From Actinomycetota bacterium (GTDB taxonomy: Bacteria; Actinomycetota; Geothermincolia; Geothermincolales; RBG-13-55-18): a DNA stretch of 64,000 nucleotides. Of this stretch, positions 1 to 64,000 are shown piece after piece. The notes beneath the pieces are model-generated. The model saw nothing but the letters and a program-made list of their open reading frames with translations. It did not search any database and had not been told where the DNA came from. Made by a program: the position numbers and the translations under genes. The DNA is taken from the NCBI GenBank assembly GCA_013178005.1, contig JABLXL010000023.1:1-64000 (forward strand). The letters run 5' to 3'. The number at the start of each line of letters is the position of its first letter. Position 1 is the first letter of the stretch.

Positions 1-2
1 GG

Positions 3-101
3 GAAAAGCTGCCCTCCAAGGCCCGGCTGACGGTCGAGCCCGGGGACATCCTGGAGATCCGCACCCCCGGAGGGGGAGGCCACGGCTACGCGGGCCGGTG
101 A
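3..101 (+). CDS. Hydantoinase B / acetone carboxylase-type protein, C-terminal end (partial)
   Basis: Only the last 32 codons are inside the window, ending at the TGA at 99-101. The frame reads EPGDILEIRTPGGGGHG followed by a short tail. This matches the C-terminal signature of the HyuB / N-methylhydantoinase B family, where a PGD..RI.TPGGGG(Y/H)G motif closes the protein. The family makes the beta-type subunit of ATP-dependent hydantoinases and ketone carboxylases. Which substrate is used cannot be said from this fragment. The dxr promoter follows within 65 bp. Confidence 0.65.
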   Translation, partial: EKLPSKARLTVEPGDILEIRTPGGGGHGYAGR

Positions 102-163
102 GGCGCTCTCGTCGGGGGACAGGCCGCCGCCGGGACAACCCGCAATCAACCCCTCCCAACCCT

Positions 164-169
164 TATAAT
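164..169 (+). promoter_or_regulatory. -10 box TATAAT giving a probably leaderless dxr transcript
   Basis: A consensus TATAAT lies six bases (GAACCC) before the ATG at 176, so transcription would start at or next to the start codon. No Shine-Dalgarno sequence can fit between. No good -35 hexamer was seen. The arrangement matches leaderless genes of Actinobacteria and is repeated before the pimA-like gene and tgt. Confidence 0.5.
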
Positions 170-175
170 GAACCC

Positions 176-1363
176 ATGGAAGCGGGGAAGGAAACGCGCG
201 CGCTCGCCATACTCGGCTCCACCGGCTCCATAGGCACCCAGGCCCTGGAGGTGGTGGACGCCCACCCCGACCGCCTGCGGGTGGTGGCACTTACGGCGCA
301 GAGGAACGTGGACCTGCTGGAGAGCCAGGCGCGCAGGTATGGGCCGCGCCTGGTATGCATGGCGGACGTCAGGGCTGCGGGGGAATTGCGGCGACGCCTC
401 GAGGGCACGGGGATCGAGGTGGCGGCGGGACCGGAGGGGCTCCTGGAGGCGGCCGCCTATCCCCTTGCGGACACGGTGCTGAACGCCATCGTGGGATCCG
501 CGGGGCTCCCTCCGACCCTGGCGGCGCTGGGAGCGGGAAAGAGGCTCGCCCTTGCCAACAAGGAGAGCATGGTGGCGGGAGGAGAGCTGGTGCTTTCGGT
601 CCTGCGCACCGGGGGCGAGATCATCCCCGTGGATTCCGAGCACGGCGCGGTCTTCCACTGCCTGCGGGGGGAGGACTCGGGAGACGTGGAGGCCATCGTG
701 CTCACCGCCTCGGGGGGCCCTTTCTACGGGCGCTCCCGGGAGGAGCTGGCGAAAGTAACGGTGGAAGACGCCCTTTCCCATCCCACCTGGAGCATGGGCA
801 GGAAGATAACCGTGGACTCCGCCACCCTCATGAACAAGGGTCTGGAGGTGATCGAGGCGCACTACCTCTTCGGCGTCCCCTACGAGAGGATCAAGGTAGT
901 GGCCCACCCCCAGAGCGTGGTGCATTCCCTGGTGGAGTTCAAGGACGGATCGCTCTCCGCGCAGCTGAGCGTGCCGGACATGCGCCTCCCCATCGCCCTC
1001 GCCCTCTCTTACCCCGAGAGGTGGGGACCTCCCTTCAAGCGCACGGACCTGGCCGAGCTGGAAAAACTTACCTTCGGCGAGGTGGACCGCGAGACCTTCG
1101 GGTGCCTGGACCTCGCGTACCGCGCGGGAAAGGAGGGGGGGACGGCCACCGCGGTGCTCAACGCCGCCAACGAGGTGGCGGTGGAGGCTTTCCTCGCGGG
1201 GCGCATCGGCTTCCTGGACATCGAGGGGATAATAAGGGAGACGCTGGAGGAGCACCGGCCGACCGGGGTTTCCTCGCTCGACGACGTCCTGGCGGCGGAG
1301 GGGTGGGCGCGCGGCAGGGCGTCCGCCATGGTCGATGAGACGCGAAGGCAGGTGAGGGGTTAA
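176..1363 (+). CDS. dxr: 1-deoxy-D-xylulose 5-phosphate reductoisomerase
   Basis: Second enzyme of the MEP isoprenoid pathway: it rearranges and reduces DXP to MEP with NADPH in the cytoplasm. The 395-residue product has the N-terminal NADPH loop LGSTGSIG (about residues 13-20), the metal-binding VDSEH motif (D153, E155) and the KGLEVIEAHYLF motif carrying the third acidic ligand near 227. The start at 176 is chosen over the upstream in-frame ATG at 98 because it puts the NADPH loop at the usual distance, and because a TATAAT box stands six bases before it. rseP overlaps the stop (TAATG), and the later MEP gene ispG follows, so dxr-rseP-ispG-proS looks like one operon. Confidence 0.97.
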   Translation: MEAGKETRALAILGSTGSIGTQALEVVDAHPDRLRVVALTAQRNVDLLESQARRYGPRLVCMADVRAAGELRRRLEGTGIEVAAGPEGLLEAAAYPLADTVLNAIVGSAGLPPTLAALGAGKRLALANKESMVAGGELVLSVLRTGGEIIPVDSEHGAVFHCLRGEDSGDVEAIVLTASGGPFYGRSREELAKVTVEDALSHPTWSMGRKITVDSATLMNKGLEVIEAHYLFGVPYERIKVVAHPQSVVHSLVEFKDGSLSAQLSVPDMRLPIALALSYPERWGPPFKRTDLAELEKLTFGEVDRETFGCLDLAYRAGKEGGTATAVLNAANEVAVEAFLAGRIGFLDIEGIIRETLEEHRPTGVSSLDDVLAAEGWARGRASAMVDETRRQVRG

Positions 1364-2484
1364 TGGCCTCTGTGGGCGGCGTGATAACCACGGTGCTGGC
1401 CACCATAGCCGCGGTGATAGTGCTGGTGCTCGTGCACGAGCTCGGCCACTTCATCGCCGCCCGGCTGGCGGGGGTGAAGTGCCCGGAGTTCTTCGTGGGT
1501 TTCGGTCCGCGCATCTGGAGCACCAGGCGCGGGGACACGGAGTTCGGCATCAAGTGGATACTGGTGGGGGGTTACGTCAAGGTCCTGGGCATGAACCCCG
1601 AGGAGGAGGTGAGCCCCGAGGACTTCCCCCGCTCCTACCGGGGGGTCTCCTACGGCAAGAGGTTCTGGATCATCTTCGCGGGGTCCCTTTCCCACGTTCT
1701 GCTTGCCCTGGTGCTCATGTTCTTCACCATCTGGATCGTGGGGTACCCGGACGTGGACAGGCCCACCAACACCATCGCCTCGGTGGGCATGTACATGGAC
1801 GAGGCCGGGACGGAGGAGACCCCCGCCTACGCCGCCGGCCTGCGCGAGGGCGACACCATCCTGGCCATGGACGGCGAGGAGGTGGGGGACTGGGAGGCGG
1901 TGCGTTCCTTCATCAAGGCGCATCCGGGCGAGGAGGTCGTCCTGCTCATCCGGAGAGACGGCGAGGAGATCGAGGTCCCGGTGCGCCTCGCCGCGCTTGA
2001 GGACGGCACCGGTTACCTCGGGGTGTCTCCCTCCATCTACATGCAGCCTTACTCCTTTTTCGGGGCCATGGGCAAGACCGTATCCTGGTTCGGGGAGGCC
2101 ACTTACGGGGTGGGTTACGGCATCTACCGTGTCTTCAACTGGTCTACCATCAAGCAATTGCTGGGCCTTGCCGAGCCCACCGTGGAGAGGCCCCAGACGG
2201 TTTACGGCATCGCGCGCACCGCGGGCCGGATCGCCGAGGAAGGGGCCTTCTACTTCCTGAACTTCTTCTCCTTCATCCTGCTCTTCCTGGCCTATATCAA
2301 CCTCCTGCCCCTGCCTCCCCTGGACGGAGGGCACCTGGCGGTCCTGCTGTGGGAGAAGGTAACCGGCCGCGAGGTGGATCTGCGCAAGCTCTATCCGGTG
2401 GCGGTGGCGGTGCTCGCCTTCTTTGCCCTGCTCTTCATACTCACCCTCAGGCTGGATATAACGAGCCCCATCAATTTCCCATGA
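1363..2484 (+). CDS. rseP: Site-2 intramembrane metalloprotease RseP family
   Basis: Membrane zinc protease of the M50 family that cleaves anti-sigma factors or signal-peptide remnants within the membrane. The 373-residue protein has an N-terminal membrane helix with HELGHF (H25, E26, H29), a GGYVKVLG segment, one PDZ domain around residues 140-220 (AAGLREGDTILAMDGEEV), and a C-terminal helix with NLLPLPPLDGGHL carrying the third zinc ligand. One PDZ domain, rather than the two of E. coli RseP, is usual for Gram-positives. Its ATG shares a base with the dxr stop, and its stop overlaps the ispG start, pointing to translational coupling. Confidence 0.95.
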   Translation: MASVGGVITTVLATIAAVIVLVLVHELGHFIAARLAGVKCPEFFVGFGPRIWSTRRGDTEFGIKWILVGGYVKVLGMNPEEEVSPEDFPRSYRGVSYGKRFWIIFAGSLSHVLLALVLMFFTIWIVGYPDVDRPTNTIASVGMYMDEAGTEETPAYAAGLREGDTILAMDGEEVGDWEAVRSFIKAHPGEEVVLLIRRDGEEIEVPVRLAALEDGTGYLGVSPSIYMQPYSFFGAMGKTVSWFGEATYGVGYGIYRVFNWSTIKQLLGLAEPTVERPQTVYGIARTAGRIAEEGAFYFLNFFSFILLFLAYINLLPLPPLDGGHLAVLLWEKVTGREVDLRKLYPVAVAVLAFFALLFILTLRLDITSPINFP

Positions 2485-3584
2485 GCATGCGCAAGCTGAC
2501 CCGGCGCGTTATGGTGGGGAGCGTCCCCGTGGGAGGGGGCGCACCGGTGAGCGTGCAGTCCATGACCAATACCCCCACCGAGGACGCCGGCGCCACCCTT
2601 CAGCAGATCTCGCTCCTTGCGGAGGCGGGTTGCGACATCGTGCGGGTCGCGGTTCCCAATTACAGGAAGGACCACCTCCTGCGCCGCGCCCTGAGGTCCC
2701 TGGAGGAGATCGTGGAGGGCTCGCCCATCCCGGTGGTGGCCGACGTGCACTTCGACCACACCCTGGCGCTGGCGGCCCTGGAAGCCGGGGTGCACGGGTT
2801 GCGAATCAATCCCGGCAACATCGGGGGACCTGAAAAGGTGAGGGAGGTCGCGGAGGCGGCGGGAAGGCGCGGGGTCCCCATACGCGTGGGGGTCAACGCG
2901 GGCTCTTTACGCAGGGACATCCTGGAGAGATACGGGCATCCCACCGCGGAAGCCCTGGTGGAGAGCGCCCTGGAGGAGATAGGGGTTCTCGAGTCCTGCG
3001 GATTTTATGATATAAAGGTCTCCGTGAAGGCGTCCTCGGTGCCTTTGACCATCGAGGCCTACCGGCTGCTCTCCCGCGAGGTGGACTACCCCCTGCACGT
3101 GGGGGTCAGCGAGGCGGGACCCCCCTGGTCGGGGACGGTGCGCTCCGCGGTGGGCATAGGCACGCTGCTGGCGGAGGGCATCGGGGACACCATCCGCGTC
3201 TCCCTTGCCGGCGACCCCCTGCGGGAGGTGCGGGTCGGGGTGGCCATACTCAAGGCCCTGGAGATGTCGCGCGGCGGGGTGGACGTCGTCGCCTGCCCTA
3301 CCTGCGCCCGCACGCGCATCGACGTCGCGGGCATCGCGGAGGAACTGGAGGAGCGGCTGGCGGGTTGCAGGGCCCCCCTGCGCGTGGCGGTGATGGGCTG
3401 CGCAGTGAACGGCCCCGGCGAGGCCAGGGAGGCCGACCTGGGGGTGGCCGGGGGGAGGAGCAAGGGGCTGCTCTTCCGGAAGGGAGAGCCGTTGGGGTGG
3501 TACCCCAAGGAGGAGCTCCTGGGCGTCCTGCTGGCGGAGGTCGAGAAAATGGAAAAGGAATACCTGGAAAAGGAAGGATTATGA
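2481..3584 (+). CDS. ispG: 4-hydroxy-3-methylbut-2-enyl diphosphate synthase (flavodoxin/ferredoxin)
   Basis: [4Fe-4S] enzyme converting MEcPP to HMBPP, the penultimate MEP step. The start at 2481 gives an ATGA overlap with rseP and 367 residues beginning MSMRKLTRRVMVGSVPVGG. Diagnostic segments are VSVQSMTNTPTEDAGATL, the barrel motif RINPGNIG, and the C-terminal cluster site with CPTCARTRID followed by VMGCAVNGPGEAREADLG, which supplies the three cysteines. The partner ispH lies 30 kb away at 32674. An ATGA overlap joins it to proS. Confidence 0.97.
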   Translation: MSMRKLTRRVMVGSVPVGGGAPVSVQSMTNTPTEDAGATLQQISLLAEAGCDIVRVAVPNYRKDHLLRRALRSLEEIVEGSPIPVVADVHFDHTLALAALEAGVHGLRINPGNIGGPEKVREVAEAAGRRGVPIRVGVNAGSLRRDILERYGHPTAEALVESALEEIGVLESCGFYDIKVSVKASSVPLTIEAYRLLSREVDYPLHVGVSEAGPPWSGTVRSAVGIGTLLAEGIGDTIRVSLAGDPLREVRVGVAILKALEMSRGGVDVVACPTCARTRIDVAGIAEELEERLAGCRAPLRVAVMGCAVNGPGEAREADLGVAGGRSKGLLFRKGEPLGWYPKEELLGVLLAEVEKMEKEYLEKEGL

Positions 3585-5299
3585 GGCAGTCCAAGGCTTT
3601 CATCCCCACCCTGAAGGAGAGCCCGGCCGACGCGGAGATAGCCAGCCACCGCCTGCTGGTGCGCGCCGGCTTCCTGCGCAGGGTAGCGGCGGGCATATAC
3701 GAGTTCCTGCCCCTGGGGACGCGGGTGGTGCAGAGGATATGCCGCGTGGTCAGGGAGGAGATGAACCGCGCGGGGGCCCAGGAGGTGATCCTGCCCATCA
3801 TGCAGCCCCGGGAGCTCTGGGAGGAGAGCGGCCGCTGGGCGAAGTACGGGCCGGAGATGATGCGCCTAAAGGACCGCGCGGAGCGGGATTTCGGCCTGGG
3901 CCCCACCCACGAGGAGGTCATCACCGACCTGGTGCGCAACAACGTCTCCTCGTGGCGGGAACTGCCGCTCAACCTTTACCAGATAGGCACCAAGTTCCGC
4001 GACGAGATCAGGCCGCGCTTCGGGTTGCTGCGTGGCCGGGAGTTCATCATGAAGGACGCCTACAGCTTCGACCGCGACCAGGAGGGTATGGAGCGGTCCT
4101 ACCGGGAGATGTACGAAGCCTACGCGCGCGTATTCACCCGCTGCGGGTGCACATGGCGGGCGGTGGAGGCGGCGACGGGGCTCATCGGGGGAGACGTCTC
4201 CCACGAGTTCATGGTGCCGGCCGCGGTGGGAGAGGACCTTATCGCATATTGCGGAGAGTGCGATTACGCGGCCAACCTAGAGCTGGCCGAGTACATGCGG
4301 GGCGAGCCGCCCCGGGGCGATGGCGGGCCCATGGAGAGGGTGCACACCCCGGACAGGCGCACCATCGAGGAGGTAAGCGGCTTCCTGGGCCTGGAGCCCT
4401 CGCGTTTCGTGAAATGCCTCATGTTCCTGGTGGAGGACCGGCCGACGGCGGTGCTGGTGCCCGGCGACCGTGAGGCCAACGAGGGCAAGCTGGGTCGCGT
4501 GCTGGGGACCGACGAGTTCCGGCTCTTCAACGAGGAGGACTGGAGGAGGTTCCCGCAGTACCTGCAGGGATTCGTGGGGCCGGTCGGCCTGGAGGTGGAG
4601 GAGACGATCGCGGATCTCTACCTGCGGGGGGCCTCGGGCCTCGCGTGCGGAGCCAACGAGGTTGACTACCACCTTGTGGGGGTGGAGGAGGGGCGCGATT
4701 TCCGGCCCGGCCGGTTCGCGGACGTCACCTCGGCGAGGGAGGGCGACGCATGCCCCCGTTGCGGCGGCGCGCTTCACGTGGAGGCGGGCATAGAGGTAGG
4801 ACAGGTCTTCCAGCTCGGGCTGAAGTATTCCGAGGCCATGCGCTGCACCTATGACGACGAGCGCGGGGAGACCAAGCCCATGTACATGGGATGTTACGGG
4901 ATCGGCGTCACGCGGCTCATGGCGGCGGTGATCGAACAGCATCACGACGAGCGCGGCATGATGTGGCCCCTTGAGGTGGCCCCGGCTGCGCTGCACATAC
5001 TTCCCCTGGACTACCAGCGGGAGGGAAGGCGCGCCGCGGCGGAGGAGCTGTACGCGCGATGCCTGGAGAGGGGCGTGGAGGTGCTGCTGGACGACCGCGA
5101 GGAGAGCGCGGGGGTGAAGTTCGCCGACGCGGACCTCATCGGCATCCCCTTCCGCGCGGTCATCGGCAAGGCTTTCGACGCCGACGGCCTGATCGAGCTG
5201 CAGGCGCGGGCGACGGGCGAAAGGTCTCGCATGGGCATGGAGGAGCTCCTGTCCCACCTCGAAGGCCTGGTCGAGGAGACCGGGTTATCCGGTGAATAG
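3581..5299 (+). CDS. proS: Prolyl-tRNA synthetase, bacterial type
   Basis: Class II aminoacyl-tRNA synthetase charging tRNA-Pro. The 572-residue length is that of the bacterial ProRS that carries an editing insertion. Visible are the opening MRQSKAFIPTLKESPADAE, motif 2 (FRDEIRPRFGLLRGREFIMKD), the YbaK-like INS region around residues 220-400, motif 3 (MGCYGIGVTRLMAA), and the C-terminal anticodon-binding domain. The start at 3581 has AAGGAAGG upstream and overlaps the ispG stop. A gap of about 240 bp without recognisable features follows, so this probably ends the operon. Confidence 0.96.
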   Translation: MRQSKAFIPTLKESPADAEIASHRLLVRAGFLRRVAAGIYEFLPLGTRVVQRICRVVREEMNRAGAQEVILPIMQPRELWEESGRWAKYGPEMMRLKDRAERDFGLGPTHEEVITDLVRNNVSSWRELPLNLYQIGTKFRDEIRPRFGLLRGREFIMKDAYSFDRDQEGMERSYREMYEAYARVFTRCGCTWRAVEAATGLIGGDVSHEFMVPAAVGEDLIAYCGECDYAANLELAEYMRGEPPRGDGGPMERVHTPDRRTIEEVSGFLGLEPSRFVKCLMFLVEDRPTAVLVPGDREANEGKLGRVLGTDEFRLFNEEDWRRFPQYLQGFVGPVGLEVEETIADLYLRGASGLACGANEVDYHLVGVEEGRDFRPGRFADVTSAREGDACPRCGGALHVEAGIEVGQVFQLGLKYSEAMRCTYDDERGETKPMYMGCYGIGVTRLMAAVIEQHHDERGMMWPLEVAPAALHILPLDYQREGRRAAAEELYARCLERGVEVLLDDREESAGVKFADADLIGIPFRAVIGKAFDADGLIELQARATGERSRMGMEELLSHLEGLVEETGLSGE

Positions 5300-5543
5300 G
5301 ACGGGGGGCGCGCTTCTGGCCGGGAGCGTCAGCCGTCCGCGGGCGACGGTGCGGCGCGCGCCGCCTTGGCGGATCCGATCATCGCCCGCGCGTCCCGTTT
5401 GAGTGGGAGGAGGCGCACAAGGCGCTGACGCCTAAGGAGACGGGATGAGCGTTTCGGCGACGCGAGGGAGGAACGCGGGCGCCGCTCCTGTGCGTTGAGC
5501 CGCCGGGGCGGTGTGGTTATCAGGTGTGGCGGAAAGGGGAGTC

Positions 5544-5885
5544 ATGGACAGGTTCGTGGTTCACCAGGACAGCTTGGAATGGGTTCCGGCGGATTTTCCC
5601 CGTGCGCAGATGAAGGTGCTTTACATGGATCCCCGGGGCGGCGGACAGATAATGCTCATCCATTTTGAGCCCCACTGCGAGATGCCGGGGCACTCCCACA
5701 TTTCGTCCGACGAGGCCGCCTACATCCTCGAGGGCGAGTTGAGGCAGACATTGGAGGACGGCGGGGAAGAAACCTACCGGAAGGGCCATTTCGCCTTCTT
5801 CCCGGCGGGGGCGGCGCATGGGCCGTTCCATACCGGCGACGAGGGTTGCACCATCATCAGCGTTTTCTACGGACCGCTGACTTAG
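5544..5885 (+). CDS. Small single-domain cupin protein
   Basis: A 113-residue cupin-2 type beta-barrel. The first cupin motif is visible as PGHSHISSDEAAYILEGEL, giving two histidines and a glutamate as metal ligands. The second is FFPAGAAHGPF with a further histidine. The start at 5544 is preceded by AAAGGGGA. It stands alone, with roughly 240 and 290 bp of non-coding sequence on either side. Substrate or regulatory role cannot be inferred; similar small cupins include metal-dependent isomerases, dioxygenases and sugar-binding proteins. Confidence 0.8.
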   Translation: MDRFVVHQDSLEWVPADFPRAQMKVLYMDPRGGGQIMLIHFEPHCEMPGHSHISSDEAAYILEGELRQTLEDGGEETYRKGHFAFFPAGAAHGPFHTGDEGCTIISVFYGPLT

Positions 5886-6174
5886 CGCCGAAAGGGAGCT
5901 CGGAGCGGGGACCGGCAAGGTAACCAGGCGGCCCGGAAAGTCGTTTTCCATGATGGCGGAATCAACGCCCCCGGCAGGGACGGGCGTAAAATCGGAAACG
6001 GAGGCGCGCGACAAGGCCCCGGAACCGAGGGCGGCGGAGAAAATCCGCTGGACAAGGGGTTGAGCGCCTCGGCGGACAAGCCTGGTTTTTCATCACGATC
6101 TCCGGCAAGGGGGAGACGGGAAGAGGGCTTTCGCCGCTGGTGTCATTGGCGACGTTCAACGGAGGGAGGGAACG

Positions 6175-6810
6175 GTGGAAAGGACCTGGAGCGTCAACGA
6201 GGGGCTGAGGAGGTTTTCCAGCGCCGTGTTCCACCCCCTGGGGTGGGCGCTGGGGCGCGTGCTGTCCCCAAACCTCATCACCACCCTTTCGGTGATAGCG
6301 GCGGGGTTTTCCGGATATTACTTCGCCGTGGGCCGTTTCGTGCTCGGCGCATGGTTGCTCTTCCTGGCCGGGTTGTTGGACATATGGGACGGCCAGGTGG
6401 CCAAGCTGACGGGGCGGGTGAGCACCTTCGGTTCGTTTTACGACTCCACGGCGGATCGCGCGGCGGATTTCTTCTTCTCCCTGGGCGCCCTGTATTATTT
6501 CGCCCACCGGGAGATCTACGATATCGCCTTCATGGTGGGGGCCTACATGGTGCTCTCGTCCCTCATCTCCTACGTGAAGGCGCGGGCCGAGGGCCTGGGG
6601 ATATCCTGCAACGTCGGGCTGCTCGCGCGCCCGCTGCGCCTTCTCTTCTTCGGCCTGGCCCTCTTCGTGTACGGCCTGACCTCGAACCCCTGGGTGTTCA
6701 GGGGGCCGCTGTACGCCGTGCTGGCCCTGGCGGTGGAGACCCTGGCCCACCGCGTGGCGGTCGTTTACGTCGGCGCTCGGGAGAAGGACGCCTCGTGCAA
6801 GGGAGCTTGA
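6175..6810 (+). CDS. pgsA: CDP-alcohol phosphatidyltransferase, probable phosphatidylinositol-phosphate synthase
   Basis: Integral membrane enzyme joining CDP-diacylglycerol to an alcohol phosphate. The 211-residue protein has the family metal site as DIWDGQVAKLTG, then FGSFYDSTADRAAD, giving four aspartates with the usual D-x2-DG spacing. The family's nearly invariant AR is AK here. A GTG start follows GGAGGGAGGG. The next two genes are a PatA-like acyltransferase and a PimA-like glycosyltransferase. In mycobacteria pgsA1-patA-pimA form the phosphatidylinositol-mannoside operon, so inositol phosphate is the likely acceptor. A glycerol-phosphate acceptor cannot be excluded by sequence alone. 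Confidence 0.85.
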   Translation: MERTWSVNEGLRRFSSAVFHPLGWALGRVLSPNLITTLSVIAAGFSGYYFAVGRFVLGAWLLFLAGLLDIWDGQVAKLTGRVSTFGSFYDSTADRAADFFFSLGALYYFAHREIYDIAFMVGAYMVLSSLISYVKARAEGLGISCNVGLLARPLRLLFFGLALFVYGLTSNPWVFRGPLYAVLALAVETLAHRVAVVYVGAREKDASCKGA

Positions 6811-6820
6811 GGAGGACGCC

Positions 6821-7735
6821 ATGGCGGAGGAGAGGGAGCGATTCCTGGACGACGTGCCCGGATACCTCAAGTACTATTTTTTCCGCGGCTCGTGCGGCTT
6901 GGTGGGCGCGCTTCCCGCGCGGGTTTCCCACGGAGTGGCGGTGGGCATAGCGGAGATAGCCTACCGGCTTTCGCGCGGCAAGCGGGAGGTGGTATGCGAG
7001 AACATGCGCCGCGTCATCCCCGGCGGGTCGCCGCGTGAATGGAAAAAGATGGCGCGCCGGAGCTTCCACAACTATGCCCGTTACTGGGTGGACTTCCTGC
7101 GCTGCTACCACCTAACGCCCGAAGAGGTCGATCGCCTGGTGGTCCCCCACGGAACGGACTGGTTCGACAAGTGCCTGGAGAGGGGCAAGGGGGTGGTGCT
7201 GGCGCTGCCGCATTACGGGAGCTGGGACATGATCGGCGGCTGGGTGGGACACAAGTACCCGTCCTTCTGGGCGGTGGCCGAGGTGCTCAAACCGCGCCCC
7301 ATGTACGAGTTCCACACCGAGTTGCGCAGGCGCATGGGGATACGCATCATCCCCCTGGGGGAGAACACGGTGGAGCGGGTCATCGAGGTGCTGCTGCAGA
7401 ACGGCATGGTCTGTCTCCTATCCGACCGCCTCATCGCAGGAAGCGGGGTGGAGGTGGAGTTTTTCGGGGAGAGGATCCTCATGCCCATCGGGCCGGCGCT
7501 GCTGGCGGTGAAACTCGGCACGGCCATCCTCCCCTGCCTCACCATCCGCAAGGACGGGAAATACCACGGCTACGTTGGACCGCCCCTCGAGGTGGAGATC
7601 ACCGGCGACACTCGCCGGGACGTCCAGGTAAACACCCAGAAACTGGCAAAGGTGCTGGAGGACTTCATACGCGAGGACCCCACCCAGTGGCACATGTTCC
7701 AGCCCATCTTCAAGCAGGGGAAGGGGCGGGAGTAG
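6821..7735 (+). CDS. Lysophospholipid-type acyltransferase, PatA-like (LPLAT family)
   Basis: Membrane-associated acyltransferase of the LpxL/HtrB/PatA group, 304 residues. The catalytic H-x4-D motif is LPHYGSWDMIGG with H131 and D136. Downstream blocks around RRMGIRIIPLGENTVERVIEVL and LLSDRLIAGSGVEVEFFGE are typical of the family. In actinobacteria the enzyme at this position acylates a mannose of PIM. The start at 6821 has GAGGAGG upstream, 10 bp after the pgsA stop. The pimA-like gene follows only after the repeat cluster at 7743-8189, which separates two genes that are normally adjacent. Confidence 0.88.
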   Translation: MAEERERFLDDVPGYLKYYFFRGSCGLVGALPARVSHGVAVGIAEIAYRLSRGKREVVCENMRRVIPGGSPREWKKMARRSFHNYARYWVDFLRCYHLTPEEVDRLVVPHGTDWFDKCLERGKGVVLALPHYGSWDMIGGWVGHKYPSFWAVAEVLKPRPMYEFHTELRRRMGIRIIPLGENTVERVIEVLLQNGMVCLLSDRLIAGSGVEVEFFGERILMPIGPALLAVKLGTAILPCLTIRKDGKYHGYVGPPLEVEITGDTRRDVQVNTQKLAKVLEDFIREDPTQWHMFQPIFKQGKGRE

Positions 7736-7742
7736 CGTACCC

Positions 7743-7942
7743 GAGCATGGGGTCGTATCTTGAATTTTTCCTCGCTTTGCTTAACAGGAATGGCGTTACG
7801 GGGTTTTCGCCCTGCCGCAGCAAGAAACGTCTCTCCTAAAATAGAGCATGGGGTCGTATCTTGAATTATTCCTCGCTTTGCTTAACAGGAATGGCGTTAC
7901 GGGGTTTTCGCCCTGCCGCAGCAAGAAACGCCTCTCCCAAAA
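7743..7942 (+). repeat. Two tandem ~99-bp direct repeats with a 101-bp period
   Basis: Copies at 7743-7841 and 7844-7942 differ at only a few positions. Each opens with GAGCATGGGGTCGTATCTTG and continues through CTCGCTTTGC and GGGTTTTCGCCC to CTCTCC. The opening motif GGGTCGTATCTTGA is the left arm of the inverted repeats described in the next entry. No open reading frame of known type crosses them. They look like non-autonomous repeats rather than coding sequence. Confidence 0.85.
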
Positions 7943-7943
7943 G

Positions 7944-8189
7944 GTCAAGATACGACCCGGGTCAAGACCCGGTTGCATACCCGAACGAGGGGTCGTGTCT
8001 TGACTTATTCATTCCGCCGCAGCGCAAGACAAACACCCAATGTCTCCCCGGAACAAAAAAGTCAAGACACGACCCGGGTTCATACCCGAACCTGTCTTTA
8101 CTTTTTCATTCCGCCGTAACGGAAGGAATAAACCCATCGTCATCCCGGAATTAAAAGGTCAAGATACGACCCGGGTCAAGATACGACCC
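7944..8189 (+). repeat. Cluster of inverted-repeat arms GGGTCGTRTCTTGA / TCAAGAYACGACCC
   Basis: A right arm at 7945-7958 pairs with the left arms of the two preceding copies. A second complete module has its left arm at 7989-8004 (GGGGTCGTGTCTTGAC) and right arm at 8061-8075 (GTCAAGACACGACCC), about 55 bp apart. Two more right arms stand in tandem at 8157-8172 and 8173-8189. The second module differs from the first at one arm position, and the opposite arm changes to match. Such arrays resemble the REP-like repeats mobilised by RAYT transposases (known family; no transposase is present here). Confidence 0.75.
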
Positions 8190-8192
8190 TGA

Positions 8193-8198
8193 TAGAAT
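8193..8198 (+). promoter_or_regulatory. -10 box TAGAAT, leaderless promoter of the pimA-like gene
   Basis: TAGAAT is followed by seven bases and the ATG at 8206, leaving no room for a ribosome binding site. It starts four bases after the last inverted-repeat arm, so the repeat cluster supplies or abuts the upstream part of this promoter. No clear -35 was seen. Confidence 0.45.
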
Positions 8199-8205
8199 TA
8201 ACCCC

Positions 8206-9327
8206 ATGAGAATAGGCATCGTGTCACCATATGACTGGGATATACCGGGCGGCGTGAACCGGCACGTCGAGCAGCTTGCCCGCTATCTGAGGCGAAACGG
8301 CCACGCGGTGACGGTAATCGCTCCCGGGGGACGGGACGGCGAGGGTTTCCGCTCCGTGGGCGGATCCTTCGCGGTGGCGGCGAACCGCTCCCGGGCCAAT
8401 ATCTCCTTCGGGCCCGCCGTGGCGGCCAGGGTCAGGAACATCCTGCGCGAGGGGGGGTTCGAGGTGCTGCACCTGCACGAGCCCCTGATCCCCAGCGCGT
8501 CCATGCTGGCGCTGATCTTCTCGCGCTGCGCGGTGATGGCCACCTTCCACGCCGCGCGCGAGGAAGGGAGCCTGGGCTACCGCATCGCCTCCCCCCTGCT
8601 GGGGCCTCTGGCGAAAAAGATCGACGTCAGGGCGGTGGTGAGCACGGCGGCGCGGGACCTGGTGGGGCGCTATTTTCCCGGCCAATACCGCGTGCTCCCC
8701 AACGGCGTGGACACCGAGGTCTTCACGCCGGATGGGCCGCGCCTGGAGGGGTTGGAGCCGGGATGGTTCGACATCGTCTTCGTGGGCAGGGATGAGCCGA
8801 GGAAGGGGCTGGGCGTCCTGCTGGAGGCGATGCCTATAGTAAGGAGGGCATGCCCAGAGGCGCGCCTCCTGGTGGTGGGAGCGGACGATCCCGGCAGGGG
8901 GCCCGAGGGCGTGATCTGGTTGGGAAGGCTTACGGACCAGGCGGTCCCCGCCGCCTACCGCTCGGCGCGCGTGATGGCGGCTCCGTCCCTGGGCATGGAG
9001 AGCTTCGGGATAGTGCTCGTGGAGTCCATGGCGTGCGGCGTGCCGGTGGTTGCCTCGGACATCCCGGGATACCGCGCCGTGGTGCACGACGGGGTGGAAG
9101 GCAGGCTGGTTCCCCCCGGGGACGCGCGGGCGCTGGCGGAAGCGCTGCTGGAGATGGCGGCGGACGAGGGCAAACGCGAAAACATGGCGCGCTCCGCCCT
9201 GGCCAGGGCGAACGAGTTCTCCTGGAACAAGCTGGTAGGCGAGGTCGAGGAAGCCTATGCCGAGGCCGTGGTGAGATGGAGAAGCAAGGCGGAGAAGGGC
9301 GCGCGCCGGCGTGCGCCGGGAAGGTGA
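8206..9327 (+). CDS. pimA: GT4 glycosyltransferase, PimA-like (GDP-mannose:phosphatidylinositol mannosyltransferase candidate)
   Basis: A GT-B fold glycosyltransferase of 373 residues acting at the inner membrane face. The N-terminal half opens MRIGIVSPYDWDIPGGVNRH, the typical PimA beginning with a glycine-rich acceptor loop. The C-terminal half has GRDEPRKGL (the usual EPRKG donor-site motif) and ESFGIVLVESMACGVPVVAS, the E-x7-E motif. With pgsA- and patA-like genes upstream it should put the first mannose on phosphatidylinositol. The last 41 codons lie in an 89-bp sequence repeated directly downstream in another frame. Exact donor and acceptor are inferred from gene order. Confidence 0.85.
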   Translation: MRIGIVSPYDWDIPGGVNRHVEQLARYLRRNGHAVTVIAPGGRDGEGFRSVGGSFAVAANRSRANISFGPAVAARVRNILREGGFEVLHLHEPLIPSASMLALIFSRCAVMATFHAAREEGSLGYRIASPLLGPLAKKIDVRAVVSTAARDLVGRYFPGQYRVLPNGVDTEVFTPDGPRLEGLEPGWFDIVFVGRDEPRKGLGVLLEAMPIVRRACPEARLLVVGADDPGRGPEGVIWLGRLTDQAVPAAYRSARVMAAPSLGMESFGIVLVESMACGVPVVASDIPGYRAVVHDGVEGRLVPPGDARALAEALLEMAADEGKRENMARSALARANEFSWNKLVGEVEEAYAEAVVRWRSKAEKGARRRAPGR

Positions 9328-9442
9328 CGCGAGGGCGGGCGTTGGAGGGCAGAAGGGCGAACGAGTTCTCCTGGAACAAGCTGGTAGGCGAGGTCGAGGA
9401 AGCCTATGCCGAGGCCGTGGTGAGATGGAGAAGCAAGGCGGA
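9205..9442 (+). repeat. 89-bp direct repeat of the pimA-like 3' end (9205-9293 and 9354-9442)
   Basis: The two copies read identically across 89 bases and are offset by 149 bp, which is not a multiple of three. The first encodes the end of the glycosyltransferase (NEFSWNKLVGEVEEAYAEAV). The second lies after its stop codon in another frame and ends about 30 bp before the next gene. Identity at this length implies a recent duplication or an assembly artefact. Confidence 0.85.
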
Positions 9443-9475
9443 TGGCGGCGGGGATTGTAAGGAAAGGAATACGTG

Positions 9476-10438
9476 ATGCGCCTGGATGAAGTGATGGAAA
9501 TATGCAGGGAGCTCTCCGCAGAGGTGCGCGAGCTGGTCCGCCCGCACCTGGGCGTGAAGGCGGCGCGGCGCATGGAGGGCAGGGGCGCAAGCGGAGACTC
9601 CACCTTCGCCATAGACGAGGTGGCGGAGAAACGGGTAGAGGAGCGGCTGGCCGAGCTGCCGGAGCTGGCCTATTTCTCCGAGGACCGGGGGCTGGTCAGC
9701 TCGGGGAAGCCTTCCTGGGTGCTGGTGGTCGACCCCATCGACGGCACGAGGCCGGCCGCGGCGGGACTGGAGGCATGCTGCGTTTCCATAGCCGCGGCGC
9801 CATACGACGCGGCGGTGGACAGAGCCCTCACCCTGGGGGATGTGGCCTACGGACTGGTGCAGGAGATCAAAAACGACGCCCTCTTCGAGGCGCGCCGCGG
9901 GCAGGGCGCGCGCATGGTGCTCGATGGCGCGGAAAGGGATATAGTCCTCCAGCCCCACCACGACCTCTCCACCCTCTTCTGGACCCTCGGATTCAGGGGC
10001 CGCCCCGCGCTGCCCACCGCCCTGGTACTGGAGGAGCTCATCGACGAATCGAGCGTTGACGGAGGCATTTTCGACCTTGGCAGCGCCACCTTCTGCATCA
10101 CCCGCCTGCTCACCGGCCAACTGGATGCCTACGTGGACGTGGGGGATCGCATGATACGCGAGGTCCCGCAGGTGGAGGAGCTGTTCCTGCGCGCGGGCCA
10201 TGGACACGTGCTCAACAATTCGTCCTATGACCTCGCCGCGGCGGCGCTTATCGCCGGCGAGGCGGGAGCCTTCATCGGCGACGCTTTCGGGCGCCCGCTG
10301 GAGACCTACCCCCTGCTGACCTCGGGCAGGGATGGCCACCTTTCCTGCGTGGCCGCGGTCACCCGTGATCTGTTCCATGCCCTCATCGCCCGCGTCGACT
10401 CGGGTATGCGGCGCATGCGAGCCCATTACGGGTGGTAA
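9476..10438 (+). CDS. Inositol monophosphatase / FBPase family phosphatase
   Basis: Metal-dependent sugar-phosphatase fold, about 320 residues. Visible are GDSTFAIDEVAE near the N-terminus, an acidic SEDRG, the metal motif VVDPIDGTR, and a C-terminal SSYDLAAAAL that replaces the usual WDxAA. The DGT is followed by R rather than N or S, so it is a divergent member. The ATG at 9476 has AAGGAAAGG eight bases upstream; a GTG at 9473 is the alternative. Close to the PI/PIM genes, it could dephosphorylate inositol phosphate, but fructose-1,6-bisphosphatase activity is also possible in this family. Confidence 0.8.
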   Translation: MRLDEVMEICRELSAEVRELVRPHLGVKAARRMEGRGASGDSTFAIDEVAEKRVEERLAELPELAYFSEDRGLVSSGKPSWVLVVDPIDGTRPAAAGLEACCVSIAAAPYDAAVDRALTLGDVAYGLVQEIKNDALFEARRGQGARMVLDGAERDIVLQPHHDLSTLFWTLGFRGRPALPTALVLEELIDESSVDGGIFDLGSATFCITRLLTGQLDAYVDVGDRMIREVPQVEELFLRAGHGHVLNNSSYDLAAAALIAGEAGAFIGDAFGRPLETYPLLTSGRDGHLSCVAAVTRDLFHALIARVDSGMRRMRAHYGW

Positions 10439-10440
10439 GG

Positions 10441-11076
10441 ATGAGCCTCGTCGCCATTTTCTTCATATCGTTGGGGGTGGGGCTGTCCGGCGCCCTCATG
10501 CCAGGGCCCCTGCTCACGGTGACCATCAACGAGTCCTACCGGCGCGGGTTCAAGGCGGCTCCCCTGCTGGTGGCCGGCCACGCGGTGCTGGAGGCGAGCC
10601 TCATCGTCCTGCTGGTGCTGGGCCTGGACAAGGTGGTGGGAAACGACGTCTTCTTCGGGGTGGTGGGGCTCGCGGGCGGAGCCTTCATCTTCTGGATGGG
10701 TCTGGGCATGGCCATGGACGTGAGAGAGGGCAGGCTGCACGTGGAGCTTCGCGCTTTGGACGGAAAGCGCATCGGCCCCTTCGCGGCCGGGCTGACCACC
10801 AGCCTCTCCAATCCTTACTGGTCCCTCTGGTGGGCCACCTTCGGGCTGAGCTGGCTGTTGAGGTCCATGGAGCGAGGCGTGGCAGGGGTGGTCTCCTTCT
10901 ACACCGGCCATATCATGGCGGACGTGCTTTGGTATTTCCTGGTGGGCTTCCTGGTGGTGACGGGCAAGCGCTTCCTGTCCGACCGCGTCTATAACTACGT
11001 GATCCTGGCGTGCGGGGCATTTCTCCTCGTTTTGGGGGGCCGCTTCATGGGCGACGGGCTCGCCCACCTCCTGTGA
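10441..11076 (+). CDS. LysE/RhtB-type family exporter
   Basis: A 211-residue membrane protein with about six hydrophobic segments, beginning MSLVAIFFISLGVGLSGALMP. The LSGALMPGPLLTVTI segment in the first helix and the TTSLSNPYWSLWWA segment mid-protein are typical of LysE-like amino-acid or small-metabolite exporters. A GTG at 10432 would add three residues and overlap the previous stop, so the start is uncertain. It probably forms an operon with the phosphatase gene two bases upstream. The substrate is unknown. Confidence 0.82.
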   Translation: MSLVAIFFISLGVGLSGALMPGPLLTVTINESYRRGFKAAPLLVAGHAVLEASLIVLLVLGLDKVVGNDVFFGVVGLAGGAFIFWMGLGMAMDVREGRLHVELRALDGKRIGPFAAGLTTSLSNPYWSLWWATFGLSWLLRSMERGVAGVVSFYTGHIMADVLWYFLVGFLVVTGKRFLSDRVYNYVILACGAFLLVLGGRFMGDGLAHLL

Positions 11077-11300
11077 GCACAACGGAGAGGGGCCTCTCCG
11101 CGCACCGGGAGCGGCTCCGCGCCCCTCCTCCGTGCCGCCGCGATACGGGCGACGATCCGCGGGGCGCGGTTGACACGGATAAAGCCCCTGGCGGAGGGGA
11201 ACGATATAGGGAACGATACAGGATGTGGCCACGGCGGAAATCGTCCAGTCCCGGCGATCGCGGAAAGAGGAAAGGAGTGAGGCCCGTCGGTCGCCTGTGT

Positions 11301-11324
11301 TAGAATGTCACCATGGAAAGGAGG
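11301..11324 (+). promoter_or_regulatory. -10 box TAGAAT and strong ribosome site before lemA
   Basis: TAGAAT at 11301-11306 would start transcription near 11313. AAAGGAGG at 11317-11324 then lies seven bases before the ATG at 11332, which decides the lemA start against the in-frame ATG at 11305. The resulting leader is about 20 nt. The -35 region (TGAGGC) is weak. Confidence 0.5.
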
Positions 11325-11331
11325 TACGGTC

Positions 11332-11895
11332 ATGGTATGGGCCCTGGTTATCATAGGCGTCCTGGTCTTTCTGGTCATCGTGTCCATCATCGGCATCTAC
11401 AATAAGCTGGTGAGGGACCGCAACCGGGTGGACAACGCCTGGCATCAGATCGACGTGCAGCTCAAGCGCAGGTACGACCTCATCCCCAACCTCGTGGAGA
11501 CGGTGAAGGGTTACGCCAGCCACGAGAAAGAGGTCTTCGAGAAGGTCACCCAGGCGCGGGCCATGGGCATCAACGCCCAGACGGTGGGCGAGCAGGCGCA
11601 GGCCGAGAACATGATCACCCAGGCTCTCAAGAGCCTCTTCGCGGTGGCGGAAGCTTATCCCGACCTCAAGGCGAACCAGAACTTCCTCATGCTGCAGGAG
11701 GAGCTCTCGGGCACGGAGTCCAAGATCGCCTTCGCCCGCCAGTTCTACAACGACAGCGTAATGACCTACGACACCAACCGGCAGCGCTTCCCCGCCAACA
11801 TCATCGCGGGCATGTTCTCCAACACCTTCAAGCCCCGCGAGTATTTCGAGATAGAGGTGGCGGCGGAGCGCGAAGTCCCCAAGGTGCAGTTCTAG
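11332..11895 (+). CDS. lemA: LemA family protein
   Basis: A 187-residue protein with a single N-terminal membrane helix ([20 protein letters not shown]) and a long helical domain containing the family signature [20 protein letters not shown] followed by [19 protein letters not shown]. LemA proteins are of uncertain function but often pair with HtpX. Here htpX follows 45 bp downstream, as in many Gram-positives. The start is set by the AAAGGAGG site. Confidence 0.93.
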
Positions 11896-11940
11896 GAGAG
11901 CCAGGCGTAAAATCAGGCGTTAGGGAGGGAAGAAAAAGCC

Positions 11941-12942
11941 TTGAGTTTCTACGACCAGATCTCCAAGAACAAGATGAAATCGGCCCTGCTGGTGAGCGTT
12001 TTCATCGTGATAATCCTTGCCATCGGGTTCTCCGTGGGCTATGTCTGGGGGTTCGATTACGCGATAACCGGCCTGGTCATAGCCGCCATCATCGCCACCA
12101 TCACCTCGCTGGTGAGCTATTACAACAGCGACAAGATAGCCCTGGCTTCCGCGGGCGCGAGGCCGGTTACGCGCGAGGAATTCCCCTACTACGTAAACAC
12201 CGTGGAGGGGCTGGCGCTGGCGGCGGGGCTCCCCGCCCCGCGCACCTACATCATCGACACGCCGGCCATGAACGCCTTCGCCACCGGCAGGGACCCCGAG
12301 CATGCGGCCATCGCCGTCACCACCGGCCTGCTGGAGAACTGCAACCGCCTGGAGCTTGAGGGCGTGCTCGCGCACGAGATGTCGCACATCGGCAATTACG
12401 ATATCCGCTACATGTGCATGGTGGTGGTGCTCGTGGGATTGCTGGTGATCTTCGCCGACATCGTGGTGCGCATGATCTTCTGGGGCGGTATGTTCGGGGA
12501 CCGCGACCGAGGCCGGGGCGGGGGAGGCGAGGGAGCGGGCGCCTTCGGAGCCATACTGCTGGTGGTGGGGCTGGTTTTCCTCATACTCTCCCCCATCATC
12601 GGGCAGCTCCTGCAGCTCTCCATCTCCCGCAAGCGGGAATATCTGGCCGACGCCACCGGGGCCAAGCTGACGCGATACCCCGAGGGACTGGCGAGCGCGC
12701 TGGAAAAGCTCTCCTCCCAGGCCAAGCCCTTCCCTCGCACCAGCAAGGCCACGGCGCACCTCTTCATCGTTCAGCCCTTCAAGAAGGAGGCCCGGGCGAA
12801 ACATCCCTCGAAGTCGAGCATCTGGGACACCCACCCGCCCATCGAGGAGCGCATCCGGCGCCTGAGGGCCATGTCGGGCATGGAGGGCATGTACAACCAG
12901 GCCATGATGGAGGCGCGGCTGCGAGGGGAACTCCCTACCTGA
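11941..12942 (+). CDS. htpX: Membrane zinc metalloprotease HtpX
   Basis: M48-family membrane protease for quality control of membrane proteins, 333 residues. There are two N-terminal membrane helices (residues about 14-60), the zinc motif HEMSH (H145, E146, H149) in LAHEMSHIGNYD, two further hydrophobic segments around 155-220 separated by a glycine-rich loop, and the third ligand region KREYLADATGA. The TTG start is preceded by GGGAGGGAAG. It probably forms an operon with lemA. Confidence 0.95.
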   Translation: MSFYDQISKNKMKSALLVSVFIVIILAIGFSVGYVWGFDYAITGLVIAAIIATITSLVSYYNSDKIALASAGARPVTREEFPYYVNTVEGLALAAGLPAPRTYIIDTPAMNAFATGRDPEHAAIAVTTGLLENCNRLELEGVLAHEMSHIGNYDIRYMCMVVVLVGLLVIFADIVVRMIFWGGMFGDRDRGRGGGGEGAGAFGAILLVVGLVFLILSPIIGQLLQLSISRKREYLADATGAKLTRYPEGLASALEKLSSQAKPFPRTSKATAHLFIVQPFKKEARAKHPSKSSIWDTHPPIEERIRRLRAMSGMEGMYNQAMMEARLRGELPT

Positions 12943-13579
12943 TACGGGGGCCGCAAGCCGGAAGGCCTGAAGAGGATTCGCGCCCGGCGCGCGGAGGCGC
13001 GATCACCGCAAAGCCAGGCGCGGCTGCATTTTCTGGTATCGAAGCTAGCGCTTTCTCCAAGCCTGCTTCCCGACACATGACGCCCGAGGACCGCATACGC
13101 ATTTCCCTGATCCGGCGGGATGGAAACGCGTGCGTGCACGCTGAGGGCAGAATTTCTGGCGCTTTAGGGATGGGCGGCCTGCTCAATACCGCGATATGCG
13201 ATAGGATTGTCGCTTGCGAATTCCTCGGCCCTGACCTGATTGGCGAAAGGGCGCAATCATCCAACTCGCGACACGTGGCGGCCGGTTGAAACACCACCGC
13301 TTTCATGCGCGCAAAGGACGGCACCGCGCCCGGTTTCGATGCTGTATCGTCTCGGTATGCGCTTTCCGGATTGAAAAGGTTGGTTGGTCACCCAATCATC
13401 CTGACAAAACAAGCAAATTCGGCAAGAGGAAAGGAGCGGTCTCACAAAATAAAATCTGGGAACCATGGCACTACGCCCGGTTCCATCAGGTTTGAAGGCG
13501 GCACGCGTATGGACTATATTTGAAAGAGAGAGCCCGGAGGGGGCTTTTTATAATGAAAGTGGTCTGGAGGGACCGGGAA
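12943..13579 (+). other. Intergenic region of about 640 bp before pdxS
   Basis: No supported gene was found. Several short frames exist, but none has a ribosome site together with a recognisable sequence. Base composition is visibly less GC-rich than in the surrounding genes, especially 13360-13560. A GGAACC/GGTTCC inverted repeat lies around 13460-13485. The last 50 bases hold a terminator-like hairpin and a TATAAT box, described separately. Confidence 0.5.
13531..13554 (+). promoter_or_regulatory. Small hairpin with T-run merging into a TATAAT box before pdxS
   Basis: AGCCC (13531-13535) and GGGCT (13541-13545) can pair, followed by a run of T to 13549. TATAAT occupies 13549-13554. The pdxS start at 13580 is then served by GGAGGG at 13566-13571. 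This could be a weak terminator for upstream transcription placed directly before the pdxS promoter. The stem is only five pairs. Confidence 0.4.
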
Positions 13580-14464
13580 ATGGAAGAAAAAGGGACGTTG
13601 CGGGTGAAGACGGGCCTGGCGGAGATGCTCAAGGGCGGGGTGATCATGGACGTGACCACCCCGGAGCAGGCGATGATCGCCGAGGAGGCCGGGGCCGTGG
13701 CGGTGATGGCCCTGGAGCGGGTGCCGGCGGACATCCGTGCCGCGGGAGGAGTGGCGAGGATGGCGGACCCAGGCGTGATCGAGGCCATCATGCAGGCGGT
13801 CACCATTCCGGTGATGGCCAAGGCGAGGATAGGCCACTTCGTGGAGGCGCAGATTCTCGAGGCGCTGGGGGTTGATTACATCGACGAGAGCGAGGTGTTG
13901 ACCCCCGCCGACGAGAGGAACCATATCGACAAGTGGCGCTTCACCGTTCCCTTCGTTTGCGGGGCCATCAACCTGGGCGAGGCCTTGCGCCGCATCGGCG
14001 AGGGCGCGGCCATGATCCGCACCAAGGGCGAGGCGGGCACGGGAAACGTGGTGGAGGCGGTGCGGCACATGCGCACCATCAACGCGGAGATCGCGCGCCT
14101 CACCGTGACCCCCAAAGACGAGCTCATGACCGTGGCCAAGGAGATGGGGGCGCCCTACGACCTGGTGTGCTGGGTGGCGGAGAACGGCCGTCTCCCGGTG
14201 GTGAACTTCTCCGCCGGGGGCATCGCCACTCCCGCCGACGCCGCCCTCATGATGCAGCTGGGAGCGGACGGCGTTTTCGTGGGCTCGGGCATCTTCAAAT
14301 CCGAGGACCCCGCCTCCAGGGCGCGCGCCATCGTGCGCGCGGTCGCCCATTACGACGACCCCAAGCTGCTGGCGGAGGTTTCGCGGGGTATAGGCAAGGC
14401 CATGGCGGGGCTGGAGATCTCCGAGATCGGCCCGGAGAACCTCATCCAGTTCCGCGGCTGGTGA
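13580..14464 (+). CDS. pdxS: Pyridoxal 5'-phosphate synthase, synthase subunit
   Basis: Makes PLP from ribose 5-phosphate, glyceraldehyde 3-phosphate and ammonia in the DXP-independent pathway. The 294-residue TIM barrel has D24 (GGVIMDV), the catalytic lysine K81 in MAKARIGHF, and the [10 protein letters not shown] phosphate loop with the second lysine. The start is chosen for GGAGGG eight bases upstream and because [20 protein letters not shown] is the usual opening. pdxT, the ammonia donor, follows 93 bp downstream. Confidence 0.98.
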
Positions 14465-14557
14465 GAGCGGGATAAACGGATACGGAGAGGAGGACGCCCG
14501 GTCGCGTACGGTTTCCGCGCAAAGGCGGTAACGCGCGCCGGGGGAACGGGACCAGGC

Positions 14558-15178
14558 ATGAAGAAACCGACCATAGGAGTGCTCGCGCTGCAGGGGGCGG
14601 TGCGCGAGCACCTGGCGATGCTGGAGAGGACGGGAGCTCGAGGGGTGGCTTTGAAGTATCCCTCCGAGCTCCATCTCTGCTCGGGACTTATCATCCCGGG
14701 CGGCGAGAGCACTACCATAGGCAAGCTCATGATCGCTTGCGGCTTTCTGGAGGAGGTCAGGGAACTGGTGGGCCAGGGCATGCCGGTTTACGGCACCTGC
14801 GCGGGCCTGATCATGCTCGCCAGCCGCCTGATCGAGGGAGACCAGCCCCTCCTGGGACTGATGGACATCACGGCGCGGCGCAACGCCTACGGCCGGCAGG
14901 TGGACAGTTTCGAGGCGGACCTTGTCTTGAAGGGCATAGAGGATCCCGGCCGGCCTTTCCGGGCGGTGTTCATAAGGGCCCCGTGGATCGAGGAGACTGG
15001 CCCCGGGGTGGAGGTGCTGGGCGAGCATGGAGGGAGGGTCGTGATGGCCCGCCAGGACGGTATGCTGGTGTCGGCGTTCCATCCCGAACTCACGGGGGAC
15101 GACAGGATTCACCGTTATTTCCTGCGCATGTTGGAGGGGGCCGAGATGGCAGAGCGGGCCCCAGGGACAGGAGGATGA
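14558..15178 (+). CDS. pdxT: Pyridoxal 5'-phosphate synthase, glutaminase subunit
   Basis: Class I glutamine amidotransferase supplying ammonia to PdxS. The 206-residue protein shows PGGESTTIGKL, the nucleophile C81 in YGTCAGLIML, and the His-Glu pair H175 and E177 in FHPEL. These complete the catalytic triad. The adjacent pdxS gives the whole PLP synthase. yebC starts one base after its stop. Confidence 0.97.
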   Translation: MKKPTIGVLALQGAVREHLAMLERTGARGVALKYPSELHLCSGLIIPGGESTTIGKLMIACGFLEEVRELVGQGMPVYGTCAGLIMLASRLIEGDQPLLGLMDITARRNAYGRQVDSFEADLVLKGIEDPGRPFRAVFIRAPWIEETGPGVEVLGEHGGRVVMARQDGMLVSAFHPELTGDDRIHRYFLRMLEGAEMAERAPGTGG

Positions 15179-15179
15179 G

Positions 15180-15935
15180 ATGTCTGGACATTCCAAGTGG
15201 TCGTCGATCAAGCACAAGAAGGGAGCCCAGGACGCCAAGCGCGGACAGCTTTTCAGCAAGCTCTCTCGCGCCATCATCGTGGCGGCGCGCGAGGGGGGAG
15301 GAAACCCCGACGTGAACATAGCCCTCGCCAACGCCATCGAGAAGGCCAAGAGCTATTCCATGCCCAAGGAGAACATCGAGAGGGCCATCAAGCGGGGCAC
15401 CGGCGAGGGTTCCGGGGACAGTTTCGAGAAGATCGTCTACGAGGGTTACGGGGCCAACGGCGTGGCCATCATGGTCGACGTGATGACCGACAACCGCAAC
15501 CGCGCGGCGGCTGACATACGGCGCATCTTCTCCCGCACCGGCGGCAGCCTGGGGACTTCCGGGTCCGTGGCATGGATGTTCGAGAAGAAAGGCAACATCA
15601 TCGTGAACAAGGACCCGGGGGTGGACGAGGACGTGCTCCTGGAGACGGCCCTGGAGGCGGGAGCCGAGGACATGGCCACCGAGGACGACCACTGGGAGAT
15701 CATCACCGACGCCGAGTCCTTCCGCGGCGTGGTGGAGGCGCTGAAGGAGAGGGGTTTCGAGCCGGCCTCGGCGGAGGTCACCATGTTGCCCAAGAACACC
15801 GTGAAGTTGGACAAGGAAGCCGCGAAAAAGGTCCTCAGGCTGGTTGACGCCCTGGAGGAATACGAGGACGTGCAGGAGGTGTACGCCAATTTCGATATAC
15901 CGGACGACATCCTGGAAGAGCTTTCCAGCGAGTAG
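15180..15935 (+). CDS. yebC: YebC/PmpR family transcription or translation factor
   Basis: A 251-residue protein with the standard opening MSGHSKWSSIKHKKGAQDAK and the block YEGYGANGVAIMVDVMTDN, both highly conserved in the YebC/TACO1 family. Family members bind DNA or act on the ribosome at difficult peptides. It sits directly before ruvC-ruvA-ruvB, the order seen in many bacteria. It follows pdxT with almost no gap, so the two are probably co-transcribed. Confidence 0.96.
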   Translation: MSGHSKWSSIKHKKGAQDAKRGQLFSKLSRAIIVAAREGGGNPDVNIALANAIEKAKSYSMPKENIERAIKRGTGEGSGDSFEKIVYEGYGANGVAIMVDVMTDNRNRAAADIRRIFSRTGGSLGTSGSVAWMFEKKGNIIVNKDPGVDEDVLLETALEAGAEDMATEDDHWEIITDAESFRGVVEALKERGFEPASAEVTMLPKNTVKLDKEAAKKVLRLVDALEEYEDVQEVYANFDIPDDILEELSSE

Positions 15936-15975
15936 TTGATGGCGGATACCGCGAGGACGATGTGGCGGGGGCGCT

Positions 15976-16521
15976 ATGATCATCATGGGCATAGACCCCG
16001 GACTCTCCTCCACCGGATACGGGGTGGTGGAGAAGAGGGGCGACGTCCTCAGGGCGCTCGGTTTCGGAGGCATCGAGACCTCGCCCCGCGATACCATGTC
16101 GGCGCGCCTTGCTAAGATATACCGCGAGGTGAGCGAGCTCATCGGCCGTTACCGTCCCGACCTGGTGGTGCTGGAGGAGATCTTCTTCAGCGCCAACGCC
16201 CGCAGCGCCATGGTGGTGGGGCAGGCCAGGGGAGGGATAATCCTGGCGGCCGCCCACGCCGGGGTGGGGGTGGAGGAATACACCCCCCTGCAGGTCAAGC
16301 AGTCCCTGGTTGGACACGGCCGAGCGGACAAGAAGCAGGTGGAATACATGGTCAAGGCGCTGCTGAGGCTGGAGGAGGACCCGGGGTCCTCCCATGCCAG
16401 CGACGCCCTGGCGCTGGCCATATGCCATGCCCATCGCGAGAGGATGTTGGGACGCGTGGAGGAGAAAACGCGGGGAGCGACCCCCAGGAAGCCCCCGCAC
16501 AAGAAAAGGGAATCGGGGTGA
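15976..16521 (+). CDS. ruvC: Holliday junction resolvase RuvC
   Basis: RNase H-fold endonuclease cutting Holliday junctions, 181 residues. The first catalytic aspartate D7 is in MGIDPGLSSTGYG. The second acidic residue lies in VVLEEIFFSANARSAM, and the C-terminal acidic pair is in HASDALALAICHA. A short basic tail (KPPHKKRESG) ends the protein. It is separated from ruvA by 270 bp with no visible gene. Confidence 0.97.
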   Translation: MIIMGIDPGLSSTGYGVVEKRGDVLRALGFGGIETSPRDTMSARLAKIYREVSELIGRYRPDLVVLEEIFFSANARSAMVVGQARGGIILAAAHAGVGVEEYTPLQVKQSLVGHGRADKKQVEYMVKALLRLEEDPGSSHASDALALAICHAHRERMLGRVEEKTRGATPRKPPHKKRESG

Positions 16522-16792
16522 AGACCGGCCCGCGCGGCGCGGGGAACGCGGGCTCGAGGCGGCGCTTACGCTGGGGCGTGGAGTCGCGAGCGGAGGCCGG
16601 TAATCACCGGCATGGGAGCGGCGCTGGCTAACGCCACTGCGGAAAGGCGCGGTCGTCCGGTCTCGGATGGTCAGGTCCTCTCGGGCATGAAGCCGGAAGG
16701 TGGGATGAGGCGTTGCTGGGCCCAACCGTCTCCAGGCCGGCAGGAGCGATCGCCCCGGCGCATGGCGGCGGAATCCGTGGTAGGAGGCATTG

Positions 16793-17383
16793 TTGATCGA
16801 CTACGTGCAGGGAGTGCTGGCGGAAAAGGGCGTCGAAGGCGTGGTCATCGACGTGGGCGGAGTGGGACTGACGCTCTTCGTCTCCGGCTCCACCCTGCAG
16901 GCGCTTCCAGCGGTGGGGGATAAGGTGAGGCTTTACGGCTACCTGCACGTGAAGGAGGACCTGCTACAGCTCTACGGCTTCGCCAGCCGGGCGGAACGAG
17001 ACGTGTTCCTCAAGCTCATCACCGTCACCGGTGTGGGGCCCAAGGTCGCCCTGGCGGTGCTCTCCGCCTATGACCCGGATACCTTCGTGCGCCTTCTGGC
17101 CACGGAGGATCTTGAGGCTATCACCTCCGTGCCCGGGGTGGGGAAGAAGAGCGGCCAGAGGATGATCGTCGAGCTCAAGGACAAGCTGGTGCCGGAGGGA
17201 CTGGAAATAGTGGTCGCGACCGGCACAGCGGGAGGAGACATGTTAAGGGAGGCGAGGGAGGCGCTGAAGGAGCTGGGCTATTCGGTCCAGGAGGCCAGGC
17301 GAGCTCTGGAGGGCTACGCGGCGGACGACCCGAGCCTCGAGGACCTCCTGCGCTACGCCCTCAAGCGCCTGGGAGGAAGCTGA
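16793..17383 (+). CDS. ruvA: Holliday junction DNA helicase, RuvA subunit
   Basis: Tetrameric junction-binding partner of RuvB, 196 residues. The N-terminal OB fold begins with [12 protein letters not shown]. Helix-hairpin-helix blocks are visible in [17 protein letters not shown] and [20 protein letters not shown], and the C-terminal domain binds RuvB. Two TTG codons occur at 16790 and 16793; the second gives the normal M-I-x-Y start and the better spacing from AGGAGG (16782-16787). ruvB follows after 43 bp. Confidence 0.95.
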
Positions 17384-17426
17384 CCCGGATGGCCATTGCG
17401 CTGGTTCGGACGAGAAAAGAGAGACC

Positions 17427-18491
17427 ATGCGGGAGGAGAAGGACGACAAGGACGAGATAAGGGGAGACCTGGAGACGGGGGACGGAAGGCTGCTCGATCC
17501 CGAGCCCCTGGAGGACGAGGTCGACTTCGACCTCACCCTCAGGCCGCGCTGGATCTCGGAGTTCATAGGCCAGGACCGCATTCGCGAGCACCTGGAGATC
17601 TTCATCGAGGCCGCGCGGGGGCGGAGGGAACCCCTCGACCACGTCATACTGTCCGGGCCCCCGGGGCTGGGAAAGACCACCCTGGCGGGGATAATCGCCA
17701 ACGAGATGGGCGTTTCCTGCCGGCAGACCTCGGGCCCGGCCCTTGAGCGAGCAGGCGACCTGGCCTCCATCCTCACCAACCTCGAGCCCGGCGACGTCCT
17801 TTTCATAGACGAGATCCACCGCCTCAACCGCGCCGTGGAGGAAGTGCTCTATCCCGCCATGGAGGATTTCAAGCTGGACATCATCGTGGGCAAGGGCCCG
17901 GCGGCGCGCTCCATCCGCCTCGACCTCCCTCCTTTCACCCTGGTGGGAGCCACTACGCGCGCCGGCCTGCTCACCTCGCCCCTGCGCGACCGTTTCGGGG
18001 TGCACAGCAGGCTGGAATATTACAACCAGGAGGAGCTGCAGGCGATCATCATGCGTTCCGCGCGCATCCTCAACGTGGACATCGACGAGGACGGGGCACG
18101 CGAGCTGGCGCGCCGCTCGCGGGGGACCCCGCGCATCGCCAACCGCCTCCTGCGGCGCGTGCGCGACTACGCCCAGGTAAGGGCGGGTGGCAGAATAACT
18201 TTCGAGGTGGGATGCGAGGCGCTGGCCCTCTTCGAGGTGGACGAGATGGGGCTGGACAAGCTGGACAAGATGATCCTGCTCACCATCATCGAGAAGTTCG
18301 GAGGCGGTCCTGTGGGGGTGAACACCATCGCCGTTTCGGTGGGGGAAGAGATCGACACCATCGAGGAGGTCCACGAGCCCTACCTGATGCAGATCGGCTT
18401 CATGCAGCGGACGCCAAGGGGCAGGGTGGCCACGGAAAACGCCTACCGCCACCTGGGCCTGGAAAGTGGCCGGGGGGATACGCTTTTCTGA
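17427..18491 (+). CDS. ruvB: Holliday junction branch-migration ATPase RuvB
   Basis: Hexameric AAA+ motor, 354 residues. Visible are the RuvB-type [15 protein letters not shown] segment, Walker [10 protein letters not shown], Walker [21 protein letters not shown], the sensor GATTRAGLL, and the C-terminal winged helix with [15 protein letters not shown]. The N-terminal 35 residues are acidic and charged, somewhat longer than usual. Completes ruvC-ruvA-ruvB. Confidence 0.97.
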
Positions 18492-18599
18492 GTTACACCG
18501 GACGAAGCCCTCGTATTTTACCGTGGGGTAGAGGCGCTCGAAGGGAAAGGTGTAACAGGTTTAGGATCGCCCGAGCAAAGGCAGGACAGAGCTTGGGCG
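18492..18599 (+). other. Two inverted repeats downstream of ruvB and before queH
   Basis: GTTACACC (18492-18499) pairs exactly with GGTGTAAC (18549-18556). The loop between contains a smaller TACC/GGTA hairpin. A second stem, CGCCCGAGC (18568-18576) with GCTTGGGCG (18591-18599), has a 14-base loop. There is no T-run, so this does not look like an ordinary terminator. It could be leader structure of the queuosine operon. I do not recognise a known riboswitch class. Confidence 0.4.
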
Positions 18600-18666
18600 C
18601 CCGCGGTCACAGGAGCGCGTGGCGCACGGCCGTCCGGGGAGAGGGTTTGCAAGAGGAGAAAAAGTT

Positions 18667-19242
18667 ATGCAAGGCCTGCTCATAGACGCCTGTTGCGGTC
18701 CCTGCGCGCTGTCGGCCCTGCGCGAGCAGGCTTTCATGTCGCGGGAGGCGCGCTTCCTTTTCTATAACCCCAACGTGCAGCCCTACCGCGAGTACCGCAG
18801 GAGGCTGGAGAGCTTCGAGGAGCTGATGGTGAGGGAGAGCCTTGTTTACACCGTGCTCCCCTACGAGCCCGAGGAGTGGATAAGGGCGGTGGCGTACCGC
18901 GAGGAGAGCCGCTGCGAGATATGCTACCGACTGCGCCTGCGCAGGGCCGCCGACCTGGCCTTGGAGGAGGGATTCGAGGCCGTCACCACCACCCTGTTCG
19001 CCAGCCCTTACCAGGACCACGAGTTGCTGTCACTGCTGGGGGGATCAATATGCCGCAGCCGTGGCCTGGAGTTCGTCGCCTGGGACGGCAGGGATAGATA
19101 CAGGGCTGTCCTCGAGGAGGCGAGGGGTATGGGGATGTACACCCAGCCTTACTGCGGGTGCGTCCTCAGCGAACGCGAACGCTACGACCGCGGGCGCGGA
19201 AAAAAGAACGTTGAACGTGCTCCTCGAGGGCCGCTGCCCTGA
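18667..19242 (+). CDS. queH: Epoxyqueuosine reductase QueH (DUF208)
   Basis: Reduces epoxyqueuosine to queuosine in tRNA; an iron-sulfur enzyme unrelated to QueG. The 191-residue protein has the cysteine pair and following cysteine in LLIDACCGPCALSAL (C9, C10, C13), the typical YNPNVQPYREYRRR segment, RCEICYRLRL, and a late YCGC. Together these supply the metal and redox cysteines of the family. The start at 18667 places the cysteine pair at the normal N-terminal position, with AGAGGAG upstream. queA follows after 31 bp. Confidence 0.93.
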   Translation: MQGLLIDACCGPCALSALREQAFMSREARFLFYNPNVQPYREYRRRLESFEELMVRESLVYTVLPYEPEEWIRAVAYREESRCEICYRLRLRRAADLALEEGFEAVTTTLFASPYQDHELLSLLGGSICRSRGLEFVAWDGRDRYRAVLEEARGMGMYTQPYCGCVLSERERYDRGRGKKNVERAPRGPLP

Positions 19243-19273
19243 CGCGTTCCGGCACCGGCGGCGGTGAGGTTTC

Positions 19274-20347
19274 ATGAGGACGGATCTCTTCGATTATCGC
19301 CTCCCCGAGGAGCTCATCGCGCAGCGTCCCTCCCAACGGCGCGGCGCCTCGCGCCTCCTGGTGGTCAACTGCGAGACGGGTGAGATATCGCACGGACGCT
19401 TCTCGGACCTCCCTGGATACCTCCGGGAGGGAGATTGTGCGGTCTTCAACCGCACCCGGGTGAGGAAGGCCAGGCTGAGAGGCCGTAAAGCGGAAAGCGG
19501 AGGCGCGGTGGAGATGCTCCTGCTCTCCCGCCGCGAAAGCGGCGAATGGGAGGCGCTGGCGAAGCCCGCCCGCAGGCTGCGGCCCGGCACGAGGGTGGGC
19601 TTCGGCCAGGGCGAGCTGGAGGCGGAGGTGCTGGAGGTGGGGGAAGGCGGCAGGATACTGGTCCGCCTGTCGCCAGGGGATGCAGAACTGCAGGAGGAGC
19701 TGGTGGAGCGGCTGGGAGAGGTGCCCCTGCCCCCCTACATCAGGGAGCGGTTGGAGGACCCCGAGAGATACCAGACCGTCTACGCACGCGAGACGGGATC
19801 GGCGGCGGCCCCCACCGCCGGGCTGCATTTCGAGCCGGGGACCATGGAGGAGCTGCGCCGCATGGGCGTGACCCTGGCCTTCCTGCGCCTGGACGTGGGC
19901 CTTGATACCTTCCGGCCCATATCAGAGGCGGAGCTCGAGGGACACCGCATGCACAGCGAGGAAGTGCACGTGGACGACGCCGCCTGCGCGGCGGTGAACG
20001 CGGCGCGGAAGCGCGGGGGCAGAGTGCTCGCGGTGGGAACCACGGTGGTGCGCGCCCTGGAGAGCGCGGCGGGAGAGGGGGGGCTGGAGCCGCTCCATGG
20101 CCATACGGACCTGTACATCACCCCGGGACACCGCTTCCGAGCCGTAGATTTCCTCCTCACCAATTTCCATATGCCGCGGTCGAGCCTGCTGGTGCTGGTG
20201 AGCGCTTTCGCGGGGAGGGAGCTGGTGCTGGAGGCCTACCGCAAGGCGGTGGAGGCGCGCTACCGTTTCCTCAGCTTTGGAGACGCCTGCCTTTTCTTCT
20301 ATCCCAACGGCTGGAAGCGCCCATCCGGACCAGCGGATAGGCCGTAG
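19274..20347 (+). CDS. queA: S-adenosylmethionine:tRNA ribosyltransferase-isomerase
   Basis: Transfers the ribosyl part of SAM to preQ1-tRNA to form epoxyqueuosine. The 357-residue protein begins MRTDLFDYRLPEELIAQRP. Further family blocks are AVFNRTRVRKARL, AAPTAGLHFEPG, and TNFHMPRSSLLVLVSAFAG near the C-terminus. It lies between queH and tgt, so three consecutive enzymes of queuosine formation are clustered. Confidence 0.97.
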   Translation: MRTDLFDYRLPEELIAQRPSQRRGASRLLVVNCETGEISHGRFSDLPGYLREGDCAVFNRTRVRKARLRGRKAESGGAVEMLLLSRRESGEWEALAKPARRLRPGTRVGFGQGELEAEVLEVGEGGRILVRLSPGDAELQEELVERLGEVPLPPYIRERLEDPERYQTVYARETGSAAAPTAGLHFEPGTMEELRRMGVTLAFLRLDVGLDTFRPISEAELEGHRMHSEEVHVDDAACAAVNAARKRGGRVLAVGTTVVRALESAAGEGGLEPLHGHTDLYITPGHRFRAVDFLLTNFHMPRSSLLVLVSAFAGRELVLEAYRKAVEARYRFLSFGDACLFFYPNGWKRPSGPADRP

Positions 20348-20754
20348 GAAAAACCATCGCACTGACCGTTTTACGGCTCCCAATGCCGGAAGGTTACCCA
20401 GGAAGCGGTGGATGCGCGATGCAAAAAGCAATGGAACCGGGTATTCTTCCCTCCCCGTGACTGGAGGGACCCATACGAAACGGCGAATGGGCAATGGGAA
20501 AAGCCACTTGGCTGGCTCTTCTTCCGCCCCCTTGGCCGGAAGAATCCCCCCGGGCCCTTAGCCATACCATATGGTAATATATCCCACCTTATTTGTAGTC
20601 CTTTTGGCCGAAAAAACGATTGCGGAGCGGTGACTTAGGTCGGCGCGGTGGAATGACGGGGGCGATCCGGCCGCGGGAACATCCCCACCTGGAGGCGGCT
20701 CTAACGCCTTGCCGCCCAACGGCTTCAGCCCGTATAAGCGATGCGGGTGCCCTG
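20348..20754 (+). other. Intergenic region with several hairpins between queA and tgt
   Basis: No gene is supported. GCCGT...ACGGC with an inner AAAAC/GTTTT pairing lies just after queA (about 20341-20378). CCCTCC/GGAGGG surrounds an 8-base loop near 20450. CTTCCG/CGGAAG surrounds a loop near 20520-20542. A CCATATGG palindrome occurs at about 20569. A short frame across 20408-20638 reads through these repeats and is not convincing as a protein. Confidence 0.4.
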
Positions 20755-20783
20755 TTGCTCGCTCACCGGCTCGAGTTTATGAT
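20755..20783 (+). promoter_or_regulatory. tgt promoter TTGCTC-17-TATGAT, leaderless start
   Basis: TTGCTC at 20755-20760 and TATGAT at 20778-20783 are separated by exactly 17 bases. The ATG at 20791 follows seven bases after the -10 box, at the expected transcription start. This is the most complete of the leaderless arrangements in the window. Confidence 0.55.
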
Positions 20784-20790
20784 ATGCGGC

Positions 20791-21945
20791 ATGGAAAGCG
20801 GAGGCGAAGGGCGCATGCATGGCGCAGGAATCGGTTTCGAGGTGGTACGCCGCGACGCCGGGACGCGCGCCCGCACCGGTATCCTGCGCACCGCCCACGG
20901 CGAGGTCGAGACGCCGGCGTTTCTACCCGTGGGCACGCGCGCCTCGGTGAAGGCCATGGCGCCCTGGGAGCTAGAGGGGCTGGGTTACCGCATGCTCCTC
21001 GCTAACGCATACCACTTGATGCTGAGGCCGGGGACGGGACTCATCCGGGAACTTGGGGGCCTGCACGCCTTCATGGGGTGGCCGCACCCCATCCTCACCG
21101 ACAGCGGGGGCTTCCAGGTGTTCTCCCTCTCACCCATCCTCCGCGTGAAGGAGGAGGGGGTGGTTTTCCGCTCCGTTTACGATGGCGGAGAACACCTGCT
21201 CACCCCCGAAGGAGCGGTTGAGGCGCAGGAGCAACTGGGCTCCGACGTGGCCATGGTCCTCGACCAATGCGTGGCCTACCCCTCGGAGAGGAACGAGGCG
21301 GAAAGGGCGGTGGATACCACCCTGGCATGGGCGCGCAGGTCGCTTTCCGCCAGGCGGCGGGAAGACCAGATGCTTTTTGGCATCGTCCAGGGAGGGACGT
21401 ACAGGGACCTGAGGGAGAGGAGCGCCAGCGAGACCGCCGCCCTCGGGTTTCCGGGATACGGCATCGGGGGGTTGTCTGTGGGTGAGCCCAGGGAGGTTAT
21501 GCTCGAATGCCTCGAGGCCCAGCTCTGCATACTTCCAGGAGACAGGCCGCGGCATCTCCTCGGCATCGGAGACCCCGAGGGCCTGCTGGAGGCGGTGGCG
21601 CTGGGGGTGGACCTCTTCGACTGCGTGCTTCCCACCCGACTGGCCCGCAACGGCGTGGCCATGACCAGGGAGGGAAAGGTGAACCTGCGCCACGCTCGCT
21701 ACCGCGGTGATGCATCGCCCCTGGAGGAGGGGTGTGATTGTCCCGCCTGCGCGCGCTTCACACGCGCCTACCTAAGGCACCTGCACAACCTCAACGAGAT
21801 CCTGGCCCACCGCCTCCTCACCTGGCACAACCTGGCCTTTATGCGCCGCCTGATGCTGGATTGCAGGTCCGCGATAGAGGCTGGTAGAATGTTAAAGCTG
21901 GTCCGGGAGTGGAGCGGCTGGAGCGAACGAGTGCCCGGCGGTTGA
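20791..21945 (+). CDS. tgt: Queuine/preQ1 tRNA-guanine transglycosylase
   Basis: Exchanges G34 for preQ1 in GUN-anticodon tRNAs. The 384-residue TIM barrel shows ETPAFLPVGTRASVKAM, the catalytic-site block LTDSGGFQVFSLSP, GGLSVGEPREVM, the second aspartate in GVDLFDCVLPTR, and the zinc site C-D-C-P-A-C with a histidine in LTWHNL. The start at 20791 fits the leaderless promoter; an in-frame ATG at 20815 is the alternative and would leave the domain intact. Confidence 0.95.
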   Translation: MESGGEGRMHGAGIGFEVVRRDAGTRARTGILRTAHGEVETPAFLPVGTRASVKAMAPWELEGLGYRMLLANAYHLMLRPGTGLIRELGGLHAFMGWPHPILTDSGGFQVFSLSPILRVKEEGVVFRSVYDGGEHLLTPEGAVEAQEQLGSDVAMVLDQCVAYPSERNEAERAVDTTLAWARRSLSARRREDQMLFGIVQGGTYRDLRERSASETAALGFPGYGIGGLSVGEPREVMLECLEAQLCILPGDRPRHLLGIGDPEGLLEAVALGVDLFDCVLPTRLARNGVAMTREGKVNLRHARYRGDASPLEEGCDCPACARFTRAYLRHLHNLNEILAHRLLTWHNLAFMRRLMLDCRSAIEAGRMLKLVREWSGWSERVPGG

Positions 21946-22066
21946 GCATCGGAAATCCTTATCCGACGGCGGAAAGGCGCGGTTCGCGAGGAGAACGAGG
22001 GGCCGAGTAAAGTGAAAGGCCTCGAGCGATCGGGGCTGAAGTCGAGGTTCGGAAAGGCGGGCTGAA

Positions 22067-22447
22067 ATGGAAGGCGGAAGCAGTTGGATGTCCATCCTGC
22101 TCATCGTGGGCTTGATCGCCATATTCTACTTCATGCTCATCAGGCCGCAGCAGAAGCGCATGCGCCAGCAGATGGAACTCATAAACAACCTGCGCGCGGG
22201 CGACGACGTCATGACCTCCTCGGGGATCTACGGCACCATCACCGAGATAGAGGAGGACACCGTGCTCCTGGAGGTGGCGGAGGACGTGGAGATCCGCGTG
22301 GCAAAGAGCGCCATCGCGCGCACCTTCACCGCGCATGGTGAGCCCGAGGACGAGGAGGAACCGGAGGAGGAGGCCGATACCGGGGCCGGTGAAGCCTCGT
22401 CTGGTGAGGAAGAGGGCGATTCGGCCGGCGAAGGGGATAAGAGCTGA
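22067..22447 (+). CDS. yajC: Preprotein translocase accessory subunit YajC
   Basis: A 126-residue single-span membrane protein. The helix SILLIVGLIAIFYFMLIRPQ is followed by the diagnostic RPQQKRMRQQ and GDDVMTSSGIYGTI. The last 35 residues are an unusually acidic tail (EPEDEEEPEEE and GEEEGDSAGEG). It precedes secD-secF, the standard order. GGAAAGGCGG precedes the ATG. 238 bp without a gene separate it from secD, including a CCCGCAG/CTGCGGG hairpin at 22544-22566. Confidence 0.95.
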   Translation: MEGGSSWMSILLIVGLIAIFYFMLIRPQQKRMRQQMELINNLRAGDDVMTSSGIYGTITEIEEDTVLLEVAEDVEIRVAKSAIARTFTAHGEPEDEEEPEEEADTGAGEASSGEEEGDSAGEGDKS

Positions 22448-22685
22448 AACGCACAGGAGATCCGGCCGCGCCAGCGCGTCCAGAAAAAGGAGAACTCCCT
22501 CTTGTTTCGGCGTGCGTGAGGGAAGGTTGGTGAAAGAATCGGCCCCGCAGGCAATGTATCTGCGGGTGAATGACGCCGAGGGATGTGAAGGCCGAGGAGC
22601 CCGCCCGGGCGGCATGGAGAGACGAGTCCGATGCCGTTGAGGACGGGGAGGCCCAGGAGGCGATAGGTACCAGCGGAGGTTGAAG

Positions 22686-24077
22686 TTGAGGACCGGAAGG
22701 GCTGTCGGCTTGCTGGTGGTGGTGTTGGCCGTTCTTCTAGGCATCTATCTGCCCGTGCTCATCGGGGGTTACGAACCCCAGTTGGGGCTGGACCTGCAGG
22801 GTGGGGTCAGCGTGACCCTACAGGCGCTGGGAGAGGCTTCCAGCGAACAGATGGCCAAGGCGGCGGACATCGTGCGCAACCGCGTCAACGCCCTGGGCCT
22901 AGCGGAGCCGGTGGTGGCGCCGCAGGGGAACAACCGCATCCTGGTTCAGATACCGGGCATCCAGGACACCGAGCGCGTTCTCACCATCATCGGGAGCACC
23001 GCCCAGCTCCAGTTCCGCGAGGTGCTGGAGGTTATTTATCCTGGAGATGAAGCTTACGGGTCAACGGAGGTCACTGTTCCAAACCCGGAGGATATCGAGG
23101 CCTTCCAAGCCCTGAAGGACCAGGAGATAGTGCTGGAATACGGCAAGGGGGAGGGGGAGGAAAAGCCCAAGGTGCGCATGGGTCCCACCCGCCTTACTGG
23201 GGACATCATCGCCTCGGCGGACGCCGCGGTGGACGAGCAGAAAGGCGGCTACAAGATCGATTTCGTTCTCACCGATGAGGCCACACCGCAGTTCGCGGCC
23301 CTCACCCAGGAACTGCTCCAGAAGCAGCTCGCCATCGTCCTGGATTACAACCTGGAATCTTTTCCCACCGTGCAGTCGGCCATCGAGAACGGCAGGGGTG
23401 AGATCACCGGCGATTTCACCCGCGAGGAGGCGCGGGACTTGGCCCTGGTGCTGAAGATGGGCGCTCTGCCGGTGGAGTTCGAGCCCGACCCCCTGGTGGA
23501 GAACATCAGCGCGACCTTGGGGCGGGATTCCCTGCGGCAGGGGCTGTTGGCCGGTCTCATCGGCCTCGTCCTGGTGGTCCTGTACATGGCCTTGCTCTAC
23601 CGAGGCCTGGGAGGGGTGACCACCTTTGCCCTCGTGCTTTTCGGCCTGCTCGTCTACGGCATCGTGTGTCTCCTGGGGCACTTTTTGGACTGGAAATTGA
23701 CCCTTGCTGGCATAGCCGGCGTGGTGGTCTCCATCGGGATCTCCGCGGATTCAAGCGTGGTCTATTTCGAACGCCTCAAGGAGGAAGTGCGCGACGGGAA
23801 GACCCTGCGCTCCTCGGTCGACCGCGCCTACAAGTCGGCCTTCCGCACCATCATCGCCGCCGACGCCGCGACCTTTATAACCGCCTTGATACTGTACATC
23901 CTGGCCATGGGCGCGGTGAAAGGCTTCGCATTCGCCCTGGGCCTGGCGACCATCCTGGACGTGTTCATCTCCTACTTCTTCACCCACCCCGCTGTCTCCC
24001 TGCTCTCGCGCCTCGGGGTATACAACCGGCCGCGTTTTGTGGGGGTCGGCAAGGAGGTCACGGGGGGTGAGGCCTGA
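22686..24077 (+). CDS. secD: Protein translocase subunit SecD
   Basis: Membrane subunit that uses proton motive force to drive late export, 463 residues. Visible are the N-terminal helix, LGLDLQGGVSVTLQAL, a periplasmic-side P1 domain of about 220 residues, and a C-terminal RND-like block of five helices with GISADSSVVYFERLKEEV. Two TTG starts are possible (22680 and 22686); the second has GGAGG six bases upstream. Its stop overlaps the secF start. Confidence 0.95.
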   Translation: MRTGRAVGLLVVVLAVLLGIYLPVLIGGYEPQLGLDLQGGVSVTLQALGEASSEQMAKAADIVRNRVNALGLAEPVVAPQGNNRILVQIPGIQDTERVLTIIGSTAQLQFREVLEVIYPGDEAYGSTEVTVPNPEDIEAFQALKDQEIVLEYGKGEGEEKPKVRMGPTRLTGDIIASADAAVDEQKGGYKIDFVLTDEATPQFAALTQELLQKQLAIVLDYNLESFPTVQSAIENGRGEITGDFTREEARDLALVLKMGALPVEFEPDPLVENISATLGRDSLRQGLLAGLIGLVLVVLYMALLYRGLGGVTTFALVLFGLLVYGIVCLLGHFLDWKLTLAGIAGVVVSIGISADSSVVYFERLKEEVRDGKTLRSSVDRAYKSAFRTIIAADAATFITALILYILAMGAVKGFAFALGLATILDVFISYFFTHPAVSLLSRLGVYNRPRFVGVGKEVTGGEA

Positions 24078-25288
24078 TGTACGTGCGCGGCAAGGAGGTG
24101 AAGTTCGACCTCATCGGGTCGCAGGCCCTCAAACCGCCCAATCTTTACTGGTTCGCTCTCTCCTCGGCCTTGATCGTGATTTCCCTGGCGGCGATGCTGG
24201 CCATGGGGCTAAATCTGGGCATAGAGTTCAAGGGCGGCTATCTCCTGAAGGTGCGCCTGGACAGGCCCGCCGACGTGGAGGAGGTACGGGGCATCCTGGC
24301 CGGGTATTCCGGCCAGGGTCTCGACAAGAGCATCGTGCAGACGGGGGAGTCGGACGCGGGGCCGGTGCTCATCCTGCGCATGCCCTATATCGAGGACTCC
24401 ACGGCGCGCAAGGACACCATAGCCGAGGTGACCTCGCGCATAGACGATCTCTACGGCATTGAGGAGACGCTGCAAGAGGAGCAGGTGGGGTCGGAATGGG
24501 GACGTGAGGTGAGCGTCAAGGCACTCATAGCCCTGGCGGTGTTCCTGGTGGTAATCCTCATCTACATAACCCTGCGCCTGGAGTTCAAGATGGCGGTCAC
24601 TGCCATCGCTGCCCTGGTGCATGACACCATCATCACCGTGGGGATCTACGCCCTCTCCGGAAGGCAGGTCACCCCGGTGACGGTCATCGCCTTCCTGACC
24701 ATCCTGGGATATTCCCTCTACGACACCATCGTGGTCTTCGACCGCGTGGAGGAGAACGCCAACCTCATGGCGCGTTCCGCCAGGATCTCGTATTCCGAGA
24801 TGGTGAACGAGAGCGTAAACCAGACCCTCATGCGCTCCATCGGCACCACCCTCACCACCCTGTTGCCCATCATCACCATCCTCGTCTTCGGGGGCGAGAC
24901 GCTCAAGGATTTCGCCTTCGCGCTCCTCCTGGGGGTCTTTTTGGGCGCCTACTCCTCCATCTTCGTCGCCTCTCCCCTGCTGGCGTTGTGGAAGGAAAGG
25001 GAGCCTCGTTACGCGGCGCTGCGCGAGAAGGTGGAGGCGAGGGGGGCCAGGGAGGCAATACTGGTCTCCTCGCCCGGAGCTGCCGCCGTGCCTGCCGCCA
25101 CAAAAGCGGCGAAAGGCGTCGATGAGGTGGAGGAGAAGACGGTCACGGCGCCCAAAGAAAAAGATGAGGGAGAAAAGCGCGGACAGGCGCCGGCGGCGGC
25201 GAGGAAACCGGCGCCGGCGCAGCGCAAGAAGGCCACCACCAAGGGGCCCTCCGGGGGCAAGGGCAAGAAGAAGAAAAAGAAGAAGTGA
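24077..25288 (+). CDS. secF: Protein translocase subunit SecF with long basic tail
   Basis: Partner of SecD, 403 residues. It has the N-terminal helix, GIEFKGGYLLKVRL, and five C-terminal helices containing YSLYDTIVVFDRVEEN. The conserved part ends near residue 320. The last 80 or so residues are low-complexity, rich in Ala, Pro and Lys, and finish with a run of lysines. The family usually ends soon after the last helix. TGATG overlap with secD shows translational coupling. Confidence 0.95.
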   Translation: MYVRGKEVKFDLIGSQALKPPNLYWFALSSALIVISLAAMLAMGLNLGIEFKGGYLLKVRLDRPADVEEVRGILAGYSGQGLDKSIVQTGESDAGPVLILRMPYIEDSTARKDTIAEVTSRIDDLYGIEETLQEEQVGSEWGREVSVKALIALAVFLVVILIYITLRLEFKMAVTAIAALVHDTIITVGIYALSGRQVTPVTVIAFLTILGYSLYDTIVVFDRVEENANLMARSARISYSEMVNESVNQTLMRSIGTTLTTLLPIITILVFGGETLKDFAFALLLGVFLGAYSSIFVASPLLALWKEREPRYAALREKVEARGAREAILVSSPGAAAVPAATKAAKGVDEVEEKTVTAPKEKDEGEKRGQAPAAARKPAPAQRKKATTKGPSGGKGKKKKKKK

Positions 25289-25608
25289 GCGCCGCCTCCC
25301 GTAGCGGATGCAAAGAGCCCGCGGCGGAAGTCTCGCCTGAACCACAATCAAGGCCTGGACATCGGCACATCCATGCGCGCGCGAGGATGAACGCGCGTTC
25401 CGTTCCCATCCCGCGAGATGGCCTGGAGAAGACGTCGATGCAGGGGAACCGGGCGCAATATGACGAACACGCTCGATGCGAAGGTGCCTGAAAAGCGAGC
25501 TCGACGTCAGTCAAAGGCGCCCTTTCCCTATCTAGCGGGACCCTTCGGGTATGTGGCAATATCGGTTTATGAAGTGTTCGGCGAGAGAAAACGCCGGGAG
25601 GGAAGGGA
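25289..25608 (+). other. Intergenic region before rel
   Basis: About 320 bp without a supported gene. The only structure I noticed is a short ACCC-TTC-GGGT hairpin near 25541. GGGAGGGAAGGG at 25596-25607 is the rel ribosome site. No convincing promoter was identified. Confidence 0.35.
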
Positions 25609-27777
25609 TTGTCTCAGTCCATAGAATCGCTCCTTCAGAAGGTCAAGTCCTATAACGGAAAGGGCGATACCAAGATCATCCGCGAGGCCTACGAGTTCGC
25701 CCGCGTGCACCACGCCGACCAGTTGCGCCGCAGCGGCGAGGAGTTCATCCTCCATCCCCTGGGGGTGGCGCATATCCTCGCGGATATGCGCATGGACGAG
25801 ACCACCCTGGCGGCCGCCCTTCTGCACGACGTGGTGGAGGACACGGAAATCACCCTCGAGGAGATCAAGCGGAAGTTCGGCCCCGAGGTGGCGGAGATCA
25901 TCGACGGGGTCACCAAGCTCGACCGCATAACCTTCCGCAACCGCGAGGAGGAGCAGGCGGAGAACATACGCAAGATGATCGTGGCCATGGCTCGCGATAT
26001 CAGGGTGGTGATCATCAAGCTGGCGGACCGCCTGGACAACATGAAGACCATCGGCCACCTCTCGGAGGAGAAACAGCGCGAGAAGGCCCGCGAGACCCTG
26101 GAGATCTACGCGCCCCTGGCCCACCGCCTGGGCATCTCGCAACTCAAGTGGCAACTGGAAGATCTTTCCTTTGCCACTCTCTATCCCCTGCGCTTCCAGG
26201 AAATCGTGCAGATGGTGAATCAGCGCAGGCCGGAGAGAGAGGAGTACGTCCGGAAGGTGGAAAAAGAGCTGGGGGCCGTTCTCAAGCAGTCGCACATCAA
26301 GGCGGAGATAGGCGGTAGGGTCAAGCACTATTACAGCATATACTCCAAGATGAAGGAGCAGGGGAAGCAGTTCGACGAGATATACGACCTCTTCGCGGTG
26401 CGCGTGATCGTGGGCACCAAGGAGGAATGCTACACGGTCATGGGCCTCATCCATTCCCTGTGGCAGCCCGTCCCGGGTCGCATAAAGGACTACATCGCCA
26501 AGCCGCGCTTCGGGATCTACCAGAGCCTCCACACCACGGTCATCGGGCCCCAGGGCAAACCCCTGGAGATACAGATACGCACCCAGGACATGCACCGCAC
26601 GGCGGAGTACGGTATAGCCGCGCACTGGCGCTACAAGGAGGCCCAGCGCTCGCAGGACCGTATCCGCGAGCGCCTGGCCTGGATTAAGCGCATCGTGGAG
26701 TGGCAGCGAGACCTCTCCGATCCCCAGGAGTTCATGGAGAGCTTAAAGATCGACCTCTTCCAGGACGAGGTCTTCGTGTTTACCCCCAAGGGCGACGTCA
26801 TCGACCTCCCGAGGGGGTCCACGCCGGTGGACTTCGCCTACGCCATCCACACCGAGGTGGGGCACCATTGCGTGGGCGCCAAGGTAAACGACCGGCTGGT
26901 GCCCCTGGAGTACAAGCTGCGAAACGGAGACATCGTCTCCATAATAACCTCGAACACCTCCCCCGGTCCCTCCAAGGACTGGCTGAACATGGTGGGGACG
27001 GCGCGGGCCCGCACCAAGATAAGGCAGTGGTTCTCCAAGGAGAGGCGACAGGAGGACGCGCACGAGGGAAAGGAGACGCTGGTCAAGGCCATGCGCAAGG
27101 CGCGCCTACCGGTGCAGAAGATACAGGGATCCGACCTCCTGGAGGCCATCGCCAGGGAGGAGTACGGGTTCGTGTCCCTGGAGGACCTCTACGCCAGCAT
27201 AGGGGCGGGGAAGACCAGCGCGCAGCAGGTGGTTAACCTGATAACCGCCAGGATGGAGCCGGTGGATGAGGAGCCGGAACGCGCCTTGCCCGCGCGGCGT
27301 CGCAAGCCGCCGGCCTACACCAAGGGGGTCAGGGTGGAGGGGGTGGACAACGTGCTGGTGCGCATCGCCCACTGCTGCAACCCGGTCCCCTACGACAATA
27401 TCATCGGCTTCGTCACCCGCGGCCGCGGCGTATCCGTGCACCGCGCCGACTGTCCCAACGCCCAGCACATGATCGAGCAGCAGTATCGCACCATCGAGGT
27501 GAGCTGGGACACCCAGCAGCCCACCTCCTTCCAGGTGGAGATATGCGTGGAGGCCATGGACCGCCCGCGGCTCCTGCGCGACATCACCACGGTGATGGGC
27601 GAGTACCACGTGAACATCCTCACCGCCACCATGAACATCAACCGCGAGAGGGTCAACGTGAGCCGGTTCTCCTTTGAGCTGGCCAACATCGCCCACCTCG
27701 AGGACATCCTGCGCAACATCCGCAAGGTGGACTCGGTTTACAACGCCTACCGCGTGGTCCCGCGGAGGATGAAATGA
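25609..27777 (+). CDS. rel: Bifunctional (p)ppGpp synthetase/hydrolase, RelA/SpoT family
   Basis: Stringent-response enzyme of 722 residues. The N-terminal HD hydrolase is intact (HHADQ, then H73-D74 in LLHDVVEDTE, and RLDNMKT). The synthetase domain has RIKDYIAKPRFGIYQSLHTT and EIQIRTQDMHRTAEYGIAAH. TGS follows around residue 385, a conserved-cysteine region near 575-600 (AHCCNPVPYDNIIGF), and a C-terminal ACT domain. The intact HD site means it should both make and degrade the alarmone. TTG start after GGGAGGGAAGGG. dtd follows 106 bp downstream, a frequent arrangement. Confidence 0.97.
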   Translation: MSQSIESLLQKVKSYNGKGDTKIIREAYEFARVHHADQLRRSGEEFILHPLGVAHILADMRMDETTLAAALLHDVVEDTEITLEEIKRKFGPEVAEIIDGVTKLDRITFRNREEEQAENIRKMIVAMARDIRVVIIKLADRLDNMKTIGHLSEEKQREKARETLEIYAPLAHRLGISQLKWQLEDLSFATLYPLRFQEIVQMVNQRRPEREEYVRKVEKELGAVLKQSHIKAEIGGRVKHYYSIYSKMKEQGKQFDEIYDLFAVRVIVGTKEECYTVMGLIHSLWQPVPGRIKDYIAKPRFGIYQSLHTTVIGPQGKPLEIQIRTQDMHRTAEYGIAAHWRYKEAQRSQDRIRERLAWIKRIVEWQRDLSDPQEFMESLKIDLFQDEVFVFTPKGDVIDLPRGSTPVDFAYAIHTEVGHHCVGAKVNDRLVPLEYKLRNGDIVSIITSNTSPGPSKDWLNMVGTARARTKIRQWFSKERRQEDAHEGKETLVKAMRKARLPVQKIQGSDLLEAIAREEYGFVSLEDLYASIGAGKTSAQQVVNLITARMEPVDEEPERALPARRRKPPAYTKGVRVEGVDNVLVRIAHCCNPVPYDNIIGFVTRGRGVSVHRADCPNAQHMIEQQYRTIEVSWDTQQPTSFQVEICVEAMDRPRLLRDITTVMGEYHVNILTATMNINRERVNVSRFSFELANIAHLEDILRNIRKVDSVYNAYRVVPRRMK

Positions 27778-27883
27778 CCGCCTCCTCCTCGAAGTCAAGG
27801 AGGATATGGGATGGGATCAAGGCCATCCGCCTCCGCCCTTCCGAGACCACGGAAGGAGAGTTCACGTATGTGAGGGGGACGAG

Positions 27884-28327
27884 ATGAGGGCGGTGGTGCA
27901 GCGCGTCTCCTCCTGCCGGGTGCGCGTGGACGGCGAGGAGGTGTCGGCGATCGGAAAGGGGTTGCTCGTCCTGCTGGGGGTGGCGCGAGATGACGACGAG
28001 AAGGACGTGGATTACGTGGTCGGCAAGGTGGTGAACCTGCGCGTATTCGACGACCGCGAGGGCCGACTCAACCTGTCCCTCGGGGAGGTGGGGGGCGAGC
28101 TGATGGTGGTATCGCAGTTCACCCTCTACGGGGACGCGCGCAAGGGGAGGAGGCCGAGCTACGTCATGGCGGCCCCTCCGGAAAGGGCTGAAGAGGTTTA
28201 CGAGATGGCCTGCGAGGCCTTCGCCCGCGCAGGTTTTCCCCCCGCCAGGGGGGTTTTCAAGGCCCACATGGAGGTGGAGCTGGTGAACGACGGCCCGGTG
28301 ACCATCATCCTGGAGTCCCCCCGCTGA
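27884..28327 (+). CDS. dtd: D-aminoacyl-tRNA deacylase
   Basis: Removes D-amino acids and glycine from mischarged tRNAs. The 147-residue protein begins MRAVVQRVSSCRVRVDGEEV and has the active-site SQFTLYGD plus the NDGPVTI cross-subunit motif near the C-terminus. An upstream in-frame start at 27806 is rejected because the family begins at MRAVVQRV. Adjacent to rel. Confidence 0.96.
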   Translation: MRAVVQRVSSCRVRVDGEEVSAIGKGLLVLLGVARDDDEKDVDYVVGKVVNLRVFDDREGRLNLSLGEVGGELMVVSQFTLYGDARKGRRPSYVMAAPPERAEEVYEMACEAFARAGFPPARGVFKAHMEVELVNDGPVTIILESPR

Positions 28328-28583
28328 TCGGGTGCGTGGACGTATCCTGGGGCGAGACGCTCAGGCTCACCTCCGACAGTCCTGGGCAACGGCTTTCAAC
28401 CGGCCGTCGGGCGTGATATGCACGGCGCGCTGCGGTCATGGTCTAAGCGAACCTGAAGTTCTGCCGGGCGCGAGATCGCCGGCGGGAAATCCATAAGGCC
28501 TTTCCGGCCACGGATGGCTGAACCGGTGGGCATTGGCGGCGCCCGGCCGTGCCCGGCTATGGAGGCTCCTTATCCACGCGGGT

Positions 28584-28589
28584 TATAAT
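28584..28589 (+). promoter_or_regulatory. -10 box TATAAT before the MBL hydrolase gene
   Basis: TATAAT lies 29 bases before the ATG at 28619, with GGGAAAGGCGG between as ribosome site, so this promoter would give a short leader. The -35 position has no good match. Confidence 0.4.
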
Positions 28590-28618
28590 GGGCTGAAAAA
28601 CCGAGGGAAAGGCGGAAG

Positions 28619-29272
28619 ATGTTCCTTGATTCGCTGAGCGTGGGCATGCTCGCCACCAACTGCTACATAGTGGCGCCGGAGAAGCGCGCGCCGGCGCTGG
28701 TGATCGATCCGGCGGGAGAGGTCAAGGCCATCGTATCGAGACTGCACAAGGCGGAGCTGGAGTGCGTGGGCATCCTGTGCACCCACGGCCATGTCGACCA
28801 CGTGGCGGGGGCCGGTCCCTTGAGCGACGCCGTGGGGGCGCCCGTCTACATCCATGCCGCGGACGCCGGTTCCCTGGCCAGCCCCCGCACCAAGCTCATA
28901 GGCCTGGCCGGAGGGGTGCTCTCGACCCGCCCGCGCCAGGTGCGTTACCTGGAGGACGGGGATCGCGTGGAGGCGGGAAGCCTGTCCGTGGAGGTGCTGC
29001 ACACCCCCGGTCACACCCCGGGTGGGCTCAGCTTCTACGTGCCCGGCTATCTCTTCTGCGGAGACCTCATCTTCCAGGGTTCCATAGGAAGGACCGACCT
29101 AAAGGGAGGCTCCCTGCAGACCTTGCTGAGGTCGGTGGCGGAGAAGGTCTGGGGCCTGCCGGACGACACGCGCGTCATGCCGGGGCATGGGCCCGCAACC
29201 ACCCTGGGGGAGGAGAAGGCCCACAACCCGTTCATCAGGGGCATTGGAGCCAGGGGGGCCGGGCAGCCTTGA
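28619..29272 (+). CDS. MBL-fold hydrolase (glyoxalase II-like)
   Basis: A 217-residue metallo-beta-lactamase fold hydrolase. The metal motif is THGHVDHVAG; the additional histidines are in HTPGHTPGGLSFYV and in MPGHGPATTLGEE, and the aspartate in FCGDLIFQGSIGRTDL. This is the common YcbL-like subgroup found upstream of hisS in Firmicutes and Actinobacteria. The natural substrate, possibly a glutathione-free thioester, is unknown. It overlaps the possible TTG start of hisS. Confidence 0.9.
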   Translation: MFLDSLSVGMLATNCYIVAPEKRAPALVIDPAGEVKAIVSRLHKAELECVGILCTHGHVDHVAGAGPLSDAVGAPVYIHAADAGSLASPRTKLIGLAGGVLSTRPRQVRYLEDGDRVEAGSLSVEVLHTPGHTPGGLSFYVPGYLFCGDLIFQGSIGRTDLKGGSLQTLLRSVAEKVWGLPDDTRVMPGHGPATTLGEEKAHNPFIRGIGARGAGQP

Positions 29273-29295
29273 GCGAAAAGGCGAGGACGCCGCGC

Positions 29296-30564
29296 ATGGA
29301 TCCACGGGCTCCCAAGGGAACCATGGATATCCTCCCCCCGGAGAGCGCCAGGAGGAGGAGGGTGGTGGAAGCAGCCCTGTCGCTGTTTGGCGCCTACGGG
29401 TACCGGGAGATAGAGACCCCGATCTTCGAGCACACCGAGGTCTTCGCCCGCGGCATCGGCGAGGGCACGGATATCGTGCAGAAGGAGATGTTCACCTTCG
29501 TGGATAAGGGGGGGCGCAGCCTCACCCTCCGCCCCGAGGCCACCGCAGGGGTGGCCCGCGCCTTCGTGCAGCATCGCCTCGACACCTCGGGGTTGCCGGT
29601 GAAGCTGTATTATCACGGCCCCATGTTCCGCCACGAAAGGCCCCAGGCGGGGCGTTTCCGCCAGTTCAGCCAGCTGGGCGTGGAGTTGATGGGCTCGGCC
29701 TCTCCGGGAAGCGACGCCGAGGTCATAGCGCTCTGCGCGGAGTTCTTCGCGGGCCTGGGCGTGAAAGTCGACCTGGTTATGAACAGCGTCGGCGACGCGG
29801 AGTGCCGGCCCGCATACGTTGAGGCGCTGAAGGGTTACCTGGAGCAAAACCTTGACGGCCTCTGCGAGGACTGCAGGCGCCGCGCGAGGGCCAATCCCCT
29901 GCGGGTGCTCGACTGCAAGGCGCCGAAATGCTCCGGCGTGGTTAAAGGGGCGCCGGAGCTGGGCGAATACCTGTGCGAGGCCTGCCGCAGCCACCGCGAG
30001 GCGGTGGAGGGGCTGCTGGAGGCGGCGGGCGTCTCCTTCCGCCGTGACGGGCGGCTGGTGCGCGGGCTGGACTACTATACCCGTACGGTTTTCGAGTTCC
30101 AGGATCCGGAGCTGGGGGGACAGAACGCCCTGGCGGCGGGAGGCCGTTACGATCACCTTGTGGAGGAGCTGGGGGGGAAGCCCACCCCGGCGGTGGGATT
30201 CTCCATCGGACTCGACCGGGTGATGCTAGCCGGACCCGAGACGGGCGAGGAGGCGGACGGCGGTGTTTACGTTGTGGCTATTGGGGATGAGGCGCGCCCC
30301 AAGGCCTTCGCGCTCGCGCAGAAACTGAGAAAGGCGGGGATCCGAGCGGACCTCGATCACATGGGAAGAAGCGCAAAGGCGCAGATGCGCGAGGCAGACA
30401 GGGAGGGGTTCCGACTGGTGGCGATAGTCGGAGAGGAGGAGCTGGAAGGAGGTTTCGTGACCTTGAGGGACCTGGAGTCGGGATCCCAGGAGAGGGTGAA
30501 CGAGGACGCCCTGGTGGAGGAAGCGGCCGGCCGGTTGCGCGGGGCTGCGTGGGGCGCGGGTTGA
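29296..30564 (+). CDS. hisS: Histidyl-tRNA synthetase
   Basis: Class II synthetase, 422 residues from the ATG at 29296. It opens MDPRAPKGTMDILPPESAR. Motif 2 is KLYYHGPMFRHERPQAGRFRQ, the histidine-binding block is RGLDYYTRTVFEF, and motif 3 lies in AVGFSIGLDRVML. A C-terminal anticodon-binding domain follows. A TTG at 29269, overlapping the upstream stop as TTGA, could instead be the start and add nine residues. A four-cysteine patch (CEDC...CDCKAPKC) around residues 190-215 is seen in several bacterial HisRS. Confidence 0.95.
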   Translation: MDPRAPKGTMDILPPESARRRRVVEAALSLFGAYGYREIETPIFEHTEVFARGIGEGTDIVQKEMFTFVDKGGRSLTLRPEATAGVARAFVQHRLDTSGLPVKLYYHGPMFRHERPQAGRFRQFSQLGVELMGSASPGSDAEVIALCAEFFAGLGVKVDLVMNSVGDAECRPAYVEALKGYLEQNLDGLCEDCRRRARANPLRVLDCKAPKCSGVVKGAPELGEYLCEACRSHREAVEGLLEAAGVSFRRDGRLVRGLDYYTRTVFEFQDPELGGQNALAAGGRYDHLVEELGGKPTPAVGFSIGLDRVMLAGPETGEEADGGVYVVAIGDEARPKAFALAQKLRKAGIRADLDHMGRSAKAQMREADREGFRLVAIVGEEELEGGFVTLRDLESGSQERVNEDALVEEAAGRLRGAAWGAG

Positions 30565-30592
30565 AAGCGGAGCGTGTATCGGAGATGAGTAG

Positions 30593-32368
30593 ATGACGAC
30601 GCAGACCGGGAAGTGGATGAAACGGGATCGCTGGTGCGGGGAGCTTCGCCGCGAGGATGCCGGGCGGGAGGTCGTCCTCAACGGCTGGGTGCAGAGGCGC
30701 AGGGACCACGGCGGCGTTATTTTTATAGACCTGCGTGACGTGAGCGGGCTGGCGCAGGTGGTATGCAACCCCGAGGTGAGCGCCGAGGCCCACGCCGCCG
30801 CCGAAGGCGTACGCGGAGAATACGTGCTCTTCTGCCGGGGGAAGGTCAGGCTGAGGCCGGAAGAAGCGGTGAACCCCAAGCTGCCCACGGGCGAGGTGGA
30901 GGTGCTAGCCGAGGAAGTGGGGGTTATCTCGCGGTCCCTCACCCCTCCCTTCGAGATCCAGGAGGAGAGCGGCGTCGACGAGACCTTGCGCCTGAGGTAC
31001 CGTTACCTGGACATCAGGAGGCCGGACCTTCGGGATGCCCTCATCCTGCGCAGCCGGGTCACCGGGGAGGTGAGGAATTTCCTTTCCTCTCGGGGCTTCC
31101 TGGAGATAGAGACGCCCATGCTCACCAAGAGCACCCCCGAGGGCGCCAGGGATTTCGTGGTCCCCTCGAGGCTGCAGCCGGGGAAATTCTACGCCCTGCC
31201 CCAGTCGCCACAGCTTTTCAAACAGCTCCTGATGGTGGCGGGACTTGACAGGTATTACCAGATAGCGCGCTGTTTCCGCGACGAGGACCTGCGGGCGGAC
31301 CGGCAGCCAGAGTTCACCCAGATAGACCTGGAGATGTCCTTCGTGGAGCCCGAGGACGTCATCTCCCTCATGGACGAGATGTTCGCCCACCTCTTCCGCC
31401 TCTTCCTCGAGGTGGAGCTGCGGGTCCCTTTCCCGAGGCTCACCTGGCGCGAGGCCATGGAGCGCTACGGCACGGACCGCCCCGACCTCCGCTACGGCAT
31501 GGAGATCGTCGATTTCTCCTCCGCGCTGGCGGGCAGCGGGTTCAAGGTCTTCCGCTCCGCCCTGGAGGCCGGGGGGCGCGTGCGCGGCTTCAAGGTCGAC
31601 GGGTTGGTGTCTCCACCGCGCCGGGAACTGGATGGGATGGTGGAGGAGGCCCGTCGCCTGGGCGCCTCGGGGCTGGTGTGGATGGTGCGCGAGGGCGACG
31701 GCCTCAAGTCGCCGGTGGCGAAGTTCCTCACCGGAGAGGAGGGCGAGGCGCTCATCGACGCCTCCGACCTTCGCGAAGGCGAGGTGTTGCTGCTCGCCGC
31801 GGGCGGCGAGGAGATAAGCCCTGTGCTCTCTGGCATGCGGGACCACTGCGTGCGCCGCTTCGGCCCGCCTCGCAACGAGAAATTCGCCTTCGTGTGGGTC
31901 ACGGACTTCCCCCTCTTCGACTGGGACGAGGAGGAAAAAAGGTACAAGAGCAACCACCACCCCTTTACCGCGCCGTCCGGGGACTGCCTCGATTTCCTCG
32001 AGGAGAGGCCCCTCGAGGTGACCTCGCAATCCTACGACATGGTACTGAACGGCGTTGAGCTGGGAGGGGGTAGCATCCGAATCCACGACCCCGCGTTGCA
32101 AGAAAGGGTCTTCGCCGTTCTGGGGCTCTCGCGAGAGGAGGCGGAAGACAAGTTCGGGTTCCTCCTCGAGGCCTTGCGTTACGGCCCCCCTCCCCACGGG
32201 GGCATCGCCTACGGCCTCGACCGCATGGTCATGCTCATGGCGGGCAGGGAATCCATCCGCGACGTCATCGCCTTCCCCAAGACCCAGTCGGGCGGCGACC
32301 CCCTCACCGGGGCGCCGGACGCAGTGTATCCGGAGCAGCTGAGGGAGCTGCGCCTGCGGCCCATTTGA
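30593..32368 (+). CDS. aspS: Aspartyl-tRNA synthetase, bacterial type
   Basis: Class II synthetase of 591 residues. The N-terminal OB fold has NGWVQRRRDHGGVIFIDLRD. Motif 2 is ARCFRDEDLRADRQPEFTQI, the bacterial GAD insertion spans roughly residues 290-410, and motif 3 is GGIAYGLDRMVMLM. Follows hisS after 28 bp, the usual hisS-aspS order. Whether it also charges tRNA-Asn cannot be told here. Confidence 0.96.
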   Translation: MTTQTGKWMKRDRWCGELRREDAGREVVLNGWVQRRRDHGGVIFIDLRDVSGLAQVVCNPEVSAEAHAAAEGVRGEYVLFCRGKVRLRPEEAVNPKLPTGEVEVLAEEVGVISRSLTPPFEIQEESGVDETLRLRYRYLDIRRPDLRDALILRSRVTGEVRNFLSSRGFLEIETPMLTKSTPEGARDFVVPSRLQPGKFYALPQSPQLFKQLLMVAGLDRYYQIARCFRDEDLRADRQPEFTQIDLEMSFVEPEDVISLMDEMFAHLFRLFLEVELRVPFPRLTWREAMERYGTDRPDLRYGMEIVDFSSALAGSGFKVFRSALEAGGRVRGFKVDGLVSPPRRELDGMVEEARRLGASGLVWMVREGDGLKSPVAKFLTGEEGEALIDASDLREGEVLLLAAGGEEISPVLSGMRDHCVRRFGPPRNEKFAFVWVTDFPLFDWDEEEKRYKSNHHPFTAPSGDCLDFLEERPLEVTSQSYDMVLNGVELGGGSIRIHDPALQERVFAVLGLSREEAEDKFGFLLEALRYGPPPHGGIAYGLDRMVMLMAGRESIRDVIAFPKTQSGGDPLTGAPDAVYPEQLRELRLRPI

Positions 32369-32673
32369 CCGGAGGCCGGCGTGGGTCGATGGTTGGTATG
32401 GCCGAGGGAGGAGCCGGAAAGACGCTTTCGCTCGCCGCGCGTCATACGGGTGCGTCGCGAACGGATCCCATGGCGAGAGCCGGTCTTGGCCTCGGGTATG
32501 TGTCGCCGGGCGGCATCGAACTCCGGCGTGGCCTGCGCTGTTTGCGCGACGGAGGGCTCCCGTCAGGCTGCGATAACCCGCGTCCGCGCCGTCGCGAGGA
32601 GGCCGGAGAGGCGTGGGAACGGGTAAAATAAAGAGCTGGGAGGCTGCTGGCTCGAGTCGAAGCGGAGGGTTTC
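32369..32673 (+). other. Intergenic region with possible ispH promoter
   Basis: About 305 bp with no supported gene. TAAAAT at 32624-32629 is a candidate -10 box about 45 bp before the ispH ATG; its -35 position is poor. Short frames here have no recognisable products. Confidence 0.35.
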
Positions 32674-33561
32674 ATGGAGGTTGCCGTAGCCAGGTACGCG
32701 GGGTTTTGTCCCGGGGTGAGACGCGCGGTCAGGATGGTGGAAGAGACGCTGGAAAGATCCTCCACACCGGTATATTCGCTTGGTCCGGTGATACACAACC
32801 CCCAGGTAGTCGCGGAACTCGAGGAGAGGGGGTTGCGCATCCTTCCCGAGGAGGAGGGGGCGTGGGAGGAAACGAACCTCGACGGCGCCCGGGTGGTGGT
32901 GCGTTCCCACGGCGTTCCTCCCGACCAGCAGGAAAAACTGCTCAGCCTGGGGGCCACCCTGGTGGACGCCACCTGCCCCACGGTGAAGAAGGCGCAGCGG
33001 GCGGCCATGCGGCTGGTGGGAGAGGGGTACAAGCTCTTCGTGATCGGGAACGCCGAGCATCCCGAGGTGAAGGCGATACTGGGCAACGTGAGGGGCGAGG
33101 CGGTGGTGATAAAGGAGATACAGGAGCTCAAGGACTGGTGGGTGGCATGGCCGCGCAAGGTGCGCAAGGTGGGCCTCATCGCCCAGACCACGGTGGATCT
33201 CATGATGTTCCGGTCCCTGGTGGACGGCCTCATCAACGAAGTCCCCGAGCTCATCCGCGAGGTAATGGAGCTGAAGATCATCAACACCCTCTGCCGGAAC
33301 ACCCTCTCCAGGCAGGCGGAAGCAATGCAGCTGGCGCTGGGAAACGACCTGGTGGTGGTGGTGGGGGGCAGGAACAGCTCCAATACCGAGTTCCTGCGCC
33401 GCATCTGCGAGATGGCTGGCACGAAGGCGGTGAAGGTGGAGACGGCGGACGAGCTCGACCCCTCCGTCACGGAGGGTGCGCGAAGCGCGGCGGTTCTGGG
33501 CGGCGCCTCCACCCCCCTGCGTATTGTGGAGGAGGTGCGGGACTGGCTGGCCTCGGCGTGA
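32674..33561 (+). CDS. ispH: 4-hydroxy-3-methylbut-2-enyl diphosphate reductase
   Basis: Last MEP-pathway step, making IPP and DMAPP with a [4Fe-4S] centre. The three cluster cysteines are C12 in YAGFCPGVRRAV, the one in DATCPTVKKAQ, and the one in NTLCRNTLSRQAEA. Substrate-binding blocks VRSHGVPP and GGRNSSNTEFL are present. 295 residues, normal length. With dxr and ispG, this window holds three of the MEP genes. Confidence 0.96.
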   Translation: MEVAVARYAGFCPGVRRAVRMVEETLERSSTPVYSLGPVIHNPQVVAELEERGLRILPEEEGAWEETNLDGARVVVRSHGVPPDQQEKLLSLGATLVDATCPTVKKAQRAAMRLVGEGYKLFVIGNAEHPEVKAILGNVRGEAVVIKEIQELKDWWVAWPRKVRKVGLIAQTTVDLMMFRSLVDGLINEVPELIREVMELKIINTLCRNTLSRQAEAMQLALGNDLVVVVGGRNSSNTEFLRRICEMAGTKAVKVETADELDPSVTEGARSAAVLGGASTPLRIVEEVRDWLASA

Positions 33562-33604
33562 CCCGGAGTCCGCATCCCAGCCAGGGGAACAGGGGTGAGA
33601 AGAG

Positions 33605-35566
33605 ATGCCTGAGATGATCATGCCGGGCATGGAGAGCGCGGCCAGGTCCTACGTGGGGGACATGGAGCGCTACCGGGAGATGCACCGGCGCTCCCTCGAG
33701 GACCCGGAGGGCTTCTGGTCCGAGCAGGCGGAGTCGCTGGACTGGTTCAGGCGCTGGGTCACAGCGCACACCTGGGATCCGGAACGCCACCTGTGCACGT
33801 GGTTCGCGGGCGGGAGGCTGAACGCTTCCTTCAACTGCCTCGACCGGCACGTGGAAGGGGGACGGGGCGAACGCCCCGCCATCATCTGGGAACCCGACGA
33901 ACCGGGTGGGGGAGAGGTGTACACCTACGCCCGCCTTCACGGGGAGGTCTGCAAGTTCGCCAACGTGCTGAGGAAGCACGGCGTGGGCAAGGGAGACCGG
34001 GTATGCATCTACCTGCCCATGGTCCCGGAGCTTCCCGTGGCCATGCTAGCCTGCGCCCGCATCGGCGCGGTGCACTCCGTGGTCTTCGCCGGGTTCTCCT
34101 CGGATGCCCTGCGGGGGCGCATCCTGGACAGCGATTGCCGGGTGGTGGTGTGCGGCGACGCCGTGCGGAGAGGCGGGAGGACCATCCCTTTAAAGGCCAA
34201 CGTGGACGAAGCCCTCGTTGAGGGAACGGGAGTGGAGAAGGTCTTCGTGGTGGGTCGCGCGGGGATGGAGGTGGAGATGGTCCCCGGGCGCGACCTGTGG
34301 TGGGAAGAGGAGATGGGTGCTCCCGGCATCACGGAGCGGTGCCCGGCCGAGGAGATGGACTCCGAGGACCCCCTCTTCATCCTCTACACAAGCGGCAGTA
34401 CGGGCAAGCCCAAGGGAGTGCTGCATACCACGGCGGGATACCTGCTGCACGCCTCGCTCTCCCACAAGTGGGTCTTTTCCCTCCACGACGACGATGTCTG
34501 GTGGTGCACGGCGGATATCGGCTGGGTGACCGGCCACAGCTACATCGTCTATGGTCCGCTGGCCAACGGGTTCACGGAGGTGATGTTCGAGGGCGTGCCC
34601 ACTTACCCTGAGCCTGACAGGTACTGGAAGATAGTGGAAAAGTATAAAGTGACCGCCCTCTACACCGCGCCCACGGTGCTGCGCTCGCTCATCCGCGAGG
34701 GGGACGAGTGGACACGGCACGCCGACCTGTCCTCGCTGCGCGTCCTGGGGTCCGTGGGCGAGCCCATCAACCCGGAGGTCTGGCTGTGGTATCATCGTCG
34801 CATCGGCGGCGGGCGATGCCCGGTGGTCGACACCTGGTGGCAGACGGAGACGGGAGGCGTGCTCATCACCTCCATAGCCGGCACCACCCCCATGAAGCCA
34901 GGATCCGCAGGCTTCCCCTTCTTCGGGGTGGACCCCGTGGTCCTCGATCCGGACGGGAGGGAATGTGTCCCGGGCGAGAGCGGGATGCTCTGCATACGCC
35001 GGCCATGGCCGGGCATGATGCGCACGGTGTACGGCAATCACGAGCTGTTCGTGAAAAACTACTGGAGCGCCTTTCCGGGACGCTACTTCAGTGGCGACGG
35101 CTGCCGGGTGGACGAGGACGGCTTCTTCTGGATGGAAGGTCGCATCGACGACGTGATCAACGTCTCCGGGCACCGCATCGGCACCGCGGAGGTGGAGAGC
35201 GCGCTGGTCGCCCATCCCTACGTGTCGGAGGCGGCGGTGGTGGGCGTGCCCCACGAGATCAAGGGGCAGGGCATTTATGCCTACGTGACCCTGAAGGCCG
35301 AGTACGAAGACCTGGATGGAGAGGAGGTGAGGAAGGAACTGATCGCCCACGCCCGCAAGGAGATCGGGCCCATCGCCACCCCGGACGCGATCCAGTTCGC
35401 GCCCGCGCTGCCGAAGACGCGCAGCGGCAAGATAATGCGCCGCATATTGCGCAAGATAGCCGAGGGGTCCGATGGCGGGGATCTCGGCGACATCAGCACG
35501 CTGGCCGATCCCTCCGTGATCGCGCTCCTGTTGGAGGGGAGGAGGCGCTCGCGCAAGGATCGATGA
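33605..35566 (+). CDS. acs: Acetyl-CoA synthetase, AMP-forming
   Basis: Activates acetate to acetyl-CoA through acetyl-AMP, 653 residues. Key motifs are the ATP loop [26 protein letters not shown], the hinge region around [20 protein letters not shown], and the acylatable lysine in [16 protein letters not shown]. That lysine is the usual target of protein acetylation control. An acetate-transporter gene follows, so the pair makes an acetate-uptake module. Confidence 0.96.
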
Positions 35567-35620
35567 CGGCCGCGACATGACAAGGTACGCAGCAAAGCAG
35601 GGAGAAAAAGGAGAGCAGCA

Positions 35621-36229
35621 ATGACAGAAGAGAAACTGGCGAATCCGGCCGTGCTGGGGCTGACCTGTTTCGGCCTCACCACCATCCTGCTCAACCTGCA
35701 CAACGCGGGTATCTTCAAGCAGGACGCCACTATCCTGGCCATGGGCATCTTTCTGGGCGGGCTGGCGCAGATCGTCGCCGGGGTGATGGAGTTCAAAAAG
35801 GGGAACACCTTCGGGACCACCGCCTTCATCGCCTACGGGTCCTTCTGGCTGACCCTGGTGTTCTTCATCGTGGCCAGGCCCTTCATCGGGGAGCGCCTGG
35901 GGCTGGAGGCAAGCAACCGCGGACTGGCCTGGTACCTTTTCCTCTGGGGCGTGTTCACCGCCTTCATGTTCATCGGGACCTTCAAGGTCAACCGGGTGCT
36001 GCAGGCGGTCTTCGCCACCCTCGTCGTCCTCTTCTTCCTCCTGGCTATCTCCTTCGGTTGGGGAAACAGCGGCTTGCTCAAGGTGGCTGGGGTGATCGGT
36101 ATCGTCTGCGGTTCCCTGGCCGAGTACCTGGCCATGGCGGAGCTGCTCAACGAGATGTACGGCAGGACGGTATTCCCCATCTGGCCGGTGGGCGAGAAGG
36201 AAGGGTACAAGAGGCCGGAGGACCTTTGA
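35621..36229 (+). CDS. satP: Acetate/succinate transporter, GPR1/FUN34/SatP family
   Basis: A 202-residue membrane protein with about six helices. The family signature is near the N-terminus as NPAVLGLTCFGLTTILLNLH, followed by GGLAQIVAGVMEFKKGNTFG. Such proteins are acetate or succinate channels. The position 54 bp after acs supports acetate as substrate. AAAAGGAGAGCAGCA precedes the ATG. Confidence 0.92.
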   Translation: MTEEKLANPAVLGLTCFGLTTILLNLHNAGIFKQDATILAMGIFLGGLAQIVAGVMEFKKGNTFGTTAFIAYGSFWLTLVFFIVARPFIGERLGLEASNRGLAWYLFLWGVFTAFMFIGTFKVNRVLQAVFATLVVLFFLLAISFGWGNSGLLKVAGVIGIVCGSLAEYLAMAELLNEMYGRTVFPIWPVGEKEGYKRPEDL

Positions 36230-36663
36230 TCAGGGACGCGGCCGCCTCGTTGTGGTAGCATAGAAACAGGAGCGGATCAACGGGCCCGACCCTGCGCGTC
36301 GAAGCCGCGCGTTATCGTTGAGCCAACACTTCGATAAAGGGAACCGTTTTCCGAGGGTGGACGCAACGCCCCGGCCCCGGGGAAGGGGACTGCGAAAGCC
36401 CAAGGTAGGTGCCCACCTGCGAGGGCGCAGGTTCATAGATAGCGGTGGGGACGGCAGGGTGGAGCCCTTATTGTTCCCGCAGTTTCCTTTGTTGCCGGCC
36501 GCGGAATCCCCCGGCCGGGATCGAGACGTCGGGGATCGACCCTCCTGCTCCTCGGGGGACCGCCACCGGCTGGGAAAGCTTCCATATATGCGCCGGCGGA
36601 GGAGCGTTAAGGCGTTGGCGACGGTGTGAGGCGCGAAGGCCGCATGAGCGGGGGCGGACCGGG
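36230..36663 (+). other. Intergenic region between the acetate module and rarA
   Basis: About 434 bp without a supported gene. An in-frame extension of rarA upstream to 36445 exists, but its composition and the lack of family similarity speak against it. No terminator or strong promoter was seen. Confidence 0.35.
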
Positions 36664-38091
36664 ATGGACCTTTTCGAATACCGCAATGAGGAACTAAGCA
36701 AGGAGCAGGCTCCGCTCGCTTCTCGCATGCGCCCGCGGAACCTCGAGGAGTTCGTGGGCCAGGAGAAGGTGGTGGGCGAGGGCACCTATCTGAGGAAGGC
36801 CATCGGGGAGGACCGCCTGCAGACCGCCATCTTCTGGGGGCCGCCGGGATCGGGAAAGACCACCCTGGCGTCCATCATCGCAAACCTCACCCGTGCGCAT
36901 TTCCGACGGCTGTCGGCCGTGACCAGCGGGGTGGCGGAGGTGCGCGCCTTGATCAAGGAGGCCGAGGACAGGCTGGCCATGGAGGGCGCGCGCACCATCC
37001 TTTTCATAGACGAGATCCACCGCTTCAACAAGGCACAACAGGACGCCCTGCTGCCCGCGGTGGAGAAGGGGACCATCGTGCTCATAGGGGCCACCACCGA
37101 GAACCCCTATTTCGAGGTCAACTCGGCCCTGGTCTCCCGATCCAAGGTCTTCCGCCTCGATCCCCTGAGCGAGGACGAGGTGAGGACGGTGGTGGAGAGG
37201 GCGCTGGCCGATGAGGAGAGGGGGCTCGGGGGCCTGGGGCTGGAGATCGAGGAGGAGGCGCTTGAACATATCGTGCGCATGGCGGGAGGGGACGCGAGAA
37301 TCGCCCTCAACACCCTCGAGGCCGCAGCGCTCCTGGCGGCGGAGGAGGGGGGACGGCGGAGAGTGGATCTGGCGACGGCGGAGGAGGCGGCGCAGCGCAA
37401 GGCCCTTCTCTACGACAAGTGGGGCGACGCGCATTACGACACCGTTTCCGCGTTCATCAAGTCCATGCGCGGCTCCGACCCCCAGGCCGCTGTGTACTGG
37501 CTGGCGCGCATGCTCAAGGCGGGGGAGGACCCGCGCTTCATCGCCAGGCGCATGGTCATCTTCGCCAGCGAGGACGTAGGCCTTGCGGACAGCGGCGCCC
37601 TCGTGGTGGCGGACGCCGCGGCGCGGGCGGTGGAGTTCGTGGGCATGCCGGAATGCGCGCTCAACCTGGCCCACGCCGCCCTCTACCTCGCCCTCGCCCC
37701 CAAGAGCAACTCGGCCACCCGCGCCATCTCGGCCGCATCGCGGGAGGTGGAAAGGGGCGTGACGCAGGGCGTGCCCCTTCACCTCAGGGACTCGCATTAC
37801 CGGGGAGCGGCCGAGCTAGGGCATGGAAAGGGCTACCTCTATCCCCACGACTACCCCGGCCATCACGTGAGGCAGGACTATCTACCGGAAGGGATCAAAG
37901 GCGCGATCTATTACGAGCCGGCATGCGAGGGAGAGGAGCGTCACCTCGTCGAGGCCTGGAGGAAGCGGGTCATGGAAGGGGAGGGCGCCGTGGAAGGCCA
38001 CGAGGTGGAGAGGAGCGGGGATGTCCCCGAGGGTCCCGCACCGGAGGAAGGGGAGGACGAGGGAGCAGGGCCTGCTAAACCTCGCGGCTGA
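36664..38091 (+). CDS. rarA: Replication-associated recombination AAA+ ATPase RarA/MgsA
   Basis: Clamp-loader-like AAA+ protein acting at stalled forks, 475 residues. It begins MDLFEYRNEELSKEQAPLAS and shows PLASRMRPRNLEEFVGQ, Walker A GPPGSGKTTLAS, Walker B DEIHRFNKAQQD, sensor GATTENPYFEV, and the C-terminal tetramerisation region with GSDPQAAVYWLARML and GAIYYEPACEGEE. The last 45 residues are an extra acidic tail. The start at 36664 matches the family beginning. Confidence 0.94.
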   Translation: MDLFEYRNEELSKEQAPLASRMRPRNLEEFVGQEKVVGEGTYLRKAIGEDRLQTAIFWGPPGSGKTTLASIIANLTRAHFRRLSAVTSGVAEVRALIKEAEDRLAMEGARTILFIDEIHRFNKAQQDALLPAVEKGTIVLIGATTENPYFEVNSALVSRSKVFRLDPLSEDEVRTVVERALADEERGLGGLGLEIEEEALEHIVRMAGGDARIALNTLEAAALLAAEEGGRRRVDLATAEEAAQRKALLYDKWGDAHYDTVSAFIKSMRGSDPQAAVYWLARMLKAGEDPRFIARRMVIFASEDVGLADSGALVVADAAARAVEFVGMPECALNLAHAALYLALAPKSNSATRAISAASREVERGVTQGVPLHLRDSHYRGAAELGHGKGYLYPHDYPGHHVRQDYLPEGIKGAIYYEPACEGEERHLVEAWRKRVMEGEGAVEGHEVERSGDVPEGPAPEEGEDEGAGPAKPRG

Positions 38092-38255
38092 AAGGTGGAA
38101 AAACGCGCTTGCGCCCTAATGCCGCCGGGAGTCGCCGTGCCGCGCCTCCGGTTACCCGTGGGTTTTCTCGCCTCCGGTTGGGGAGCGGATATGATCTGAC
38201 CACGCGGTGTAGGGTAACGCGAAAGAAAAGGATGATCCGGCGTAACCTTTATGGG

Positions 38256-38289
38256 CTCCGCCCGAGCGGGGTGAGAACCCGTACCGGAG
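38256..38289 (+). other. Two-tier hairpin with GAGA tetraloop upstream of iscU
   Basis: CTCCG (38256-38260) pairs with CGGAG (38285-38289). Inside, GGGT-GAGA-ACCC (38269-38280) forms a tight GNRA-capped hairpin. It lies before the iscU promoter, so if transcribed it belongs to the rarA transcript or to an unannotated RNA. The class is not recognised. Confidence 0.35.
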
Positions 38290-38329
38290 ACGGGGGAGAT
38301 TCCGCGAGCGGCCGTGCTCCTCGCTCTTG

Positions 38330-38359
38330 TTGACACCCCGAAAGAGCGGGTGCTATCCT
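38330..38359 (+). promoter_or_regulatory. iscU promoter TTGACA-18-TATCCT
   Basis: A consensus -35 TTGACA at 38330-38335 and TATCCT at 38354-38359 are separated by 18 bases. Transcription would start near 38366, giving a leader of about 34 nt with AGGAG at about 38387 before the ATG at 38400. Confidence 0.6.
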
Positions 38360-38399
38360 CGAAAAAGTCATATTTACCTGCATAATCAGGAGAAACAGC

Positions 38400-38798
38400 A
38401 TGTACAGCGATAAGGTCATCGAGCATTTTCAGAACCCTCGCAACGTGGGAGAGATACCGGATTGCGATGGCGTGGGAAAGGTGGGAAGCCCCGTGTGCGG
38501 GGACATGATGGAAGTGTACATAAAGGTAGAGGACGGCCGCCTGGTGGACGTGAAATACAAGACCTTCGGATGCGGAGCGGCGGTGGCCTCGGGGAGCATG
38601 GGAACGGAGATGGTCAAGGGCAAGACCATCGAAGAGGCGATGAGAATAACGGATCAGCAGGTGGCAGAGGCCCTGGACGGTTTGCCGGAGGAGAAGATGC
38701 ATTGCTCGAACCTGGCGGCGGACGGGATCAGGGCGGCCATCGAGGATTACCTCTCACGGCGCGGCGGGGGCACCGGTACGGCCGGGGAGGCGGATTGA
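38400..38798 (+). CDS. iscU: Iron-sulfur cluster scaffold IscU/NifU-like
   Basis: Scaffold on which Fe-S clusters are assembled, 132 residues. The three cluster cysteines are C33 (with D35 in PVCGDMMEVY), C58 in FGCGAAVASGS, and C102 in EKMHCSNLAADGI. The product is the N-terminal NifU type without further domains. No cysteine desulfurase is adjacent, which is unusual; it may be encoded elsewhere. It has its own strong promoter. Confidence 0.93.
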   Translation: MYSDKVIEHFQNPRNVGEIPDCDGVGKVGSPVCGDMMEVYIKVEDGRLVDVKYKTFGCGAAVASGSMGTEMVKGKTIEEAMRITDQQVAEALDGLPEEKMHCSNLAADGIRAAIEDYLSRRGGGTGTAGEAD

Positions 38799-38799
38799 G

Positions 38800-39189
38800 T
38801 TGGGCGGAACCGCGGCGCTCATCTGCGCCGTCTCCTTCGGTATCTTCATGCTCGCCGCAGCGCTGGTGACCCTGAAGCTGGCCCGGACCATGAGCATCAC
38901 CAACCGCATGCTCGACGACATCCGCAAACAGGTTGTCCCGCTGATGGGAAAACTCCAGACCACCATGGATCACGTGAACACGGAGATGGGATACGTGGAT
39001 GGCGTCCTGGCCGCGGTGGAGAGGCTGGCGGAACGCGCCGATTCCATGACCAAGGCGGCCCAGTCGCTCTTCAGCTCTCCCCTCGTCAAGGTGCTCACCC
39101 TGGGGATGGGCGCGAGAAAGGCCCTTGGGAGATCGCAAGACGACCGGGTTGGGGAGGGGTTCCGGTCTGGAGAAGAGGAGGGCGACTAG
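38800..39189 (+). CDS. DUF948-type membrane-anchored protein
   Basis: A 129-residue protein with one N-terminal membrane helix (ALICAVSFGIFMLAAALVTL) followed by a long helical region with heptad-like spacing (RMLDDIRKQVVPLMGKLQTT). This layout matches small DUF948 proteins of Gram-positives. A TTG start one base after the iscU stop is preceded by GGGGAGG. Function unknown; the neighbours give no firm clue. Confidence 0.75.
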   Translation: MGGTAALICAVSFGIFMLAAALVTLKLARTMSITNRMLDDIRKQVVPLMGKLQTTMDHVNTEMGYVDGVLAAVERLAERADSMTKAAQSLFSSPLVKVLTLGMGARKALGRSQDDRVGEGFRSGEEEGD

Positions 39190-39451
39190 GTGGACTATCC
39201 TCCGCCACGGGTCAAGCCGTGAGCGGATGGCTAGCCTAAAGGGCGCTTGACCTCGGTGGTGGGGTTAGGAGACTCGGGCGCCGGAAAACATCCTCGATAG
39301 TGCGACGTTTGATTTGCGATGCAGCCCGCCTTGCCGGGATATGGACGGGACGCATGCGAGCCGGGGCGCGGGAGGAAGCATCCGCGCCTAATGGTGCGAG
39401 GCGGGAAAGTCCCGGAAGGAAAGCGATGAAGTCGGGAGGAAGGGGTACGGC

Positions 39452-42094
39452 TTGAGAAGCGAGGAGATAAGGAGGCGTTTCCTGGAGTTCTTCCAGGCCA
39501 GGGAACACAGGGTGGTCAAGAGTTCCTCCCTGGTGCCCGACGATCCCACCCTGTTGTTGACCAACGCCGGCATGGTGCAGTTCAAACCATATTTCCTGGG
39601 GAGCGCCAGGCCGGAGTTCACGCGCGCCACCACCTGCCAGAAATGCGTGCGAACCACCGACATCGAAAAGGTCGGGCACACCGCCCGCCACCTCACCTTC
39701 TTCGAGATGCTGGGCAATTTCAGCTTCGGCGATTATTACAAGGAAAAGGCCATACCGTGGGCCTGGGAGTTCCTCACCGTCGAGATGGGCCTGGATCCCG
39801 GGCGCATGTACTGCTCCGTGTTCGAGGAGGACGACGAGGCATACGATATCTGGAGGGACGTCGTGGGGGTGCCCCCCGAGCGCCTGGTGCGGCTGGGGGA
39901 GAAGGACAACTTCTGGGATATGGGCACCACCGGGCCCTGCGGTCCCTGCTCGGAGGTGCTCTACGACCAGGGGGAGGAGTTCGGCTGCGGGGGCGCCGAT
40001 TGCCGGCCCGGATGCGACTGCGATCGCTACCTGGAGCTGTGGAACCTGGTATTCATGCAGTTCGACCGCGACCAGGACGGGAACCTCCACCCCCTGCCAG
40101 CCAAGAACATCGACACCGGACTTGGCCTGGAGCGCCTTGCCTCGGTGCTGCAGGGGGCGGCGAACAACTTCGAGACCGACACCCTGGCGGCGGTGGTTGA
40201 AGCCGCCTCGGACCTTTCCGGGGTCGCCTACGGCGGCGAGGGTGACATCTCCTTGAAGATCGTCGCCGACCACTCCCGCGCCATGACCTTCCTGGTGGGC
40301 GACGGCGTTCTCCCCTCCAACGAGGACCGGGGCTACGTGCTGAGGAGGATCGTCCGCAGGGCGGTGCGGCACGGCAGGCTCCTGGGCATAGGCGAGATCT
40401 TCCTGCCGCGCATGGTGGAGGTGGTCATAGAGACCATGGGAGGCGCCTACCCCGAGCTCAAGCAGAACGCGGCCTTCATCACCGCGATCGTGCGCAGCGA
40501 GGAGGAGCGCTTTTCCCACACCCTGCGCGGCGGCCTGGCTTACCTGGAGGAGGCCGTGGCGGATCTGGCGCAAAAGGGAAAAACGGAGATCCCGGGAGAG
40601 GTAGTGTTCCACCTCCACGACACCCTGGGATTCCCCCTGGAGCTCACGCGCGAGCTGGCCCGCGAGAAGGGGTTGTCCCTGGACGAGGGGGGCTTCGAGG
40701 AGCTCATGGAGGAGCAGCGGCGCAGGGCAAGGGCGGCGCGTGTGGAGGAGGGATATTCCGCGTCGGTGCCCGAGGTCTATTCCGAGGTGCTGGACAACTA
40801 CGGGGAGAGCCTGTTCACGGGATACGAGAAGGTGGAGGAGGAGGCGCGGGTGGTAGCCCTGGTCAGCGGCGGCCGGGTGGTCCCCGAGGCCTTCGAGGGG
40901 GACGAGGTGGAGGTGATCCTGGACCGCACCCCCTTCTACGGCGAGATGGGCGGACAGGTGGGCGACACCGGCGCCATCGTCGCGGCCGAGGGCGAGGTCG
41001 AGGTTACGGACGCCGTGAGGCCGGCGCCGGGGTTGATCTCCCACCGATGCCGCGTGAAGCGGGGGAAGTTGCGCGCGGGCGATGAGGTGACGGCGCGCAT
41101 AGACGCGGAAAGGCGCGACGCCATCCGCAGGAACCACACCGCCACCCACCTCCTCCACTGGTCCCTGCGCCAGGTGCTGGGCGAGCACGCCAAACAGGCG
41201 GGCTCCCTGGTGGACCCGAAGCGCCTGCGCTTCGACTTCACCCATTTCGGACCCCTGTCGCGGGAGGAGCTGGCGCGGGTTGAGGAGCTCGCCAACCGCA
41301 GGATACTCGAGGACCTCCCCGTGCGCGCCTACGTCACCACCTACGAGTACGCGACCAGCATCAACGCCATAGCCCTCTTCGGCGAGAAGTACCAGGACCA
41401 TGTGAGGGTGGTGGAGGTGGACGAGATCAGCCGGGAGCTGTGCGGCGGGACCCACGTGGGCCGGACGGGGGAGATCGGATTGCTGATCATCACCTCGGAG
41501 GGAGGCATCGGCGCCAACATGCGCCGCATAGAGGCGGTAACGGGAATGGAGGCGTACCGCCTCTTCCGTGAGCGCCGGGAACTGCTGGAGGAGACCGCGT
41601 CCGCGCTGAAGACCGATACGGCGAGGATCCCCGAGCGCGTCGCCAGGCTGCAACAGCGGATCAAGGAGTTGGAGGGGGAGCTGAGGAAGCGCGAGCGGGG
41701 AGAGCTTTCCGCCCTCGCCGGAACGGAAACGGCCTGGCGTGAGGAGGAGCTGCCGCAGGGGCTGGTGATGGCGGCGGCGATTCCGGACCTTTCCCCTCGC
41801 GAGCTAAGGGAACTCGCCGAACATACCCTTTCCGCCCGCGGCGCCAAGGCGGTGGGGATCGCCTCCGTGCAGGGGGGTAAGGCCAACATGGTGATAGCCT
41901 TGGGCAAAGACGCCCTCGAGGCGGGCCTGGACGCGGTGGAGCTGGTCAGGAAGTGCGGGCGTCTGCTGGGCGGAGGTGGAGGCGGCAGGTCGGACATGGC
42001 CGTGGGCGGAGGAGGACGGCCGGAGGGAGTCGAGGAGGCCCTGGAGCTCTTCCTGGAGGAGATGAGATCAGCGCTGAAAGGGCGAGATGCGTAG
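39452..42094 (+). CDS. alaS: Alanyl-tRNA synthetase
   Basis: Class II synthetase with editing, 880 residues. The start MRSEEIRRRFLEFFQAREH is standard. Aminoacylation blocks include LTNAGMVQFKPYFLG and TGPCGPCSEVLYD. The editing zinc site is NHTATHLLH plus CGGTHVGRTGEIG. The C-terminal C-Ala domain has a glycine-rich GGGGGGRSDMAVGGG. TTG start after GGGAGGAAGG. Overlaps ruvX by 8 bases; alaS-ruvX-mltG is a common order. The 262 bp before alaS hold no recognisable T-box or gene. Confidence 0.97.
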   Translation: MRSEEIRRRFLEFFQAREHRVVKSSSLVPDDPTLLLTNAGMVQFKPYFLGSARPEFTRATTCQKCVRTTDIEKVGHTARHLTFFEMLGNFSFGDYYKEKAIPWAWEFLTVEMGLDPGRMYCSVFEEDDEAYDIWRDVVGVPPERLVRLGEKDNFWDMGTTGPCGPCSEVLYDQGEEFGCGGADCRPGCDCDRYLELWNLVFMQFDRDQDGNLHPLPAKNIDTGLGLERLASVLQGAANNFETDTLAAVVEAASDLSGVAYGGEGDISLKIVADHSRAMTFLVGDGVLPSNEDRGYVLRRIVRRAVRHGRLLGIGEIFLPRMVEVVIETMGGAYPELKQNAAFITAIVRSEEERFSHTLRGGLAYLEEAVADLAQKGKTEIPGEVVFHLHDTLGFPLELTRELAREKGLSLDEGGFEELMEEQRRRARAARVEEGYSASVPEVYSEVLDNYGESLFTGYEKVEEEARVVALVSGGRVVPEAFEGDEVEVILDRTPFYGEMGGQVGDTGAIVAAEGEVEVTDAVRPAPGLISHRCRVKRGKLRAGDEVTARIDAERRDAIRRNHTATHLLHWSLRQVLGEHAKQAGSLVDPKRLRFDFTHFGPLSREELARVEELANRRILEDLPVRAYVTTYEYATSINAIALFGEKYQDHVRVVEVDEISRELCGGTHVGRTGEIGLLIITSEGGIGANMRRIEAVTGMEAYRLFRERRELLEETASALKTDTARIPERVARLQQRIKELEGELRKRERGELSALAGTETAWREEELPQGLVMAAAIPDLSPRELRELAEHTLSARGAKAVGIASVQGGKANMVIALGKDALEAGLDAVELVRKCGRLLGGGGGGRSDMAVGGGGRPEGVEEALELFLEEMRSALKGRDA

Positions 42095-42539
42095 CATGGG
42101 CTTGGACATCGGGCGTCGCCGCATCGGCGTTTCCATCTCCGATCCCCTGGGGATAAGCGCCTCGCCGCTGGAGGTGCTGCGGGACCTGGATCCGCAGGGA
42201 TTGCGACGCTACGTGGCGGAGAAAGCGGCGAGCGAGGTTATCGACACCGTGGTGGTGGGACTGCCCCTGACCCTTTCGGGGCGCGAGGGCGAGCAGGCGC
42301 GGGAGACACGCGGGTTCGCGCAGGCCCTGGAGGGACTGGAGGGGATAAAGGTGGTTCTCTGGGACGAGCGCCTTAGCACCGTGGAGGCCAGGCGGAGGCT
42401 GGGAGAGGCAGGAAAGCCGGCACGGGGGGGCGCGGACGCCGAGGCCGCCGCGGTGATCCTGCAGTCTTACCTGGAAAGCAAGCGCGCCGCCGGGGCGGGG
42501 GAAGAGGATATTGCGGGAGACGAGGACGGGCAGAGCTGA
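42087..42539 (+). CDS. ruvX: Putative pre-16S rRNA nuclease RuvX/YqgF
   Basis: RNase H-like fold protein of 150 residues. The first catalytic aspartate is in GLDIGRRRIGVSISDP, and a further acidic site lies in VLWDERLSTVEARRRL. Family members process the 5' end of 16S rRNA. The start overlaps the alaS stop; mltG in turn starts inside the ruvX end, so three genes are translationally linked. Confidence 0.93.
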   Translation: MRSMGLDIGRRRIGVSISDPLGISASPLEVLRDLDPQGLRRYVAEKAASEVIDTVVVGLPLTLSGREGEQARETRGFAQALEGLEGIKVVLWDERLSTVEARRRLGEAGKPARGGADAEAAAVILQSYLESKRAAGAGEEDIAGDEDGQS

Positions 42540-43557
42540 AAGGACCCGGAGGGCGGCCGCGCGCAGGCGCAAGGCGCTCGTGATCACGCTGTGCGTTTGC
42601 CTGGCGATGATCGCGCTCACGGCAGTGCTGATAGCCCATTACTTCTTTCCCTCGCGTGGAGACCAACCGGTAAAAGTCACCATAGAGGAGGGCGATTCCG
42701 CTGCGGCCATCGCGGAAAAGCTGCACCGTGAGCGGATCATAACCTCGGCCACCATTTTCCGAGCCCTCGCCTGGTTGCAGGGCAAGCAGGGAAAGTTCAA
42801 GCCGGGCAGGTACACCTTCTACACGGGCATGCGCTTCGGGGAGGTGTTCGATATGCTCGAAGCAGGGCCGCAGCACCAGGTGCGCCTGACCATTCCGGAA
42901 GGGCTCACCGTATCCCAGACCGCCGAGCGGGTGGCGGGCGCCATGGATGTAAGCGCGGAGGATTTCCTTTGCGCCGCCGCGGAGGGGGGTTACGATCTGC
43001 CCCTCTTGCCTCCGCAAAACGCGGGCAATCTGGAGGGATTCCTCTTCCCCAAAACCTACGATTTACCTGCCGACGCCAGGGCGCGGGAAGTCATCGAGAC
43101 GCTGCTGAATCAGTTCAAGGTGGAGACTTCCGGCCTGGACTGGGATAGGGCTGGCGAGTTGGGGTTAAACCCCTACCAGGTGCTCATCGTGGCCTCGCTC
43201 ATCGAACGCGAAGTGGTTCTGGACGCCGAGAGGCCCCTGGTCGCGGCGGTGATATATAACCGCCTTCGCAAGGACATGCTCCTCCAGATCGACGCCACGG
43301 TACAGTACGCGCTTCCGGAATGGAAGGAAGTGCTCACCTACGAGGACCTCAAGGTCCAGTCCCCCTACAATACCTACCTGCATAAGGGGCTGCCTCCCGC
43401 CCCCATATGCAGTCCGGGGCTCGCGAGCATCATGGCAGCATTGGAGCCGGCCGAGGTCGATTATCTCTTTTACGTTGCCACGGGTGACGGCGGCCATTTC
43501 TTCACCGCTGATTACGACGAATTCCTGCGCGTGAAGGAAGAGGTGCAGGGAGACTGA
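42511..43557 (+). CDS. mltG: Endolytic murein transglycosylase MltG
   Basis: Membrane-anchored lytic transglycosylase terminating glycan strands, 348 residues. One N-terminal helix (ALVITLCVCLAMIALTAVLI) follows a basic stretch. The catalytic region has VASLIEREV, YNRLRKDMLLQIDATVQYAL, and SPYNTYLHKGLPPAPICSPG. TTG start after GGAAGAGG. In related genomes mltG is usually followed by aroE; here 10.2 kb intervene. Confidence 0.94.
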   Translation: MRETRTGRAERTRRAAARRRKALVITLCVCLAMIALTAVLIAHYFFPSRGDQPVKVTIEEGDSAAAIAEKLHRERIITSATIFRALAWLQGKQGKFKPGRYTFYTGMRFGEVFDMLEAGPQHQVRLTIPEGLTVSQTAERVAGAMDVSAEDFLCAAAEGGYDLPLLPPQNAGNLEGFLFPKTYDLPADARAREVIETLLNQFKVETSGLDWDRAGELGLNPYQVLIVASLIEREVVLDAERPLVAAVIYNRLRKDMLLQIDATVQYALPEWKEVLTYEDLKVQSPYNTYLHKGLPPAPICSPGLASIMAALEPAEVDYLFYVATGDGGHFFTADYDEFLRVKEEVQGD

Positions 43558-44249
43558 ACGAGCCGCATTCGCGAAGGCCGCCGGGTAGATAAAACGGTTG
43601 ATGCCGGATGAGGGACTCCATTTGAAGGGGCGATCGGCTATGGAATTCACCCCGGCTATAAGAGCCCCACTGGCGCACACAGAAGGATAATGATCTCGGG
43701 AAGACCCCGGTCGGCTGGGTGACTCCCTTCCGGCTGGACGATGAGGGGACCGCTTGGAGTGTGGAAGGCAGGACTTGTTGCATATTGGGAGAACCTCCCA
43801 TTCTATAAGTAGTATGATGCTCGAGATATTCGCTCCGTATGCCGACCTTATCGGGAAAACGGAAGACATTACCGTTCGGTCTGGGTGGATATAGCCGCAG
43901 AGGGCTAACCTCCCGTTCACGATGAGCGTACCCGCGAGTAGGAGAGAGGATGCGCAGGCGTGGTGGCGTACGATAAACCGTTCATGTTTAATGGAAATAA
44001 GCCGAAGACATCTAGGGAAAGACATGGCCGGGCAGGGGGCGTGAGGAGGTTCCCACCGGTCCGCTGGAAGGGAATGGCTCGAGAGGGCACGCGTGTTTAT
44101 CGTCGATGCTTGTGGGCGCGAACATGAATTCTTTTCCGGAAAGTTGGAGAAAAACTGCCCCAAAGGGCACTATCGATTCTTTTCCTGCGCAGGCAGGGAG
44201 AGGAAACGTGTCGTCGCGAAGCCGGTTCTTTCAGGAAAGGTAGGAGGAG
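43558..44249 (+). other. Non-coding region of about 690 bp upstream of the hydrogenase-like cluster
   Basis: No supported gene; short frames are of unlikely composition. TGGGAGAACCTCCCA at 43786-43800 is a 6-bp palindrome with a 3-base centre, directly before TATAAG (43804-43809) and TATGAT (43813-43818). This may be an operator and promoter about 430 bp before the first gene. TAGGAGGAG at 44241-44249 is the ribosome site for the V4R-like gene. Confidence 0.4.
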
Positions 44250-44735
44250 TTGGAGGACGCCGAGACGTTGGCTGACCGCCTGCGCGCCCTTTCCGAGGCC
44301 ATCGCCGTATTCGACCAGGCGGGTGGGGAGGTGACCGGCAGGTCCACCCCCCAGCTCATGTACTTCGCCGGCAAGGACCTCGGGAAGAGGGAAGCCGCGG
44401 CCTACGACGCCACCGACGACCTGGAAAGGGCGTTGAAGTGGACCTTCCGCGGCTCCCCGGAGGTGTGGAAGGTGACCCTGTGGAAAAACCAGGAAGACGA
44501 TGATTTCTGGGTGTACGAGGTGGAGGAGATGTTCATCCGCCTCCTTTTCGAGCGTTGCCCGATAAGGACGGCGTGCCTGGGATCGGGGGTCGCCCTGGGG
44601 GGGGTCGCCTGCCAGACCATGCACGGATACGCAGCCGGCGTCCTGGAGAGCGTTTTCGGGCGCAAGGTGGACCTCTTCACCGAGCATGCCGGGCCGGGCT
44701 CCTGCTTGGTGATACTCAAGACCACTCTGGAGTGA
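44250..44735 (+). CDS. V4R (hydrocarbon-binding)-like domain protein
   Basis: A 161-residue soluble protein. Its C-terminal third resembles the V4R domain: a cysteine-containing core (CQTMHGYAAGVLESVFGRKV) followed by an acidic residue and GPGSCLVILKTTLE. V4R domains bind small hydrophobic ligands or tetrapyrrole intermediates and occur in sensors and BchJ-like proteins. The N-terminal half (ALSEAIAVFDQAGGEVTGRS) is not recognised. TTG start close to AGGAGG. Only three bases separate it from the hydrogenase-like small subunit, so it is probably part of that unit as sensor, chaperone or ligand carrier. The role is inference. Confidence 0.55.
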   Translation: MEDAETLADRLRALSEAIAVFDQAGGEVTGRSTPQLMYFAGKDLGKREAAAYDATDDLERALKWTFRGSPEVWKVTLWKNQEDDDFWVYEVEEMFIRLLFERCPIRTACLGSGVALGGVACQTMHGYAAGVLESVFGRKVDLFTEHAGPGSCLVILKTTLE

Positions 44736-44738
44736 GCC

Positions 44739-45635
44739 ATGAGGGTAGCGGTGCTCTCGCTGAGTTCGTGCACGGGATGCCAGTACGTGCTGCTCAGTCT
44801 GGAGGAATATTTCTATACCCTCATCGGGGAAAACGCCGTTTCCTACGCCCCCTTCCTGCTGGATCAGAAGGAGCTCCCGGAGGTGGATCTCCTCCTGCTG
44901 GAGGGGACGGTGAGGAACGGGGACGATTTCCGCAGGCTCAGGGAGGCGAGGCAGAGGGCGGAGAAACTGGTGGCCCTGGGGACCTGCGCCTGTTTCGGCG
45001 GAGTGCCCGGGCTGGCCGACATGGTCTCGGAGGAGAGGATGTTGAGGATGCGCTATGGCGAGGGGGCGACTTTCGAGCAGGCCCCGCCGGGCGTGAAGAG
45101 GCTCCTCCCCGTGGACGCCTACGTGAGCGTGGACGCGTTTCTCCCCGGTTGCCCTCCCGGCGAGGAGCTGCTCAAGGATTTTCTCAAGCTGGCCCTGTCC
45201 GGAAACCTGCCCTCGCGCATGGGGGCGACGGTATGCTCGGAATGCAAGGTGACCGCGAGCCCGCCATCACGGGATGGATTCCGCAGGCTGCTGTCCGCGG
45301 TGCCAGAGGACGGGAAGTGCTTGCTGGAACAGGGGTTCATCTGCATGGGTCCCCTCACCAGGGACGGGTGCGGCGCGCTCTGCCCCAGCTCCTTCGGAGT
45401 TCCCTGCGGGGGGTGCAGGGGGCCGTGCGATGAGGTCCTCCTCCCGCCCTTCCAGGACCCGTGCCTGGAAACGCTTCGCAGGCTGGCGAGGGCTACGGGC
45501 TTGAGCCCCAAGGCGGTGGGCGAGCAGGCGAAAGACCCCGCCCACTCCTTTTTCAAGTACTGTCTGGCCGAGCCGCTCCTGCGCAGGAGGCGCCCCGGAG
45601 GCACGGCCAGGTTCCTGTACCGGCTTGGCGAGTAG
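44739..45635 (+). CDS. [NiFe]-hydrogenase-type small subunit (group 3-like, iron-sulfur)
   Basis: A 298-residue electron-transfer subunit. The proximal cluster ligands are present: C11 and C14 in SSCTGCQY, C83 in GTCACFGG, and C138 in PGCPPGEE. Further cysteines in VCSECKV, then GFICMGPLTRDGCGALCP and PCGGCRGPCD, match the additional clusters of cytoplasmic group 3 enzymes such as MvhG and sulfhydrogenase delta. There is no twin-arginine signal, so it is cytoplasmic. The electron-transfer half therefore looks intact, in contrast to the altered large subunit downstream. A 185-bp gap precedes that gene. Confidence 0.85.
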   Translation: MRVAVLSLSSCTGCQYVLLSLEEYFYTLIGENAVSYAPFLLDQKELPEVDLLLLEGTVRNGDDFRRLREARQRAEKLVALGTCACFGGVPGLADMVSEERMLRMRYGEGATFEQAPPGVKRLLPVDAYVSVDAFLPGCPPGEELLKDFLKLALSGNLPSRMGATVCSECKVTASPPSRDGFRRLLSAVPEDGKCLLEQGFICMGPLTRDGCGALCPSSFGVPCGGCRGPCDEVLLPPFQDPCLETLRRLARATGLSPKAVGEQAKDPAHSFFKYCLAEPLLRRRRPGGTARFLYRLGE

Positions 45636-45820
45636 AGAGCGCGCCAAGAGAGGCAAGGGCGGGCGATACGCTGAAGGCAAGGCGGTGCCCTCCCGCATGG
45701 AACGGGTGCGGGTAGAGTAAAGGCGGAAAGCGAAGGCGGGCCACGTGGTATGGAGATAAGGATGGCGCGGTCGGCGCGGGAAGACATGGTAGCGCCCCGG
45801 TGCCTGGAGAAAGGATGCCC

Positions 45821-47140
45821 ATGGCGGACATGGTGATAAGCACCGTGACCAGGATCAGCGGCAACGCTTGCATAAGGCTGATCAGGGACGAGGCGGGGAA
45901 CCCCCGGGAGGCTTGGCTGCAGGCGTTCGGATACCGGGGATTCGACATCATGTTGAGGGGCTCGCACGCGGATAACCTCGTCCCGGTGGTTTCGCGCATT
46001 TGCGGAGGAGATTCCGTTTTTCACCAGGTGGCGGCGGCCAGGGCGGTGGAGGAATGCCTGGGGATGGAGGTCCCGGCGGAAGCCTCGAGGGTGCGGGAGC
46101 TCGCCATGTGGGGCCAGTTGCTGGAAAGGCATGCCGTGTCCCTGACCGTTCACAGTTTGCCCGACCTCCTGCTGCCATCATCCGATCCCAGCCTTCGCAA
46201 CATCATCAGCATCCACCGGGTTGACGAGGAGGTGGTGCGCAGGTTCATGGCCCTCAAATCCCTGGGGACGCTGGTGCTCCGAGAGGCGGGGGGAAAGGCG
46301 GTGCATGCCGTGAACGTGGTGCCCGGCGGAGTGGTCAGGGATATCGGGGAGGCGAAGAGGAGGGAGCTTCTCGAGAGGATGAGCGAGGCGCGCTCGCTGC
46401 TGGTGGAGACGGCACGGCTGATAAAACTTCTCTTGCGCAGGAACGAGGATGTGGTCGATTCCCTGGGAGAGGAATCGGCGCCCTGTCTGGCCTTGGCCCC
46501 TGGGGACGGGATCGGGCTGCTGGGCGGAAAGGCGGTCATAGCGGCGGGGGAGGGGGGTGAACGGGTTTCGCTGGTCCCGGGGGAATTGCGCGCTTCCATA
46601 GAGGAGAGCAACAGCGGCCATTCCCACATACGCGTGGCGCAGATAAAGGGGGTGGGGGACGTGCTGGTGGGGCCCCTGGCCCGCGTCAACGTGAACGGCG
46701 GTTACGGCAGCGAGCTGGCCGACGCCGAGTTGGAGGAGCTCAAGGCGCAATGGGGATTCCCGTTCAGGCGCGTCATGCTCGGGCATGCCGCCAGGATCCT
46801 GGAGATGATACACGCGTGGGAGATGATAAAGGGATTGCTCGAGGCTCCCCCCGGCGAGGGGCTGAGGGTGACGGCAACGCCGGCGGAGGGCGAGGGTACG
46901 GGGGTGGTGGAAGCCCCGGAGGGCCTGCTGGTTTACGGATTGCGGGTTGACGGCGACGGTTTGGTGAAAGGGCTTTCCATAACCGCCCCCCTGCAGTTCA
47001 ACATCGGCTCGCTGGAGCGGTGCCTCCTGGAAGGGGCGCGCAAAGCGGGCGCGGGGACGGAAGGGGAAGCGCGGGTGTCGGTGCTGCTGGAGACGGCGGC
47101 GCGCTCCTACGCCCCCTGCATCCCCTGTGCCCTGCACTAA
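45821..47140 (+). CDS. [NiFe]-hydrogenase large-subunit homologue with altered active site
   Basis: A 439-residue homologue of group 3 large subunits. The N-terminal metal motif reads RICGGDSVFH: C61 is kept, but the second cysteine of CGxC is D64, while H68 remains. The C-terminal motif is APCIPCALH with C433 and C436 kept and the usual Asp before it replaced by Ala. The early RIEGH motif is RISGN (S13, N15), and the catalytic APRG arginine is E367 in EAPEG. The protein ends exactly at the conserved histidine, so no maturation peptide exists. ATG 45821 follows GGAGAAAGG; a GTG at 45800 is possible. Normal H2 turnover seems doubtful. Confidence 0.8.
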   Translation: MADMVISTVTRISGNACIRLIRDEAGNPREAWLQAFGYRGFDIMLRGSHADNLVPVVSRICGGDSVFHQVAAARAVEECLGMEVPAEASRVRELAMWGQLLERHAVSLTVHSLPDLLLPSSDPSLRNIISIHRVDEEVVRRFMALKSLGTLVLREAGGKAVHAVNVVPGGVVRDIGEAKRRELLERMSEARSLLVETARLIKLLLRRNEDVVDSLGEESAPCLALAPGDGIGLLGGKAVIAAGEGGERVSLVPGELRASIEESNSGHSHIRVAQIKGVGDVLVGPLARVNVNGGYGSELADAELEELKAQWGFPFRRVMLGHAARILEMIHAWEMIKGLLEAPPGEGLRVTATPAEGEGTGVVEAPEGLLVYGLRVDGDGLVKGLSITAPLQFNIGSLERCLLEGARKAGAGTEGEARVSVLLETAARSYAPCIPCALH

Positions 47141-47166
47141 GGCATAGCGGCAAAGGGAGGAACGCG

Positions 47167-47457
47167 GTGGAAGAGATGGACCTGGCCGTGGCCCATATCC
47201 GCATAGACGGAGAGAGGTGCGTTTCATGCCGCGAATGCGTGGAGGTATGCCCGCAGACGCGGGACTCGCAGTACCCCGTCTATGCATGGGGCGAGGACGG
47301 GCTGCCCCGGGTGGCAAATCCCGAGAGCTGCATAAGGTGTCTGAGTTGCGAGGCGTTCTGTCGCGCCAGGGCAATCGTCGTGGATTCCGAGGATGGGCAG
47401 GGTTGGCGAATGCCCGGAGATCCCAGGGCGGAGACAAAGTGCAGGGCCATCTTCTAG
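47167..47457 (+). CDS. Dicluster 2[4Fe-4S] ferredoxin-like protein
   Basis: A 96-residue protein with two cluster motifs: C18-x2-C-x2-C-x3-CP (CVSCRECVEVCPQ) and C55-x2-C-x2-C-x3-C (CIRCLSCEAFCRA). A lone C92 lies near the end. The GTG start at 47167 is six bases after AGGGAGG. It follows the large-subunit gene by 26 bp, so it is the likely electron partner of the hydrogenase-like complex. The second cluster lacks the usual proline after its last cysteine. Confidence 0.85.
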   Translation: MEEMDLAVAHIRIDGERCVSCRECVEVCPQTRDSQYPVYAWGEDGLPRVANPESCIRCLSCEAFCRARAIVVDSEDGQGWRMPGDPRAETKCRAIF

Positions 47458-47775
47458 GCGGTGCGCGCGGAAGATGATGCGCTGAAAGGCGGACCGCAGG
47501 TGGGATGGGACCTCCCCGGATCGGGCATGTCGTATGGACGCAGCCATGGGGAGGTGCTGGGAGCGCGAGCCGACGGTGAGCCGGTATCGCCACCGATCTC
47601 GCGCATGGACGGCGAGGCAGAGCGGGCGGCATGTCGCCCGAGGAAGAGGCCGAGCGTGCAGTCGAGGCGCGCCCGGCGGCGGTGTGCGGGCGCTGGCGTG
47701 GAAAGGCAAAGGCGTGAACCTGTAATATGGGATGGGAAAGGCGTCGTGCCGCGCGCAAAATGGTTTCCGCGCGGG
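47458..47775 (+). other. Intergenic region between the ferredoxin gene and the roadblock operon promoter
   Basis: About 320 bp with no supported gene. A short frame at 47461-47796 has no recognisable features. No terminator hairpin with T-run was found after the ferredoxin gene. Confidence 0.35.
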
Positions 47776-47791
47776 TCAAGTAAATACTTGA
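47776..47791 (+). promoter_or_regulatory. Perfect palindrome TCAAGTAAATACTTGA overlapping a -35 box
   Basis: Two 7-base arms (TCAAGTA and TACTTGA) flank a 2-base AA centre with no mismatch. Its last four bases are the start of the -35 hexamer TTGAAA, so a dimeric protein bound here would block RNA polymerase. It stands in a short AT-rich stretch in otherwise GC-rich DNA. The binding protein is unknown. Confidence 0.6.
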
Positions 47792-47816
47792 AATGACGAT
47801 ATGTATGCATTAGAAC
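47788..47816 (+). promoter_or_regulatory. Promoter TTGAAA-17-TAGAAC of the roadblock/PATAN/GTPase unit
   Basis: TTGAAA at 47788-47793 and TAGAAC at 47811-47816 are spaced by 17 bases. Transcription would start near 47823, leaving a leader of about 145 nt before the first roadblock gene. Confidence 0.55.
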
Positions 47817-47966
47817 GGGGAAGGCGAAACGGCTCGTACCAGCCGGGAAGTCTTCTCCTGCGGCGAGTAACACGATGGATACGGGCTCCGAGACCGGCGA
47901 AGAGGAACGCGAACCGATGAAAGAAGGAGAACGAACTTTTCTCCCTGGGGCAGGAGGTGGTGTGGA

Positions 47967-48320
47967 TTGCCCGATCTGAGGAAGGTCCTGGAGGAACTGG
48001 TGGCTACGGGTACCGTCCGCGCGGCGCTGGTGGTGGGCAGAGACGGTTTCATTATCGAGACTGCCGGCGAGGACGCCAGCCAGCTCGAGGCCGTGGGAGC
48101 CATCGCTCCCAGTTCGCTGGGGGCGGCGGAGGTCATCGGCCTGGAACTCGCCCAGGGCCCCATGGCGCAGGCGATGTTCGAGTTCGAGAAGGGTGCCATA
48201 TTGATGAGCGCCGTGGGTGCGGACGCCATACTGGTATCCATCCTGCCCGCGGGAGCCAACCTGGGAAAGGCCAGGTATGACATCCGTAAATACCTCCCCG
48301 CCATAGAGGCCGCGCTGTGA
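47967..48320 (+). CDS. Roadblock/LC7 domain protein (first of three)
   Basis: A 117-residue alpha/beta protein of the roadblock/MglB type. Visible are VRAALVVGRDGFIIETAGED as the first strand pair and ILMSAVGADAILVSILPAGANLGKARYDI as the second half, the standard layout. Such proteins dimerise and bind or regulate Ras-like GTPases. TTG start after CAGGAGGTGG. It is the most different of the three copies and the most CvnB/MglB-like. Confidence 0.85.
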   Translation: MPDLRKVLEELVATGTVRAALVVGRDGFIIETAGEDASQLEAVGAIAPSSLGAAEVIGLELAQGPMAQAMFEFEKGAILMSAVGADAILVSILPAGANLGKARYDIRKYLPAIEAAL

Positions 48321-48384
48321 GAGAGGTACGGATCGCAACGGCGCTTCAAGCGCCGTGGTAATGGCGTTCTTACAGGAGGTGGCA

Positions 48385-48759
48385 GTGGCTTCGGAGAGAA
48401 TCGAGAAGATGAACGCCGTCCTGAGAAACCTGAGGTCAAGCCTCCAGGAGATAGAGGCCGCGGTGCTGATAAGCTCCGATGCCATGGCGCTGGCGTCGGA
48501 TATCTCAGACGAGGCGGACGAGGAGATGATAGGCGCCCTGTCCGCTTCCGTGCTCAGCATGGGTGAGAGGGCGGCCCGCGACCTGAAGAGGGGCAACCTG
48601 GAGCAGGTCTATATAAAAGGGGACCAGGGATACCTGTTGCTCGTACAGTGCGGCCCGGACGCCCTGCTGTCGCTTCTGGTAAAGCCGGAGGCGAAGATGG
48701 GGGTGGTGTTCATGGAGGGCAAGCGCACCGCCGAAGAGCTGGCAAAGCTGTTCGAATGA
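48385..48759 (+). CDS. Roadblock/LC7 domain protein (second of three)
   Basis: A 124-residue roadblock protein. Core segments are IEAAVLISSDAMALASDIS, SASVLSMGERAARDLKRGN, and LSLLVKPEAKMGVVFMEGKR. AGGAGGT at 48374-48380 sets the GTG start at 48385. Its order of segments matches the third copy (shared SMGER/SLGER and VY/VF..G..GY blocks), so the two probably arose by duplication. Likely partner of the downstream GTPase. Confidence 0.83.
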   Translation: MASERIEKMNAVLRNLRSSLQEIEAAVLISSDAMALASDISDEADEEMIGALSASVLSMGERAARDLKRGNLEQVYIKGDQGYLLLVQCGPDALLSLLVKPEAKMGVVFMEGKRTAEELAKLFE

Positions 48760-48821
48760 ACGCGTTTGGGTCGAGCATAGGTTCAAGATCGTTTCGGATA
48801 CTCAGGTAGGAGGTCTGATAC

Positions 48822-49220
48822 TTGGCGGAATCCAGGGAGGAAAGACTTCGCAACGCTTTGAGCGAGCTGGTTTCCAGGTCCGCGGAAGTGGACGCGGCGG
48901 CGGTGGTGAGCATGGACGGCCTGGTCATGGCCTCGGTGCTGCCGAATACCCTGGAGGAGGACAGGTTGGGCGCCATGTCGGCGGCCCTGTTGAGCCTGGG
49001 GGAAAGGACATCGGAGGAACTGGGCAGGGGCGAACTGGCACAGGTTTTCGTGGAGGGCAATTCCGGCTACGTTTTCCTTATGGCGGCCGGCGAGGACGCG
49101 GTGCTCACGGCGCTGGTGCGCAAGGGAAGCAAGCTCGGGCTGGTGCTATATGACGTAAAGGGAGCCGCCAAAAAGATCGCCGAGATCATAAAATCGGAAT
49201 TCCGTATAGAGTACGAATAA
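48822..49220 (+). CDS. Roadblock/LC7 domain protein (third of three)
   Basis: A 132-residue paralogue of the preceding gene, with VDAAAVVSMDGLVMASVLP, MSAALLSLGERTSEELGRGE, and LVRKGSKLGLVLYDVKG. AGGAGGT at 48808-48814 lies seven bases before the TTG start. The three copies may form different homo- and hetero-dimers. The next gene encodes a PATAN scaffold. Confidence 0.83.
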   Translation: MAESREERLRNALSELVSRSAEVDAAAVVSMDGLVMASVLPNTLEEDRLGAMSAALLSLGERTSEELGRGELAQVFVEGNSGYVFLMAAGEDAVLTALVRKGSKLGLVLYDVKGAAKKIAEIIKSEFRIEYE

Positions 49221-49396
49221 AGGGCCGCGGGAATATGCCGGCGGTTGGTAACCCGCGGCGGGGAGCCGCGGCGCGAGGAGCGGGCGATAATGGGTAGTAA
49301 TGTAATCAAAATCCACCCGGATCTCGAAATATATATAGTGAGCGGGACGGCGCCCTGCGCGCGCCCGCCCGATTTAACGTATCGACGGGAAGGAAA

Positions 49397-52300
49397 ATGG
49401 CGCTAAAGGGAAGCCTGAAGGATTTCAGCATCCCCGATCTCTTCCAGCTGCTCAACTTCGGCAAGAAGAACGGGACGCTCAACCTTACCCGCGGCCAGGC
49501 GAGGGGATATATCTGTTTCCGCAACGGCGAGGTCTTCTTCGCCACCACCAACTGGAAACGCCAGTCCCTGGGGTTGAAGCTCCTGAACGCCGGGATAATC
49601 ACCAAGGCGCAACTGGAGGAAGCCCTGCAGCTCCAGAAGACCTCCGCGAGGGGCCAGAGGTTGGGCCAGCTCCTCATCCGGCTCGGTTACATAACCAAGG
49701 AGCAGCTGGAGGTCTTCGTCGAGGAGCAGATACAGGACGCGGTGTTCGAGATGCTGCGCTGGACGGACGGCGAGTTCGACTTCCAGCCGGGGGTGGTGTT
49801 CCCGGAGGAGGACATCGGGCTCTCCATCAGCACCGAGGAGCTGATCATGGAGGGTTCGCGCCGCCTGGACGAGTGGAACCGCATCGAGAAGAAGATCCCC
49901 AACCTCAACGTGGTGTTCAAGATGACTTCCATGCAGGGCAGGGAGGCGGCCCAGATCAGCCTCACCCCGGAGGAGTGGATGGTGCTCACCCATATAGACG
50001 GCGAGAAGACGGTGCGCCAGATCGTGGAGCTCACGGGGATGAGCACTTTGCACACCTGCAAGATACTCTACGGGCTCATCGGGTCCGGCCTGCTGGAGAA
50101 CGTCACCCCCGAGGAGGAGGAGAGGGAGGCGGACCGCAGGCTGGAGCGTCTCGCTGAGGAGCTGGAGAAGGCGGAGACCGAGCCCCGGGATATGGAAGCG
50201 CTGCCCGCGGAAGGGCTCGAGGAGTATGTATTAGAGCCCGGCGCGCAGGAGCTGGAGGCTGCCGAGGAAACCCTCGTCGTGTCCCCGGAGTCCGCGCGTG
50301 CGACGGCGCCGGAGGAGGCAGCCGCGCCGGCGACCATGGAGGTGAGAGAACTTGATGAGGCCACCTCGCGCATAGCGGACGCGGTGGGCGAAGCCCTGGG
50401 GATCATGCAGATGGAGGAATACCCGGAAGCCAGGGAGGAAGCCGTGCCGGCAGCGGCGGGAGTGGAAACTCCGTCACCGGGCGCTCTCGTGAGGGAGGAG
50501 TCATGGCGGGAACAAGGCGCCGTGGCGGTCCCGGAGGAATCGGAAGAGGCGGCGGTCGGCCTGGAGGAGGAGATCGCCGGAGAAGAGGCGCCGCCCGCTG
50601 CCCGCGAACCCGCGGCGGAGGAGCTGGAAATGGCCCTCGGGGAGGCGGCGGTCGGCCTGGAGGAGGAGATCGCCGGAGAAGAGGCGCCGCTCGCTGCCCG
50701 CGAACCCGCGGCGGAGGAGCTGGAAATGGCCCTCGGGGAGGCGGTTTCTTCCGGGGAGGCCGAGGCGGTGGTGATAGAGCTGGGGGATGAAGGCGAGCCG
50801 CTTATCCTCATCGAGGAGGAGACACCCGCGGAGGTGCCGGGGACGCGTGCCGAGGCGATGGTGTCGCGCGGCTCGGAAGAGGCGGCACGGGAGGGCCAGG
50901 AGCCGGAGGCCGCGTGGGAAGCAGAGGAAGAGCCCCAGGCGGAGATTGTCGAACTCAGAGATGCCCGGAGCGTGCTCGAGGAGGAGATAAGGAAGGAGAC
51001 CGAGCGCATACGGGAGATGAAAGAAGCGGCGATGGAGGAAACCCTGGAGGCAGAGCAGGTTCTCCGCATAGAGAGCAAGGAGGCGGAGTTAGAGGAGCTC
51101 AAGAGGAAGATAAGCGAGCTCCTGCCTGAGGGCGTGAGCCTCGACGAGGCGGGGGAGACCGAAACAGAGGAAGCGACCCCCGGGAAAGCAAGGACAGGAA
51201 CACAGGAAGACCTCATGACGCGCGAGAGCGTGGAGGCGAGGGCCGCCAAGAGGGCGTATCTGGAGAAGAAGTACGGCAAGATTGAGAGACTGGCCGGGGA
51301 AGAGGAGATAGCGGAACTTGAACCCGAGGAGATACCCGAGGAGTGGAGGAGCCATCTCGAGAAGATATCGCCCGTGGAAAAGAAACCCGCCGAGCAGGTG
51401 GAGCCCCGGATTCCCGCAAGGGCGGCCATCGACCCCGAGAAAATACTGGGAGGAGCGTTCCGGGGAGGCGGCACGGCGGTGGAGCCCAGCCAGGAGCCGC
51501 CTGCGAGCGCGGAACCGTCGGAAAGCGTCGCGGAGGCGGTCACGCTGCGGCTACCCTTAAAAGAGCTCGAGGAGAAAGTAGGTTCCGTAACGGCGCCCGG
51601 AGGAGACGGGGGACGTCAGGGACTTGACTTGCTCGAGAGCGTTATGCTGGAAGATATATCCATAGATAGCAATAAGGGAACGGCTATCCTCGATGCTTCA
51701 GCGCTCGGCGCTGTGAGTAGCGTTGTGGGTTCCGTGGCGGCGGAAGAAGCTGCGGAACAGGATAGAGGCGCCGGCGTGGGCATCGAGGTGCTGGAAAGCG
51801 TAATGCTTGAGGACATTCCGAAAGCAGAGCCCGAGCAGTCGTTGGAGGACTTGCTGCCTGCCGGAGGAGAGGGCTTGGAGGCGGGTGGCGAGAGCTCGGA
51901 GACCTTCTTCGATATGGAAGAAGTGCCCAGCGGCTCTATCGCTTTGGACGGAGGCGGTGAGGAGACCTTGGCCGTTCCCCATATGTCGGAGATCGAGGAG
52001 CTCGAGCGGGAGATCCTTGAGGCGGAGATGGTTCCGGCCGCGCCGGACCTCTCCCATCTCGACGAGGAGATCGCCGCCCTGGAAGAGGAGATCTTTTCCG
52101 CAGCGGGAGGTGTTGAAGCAGAGGAACTTGCCCCTGAGCCCGCCCCGCAGGCACCTCCCTTCGTGGAGCCCGCCGCAGTGGCCCCCGTGCCCGAAACCGC
52201 CCCGGCTCCCCCGGCCGAGGAGGCCGTAACCCAGCAACCCATAGACATCCTGGAGAAGCCTGGTGGAGACGGGAGGCGGGGAGGCGCAGGCCGCGCCCGA

Positions 52301-52435
52301 AGCGGCCCGGGCCCCAGAGCCCGCCCCGCAGGCACCTCCCTTCGTGGAGCCCGCCGCAGTGGCCCCCGTGCCCGAAACCGCCCCGGCCCCCCCGGCCGGG
52401 GAGGCCGTAACCCAGCAACCCATAGACATGCTTGA
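49397..52435 (+). CDS. DUF4388/PATAN-domain protein with long acidic region; frame ends out of register
   Basis: The N-terminal 100 or so residues are a DUF4388/PATAN domain ([20 protein letters not shown]), with an embedded [21 protein letters not shown] segment like those of pilus ATPase N-termini. A helical and winged-helix-like part runs to about residue 250. The rest is a very acidic Glu/Ala/Pro-rich region with a 32-residue tandem repeat, a charged helix around 520-580, and two copies of ESVMLEDI. The frame's last 60 residues (after DILEK near 52257) turn Arg/Gly-rich and look like wrong-frame sequence. The true continuation is the frame at 52263-52844, so a one-base shift is suspected. 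Confidence 0.75.
50549..50740 (+). repeat. Tandem 96-bp in-frame repeat inside the PATAN protein gene
   Basis: Two adjacent copies encode a 32-residue unit beginning [15 protein letters not shown] and ending ELEMALGE. The copies differ by about one base (Pro to Leu). In-frame expansion of the acidic linker seems to be recent. Confidence 0.85.
52136..52430 (+). repeat. Near-identical ~115-bp duplication, offset 181 bp, spanning the frameshift
   Basis: The segment encoding [20 protein letters not shown] through TQQPID occurs at about 52136-52251 and again at about 52317-52430. The offset of 181 is one more than a multiple of three. The first copy reads correctly in the long frame and the second only in the next frame. 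Confidence 0.8.
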
Positions 52436-52844
52436 ACGGCTGCAGGCCGTAGGGATAGAGGAGGAGCACGTCGCGGAAAGGGAGGAAAGAGGGCCGGAAA
52501 TGGGCGAAATAGCCGGGGAAGCCCTCATGGGCGGAGTGATGGAAACCGAAGCGCCTCGGGTGGAAGCTGCATCTGGCGAGAAAATCGCGGAACCGGAGGC
52601 ATACGAGGAAGAGGCCGCGGGCTTCGACATGGAAAGCTATTCACTGGAGCGGGAACTGGCCGAGCTCACCGGCGCGGCGGTGCCGCAGCCTACCAAGAAG
52701 ATCAAGATCCCGGTGAAACCGAAAGGAGAAGTGGTGGAATCGGATGAATTAGATAAGGGGAAGCCGGTTCCCAAGGTCAAGAGGGACAAGGCGGTCACCA
52801 AGAGCCTGATCATGAGGATAATCGACGGCATCAAGAGATTGTAA
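52263..52844 (+). pseudogene. C-terminal part of the PATAN protein in the shifted frame
   Basis: This frame continues the acidic protein: it repeats the Pro/Ala unit, then a Glu-rich stretch, then a basic end ([15 protein letters not shown]) and an amphipathic C-terminal helix ([14 protein letters not shown]). Removing one base near 52258-52262 joins ILEK to [10 protein letters not shown] and gives a protein of about 1,148 residues. No ribosome site supports an independent start. It is either a real frameshift, a programmed one, or an assembly error in a repeat. The GTPase gene follows directly. Confidence 0.65.
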
Positions 52845-52859
52845 GGGGTGGATGACCAG

Positions 52860-53393
52860 TTGAGATCCTTCAAGATCGTCGTCACCGGGCCTTTCAGCGC
52901 GGGTAAGACCACGTTTATAAAGAGCATAAGCGAGATATCCATAGTCTCCACCGAGCGCGCCATCTCGGACTCCACGCGCAGAGTGAAGGCCGAGACCACC
53001 GTGGCCATGGATTTCGGAAGGATCACCATATCAAAGGACATCGTTCTCTACCTCTTCGGCACGCCGGGACAAGAACGCTTCGACTTCATGTGGCAGATCC
53101 TCTCCGAGGGTATGCTGGGGTACATCCTCATGCTGGACGCGAGCAGGCCGGAGACCTTCTCCGAGGGAAAGAGGATCCTGGAGTTCTTCGCCACCCTATC
53201 GGACGCTCCCTATGTCATCGGCGCCACCAGGATGCCCGATGGGGACCCCTCTCAAGCCATAGAGAGGATCAGGAAGGAACTCAACATCGACGGCGACATC
53301 CAGGTCATCCCCTGTAACGCCCTGGAGAAGGAGGACGTGAAGAAGGTCCTTCTGGGGTTGCTTTACGATATCCTGAAAACCCTGGACAAATAG
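52860..53393 (+). CDS. CvnD/MglA-like small GTPase (COG2229 type)
   Basis: A 177-residue Ras-like GTPase. The P-loop is TGPFSAGKTTFIKS (K16), followed by the family's TTVAMDFGRI and LYLFGTPGQERFDFMW. The usual NKxD guanine motif is replaced by TRMPDG, as in other members of this actinobacterial family. Streptomyces conservons pair such GTPases with roadblock proteins, and MglA acts with MglB in cell polarity. The TTG at 52860 is favoured by AAGGGGTGG; a GTG at 52848 would add four residues. It ends the unit of three roadblock proteins plus PATAN scaffold. Confidence 0.88.
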   Translation: MRSFKIVVTGPFSAGKTTFIKSISEISIVSTERAISDSTRRVKAETTVAMDFGRITISKDIVLYLFGTPGQERFDFMWQILSEGMLGYILMLDASRPETFSEGKRILEFFATLSDAPYVIGATRMPDGDPSQAIERIRKELNIDGDIQVIPCNALEKEDVKKVLLGLLYDILKTLDK

Positions 53394-53802
53394 GCTTTCA
53401 GTTTCCCACAAGGCGATATCGCTTGATTGCCGCGGCGACCTGCTACATATTTTTTATGAGGACTTTTAATCCACGGAAGCGTGATGGGAATTCCGTCTCA
53501 AATGTGCACGATAAGATTATATGGCCTTCTACATACACGCGAGGGCGAGAGGCGGCGGCAAACTGCGTATGGATATACGAGGCCGGGGAGTGGGTTGTGA
53601 CGGGACGCTTATTATGGGATATGATCCTTCTCGCCCGGGCTTCATGCAGGTGACTGGATCTTGCGGGTAGTGGCATCAGAAAGATTGATCGGACCATCTC
53701 GCGGATACGAAACACAGGCAAGGCATTGACGGACCTGTTCATGTCGGGCATTGCGTCACGGCGATGGAGCGGAACCTATAGAGCATATAGGACGGAGGCA
53801 GG
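53394..53802 (+). other. Intergenic region between the GTPase gene and aroE
   Basis: About 409 bp with no supported gene. It is less GC-rich than the flanking genes, particularly 53440-53530. No clear terminator follows the GTPase gene. A short frame at 53423-53653 has no recognisable product. Confidence 0.35.
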
Positions 53803-54657
53803 ATGATGGAAATAGACGGGGGCACCGAGCTCACCGGCATCCTAGGTCATGACATCTCCTATACCTTGTCGCCCGCCATGCACAACGCCGCCTTTCGTCA
53901 CTACGGCCTGAACTGGGCATACCTACCCTTGCGCGTTGCTCCGGAGGGACTTGGAGCCGCCGTGGAGGGGCTGAGGGCGCTGGGTTTCCGCGGCTTCAAC
54001 GTCACCATCCCCCACAAGTTGAGGATAGCGGGGCTGGTGGACTGCCTGGAGGGCGACGCGGAGATGCTCGGGGCCGTCAACACCGTGGTGGCCGATAACG
54101 GCATGCTCGTGGGCTACAACACCGACGTCGAAGGCTTCCGCGCTTTCCTCCGCGAGCTGGGCGTCGACATCGGCGGCACAGCGGTCATGGTCATCGGGGC
54201 TGGCGGCGCGGCCAGGGCGGTGGCCTTGGCCGTGGCGAGGGAGGGAGTAGCCGAAATCCTGGTTGTTAACCGGACGTCCGAGAGGGCGGTTGAACTGGCG
54301 GAGGCGTTAAAGAAGGCGGTACCCTCGACCGAGATATCAGTAAGGAGCTTCGACCGCGAGGGCATGCACGGGGCGGGTGGATGCTCCCTCGTGGTGAACT
54401 GTACGCCCTTGGCGGAGATGGAAGACCTGCCGCTTGATCGCAGGGATTTTGCGCCGGGAACCTGGGCGGTGGACCTGAAATACGGCGAGCCCACGGGTTT
54501 TCTGCGCAAGGCGGAGTCATGGGGGGCCTTGACCGCGGGAGGAGAGGGCATGCTCCTGCACCAGGCGGGACTGTCCTTCCGCCTCTGGACGGGAAAGGAG
54601 CCGCCCCTGGAGGAGATGCGATCAGCGCTCCAGCGGGCGATCTCGGAGACGGCTTGA
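53803..54657 (+). CDS. aroE: Shikimate dehydrogenase
   Basis: NADPH-dependent reduction of 3-dehydroshikimate, 284 residues. The substrate site is LSPAMHNAAF, the catalytic lysine lies in NVTIPHKLR, the aspartate in GYNTDVEGF, and the cofactor loop is VIGAGGAARAVALA. A second ATG at 53806 is also possible. aroC begins 9 kb downstream, with the pilus cluster in between. The pilB frame touches its stop. Confidence 0.95.
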   Translation: MMEIDGGTELTGILGHDISYTLSPAMHNAAFRHYGLNWAYLPLRVAPEGLGAAVEGLRALGFRGFNVTIPHKLRIAGLVDCLEGDAEMLGAVNTVVADNGMLVGYNTDVEGFRAFLRELGVDIGGTAVMVIGAGGAARAVALAVAREGVAEILVVNRTSERAVELAEALKKAVPSTEISVRSFDREGMHGAGGCSLVVNCTPLAEMEDLPLDRRDFAPGTWAVDLKYGEPTGFLRKAESWGALTAGGEGMLLHQAGLSFRLWTGKEPPLEEMRSALQRAISETA

Positions 54658-54677
54658 CGGAGACGGGGACGACGCTC

Positions 54678-56345
54678 ATGCAGAAGCCGAAGAAGGAAAA
54701 ACTAGGCCAGATACTGATCAAGAACCGCATCATCACCGAGGAGCAACTCGAGCAGGCGCTGGAGCGCCAGCGGGAGACGGGCGAGTCCCTGGGCAGGGTG
54801 CTCATCGACCTGAAGATGGTGAGCGAGGGGGCCCTCACCTCCATCCTGGCGCGGCAGATAGGCCTCAAGTACGTAGACCTCGCCAACTACGACGTGGACA
54901 TAGCCGCATCCTCTCTGGTCGATGCCGAGGTGGCGCGTCGCTATTCACTCATCCCCGTTGGCTTCGAAGGGGACAAGCTGCTGGTGGCCATGGCCGACCC
55001 CACCAACGTTTTCGCGCTGGACGACATACGCATCATGACCGGCATGGACATCGAGCCCCTGGTGGCCACCAGGGAGGACATCGTATCTGCCATTAACCGT
55101 TACTGCCGCACCGAAACCGACCTCGACATCAGCACCGATGATATGACCAAGGACGTTGCTGAGACGGGTGAAGAGGCGGAGGCCGACGACGCCCCCATCG
55201 TGAAGTACGTCAACCTGCTCATAAGCGAGGCGGTGAACGACCGCGCCAGCGACGTGCACATCGAGCCCATGGAGAACGACGTTCGCATCCGCTACCGCAT
55301 TGACGGCGTGCTGCACGAGATAAGGAGGAACCCCAAGGCCATACATTCCGGGGTGGTGGCGAGGATAAAGGTCATGGCGGACATGAACATCGCGGAAAAG
55401 CGCCTGCCCCAGGACGGGAGGGCCTCGGTGGATATCCTCGGCAAGCCCGTCGATCTGCGCGTGGCCTCCCTGCCCACCATTCACGGGGAAAAGATCGTCA
55501 TGCGCATCCTGGACAAAAGCGCCTCTTTGATGAGCCTGGAGGAACTTGGCTTCAGCGAGGACCTGCTGGAGAAGTACGCCCGCAGCTTCCATAAACCCTA
55601 CGGCACCATCATGGTCACGGGTCCCACGGGCAGCGGGAAGACCACCACCCTCTACGCCACCCTGAACGTGCTCAACTCCATTAAACTCAACATCATCACC
55701 GTGGAAGACCCCGTGGAGTACCGCCTGCCCCTGATCAACCAGGTGCAGGTACATTACAAGGCGGGGCTGACCTTCGCTTCCGCCCTGCGCTCCATCCTGC
55801 GCTGCGACCCGGATATCGTGATGATCGGCGAGATCAGGGACCCGGAATCGGCGCAGATCGCCATCGAGTCCGCCCTCACCGGTCACCTGGTGCTATCCAC
55901 CCTCCACACCAACGACGCGCCCAGCGCCCTCACCCGCCTGCTGGAAATGGGGATCGAGCCCTTCCTCATCGCCTCCGCGGTGGACTGCGTAAGCTCCCAG
56001 AGGCTGGCGCGCCGGCTGTGCGAACGCTGCAAGGAGGCCTACGAGCCGGACCTGGAGTACCTTGAGAAGATAGGTTTTCCCTGGGACGAGAGGACGGACC
56101 AGGTGCTGTTCAGGCCACGCGGCTGTCCCGCATGCAACAACACCGGCTTCAAGGGCAGGGTCGGAATCTACGAGGTGCTCGAGGTGACGGAGAACATCGA
56201 ACACCTGGTGGCGAGAAATGCGCCGCACGTGGAGATTGCGGAGATGGCGAGGTCGGAGGGGATGAGGACTCTGCGGGATGAGGGCTTCATGAAGGTAAAG
56301 GAGGGGTTGACCTCCATCGACGAGGTCCTCAGGGTCATCATGTGA
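54678..56345 (+). CDS. pilB: Type IV pilus extension ATPase PilB
   Basis: Hexameric motor for pilin polymerisation, 555 residues. The N-terminal GspE-type domain has KLGQILIKNRIITEEQLEQ. The ATPase core has VTGPTGSGKTTTLYATLN, an Asp box, and Walker B in MIGEIRDPESAQIA. The zinc-binding tetracysteine CERCKE...CPACNNTG is kept. A TTG at 54654 overlapping the aroE stop as TTGA could add eight residues and couple translation. pilT and pilC follow. Confidence 0.95.
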   Translation: MQKPKKEKLGQILIKNRIITEEQLEQALERQRETGESLGRVLIDLKMVSEGALTSILARQIGLKYVDLANYDVDIAASSLVDAEVARRYSLIPVGFEGDKLLVAMADPTNVFALDDIRIMTGMDIEPLVATREDIVSAINRYCRTETDLDISTDDMTKDVAETGEEAEADDAPIVKYVNLLISEAVNDRASDVHIEPMENDVRIRYRIDGVLHEIRRNPKAIHSGVVARIKVMADMNIAEKRLPQDGRASVDILGKPVDLRVASLPTIHGEKIVMRILDKSASLMSLEELGFSEDLLEKYARSFHKPYGTIMVTGPTGSGKTTTLYATLNVLNSIKLNIITVEDPVEYRLPLINQVQVHYKAGLTFASALRSILRCDPDIVMIGEIRDPESAQIAIESALTGHLVLSTLHTNDAPSALTRLLEMGIEPFLIASAVDCVSSQRLARRLCERCKEAYEPDLEYLEKIGFPWDERTDQVLFRPRGCPACNNTGFKGRVGIYEVLEVTENIEHLVARNAPHVEIAEMARSEGMRTLRDEGFMKVKEGLTSIDEVLRVIM

Positions 56346-56706
56346 GTAAGCAATCTGGTAGGATATGGCATCGAGGCAAGCACGGGCGAGGATAGAAGCT
56401 ATTTGGATTTAGAAGGCGCGCGAGAGGGCCGATTCTCGTGGAAGAATGATCGAACAGATGGCAAGGGCGCACAGGGGACGATGATCGAAGTCGGGGCACC
56501 GCGTCCGCGGGGTTGTGTTGATGGGTTTGGATGGAAGAAAATAGGGATGGCTGGGCGTGAGAGTCCGGGAGTCAGGCTGTGGCGGGGGATTCCGGGAGAC
56601 CGAAGGTCCAGTGATATTTCATGGATAGGGAACTGGCCATGAAGCGTGAGAGGCGCGCGGGCCGGTTTCGGCGGAGAGGGTTTACGCAAGGAGAGGAGGA
56701 ACGGCA
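56346..56706 (+). other. Intergenic region between pilB and pilT
   Basis: About 361 bp with no supported gene. No clear promoter or terminator was found. GAGGAGG at 56694-56700 is the ribosome site of pilT. Confidence 0.35.
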
Positions 56707-57774
56707 TTGGCTGTGAAGCTCGATATCAATGAGTTGCTGGAAGAGGTGCTGGTGAGGGGAGCCTCGGACCTCCATATAACCGTGGGGGCGCCCCCCGTTA
56801 TGCGCATCAACGGAGTGCTGGTGAGGCTGGAAGAATATCCCAGGCTAACTTCAAATGACACCAGGGATATGGTCTACAGCATCCTCACCGCCCGTCAGAG
56901 GGAGCAGCTGGAGAGCAACCTGGAATACGACCTCTCCTATTCCGTGCCGGGGAGCGCCCGCTTCCGCGTAAACGCGTACTTCCAGCGCAACAGCATCGGG
57001 GCGGCGTTCCGCATCATCCCTTACCGTATAAAGACCATTCAAGAGCTGCATCTTCCGCAAGTGCTGGAGGAGTTCTGCATGCTGCCGCGCGGGTTCATCC
57101 TCGTCACCGGCCCCACGGGGCAGGGGAAGTCCACCACCCTGGCGGCGATGATCAACGTCATCAATGAGACGCGGAACCTGCACATCATCACCGTCGAGGA
57201 TCCCATCGAATTCCTGCACGTGCACAAGAAATGCATCGTCAACCAGCGCGAGGTAGGTGGAGACACCCATTCCTTCTCCAACGCGCTCAAATACGTGTTG
57301 CGCCAGGACCCGGACGTGATCCTGGTGGGGGAGATGAGGGACCTGGAGACCATTTCCACAGCACTCACTGCAGCGGAGACGGGACACCTGGTCTTCGCAA
57401 CCCTGCATACCCAGGACGCTCCCCAGACCATTGACCGCATCATCGACGTGTTCCCCACCTATCAGCAGCAACAGGTGCGCATGCAGCTAGCGGGCACCAT
57501 CCAGGCCATCGTGACCCAGCAGCTTCTGCCCACCAAGGATGGTCAGGGACGCATCCCCGCGGTGGAGGTGATGGTGGCCACGTCCGCCATCCGCAACCTC
57601 ATCCGCGAGGCCAAAGCTCACCAAATATATTCCGCCATGCAGGCGGGAGGCCAGTACAAGATGCAGACCATGGATCACTCCATAGCTGCCCTTTACAAGC
57701 GGGGAATCATCAGCTACGAGGTGGCCATGGGTCGCTGCAACAACCGCGACGAGATGGTCAGGCTCATCGGATAA
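56707..57774 (+). CDS. pilT: Type IV pilus retraction ATPase PilT
   Basis: Motor that depolymerises pili for twitching, 355 residues. The Walker A is TGPTGQGKSTTLAAMI, the Asp box ITVEDPIEFLH, Walker B ILVGEMRDLETI, and the PilT-specific motif AIRNLIREAKAHQI is present. This last motif distinguishes it from PilB-like paralogues. TTG start six bases after GAGGAGG. Presence of PilT predicts retractile pili. Confidence 0.96.
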   Translation: MAVKLDINELLEEVLVRGASDLHITVGAPPVMRINGVLVRLEEYPRLTSNDTRDMVYSILTARQREQLESNLEYDLSYSVPGSARFRVNAYFQRNSIGAAFRIIPYRIKTIQELHLPQVLEEFCMLPRGFILVTGPTGQGKSTTLAAMINVINETRNLHIITVEDPIEFLHVHKKCIVNQREVGGDTHSFSNALKYVLRQDPDVILVGEMRDLETISTALTAAETGHLVFATLHTQDAPQTIDRIIDVFPTYQQQQVRMQLAGTIQAIVTQQLLPTKDGQGRIPAVEVMVATSAIRNLIREAKAHQIYSAMQAGGQYKMQTMDHSIAALYKRGIISYEVAMGRCNNRDEMVRLIG

Positions 57775-58046
57775 CGGGTTGATTCTTTCAGGCGTACGAA
57801 GTTGGTCCTCCGGGCGATTTAAAAAAAGGGGGTCGAGGACATAAAGGAAAAGTGGTTGATTAACGATATATTACAAAAAGCGTAAATTAAATAAAAGCAA
57901 AGTGGTCTGGAGATAAAAAAGATAAAAGCTGTTGGATAAGGTAAAAGAGTAAACGAGTTGACATTTCTGTTGAAAAAGTAATATTTTCATGACATGGGCG
58001 GCGTGAAGTGTAAGGCCGAGGGGGCTGAGCAAAGGAGCGTGCGGTC
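57775..58046 (+). promoter_or_regulatory. A-rich strand-biased region with candidate pilC promoter
   Basis: From about 57820 to 57990 the + strand is strongly A/purine-rich, with repeated GATAAAA-like words, in an otherwise GC-rich genome. TTGACA at 57958-57963 is followed by TAATAT (57979-57984, spacing 15) or TATTTT (57982-57987, spacing 18). AAGGAG at 58032-58037 serves the pilC TTG start. Confidence 0.5.
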
Positions 58047-59273
58047 TTGGCGCAGACCTATTCCTACCGTGTAAGGGACAAGCAGGGCAAGATAATCACA
58101 GGCAAACTGGAGGCCGACAACGAGGCTCTGGTCTCGCAGCGACTGCGTGAGATGGGCTATTTCGTCATAGCCGTCGAGGAGGAAAGGGTTTCCCTCACCA
58201 AGAAGGAGATCCGCATCTTCCAACCCAAGGTCAAGGGCAAGGACATCACCGTTTTCACCCGCCAGTTCGCCACCATGATCAACGCCGGCCTCCCGCTGGT
58301 GAAATGCCTGAGCATCCTCTCTGAGCAGACGGAGAGCCCCGTGCTCTCGGAGGTGGTGGCGGACGTGCAGCACGAGGTGGAGATGGGCCGATCCCTCTCG
58401 GAGGCGATGTCCAAGCACGGCAACATCTTCAAGGACCTCTACACCAGCATGGTGAAGGCGGGCGAGATCGGCGGCGTGCTGGACGACGTCTTGCTTCGTA
58501 TCGCCACCACCCTGGAGAGCGAGGACGAGATAAGGCGGAGGATAAAATCGGCGTTGACCTATCCCGTGGCCATGTTCGCCATATCCATCCTGTTGTTGAT
58601 CGTCATGCTGGTGTTCGTGGTGCCAGTATTCGAGAGGATGTTCTCCCAGATGGGAGCGACCCTGCCCTTCCTCACCCGTATCATCATGGGCATAAGCCAC
58701 TTCCTGGTTAGTTGGAAGGGTGCAGTGCTCCTGATACTCCTCATCGTGGGAGGGGTGTTTTTGCGCAGGTGGCTGAAGACACCGGCGGGGCGCCGGAGGC
58801 TGGACGCGCTGAAACTGAAACTGCCGGTGTTCGGATCCTTGTTCCACAAGATGGCGCTTTCACGCTTCTCCCGCACCCTGGGAACCCTGGTCTCCAGCGG
58901 CGTGCCTATCCTACAGGCGCTGGAGATCACCTCCAACACGGTGGGCAACGTGCTGGTGGCTGAGGCGGTCGAGAACGTGAGGGCGGGCGTGAAGGAGGGG
59001 GATTCCATTGCCCGTCCCCTCGGTCAGAGCGCGCTCTTTCCGCCCATGGTCACCCAGATGCTGGCCATCGGAGAGGAAACCGGCGCCCTCGATACCATGC
59101 TCAACAAGGTCTCCGATTTCTACGACTCGGAGATTTCCGCCACTGTGGAGGCGCTTACCTCGTTGCTGGAGCCTCTGCTCATCGTCTTCCTGGGAATCGT
59201 GGTGGGCACCATCGTCATCGCGCTGTACATGCCCATATTCTCCCTTGTCACACAGTTCACCAAGCAGTCATAG
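58047..59273 (+). CDS. pilC: Type IV pilus inner-membrane platform protein PilC
   Basis: Polytopic platform coupling the motors to the growing pilus, 408 residues. It has two GspF domains, each with a hydrophobic end. Visible are QTYSYRVRDKQGKIITGKLE at the start, TRQFATMINAGLPLVKCL in the first domain, SRTLGTLVSSGVPILQALEI and AIGEETGALDTMLNKV in the second, and a terminal membrane helix. The TTG start lies nine bases after AAGGAG. Confidence 0.95.
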   Translation: MAQTYSYRVRDKQGKIITGKLEADNEALVSQRLREMGYFVIAVEEERVSLTKKEIRIFQPKVKGKDITVFTRQFATMINAGLPLVKCLSILSEQTESPVLSEVVADVQHEVEMGRSLSEAMSKHGNIFKDLYTSMVKAGEIGGVLDDVLLRIATTLESEDEIRRRIKSALTYPVAMFAISILLLIVMLVFVVPVFERMFSQMGATLPFLTRIIMGISHFLVSWKGAVLLILLIVGGVFLRRWLKTPAGRRRLDALKLKLPVFGSLFHKMALSRFSRTLGTLVSSGVPILQALEITSNTVGNVLVAEAVENVRAGVKEGDSIARPLGQSALFPPMVTQMLAIGEETGALDTMLNKVSDFYDSEISATVEALTSLLEPLLIVFLGIVVGTIVIALYMPIFSLVTQFTKQS

Positions 59274-59665
59274 CGCGCATGGATCAAGGGAGGCCTTTCC
59301 CGAACCGTATCTAGGGCTGTCTCCTCATAGCCACACGGTAGTGAGAACAAGGAATGGCTTATGGGGCTCGGGAACGGTTGATCTAACCTGCGGCGTGATC
59401 GCAAAAGGTCAAAAAGCCCTCATAGTGGAAATTTATATTGGCGGGTGATCCAGGCGAAGCGAGACTTGGGACACGTTTTCTGTTGCGCCTGTTTATTATT
59501 GACAAAAAGAATTAATTATATATAAGATATTAAGGAAATGTGAAAGATTACAAAAAGAGCTAAAGTTAGTTGCTGAAGTGGGCGATGAATATTATTGGCG
59601 CTTTCTGGAGTGACCATTAGTTTATTGTCATCTAATGGGAGAGCGGATTAGATGGAGGTCCGCGG
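59274..59665 (+). other. Intergenic region with a second AT-rich island before the HTH-pilM genes
   Basis: About 392 bp. The first 190 bp hold nothing recognisable. From about 59490 to 59640 the sequence is AT-rich and contains the promoter listed next. GGAGGT at 59654-59659 is the ribosome site of the HTH gene. Confidence 0.45.
59499..59528 (+). promoter_or_regulatory. Promoter TTGACA with TATAAG/TAAGAT for HTH-pilMNO
   Basis: TTGACA at 59499-59504 is followed by TATAAG (59521-59526, spacing 16) or TAAGAT (59523-59528, spacing 18). The leader to the TTG at 59666 is about 130 nt. Confidence 0.6.
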
Positions 59666-59881
59666 TTGGCGGAGCGATTCAGCAACAAGCTATTGACGGT
59701 CAACGAAGTGGCTAATATCTTGAGGGTGTCCAACATGACGGTATACCGGCTGGTTAAGGGCGGCCAGATTCCGGCGATAAGGGTTGGGAAGAACTACCGC
59801 ATCAAGGAAAGCGACGTAAACGACTACCTTAACCGGGGAAGCCAGAGGACGGGCGGGACGGATACTGGGGGTAGAGGATGA
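59666..59881 (+). CDS. Small excisionase-type helix-turn-helix DNA-binding protein
   Basis: A 71-residue protein of the HTH_17/MerR-like excisionase family. The fold is seen in LLTVNEVANILRVSNMTVYR followed by LVKGGQIPAIRVGKNYRI and a final helix ESDVNDYLNRG. TTG start six bases after GGAGGT. Its stop overlaps the pilM ATG (ATGA). No integrase is nearby, so it is more likely a regulator or architectural DNA binder of the pilus genes than a phage excisionase. Confidence 0.85.
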   Translation: MAERFSNKLLTVNEVANILRVSNMTVYRLVKGGQIPAIRVGKNYRIKESDVNDYLNRGSQRTGGTDTGGRG

Positions 59882-60939
59882 GTCCAAGAAAAGCCCAGGT
59901 GGCGGTGGGGCTGGACATCAGTTCCAACTCGCTCAAGGTGGCTGCAATCGACATCCAGAAAGGCGAACCCATCCTGAACACGCTGGGGATCGTCCGTATC
60001 CCCGAAGGCGTGGTAAGGGACGGGGAGGTGGAAGACGGGGTAACCCTGGTCGAGTCCCTCAAGGAGCTCTGGCAGGTGACCGGCCTGAAGGAAAAGTCCG
60101 TTATCTTGGGCATTGCCAACCAGAAGGTGATCGTCCGGCCTATCGAGCTTCCCTACATGGAGAAGGAGGAGCTGGATAGCGCTTTGCGTTTCCAGGTGCA
60201 GGAGTTCATCCCCATTCCCATAGAGGACGCCATACTGGATTTCGACATCATCGAGGAGTTCATGACCGCAGAGGAGGAGCGCATGCTTACGGTGCTCCTG
60301 GTGGCCGCTCATAAGGACATGATACAGAGCTTCGTGGAGGTTCTTAAAGCGGCAGGGCTATCCCCCTCTGCGATAGACCTTAAGGCATTTGCGCTTCCCC
60401 GGTCTCTGATACCGTTGCAGGAGCTGAGGGCTGCCTATGAGGGCGGCGAGGCGGTGTGTCTCATCAATGTTGGGGCGGGGATAACCAACATCGCCATCGT
60501 CAAGGACAACGTGCCGCGTTTCGCGCGTTTCCTGCTCCGGGGCGGCGACGACTTCGTGCGCGCCATCGTCAATCGCCTCGACCTGGAATGGGTAGAGGCC
60601 GAGGAGATAAGGCGTGGAAGGCTGGCCAACCTCGAGGCCGACGCGGTTCTGCAACAGGAGATCTTTAACTTCGTAGGCGAGATAAGGCGCTCAATAGACT
60701 ATTATATTGCGCAGACCCAGGAGCGGACCTTCAGCAAGGCGGTGGTTTCTGGAAGCGGCTCGATGACGGTAAACCTCGTCCAGGAGCTGAACAAGGGGCT
60801 GAGGATGCCGGTGGAGGTAGGCCGGCCGTATCAGAACGTGCAGATGGGCAAGCTACCGTATACGCCCGAGGAGCTGGCGGAGATCGAGCCGGCGGTGGCG
60901 GTCTGCGTGGGGTTGGCGTTGCGGGAGGTAGTGGAATGA
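59878..60939 (+). CDS. pilM: Type IV pilus assembly protein PilM
   Basis: Actin-like cytoplasmic ATPase that anchors the PilN-PilO subcomplex, 353 residues. Visible are VAVGLDISSNSLKVAAIDI at the N-terminus, QEFIPIPIEDAILDFDII, LINVGAGITNIAIVKDNVP as phosphate-binding loop, and VVSGSGSMTVNLVQELN. ATGA overlaps couple it to the HTH gene before and pilN after. Confidence 0.94.
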   Translation: MSPRKAQVAVGLDISSNSLKVAAIDIQKGEPILNTLGIVRIPEGVVRDGEVEDGVTLVESLKELWQVTGLKEKSVILGIANQKVIVRPIELPYMEKEELDSALRFQVQEFIPIPIEDAILDFDIIEEFMTAEEERMLTVLLVAAHKDMIQSFVEVLKAAGLSPSAIDLKAFALPRSLIPLQELRAAYEGGEAVCLINVGAGITNIAIVKDNVPRFARFLLRGGDDFVRAIVNRLDLEWVEAEEIRRGRLANLEADAVLQQEIFNFVGEIRRSIDYYIAQTQERTFSKAVVSGSGSMTVNLVQELNKGLRMPVEVGRPYQNVQMGKLPYTPEELAEIEPAVAVCVGLALREVVE

Positions 60940-61775
60940 CGAGGATTAACCTGCTGCCGCCGGAGGTAAAGGAGAAAGCGGAACGGCCGAGGCTCGCGCC
61001 CTGGTTCATACTCATGGGCGTGGTGACTATCGTGATTATAGTAGGACTGTTCTTCCTCTTCAGCGCCCAGAAATCCAGCAAGGAGGACACGCTGAAGGAA
61101 AAAGAGCAGGAACTGCAGGACCTGCAGAAACAGACCAAGCCCATAGAGAAATACGAGCAGCAGCAGGCGGAGCTGAAATCGCTGAAGCAACTGCTGGACG
61201 CCGCCAACAGCGGAAGGGTCGCCTGGGCGCAGATGCTCAACGACCTCGCTATGTACGTGCCCGAGGGGCTCGCCACGGCCTCCAACCCCAGGGCGCCGGC
61301 CATTTGGCTCGCCTCTCTCGTCATCGACGCGGAGCCCCTGGAGGCCATAACGGGTGGCTTGGCTCCCACGGGTGGAGGTGCGGCGACGCCCATTTACATC
61401 GAGGGATACGCCACGCCGGCGTGGTTGTGCATCCAGACCTGGCTGCCACGGGCGAGCGACTTCAAGGCGAGAGGGTTCCTGGACGCGTATCCCTATTACT
61501 ATTACTTCAGAGGACACCCGAAGGTAGCGGAATTCTTCGTGCGCCTGCAGAACATGGAGGAATGGTCTAACCTCTGGATCGAAAGCTCCACTCAGGAGAC
61601 CATCGAAGAGACGCGATTGGTAACCGTGACCAATCAGGATGGAACCACCACCCAGGAGGAACAGACATATTCCGACTGGGCGATCCACTTCACCATCCAG
61701 GGCAGGTGGAACCCGGAAAAAGCTATCTGGCAGGCGGAGACCCCGCAGCAGGCTTCTGTTACCGGAGGTGGCTGA
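60936..61775 (+). CDS. pilN: Type IV pilus assembly protein PilN
   Basis: Single-span membrane protein of 279 residues. The opening TRINLLPPEVKEKAE is the PilM-binding motif. One helix (ILMGVVTIVIIVGLFFLFSA) and a coiled coil (LKEKEQELQDLQKQTKPIEK) follow, then an outer domain. That domain is longer than in typical PilN (about 190 residues), with an extra segment around residues 145-190. ATGA overlap with pilM; pilO starts after two bases. Confidence 0.9.
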   Translation: MTRINLLPPEVKEKAERPRLAPWFILMGVVTIVIIVGLFFLFSAQKSSKEDTLKEKEQELQDLQKQTKPIEKYEQQQAELKSLKQLLDAANSGRVAWAQMLNDLAMYVPEGLATASNPRAPAIWLASLVIDAEPLEAITGGLAPTGGGAATPIYIEGYATPAWLCIQTWLPRASDFKARGFLDAYPYYYYFRGHPKVAEFFVRLQNMEEWSNLWIESSTQETIEETRLVTVTNQDGTTTQEEQTYSDWAIHFTIQGRWNPEKAIWQAETPQQASVTGGG

Positions 61776-61776
61776 T

Positions 61777-62388
61777 ATGAAGATAAGAGCTAGCGCGGGG
61801 ATATGGCTCTTGGTGGGCGCCCTGGTTTGTATCATCTTTCTTGTGCTGGCGCTATTCCTCATCGTCTTCCCCCAGCGCAGCAAAATAAGCGACGTTGAGG
61901 AAAAGATTGACGCCGTGGAGACCAGCATTCAGACGGAGATGAACAGGCTGAACCAGCTCAGGCAGTATGAGAAGGATCCCGAGCAGTTCACGCGTCAGAT
62001 CGAGGTCATCAAAGAGCGCATTCCTGAGCAGGTAGAGCTTGCGGACATCATCGAGCAGATAGACCATGCCGCGGAGGAGTCGGGCCTGGATTTCTTTTCC
62101 TTCACTCCTCAGACACCCGTAGCGGCCCAGGGATTCTACGTGGTCACCTGCGAGACGGTATTTAACGGCAGGTATTTTAACCTGGTGGAATTCTTCAACC
62201 ACATCGAAAGGCTTCCCAGGTCCGTGAAGGTGGTGTACCTGAACATCGCTCCCGGAGACGCAGGCCTTCCCTACCTGGAGATAACCATCAGGTTTAGGGC
62301 CTTCTTCACCTCGGATAAAGGCGTGGAGCAATTGGTGACCGGCGGCGCCGCACCCGCTCCCACTGGAGGAGCGGAGGGAGGCCAGTAA
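61777..62388 (+). CDS. pilO: Type IV pilus assembly protein PilO
   Basis: Partner of PilN, 203 residues. One N-terminal helix (GIWLLVGALVCIIFLVLALF), a coiled coil (DVEEKIDAVETSIQTEMNRL), and a ferredoxin-like outer domain with VTCETVFNGRYFNLVEFFNH and a C-terminal Gly/Ala tail. The ATG at 61777 is chosen over the upstream in-frame start because GGAGGTGG precedes it and the helix is then N-terminal. Confidence 0.92.
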   Translation: MKIRASAGIWLLVGALVCIIFLVLALFLIVFPQRSKISDVEEKIDAVETSIQTEMNRLNQLRQYEKDPEQFTRQIEVIKERIPEQVELADIIEQIDHAAEESGLDFFSFTPQTPVAAQGFYVVTCETVFNGRYFNLVEFFNHIERLPRSVKVVYLNIAPGDAGLPYLEITIRFRAFFTSDKGVEQLVTGGAAPAPTGGAEGGQ

Positions 62389-62457
62389 GATGCGCAGGGG
62401 GTTGTGTTGCGGCTTTTCGGCAAGGTCGCGTGCCTTTCAAGAGGATGAGCGGGGTTG

Positions 62458-63165
62458 ATGCATATGGAGAAGAAGACCAAGAAGATGGGTGCGCGAGAAC
62501 GCGAGGAAGGAAAAGAAAAGACCACCATACGCTTGCTATGCGGGCTTGCGCTCGCAGTGATGGTGGTAGCCGTGCTGGTAATATCAGCTAAGCCTGGTTC
62601 CAGCGCGGGAGGGAAGACAGCGCTCTCCCAAGTGCTGGTTTCTCCCGACAGCGAGGTGGATATAGATTCAGAGGGACTGGCGTCGCGTGTAGTAGAGCAG
62701 AAGTTCCAGGTGCATATGGAGGAAATGGATCAGCAGCTGGGAGAGATACCGCACGTGGAGATATGGGTGCTGAACGACCCCTTCTACCCCCTTATAGGAA
62801 CAGCGGGTGACCTTAGGGACAGCGAAGGCAACCTGGCGAACAAGCAGTGGCAGATGCTGGGCTTTCCTGATTACGAACAGGCGACCGGCACCACGGGTTC
62901 CGCACCGGCGACAAGCCCTCCAAGCTCCCTTCCGGTGACCACCAGCATCCCCCAGAGGGTGGTGTTGCTGAAGGACGTCTACGAGATGCGCGGCATCAAA
63001 TATGCAGATATAAAAGTAAATGACGACACCTACACAAAGCTGAAGGCGGGAAGCGTGTTCGCGGAGGTCTTCAAGGTACAGGAGATAAAAAGCGATGACT
63101 CCGTCGTCGTGGTGTGCGGGGACGAGACCTACGAGCTGAAGGAGAACGAGCTGAGAAAGATATAG
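62458..63165 (+). CDS. PilP/GspC-like pilus-associated membrane protein (tentative)
   Basis: About 235 residues: a basic N-terminus, one membrane helix (LLCGLALAVMVVAVLVISA), a polar region with a Ser/Thr/Pro-rich linker, and a C-terminal domain of about 65 residues (LKDVYEMRGIKYADIKVNDD to the end) resembling the small beta fold of PilP and GspC. Position after pilO supports a PilP-like role. Sequence similarity is weak. The start may be TTG 62455, ATG 62458 or ATG 62464. A strong terminator follows. Confidence 0.55.
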   Translation: MHMEKKTKKMGAREREEGKEKTTIRLLCGLALAVMVVAVLVISAKPGSSAGGKTALSQVLVSPDSEVDIDSEGLASRVVEQKFQVHMEEMDQQLGEIPHVEIWVLNDPFYPLIGTAGDLRDSEGNLANKQWQMLGFPDYEQATGTTGSAPATSPPSSLPVTTSIPQRVVLLKDVYEMRGIKYADIKVNDDTYTKLKAGSVFAEVFKVQEIKSDDSVVVVCGDETYELKENELRKI

Positions 63166-63183
63166 GAATGGTGGAGGGCGGAA

Positions 63184-63207
63184 GGGCGGCGGAAACGCCG
63201 CCCTTTT
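63184..63207 (+). terminator. Rho-independent terminator of the pilus operon
   Basis: GGGCGGCG (63184-63191) pairs perfectly with CGCCGCCC (63196-63203) around a GAAA tetraloop, followed by four T. It lies 19 bases after the PilP-like stop codon. It is the clearest terminator in the window. Confidence 0.85.
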
Positions 63208-63223
63208 AAGTTGGTCAAGTCCC

Positions 63224-63262
63224 TCGGTGAAATAAGGGGTCAGGCCCCGCCCCTGCCGAGTA
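63224..63262 (+). repeat. Single REP-like element with GGGGTCAGGCCCC core
   Basis: CTCGG...CCGAG arms enclose GGGGTCAGGCCCC, itself a short palindrome. GGTCAAG precedes it. It resembles in style the GGGTCGTATCTTGA elements at 7.7-8.2 kb. One copy only. Confidence 0.35.
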
Positions 63263-63329
63263 CGGTTGGCGAATGGGGAATTTATTGCGAAATAATTATG
63301 ATCATGGTGGGCGGAAGGATGCAGTAAAC

Positions 63330-63440
63330 ATGTTATTAAGATACCTGGAGGATGTCGGGATACGCATTGGCGAACCCGCAATCTCGCACGGAATAATGAA
63401 GCTCTCGGCGTGGGGAAGGATGCGAAAAGGATGGGATTGA
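63330..63440 (+). CDS. Possible 36-residue upstream ORF overlapping the aroC start
   Basis: An ATG frame encodes MLLRYLEDVG and ends in AWGRMRKGWD; its TGA overlaps the beginning of aroC. Its first codons resemble the aroC start (RYL followed by an acidic residue; 13 of 14 bases around AGATACCTGGA match). It may be a leader peptide, a decayed duplicate of the aroC start, or chance. GGAAGG lies 12 bases upstream, which is a long spacing. Confidence 0.25.
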   Translation: MLLRYLEDVGIRIGEPAISHGIMKLSAWGRMRKGWD

Positions 63441-64000
63441 GATACCTGGATGCGGGAGAGTCGCATGGCAAGGCCGTGGTGGTCATCGTGGAGGGAATGC
63501 CCCACGGTCTGGTAATCGGCGCGTCCCGCATAGAAGAGGAGCTGGCCCGCAGGAGGTTGGGTTACGGTAGGGGCGGGCGCATGCGCCTTGAGAGGGACAG
63601 GGTCGAGATACTCTCCGGCGTGAGGGGCGGGAAGACCATGGGCAGCCCCGTGGCCATGCTGGTGGAGAACGCCGAATACGAGCGCTGGAGGGAGGTCATG
63701 GCAGTGGAGGGCGATATCGCCGTTGAGCCACTAACCGCGATCAGGCCGGGCCATGCAGATCTCCCCGGAGCGCTGAAATACGCGACGCGTGACCTGCGCG
63801 ATGTCCTGGAACGAGCCTCCGCTCGCGAAACGGTGGGAAGGGTATGCGCGGGCGCATTGGCGAAAGCTTTGCTGGAAAAGCTAGGCATGAGGATATTGTC
63901 GCACGTGTTGTCGGTTGGGGGGATATGGGCGGAAACCGGGGGGGCGCGTTCGCCGGAGGAACTGGAAGGCGCTGACGGTGATCCCCTGCGCTGCCTCGAC
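63431..64000 (+). CDS. aroC: Chorismate synthase (partial, runs off the window)
   Basis: FMN-dependent final step of the shikimate pathway. The 190 residues present begin MGLRYLDAGESHGKAV, with the family's GESHG. RIEEELARRRLGYGRGGRM, the RPGHADLPGALKY signature, and RASARETVGRVCAGAL follow. The ATG at 63431 or the TTG at 63437, which has AAAAGG at better spacing, could be the start. The 3' half is missing only because the window ends. It belongs with aroE, 9 kb upstream. Confidence 0.96.
   Translation, partial: MGLRYLDAGESHGKAVVVIVEGMPHGLVIGASRIEEELARRRLGYGRGGRMRLERDRVEILSGVRGGKTMGSPVAMLVENAEYERWREVMAVEGDIAVEPLTAIRPGHADLPGALKYATRDLRDVLERASARETVGRVCAGALAKALLEKLGMRILSHVLSVGGIWAETGGARSPEELEGADGDPLRCLD

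Follow-up and report, generated by a model that had tools for sequence, protein, structure and literature searches.

The closest sequence relatives of the gene unit analysed here are MvhA/VhuA and MvhG/VhuG, the subunits of the cytosolic F420-non-reducing [NiFe]-hydrogenases of group 3c (MvhAG/VhuAG; PDB 5odc). The NiFe(CN)2CO centre requires four cysteines and six Hyp proteins (PMC12134894), and the pendant active-site arginine is strictly conserved in hydrogenases (PMC10430524). NuoD of complex I, Ehr complexes and HoxV/HupK are cases in which the NiFe large-subunit fold was put to new use once the site or the activity was gone. NuoD and Ehr belong to membrane energy-converting complexes, and HoxV/HupK are assembly scaffolds. 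The V4R/TRAPP (Bet3) fold, found in MJ1460, DmpR/MopR/PoxR, MsvR, CorR and TRAPP Bet3/TRAPPC3, carries glycine pairs with three-residue spacing in helices 2 and 5 (PMC2253512); ligand cavities occur among proteins of this fold (PMC10933270), and the V4R domain acts as a redox sensor in MsvR (PMC3729527) and as a CO sensor in CorR (PMC6557876). In the Myxococcus MglA-roadblock polarity systems and the Streptomyces conservons, genes for a small GTPase, roadblock proteins and pilus motors lie adjacent to each other. We know of no V4R or hydrogenase-like input to either.

In the window (the whole 64,000-nucleotide stretch analysed, from contig JABLXL010000023.1), the preliminary description had recognised a compact set of V4R-like, hydrogenase small subunit, altered large subunit and ferredoxin genes. 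All four open reading frames are present, close together on the + strand, with the following features in and downstream of the set:

44250..44735, + strand: V4R-like gene, predicted V4R/TRAPP fold, 161 aa
44739..45635, + strand: hydrogenase small subunit of MvhG/VhuG type, 298 aa, 12 invariant Cys
about 45815..47140, + strand: hydrogenase-like large subunit derived from MvhA/VhuA, ending exactly at PCIPCALH
45857..45859, + strand: Ser codon replacing that of the RxEGH Glu, large subunit
46001..46012, + strand: L1 motif C68-G-G-D71, large subunit
46919..46921, + strand: Glu374 in place of the pendant active-site Arg (APRG to APEG)
47111..47137, + strand: L2 motif A-P-C440-I-P-C443-A-L-H446, with the stop codon directly 3'
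47167..47457, + strand: 2[4Fe-4S] ferredoxin, 96 aa, 8 invariant cluster Cys
47967-48320, 48355-48759 and 48822-49220, + strand: three roadblock/LC7 proteins, constant neighbours (block 47967..49220)
49397-52435, + strand: PATAN/DUF4388 protein (context block 49397..53393)
52848-53393, + strand: MglA-like small GTPase (same context block)
54519..62388, + strand: type IV pilus genes pilB, pilT, pilC, pilM, pilN and pilO, named from sequence

The V4R-like gene begins at TTG 44250 with GGAGGAG upstream and ends 3 bp ahead of the small-subunit ATG at 44739. The large-subunit frame opens at GTG 45800; its likely start is ATG 45815 or 45821, because homologues begin there. The ferredoxin frame opens at 47020, within the large-subunit gene, and its start is likely GTG 47167, which is preceded by GGGAGG.

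Both hydrogenase-like subunits are homologous to MvhAG/VhuAG over their full length, and the unit keeps the three small-subunit cluster sites and the CxxC of L2. Unlike MvhAG/VhuAG, it has a ferredoxin and a V4R gene in place of MvhD or heterodisulfide reductase genes, it persists without HypDEF, and in the window it has lost the proton-gate Glu, the pendant Arg, the L2 Asp, one bridging Cys and the C-terminal extension. It differs from NuoD, Ehr and HoxV/HupK in being a soluble MvhGA-type pair with most metal-site Cys kept. Unlike the V4R sensors, the V4R-like protein is stand-alone, falls under the Pfam V4R cut-off, carries no DNA-binding or AAA+ domain and is always encoded beside hydrogenase-like subunits in an operon-like arrangement. 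Compared to MglA-roadblock systems and conservons, the locus has additional V4R and hydrogenase-like genes, which are linked to the GTPase genes by position only.

Distribution and inheritance of the unit

The V4R gene was found in 23 of the 31 genomes of Geothermincolia, a class of uncultured hot-spring bacteria, and was not found outside this class among 396 genomes of the phylum. In one contig scan, the sole record matched was Ca. Solincola daggyaiensis. Conservation of the set in relatives, which the preliminary description had named as a check, is borne out: in all 23 carriers the V4R gene is followed by both subunits and then, where the contig is long enough, by the ferredoxin. Three genomes without the unit (G012, G015 and G025) were not counted as losses because the contig stops at or inside mltG in each of them, and a fourth (G029), in which the large subunit and ferredoxin lie at the start of a contig, was not scored as lacking the V4R gene. 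The gap between the V4R and small-subunit genes is 2-4 bp in most of family f1 and 19-37 bp in four members of the order, and the two genes overlap by 4 bp in f4 and f6.

The unit members form one monophyletic clade (support 100/100), the distances of the V4R, small and large proteins track those of alaS (r 0.96), and the unit is inherited vertically. All four genes are under purifying selection, with dN/dS of about 0.08-0.3, within the range of alaS, mltG and aroE and somewhat higher for the ferredoxin. The recurrence of the same gene order across the class, together with this selection, excludes chance. A pure assembly artefact, a pseudogene or a chance neighbourhood was rejected on the basis of the class-wide order, the invariant Cys, the dN/dS values and the single clade. 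No description of a V4R-hydrogenase-like-ferredoxin unit was found in the literature searched, whose incomplete journal coverage makes this weak evidence of novelty.

The hydrogenase-derived core and its maturation

The small subunit matches Pfam PF01058 (E 1.8e-23) and the large subunit PF00374 (E 1.8e-15); their best NCBIfam matches, VhuG and VhuA respectively, are both far under the equivalog cut-offs. The ancestry of the large subunit lies in group 3c hydrogenases of the MvhA/VhuA type. All 12 cluster Cys of the small subunit, which correspond to three [4Fe-4S] sites, are invariant in 23 sequences. The ferredoxin (Fer4_10, E 1.5e-12) had been described as carrying two full cluster motifs, and both four-Cys motifs are complete, with 8 of 8 cluster Cys invariant in 22 sequences. 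Every cluster ligand along the putative electron path drawn earlier, from the ferredoxin through the small subunit, is invariant.

The large subunit is remodelled at the end of this path. In the window it reads RISGN, APEG and APC in place of RxEGH, APRG and an Asp before L2. The RxEGH Glu (the proton gate), the L2 Asp and the C-terminal extension are absent in all unit members, while all three are present in eight paralogues from the phylum, each of which runs about 24-27 residues longer at the C-terminus. The C-terminal extension for protease maturation is not universal in hydrogenases. The first Cys of L1 is kept and the bridging Cys is replaced by Asp in every one of the 14 family f1 members; this second Cys is kept in f3, f4 and f6, and all four metal Cys are kept in f3 and f4. 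Both L2 Cys (C440 and C443) are retained, the preceding Asp is lost and the reading frame ends at the L2 His. The pendant Arg is lost in the window's family, and the APxG motif carries Glu or Arg depending on the family. G027 has a split large subunit and G023 a truncated one.

Co-occurrence with hydrogenase maturation genes, another check named in the preliminary description, does not hold. In five unit-bearing genomes (G007, G016, G017, G018 and G019), no HypD, HypE, HypF or canonical hydrogenase large subunit was found, and four of these five are 95-99% complete. The genomes are incomplete MAGs, and because their hyp genes are clustered with the hydrogenase, a single gap can delete all of them in one genome. 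The window's own genome encodes HypDEF and a canonical hydrogenase; therefore, a centre of the Fe(CN)2CO type could in principle still be made there. The five Hyp-less carriers speak against a [NiFe] site as the terminus of the electron path, and in combination with the lost catalytic residues they indicate, at the level of gene content and motifs, that the unit is not a [NiFe]-hydrogenase. Since the set is kept even where the hydrogenase metal centre cannot be built, it probably serves as a redox device for a new task. The unit would represent a soluble [NiFe]-hydrogenase core that lost its catalytic machinery, in some lineages together with the entire cofactor pathway, yet was retained for its wiring; stepwise stages are visible, from four Cys in f3 and f4 to Cys3Asp in the window's family.

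Fold of the V4R-like protein

The naming of the first gene as V4R-like stands for structure and not for sequence profile. The AlphaFold model (pLDDT 91.8) matches V4R, TRAPP and phenol-sensor domains in structure comparison, including 5kbe (Foldseek, E 2.3e-5), 2bjn (Z 11.9 over 134 residues at 3.5 A) and MJ1460 2oso (Z 9.5); the matched folds are those of the ligand sensors MopR, PoxR and DmpR and of TRAPP Bet3. Both characteristic glycine pairs are present and (nearly) invariant, G41/G45 in helix 33-51 and G126/G130 in helix 119-136. A V4R/TRAPP (Bet3) fold is therefore predicted from the model, and the assignment holds at the fold level. Neither of the two outcomes that the preliminary description had set as refutations, a V4R-like gene missing beside the subunits in relatives or a fold of another type, came about. 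The Pfam V4R profile (PF02830) scores 12.4 bits (E 0.18), below the gathering score of 31, and is sub-threshold in all 23 homologues (best E 0.0089); NCBIfam and PDB sequence searches gave no matches, and hhalign of the family against 16 V4R proteins of the same phylum was weak (P 0.0096, probability 4.3%). Profile comparison was discarded as a proof of V4R membership, and only the fold and the motifs support the V4R call. C103, C121, H125 and C152 are invariant, and H146 and D141 nearly so. Cys and His would thereby stand where V4R domains have their metal-binding hairpin. In the weak hhalign match, C121 is paired with the first V4R Cys; D141, H146 and C152 fit the DmpR zinc site (C151, E172, C177, C185) by residue offset only.

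Proposed function and alternatives

The reading towards which we lean is that the four proteins form one cytosolic, ferredoxin-wired redox module with a V4R sensing subunit, built on a former group 3c MvhG-MvhA core that is no longer a hydrogenase. The 2[4Fe-4S] ferredoxin would serve as electron entry or exit, with electrons passing the three small-subunit clusters to a remodelled site of three or four Cys (C68, D71, C440 and C443 in the window). This site would lack the Hyp-made NiFe(CN)2CO, and a simpler metal or Fe-S centre may take its place. The V4R-fold protein, apparently translationally coupled to the small subunit, would join the complex, bind a hydrophobic ligand or metal, and gate or read the redox state. 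Such a module would most likely serve in sensing or regulation, and the suggestion of a new redox or sensing module in the preliminary description fits the constant position of the V4R-like gene beside the subunits, its predicted fold and the invariant cluster ligands. The unit forms a small, heterologously expressible set of four proteins that makes a cofactor-free function of the hydrogenase fold testable.

There are several potential alternatives. The remodelled site may belong to a ferredoxin-dependent enzyme that reduces or oxidises a hydrophobic organic substrate bound and presented by the V4R protein; this is rather unlikely, as no metabolic genes were found travelling with the unit in the gene neighbourhoods of the carriers and the variation of the site by family (L1 with Asp or Cys, APxG with Glu or Arg) is unusual for fixed chemistry, although the invariant cluster ligands, the ligand cavities of V4R-fold relatives (PMC10933270) and active-site changes that are lineage-consistent and not random speak for it. 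A working but atypical group 3c [NiFe]-hydrogenase would agree with the nearest relatives, the three to four metal Cys and the HypDEF of many carriers, but is very improbable given the residues lost in all members (proton-gate Glu and L2 Asp) and in the window's family (pendant Arg and bridging Cys), the scores far under the equivalog cut-offs and the carriers without HypDEF. Only a very slight chance is given to a functionless, decaying relic that persists because the chromosome rearranges slowly: the lost catalytic residues, the disrupted large subunits of G027 and G023 and the synteny of the entire neighbourhood from rarA to pilB are set against dN/dS in the range of alaS, mltG and aroE for all but the somewhat higher ferredoxin, intact reading frames in most carriers and fully invariant cluster Cys. 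The chance that the unit is a scaffold for hydrogenase cofactor assembly is slighter still. HoxV and HupK are large-subunit-like proteins that carry Fe(CN)2CO, and HoxV has no activity (PMC12134894); many carriers also have a canonical hydrogenase. However, a scaffold would not need its own three-cluster small subunit and ferredoxin, the unit is unlinked to the hyp locus, and it is kept in the five genomes without hydrogenase and HypD/E/F, a contradiction unless all five genomes miss one hydrogenase locus.

For the output of the proposed redox module, the best candidate would be the neighbouring roadblock/PATAN/MglA/type IV pilus system. The unit always adjoins these genes, with mltG and the roadblock genes as its constant neighbours, and conserved adjacency makes an input to MglA possible. 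Of the pilus genes, pilB, pilT and pilC served as queries in relatives. The roadblock/MglA genes do not depend on the unit, as they exist without it. There is an even chance that the link reflects only the shared ancestry of neighbours, with the module acting in metabolism or redox homeostasis, an explanation that covers the output alone and overlaps with the others. It agrees with roadblock-PATAN-mglA blocks that lack the unit (G028 and the phylum genome G031), roadblock genes that lack it (G021 and G026), pilB/pilT downstream in unit-less genomes as well, and the 510 bp between the ferredoxin and the roadblock genes in the window; against it, this gap is 29-176 bp in f4 and f6, where mltG, unit and roadblock genes mostly run nearly gapless, and the unit is displaced in no carrier with a long enough contig. 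The fullest version, in which the retired hydrogenase core senses redox state and, by way of its TRAPP/Bet3-like V4R subunit, governs type IV pili and a Ras-like MglA bound to roadblock proteins, is unlikely. If true, it would be a bacterial redox input to small-GTPase polarity, partly parallel to eukaryotic TRAPP and Rab GTPases. The unit also places an uncharacterised V4R-fold family in a class-specific genomic context and offers a possible redox input to MglA.

Gene layout, conservation and inheritance

The four open reading frames of the preliminary description are all present:

44250-44735, + strand: V4R-like gene, likely start TTG 44250
44739-45635, + strand: small subunit gene, likely start ATG 44739
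~45815-47140, + strand: large subunit gene, likely start ATG 45815 or 45821
47167-47457, + strand: ferredoxin gene, likely start GTG 47167

Spacing in the window is 3 bp (V4R-small), about 180 bp (small-large), and 26 bp (large-ferredoxin). The subunits match PF01058 (small) and PF00374 (large), and group 3c MvhG/VhuG and MvhA/VhuA match them across most or all of their length, but the scores, 178 of 450 bits and 188 of 800 bits, fall far under what the equivalog models demand. The host class is Ca. Geothermincolia (Actinomycetota), and the nearest named record, Ca. Solincola daggyaiensis, has a large subunit 76% identical.

Of the class's 31 genomes, 23 yielded a homologue of the V4R-like protein; the other genomes among 396 sampled from the phylum yielded none. 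The proposed association of this gene with the subunits holds in relatives, where small and large subunit genes come next in all carriers, followed by ferredoxin wherever the contig extends that far. Within the reach of contigs or fetched stretches, one flank is constantly rarA, nifU, DUF948, alaS, ruvX, and mltG, and the other roadblock/LC7, a PATAN/DUF4388 protein, mglA, aroE, pilB, and pilT. Families f4 and f6 show a 4-bp overlap between the V4R and small subunit genes and a ferredoxin-to-roadblock gap of 29-176 bp. True absence, with the insertion site visible and roadblock genes after mltG, was seen in G021, G026, and G028. The unit's large subunits form a single clade against eight paralogues (support 100/100). 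For V4R, small, and large, the pairwise distances correlate with those of alaS (r 0.96); both observations fit vertical inheritance of the unit from early in the class onward. Within the genus, dN/dS is about 0.08-0.10 (V4R), 0.09-0.17 (small), 0.13-0.22 (large), and 0.15-0.31 (ferredoxin), compared to 0.11-0.15 (alaS), 0.12-0.21 (mltG), and 0.21 (aroE).

No unit was seen in G015, of the same order, whose canonical MvhGA-type pair (L078 4845-7204) has the complete motifs and the C-terminal extension. The G027 large subunit (L076 449-1748) lies in two reading frames, through frameshift, fission, or sequencing error.

Altered active site and maturation genes

The central fact is that catalytic residues are lost while the wiring is perfectly kept. 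Eight paralogues from the phylum have canonical sites; in contrast to them, all unit members whose sequence can be read are missing both the RxEGH Glu and the Asp preceding the C-terminal CxxC (L2), and none has a C-terminal extension, the window's reading frame terminating immediately behind PCIPCALH. In the window's family, f1, the second Cys of the N-terminal CxxC (L1) is Asp and the pendant Arg, strictly conserved in hydrogenases (PMC10430524), is Glu; f3 retains both L1 Cys and has lost the Arg, and in f4 both Cys remain, as does the Arg in most cases. Across the 21 aligned sequences, C68, C440, C443, and H75 never vary. Exceptions are G023 (L075 9575-10864), missing the second L2 Cys and final His, and G004/G008, missing the final His. 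Of the electron path drawn earlier, from ferredoxin through the small subunit to the unusual site, the cluster ligands stand: 12/12 Cys of three [4Fe-4S] sites in the small subunit and 8/8 in the ferredoxin are invariant.

The NiFe(CN)2CO cofactor requires four Cys and Hyp proteins (PMC12134894). The expected co-occurrence with maturation genes did not hold, as neither HypD, HypE, and HypF (above cut-offs) nor a canonical full-length PF00374 protein was found in five genomes that all carry the unit (G007, 97% complete; G016, 99%; G017, 82%; G018, 99%; G019, 95%). With hyp and hydrogenase genes lying together in a cluster, a single gap might account for one genome, but assembly gaps could hardly explain all five, from three families; the unit is therefore independent of this pathway. 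The window's own genome encodes HypDEF and a canonical hydrogenase elsewhere. A second PF00374 match in G019 (L112 453-1520) is NuoD/Ehr-like, lacks the L1 CxxC, and adjoins an antiporter-like membrane subunit; its motifs are RICARS and, C-terminally, CLCAAC.

The V4R-like protein

The V4R assignment is borne out by fold and by both GxxxG glycine pairs, which mark V4R and Bet3 (PMC2253512), although Pfam and profile methods gave weak signals and PF02830 membership is rejected by Pfam's own rule. The AlphaFold model (23 sequences; pLDDT 91.8) has as top structural matches the phenol-sensor V4R domains of MopR, PoxR, and DmpR and TRAPP subunits, followed by MJ1460 and H-NOX, and predicts membership in the V4R/TRAPP fold superfamily. 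Four residues, C103, C121, H125, and C152, show no variation, and H146 shows almost none; in the alignment, C121 coincides with the conserved V4R Cys. Judged solely by residue offset, C121, D141, H146, and C152 lie near the DmpR zinc ligands (C151, E172, C177, C185; PMC7264223), onto which they may map. Known V4R domains include ligand sensors, a redox sensor (MsvR, PMC3729527), and, as cited in PMC6557876, a CO sensor, CorR.

Larger, separate Pfam-positive V4R proteins also occur in the class (stretches L113-L119, L131-L133, L136), some as tandem pairs; those of L113 and L114 lie within about 5-25 kb of a canonical hydrogenase/hyp locus on the same contig.

Possible function and genomic neighbours

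The unit keeps a likeness to MvhG/VhuG and MvhA/VhuA, and its core descends from a group 3c kind of hydrogenase core; however, several defining features of group 3c were tested and are lacking, so the unit falls outside that group. Reuse of hydrogenase cores for non-hydrogenase roles is already known, but we know of no precedent for the V4R, hydrogenase-like, and ferredoxin combination, which was not found in the literature searched. The suggestion of a new redox or sensing module agrees with these findings. The unit is best read as a redox module, ferredoxin-wired and Hyp-independent, with a putative V4R sensing or gating subunit. Because of the V4R fold, the signalling genes as neighbours, and the varying site residues, we lean toward a sensor, with an enzyme less favoured.

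A link to MglA and pili, suggested by gene position, is possible; roadblock/MglA genes also exist without the unit, but in most f4 and f6 genomes the genes are packed with hardly a gap, a hint of co-transcription. The co-located V4R/TRAPPC3, roadblock, and small GTPase genes recall parts of TRAPP systems (PMC10933270), a parallel that may serve as a lead. Among the three roadblock proteins (window 47967-49220), identity within the family is about 88-100% for the first and third, which are far better conserved than their neighbours; the first has dN about 0 in the genus. The PATAN/DUF4388 protein (window 49397-52435) has a long acidic, repetitive tail, and its reading frame spans 1012 aa in the window versus 1420 aa in L097 (G028).

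Follow-up and report, generated by a model that had tools for sequence, protein, structure and literature searches.

The DNA analysed here, referred to as the window, is a stretch of 64,000 nucleotides assigned to Candidatus Geothermincolia (Actinomycetota), near Ca. Solincola. It contains four forward-strand genes that encode, in this order, a predicted V4R/Bet3-fold protein, a hydrogenase-like small subunit, a hydrogenase-like large subunit and a ferredoxin, and the order is the same in every locus long enough to contain them. The large-subunit frame (45821-47140, forward strand) translates into 439 amino acids followed by a stop and begins at the same Met as its orthologues; the reverse strand of this region holds no gene and is interrupted by a stop. 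The product is MvhA-like: its best PDB sequence match is MvhA of the Hdr-Mvh complex (5odc_F, E 1.5e-53), and its top NCBIfam model is VhuA (E 2.4e-55), at 187.8 bits against an equivalog cut-off of 800. An AlphaFold (AF2) model built on a 23-row alignment (pLDDT 89.8) superposes on 5odc_F at TM 0.95, indicating that the overall MvhA-like fold is kept. However, the two CxxC pairs and the second-sphere Glu, Asp and Arg expected of a catalytic [NiFe]-hydrogenase are not all present. The window protein reads R11-I-S-G-N15, C61-G-G-D64 with H68, A365-P-E-G368 and A431-P-C433-I-P-C436-A-L-H439, with the stop directly after and no C-terminal extension, so that the first motif (L1) is CGGD and the second-sphere residues are Ser, Ala and Glu. 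The original prediction had read CGGD for CGxC, APC for DPC, RISGN for RIEGH and E367 for the Arg of APRG, all of which are exact on the translation, and the canonical residues of 5odc_F align at the substituted positions.

The small subunit (44739-45635, forward strand) is MvhG/VhuG-like, carries ligands for three [4Fe-4S] clusters and matches the VhuG model NF045875 at E 2.7e-52, under the curated cut-off. It is complete, as predicted: its twelve cluster cysteines are invariant in all window-type members and in two canonical small subunits, and the C11-x-x-C14 spacing is intact. By descent and fold, the large and small subunits are homologues of those of group 3 [NiFe]-hydrogenases. The fourth gene (47176-47457, forward strand) encodes a 2[4Fe-4S] ferredoxin with Fer4 domains, whose eight cysteines are invariant across 19 homologues and which is also present in genomes G016, G002 and G019. 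The first gene (44250-44735, forward strand; start codon uncertain) is separated from the small-subunit gene by 3 bp in the window, and this gap measures 2-4 bp across most of the window's family. Its 161-residue product reaches no Pfam family at threshold; V4R scores 12.4 bits against a gathering cut-off of 31 and appears below the cut-off in nine of 23 members. The AF2 model (pLDDT 92.2) has its top Foldseek matches, at probability 1.00, among the sensor domains of MopR, PoxR and DmpR, TRAPP Bet3/TPC6 and the V4R protein MJ1460, and the predicted fold is that of the V4R/XylR_N/TRAPP Bet3 superfamily. While this fold is shared, the protein is 10-17% identical to the superfamily, has a Cys/His set of its own and is encoded by a gene coupled to hydrogenase-like subunits. 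Because C103, C121, H125 and C152 are invariant, it may carry a metal site.

The quartet sits between alaS-ruvX-mltG and a series of Roadblock, DUF4388, GTPase, aroE and pil genes. The alaS, ruvX and mltG genes (39452-43557, forward strand; TIGR00344, TIGR00250, TIGR00247) form the upstream end of the conserved block and lie outside the claimed complex; a 6S RNA is found at 36281-36469 (forward strand; Rfam RF00013, 58.2 bits). On the other side, after a gap of 510 bp from the ferredoxin gene in the window, come three forward-strand genes for Roadblock/LC7 proteins, of which the first (47967-48320; Pfam Robl_LC7, E 2.2e-12) occurs in the window's order only, the second (48355-48759; E 2.8e-15) is syntenic and the third (48822-49220; E 1.1e-18) is present in 28 of the 31 class genomes. 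The three proteins (47967-49220) are 97-100% identical within the genus at a dS of 0.4-1.0, with a dN/dS of 0.00-0.02, and are far more constrained than alaS. They are followed by a PATAN-type DUF4388 protein with a repetitive acidic middle (49397-52844, forward strand; E 5.7e-38), whose gene spans the open reading frames 49397-52435 and 52263-52844. The frame change near 52260 lies inside near-identical repeats (QQPIDILE / QQPIDML) and reflects either an assembly error or repeat-length variation. An MglA/Ras-like small GTPase comes next (52848-53393, forward strand; ATP_bind_1 E 1.8e-15, Ras E 2.9e-6; TIGR00231), and the downstream genes thus include an MglA/MglB-type module in which a Ras-like GTPase and a Roadblock partner are encoded together. 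The aroE gene (53803-54657) lies ahead of pilB, pilT and pilC (54519-59273, forward strand; TIGR02538, TIGR01420, NF052607/TIGR02120), which are context outside the claimed complex. Scans for promoters and terminators gave no signal above that of shuffled sequences.

In Myxococcus and other bacteria, MglA acts with Roadblock proteins to govern motility and type IV pili (PMC4316618), which makes a signalling link between the quartet and its neighbours attractive. However, G030 and G023 contain the block of Roadblock, DUF4388 and pilus genes but no quartet, and G027 has its alaS-to-Roadblock part, likewise lacking the quartet. This makes the quartet a separable insert, and any signalling link is positional rather than obligatory; an obligate partnership of the quartet with the Roadblock/pilus block is excluded. 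The case of G023, which falls inside family f4, is most simply a loss of the quartet.

The Geothermincolia are actinobacteria from heat springs and the subsurface. The window-type large subunit is found in 24 of their 31 genomes, with an orthologue in 16 of the 18 genomes of the window's order, whereas G003 has a canonical group 3 enzyme in its place. The nearest named record, and the sole close relative in the contig scan, is Ca. Solincola daggyaiensis at 76% identity. In a maximum-likelihood tree, a branch with support 100/99 sets the 22 complete window-type members apart from 40 canonical group 3 relatives taken from G003 and other classes of the phylum. Since the window type forms its own clade and has neither mvhD nor hdr genes in its block, it does not belong to group 3c (Mvh) proper. 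Identity between the large subunits of family f1, to which the window belongs, and those of f4/f6 is down to 25-34%. The V4R-like partner gene was not detected in any of 366 sampled Actinomycetota genomes outside the class. Elsewhere in the phylum, a long-branch group 3-type large subunit (L141, G336:C89) carries DICVSC instead of DPCxxC.

Comparison of the motifs in the same 22 class members and 40 canonical relatives reveals a graded loss of catalytic residues. The Glu of RIEGH is gone in all 22 class members (replaced by S, N, M, Y, G, F, Q or P), as is the Asp of DPC (A, S, G, N or L instead), and not one has a residue beyond the last motif, whereas Glu and Asp are both retained in all 40 canonical relatives and the tail in 38 of them. 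The APRG Arg is kept solely in four members of f4. The second L1 cysteine, a bridging ligand in the hydrogenase family, is kept in f2, f4 and f6. In f1, all 14 genomes have Asp64 in its place and Glu367 in that of the Arg. The first L1 cysteine (C61), the L1 His and the first cysteine of the second motif, L2 (C433), are invariant, and the second L2 cysteine (C436) is missing in G029 alone. The large subunit of this genome (L116:9543-10868) terminates at NSCMV, without the last Cys and His; the three downstream frames contain neither a frameshifted remnant nor the lost CxxC, which excludes a frameshift. In a sub-branch formed by L034 and L035 (G007, G006), the motifs are RRCGVD and APCFFCA, the C-terminal His is absent and EGAEG replaces EAPEG.

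Judging from this alignment, the changes accumulated stepwise, since the second L1 cysteine is Asp in f1 but has stayed Cys in three further families. The first, class-wide losses were those of the RIEGH Glu, the DPC Asp and the C-terminal tail; the Arg and one bridging Cys went later. Thus, the Cys-to-Asp change that drew attention to the gene is genuine, but it was not the first change; it came late, within one family, in a protein that had already been altered. An isolated mutation or a sequencing error, the outcome that was to refute the original prediction, is excluded by the same Asp in 14 genomes.

Does the complex nevertheless receive a Hyp-made cofactor? HypD is encoded in 24 of the 31 class genomes, and full-length canonical large subunits are found in the same 24, the remaining seven having neither, so that the canonical enzyme fully accounts for where Hyp genes occur. 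The window-type gene coexists with HypD in 19 genomes and occurs without it in five (G010, G001, G002, G018 and G019), which also have no canonical large subunit and in which HypE stays below its cut-off (best 35-61 bits against 251.6). According to PMC9900092, HypD belongs to the scaffold for Fe(CN)2CO assembly, and these five genomes therefore cannot hold the standard site. Their completeness is 97%, 99%, 82%, 99% and 95%, respectively; the argument is built on genes missing from draft genomes, but a joint gap of several genes across several near-complete genomes is unlikely. Since the five belong to three families (f1, f2 and f4), they probably reflect three or more separate losses, and both Asp and Cys versions of the motif are among them. 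The window-type complex thus does not depend on Fe(CN)2CO as a catalytic [NiFe]-hydrogenase does, and the five HypD-free carriers are the strongest argument for this.

Among known systems, MvhAG/VhuAG (group 3c, Hdr-Mvh, 5odc) is the closest in subunit homology and fold, and shares with the window complex a three-cluster small subunit and a soluble nature. However, the window complex lacks the Glu gate, the DPC Asp, the APRG Arg, one bridging Cys and the C-terminal tail, has no adjoining mvhD or hdr genes, is distributed independently of Hyp and has additional V4R-fold and ferredoxin subunits. The membrane-bound sulfane reductase (MBS) and complex I likewise contain a hydrogenase-derived pair in which the NiFe site was lost through stepwise loss of cysteines while electron transfer was kept. 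Both belong to group 4 and are membrane-bound with antiporter subunits, whereas the block in the window has no membrane or antiporter subunit genes. In addition, MBS combines two cysteines with a three-Cys proximal cluster of shortened motif, while the window complex has three cysteines and an Asp with a normal proximal motif, and we do not count it as MBS- or complex I-like. In MBS two of the four cysteines are left, and the authors of that work trace a sequential loss towards complex I (PMC7684303), so partial cysteine sets are already known. According to the original prediction, all four cysteines disappear together in descendants of the complex I type. This is contradicted by MBS and also within the class, where two group-4/NuoD-like large subunits, L173 (G026:C2) and L174 (G019:C5), have RICARS replacing the L1 CxxC and CAAC in L2; they represent a second class lineage with three of four cysteines and the same bridging position missing.

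The reading that we favour, tentatively and at a little less than an even chance, is that Geothermincolia possess a soluble complex that descends from an MvhAG-like [NiFe]-hydrogenase of group 3, is no longer a hydrogenase and serves as a Hyp-independent Fe-S redox unit, perhaps a sensor. Its parts differ in strength. The window-type complex very probably does not carry out [NiFe] catalysis, and it is probable that the former NiFe pocket retains a metal site. The old pocket would hold a Hyp-independent metal or Fe-S centre, coordinated by three Cys and one Asp in the window and by four Cys in sister families. This centre would contact the proximal cluster of the small subunit and exchange electrons with all three clusters of that subunit and with the 2[4Fe-4S] ferredoxin. 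Less certainly, the V4R/Bet3-fold subunit may bind a ligand or a partner, and it is tempting to speculate that the quartet senses redox state or a ligand and signals to the Roadblock/MglA-like GTPase module and type IV pili. The position of the genes suggests such an output, which we regard as possible without considering it likely. It is rather doubtful that all elements hold at once, that is, a soluble redox sensor with a putative Cys3Asp metal or Fe-S centre and a Bet3/V4R adaptor that feeds a Roadblock/MglA-like switch on type IV pili. Several observations speak against the favoured reading: 19 of the 24 carriers have Hyp proteins, so that NiFe insertion is still formally possible there, the large subunit of G029 ends ahead of the last Cys, and both the quartet-free blocks and the 510 bp gap count against the signalling link. 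The original prediction offered three roles: an alternative metal centre, activity on some other substrate, or redox sensing. Any of these may apply; the altered site is confirmed, and the non-[NiFe] case has become stronger with the carriers lacking HypD and HypE.

It is possible, and nearly as likely as the sensor reading, that the complex is an enzyme acting on a substrate other than H2, with a rebuilt pocket beside a standard proximal [4Fe-4S] cluster. The ferredoxin would then donate the electrons, and the V4R protein would handle the substrate. The electron chain is complete, as seen from the cysteines of the small subunit and the ferredoxin. Moreover, loss of the NiFe site opened the pocket to other substrates in MBS, which reduces polysulfide, and in complex I, which reduces quinone (PMC7684303), and the V4R-fold domains in the MopR, PoxR and DmpR structures bind small aromatic ligands. 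However, with a normal C11-x-x-C14 the proximal cluster probably has its full set of ligands and no catalytic role of its own, unlike that of MBS, and the quartet contains no metabolic gene and points to no substrate that could be named. It is unlikely that the complex feeds electrons from ferredoxin or a metabolite into HdrABC via MvhD in the place of H2. While the small subunit is nearest to VhuG/MvhG, the partner of MvhD in methanogens, and MvhD (PF02662) occurs in 30 of the 31 class genomes, it is equally present in the quartet-free G023, G024, G028 and G030, it is not encoded in the adjoining block, and the quartet has its own ferredoxin. MvhD occurs in nearly all class genomes, whether or not they carry the quartet, and this excludes an exclusive MvhD/Hdr link.

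It is very unlikely that the complex is still an active [NiFe]-hydrogenase that uses Asp as an unusual ligand and relies for its maturation on the Hyp proteins that serve the canonical enzyme in the same genome. The Hyp-containing carriers would permit it, and the H2-sensing regulatory hydrogenases (RH/HupUV), whose large subunit likewise lacks the C-terminal extension, have a normal site (PMC7294309). Although they offer a precedent for a hydrogenase as a sensor, their site is the canonical Hyp-made NiFe(CN)2CO and they belong to a different phylogenetic group, whereas in the window protein the Glu gate, the DPC Asp and the Arg are all replaced, the gene is retained in the Hyp-free genomes, and the canonical enzyme suffices to account for the Hyp genes. 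Least probable is a decaying hydrogenase relic, to which the fast divergence between families and the truncated C-terminus of G029 might point, since within-genus comparisons (Nei-Gojobori) give a dN/dS of 0.09-0.24 for the large subunit, 0.10-0.18 for the small subunit and 0.08-0.10 for the V4R protein, against 0.11-0.15 for alaS and 0.13-0.21 for mltG, the frames are open in nearly all genomes, every Fe-S cysteine is kept, and D64 and E367 are fixed in the window's family. Substitution rates of this kind indicate that both hydrogenase-like subunits are under purifying selection and, together with the retained cysteines, exclude gene decay, as the original prediction had argued from the complete small subunit.

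Hydrogenase-derived redox complexes without a NiFe site are already known; what stands out here is a soluble group 3 lineage, the V4R and ferredoxin partners and a series of changes that can be traced. In the open-licence literature we found no prior description of the Geothermincolia quartet or of an inactive hydrogenase-like subunit of this type, and a survey of hydrogenases of related clades lists groups 1 and 3b-3d and leaves 'hydrogenase-like' proteins unmentioned (PMC7325909). A single bacterial class thus offers a graded natural series that shows how catalytic residues disappear from a soluble [NiFe]-hydrogenase whose electron wiring stays intact. The parallel case, that of MBS and complex I, is an ancient one and concerns membrane-bound enzymes, whereas here the intermediates survive in related genomes, some of them without Hyp machinery. 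Should the pocket contain another metal or a cluster, it would show what the fold is capable of without cyanide and CO ligands, and if the quartet signals to the GTPase, it would tie redox state to the control of pili.
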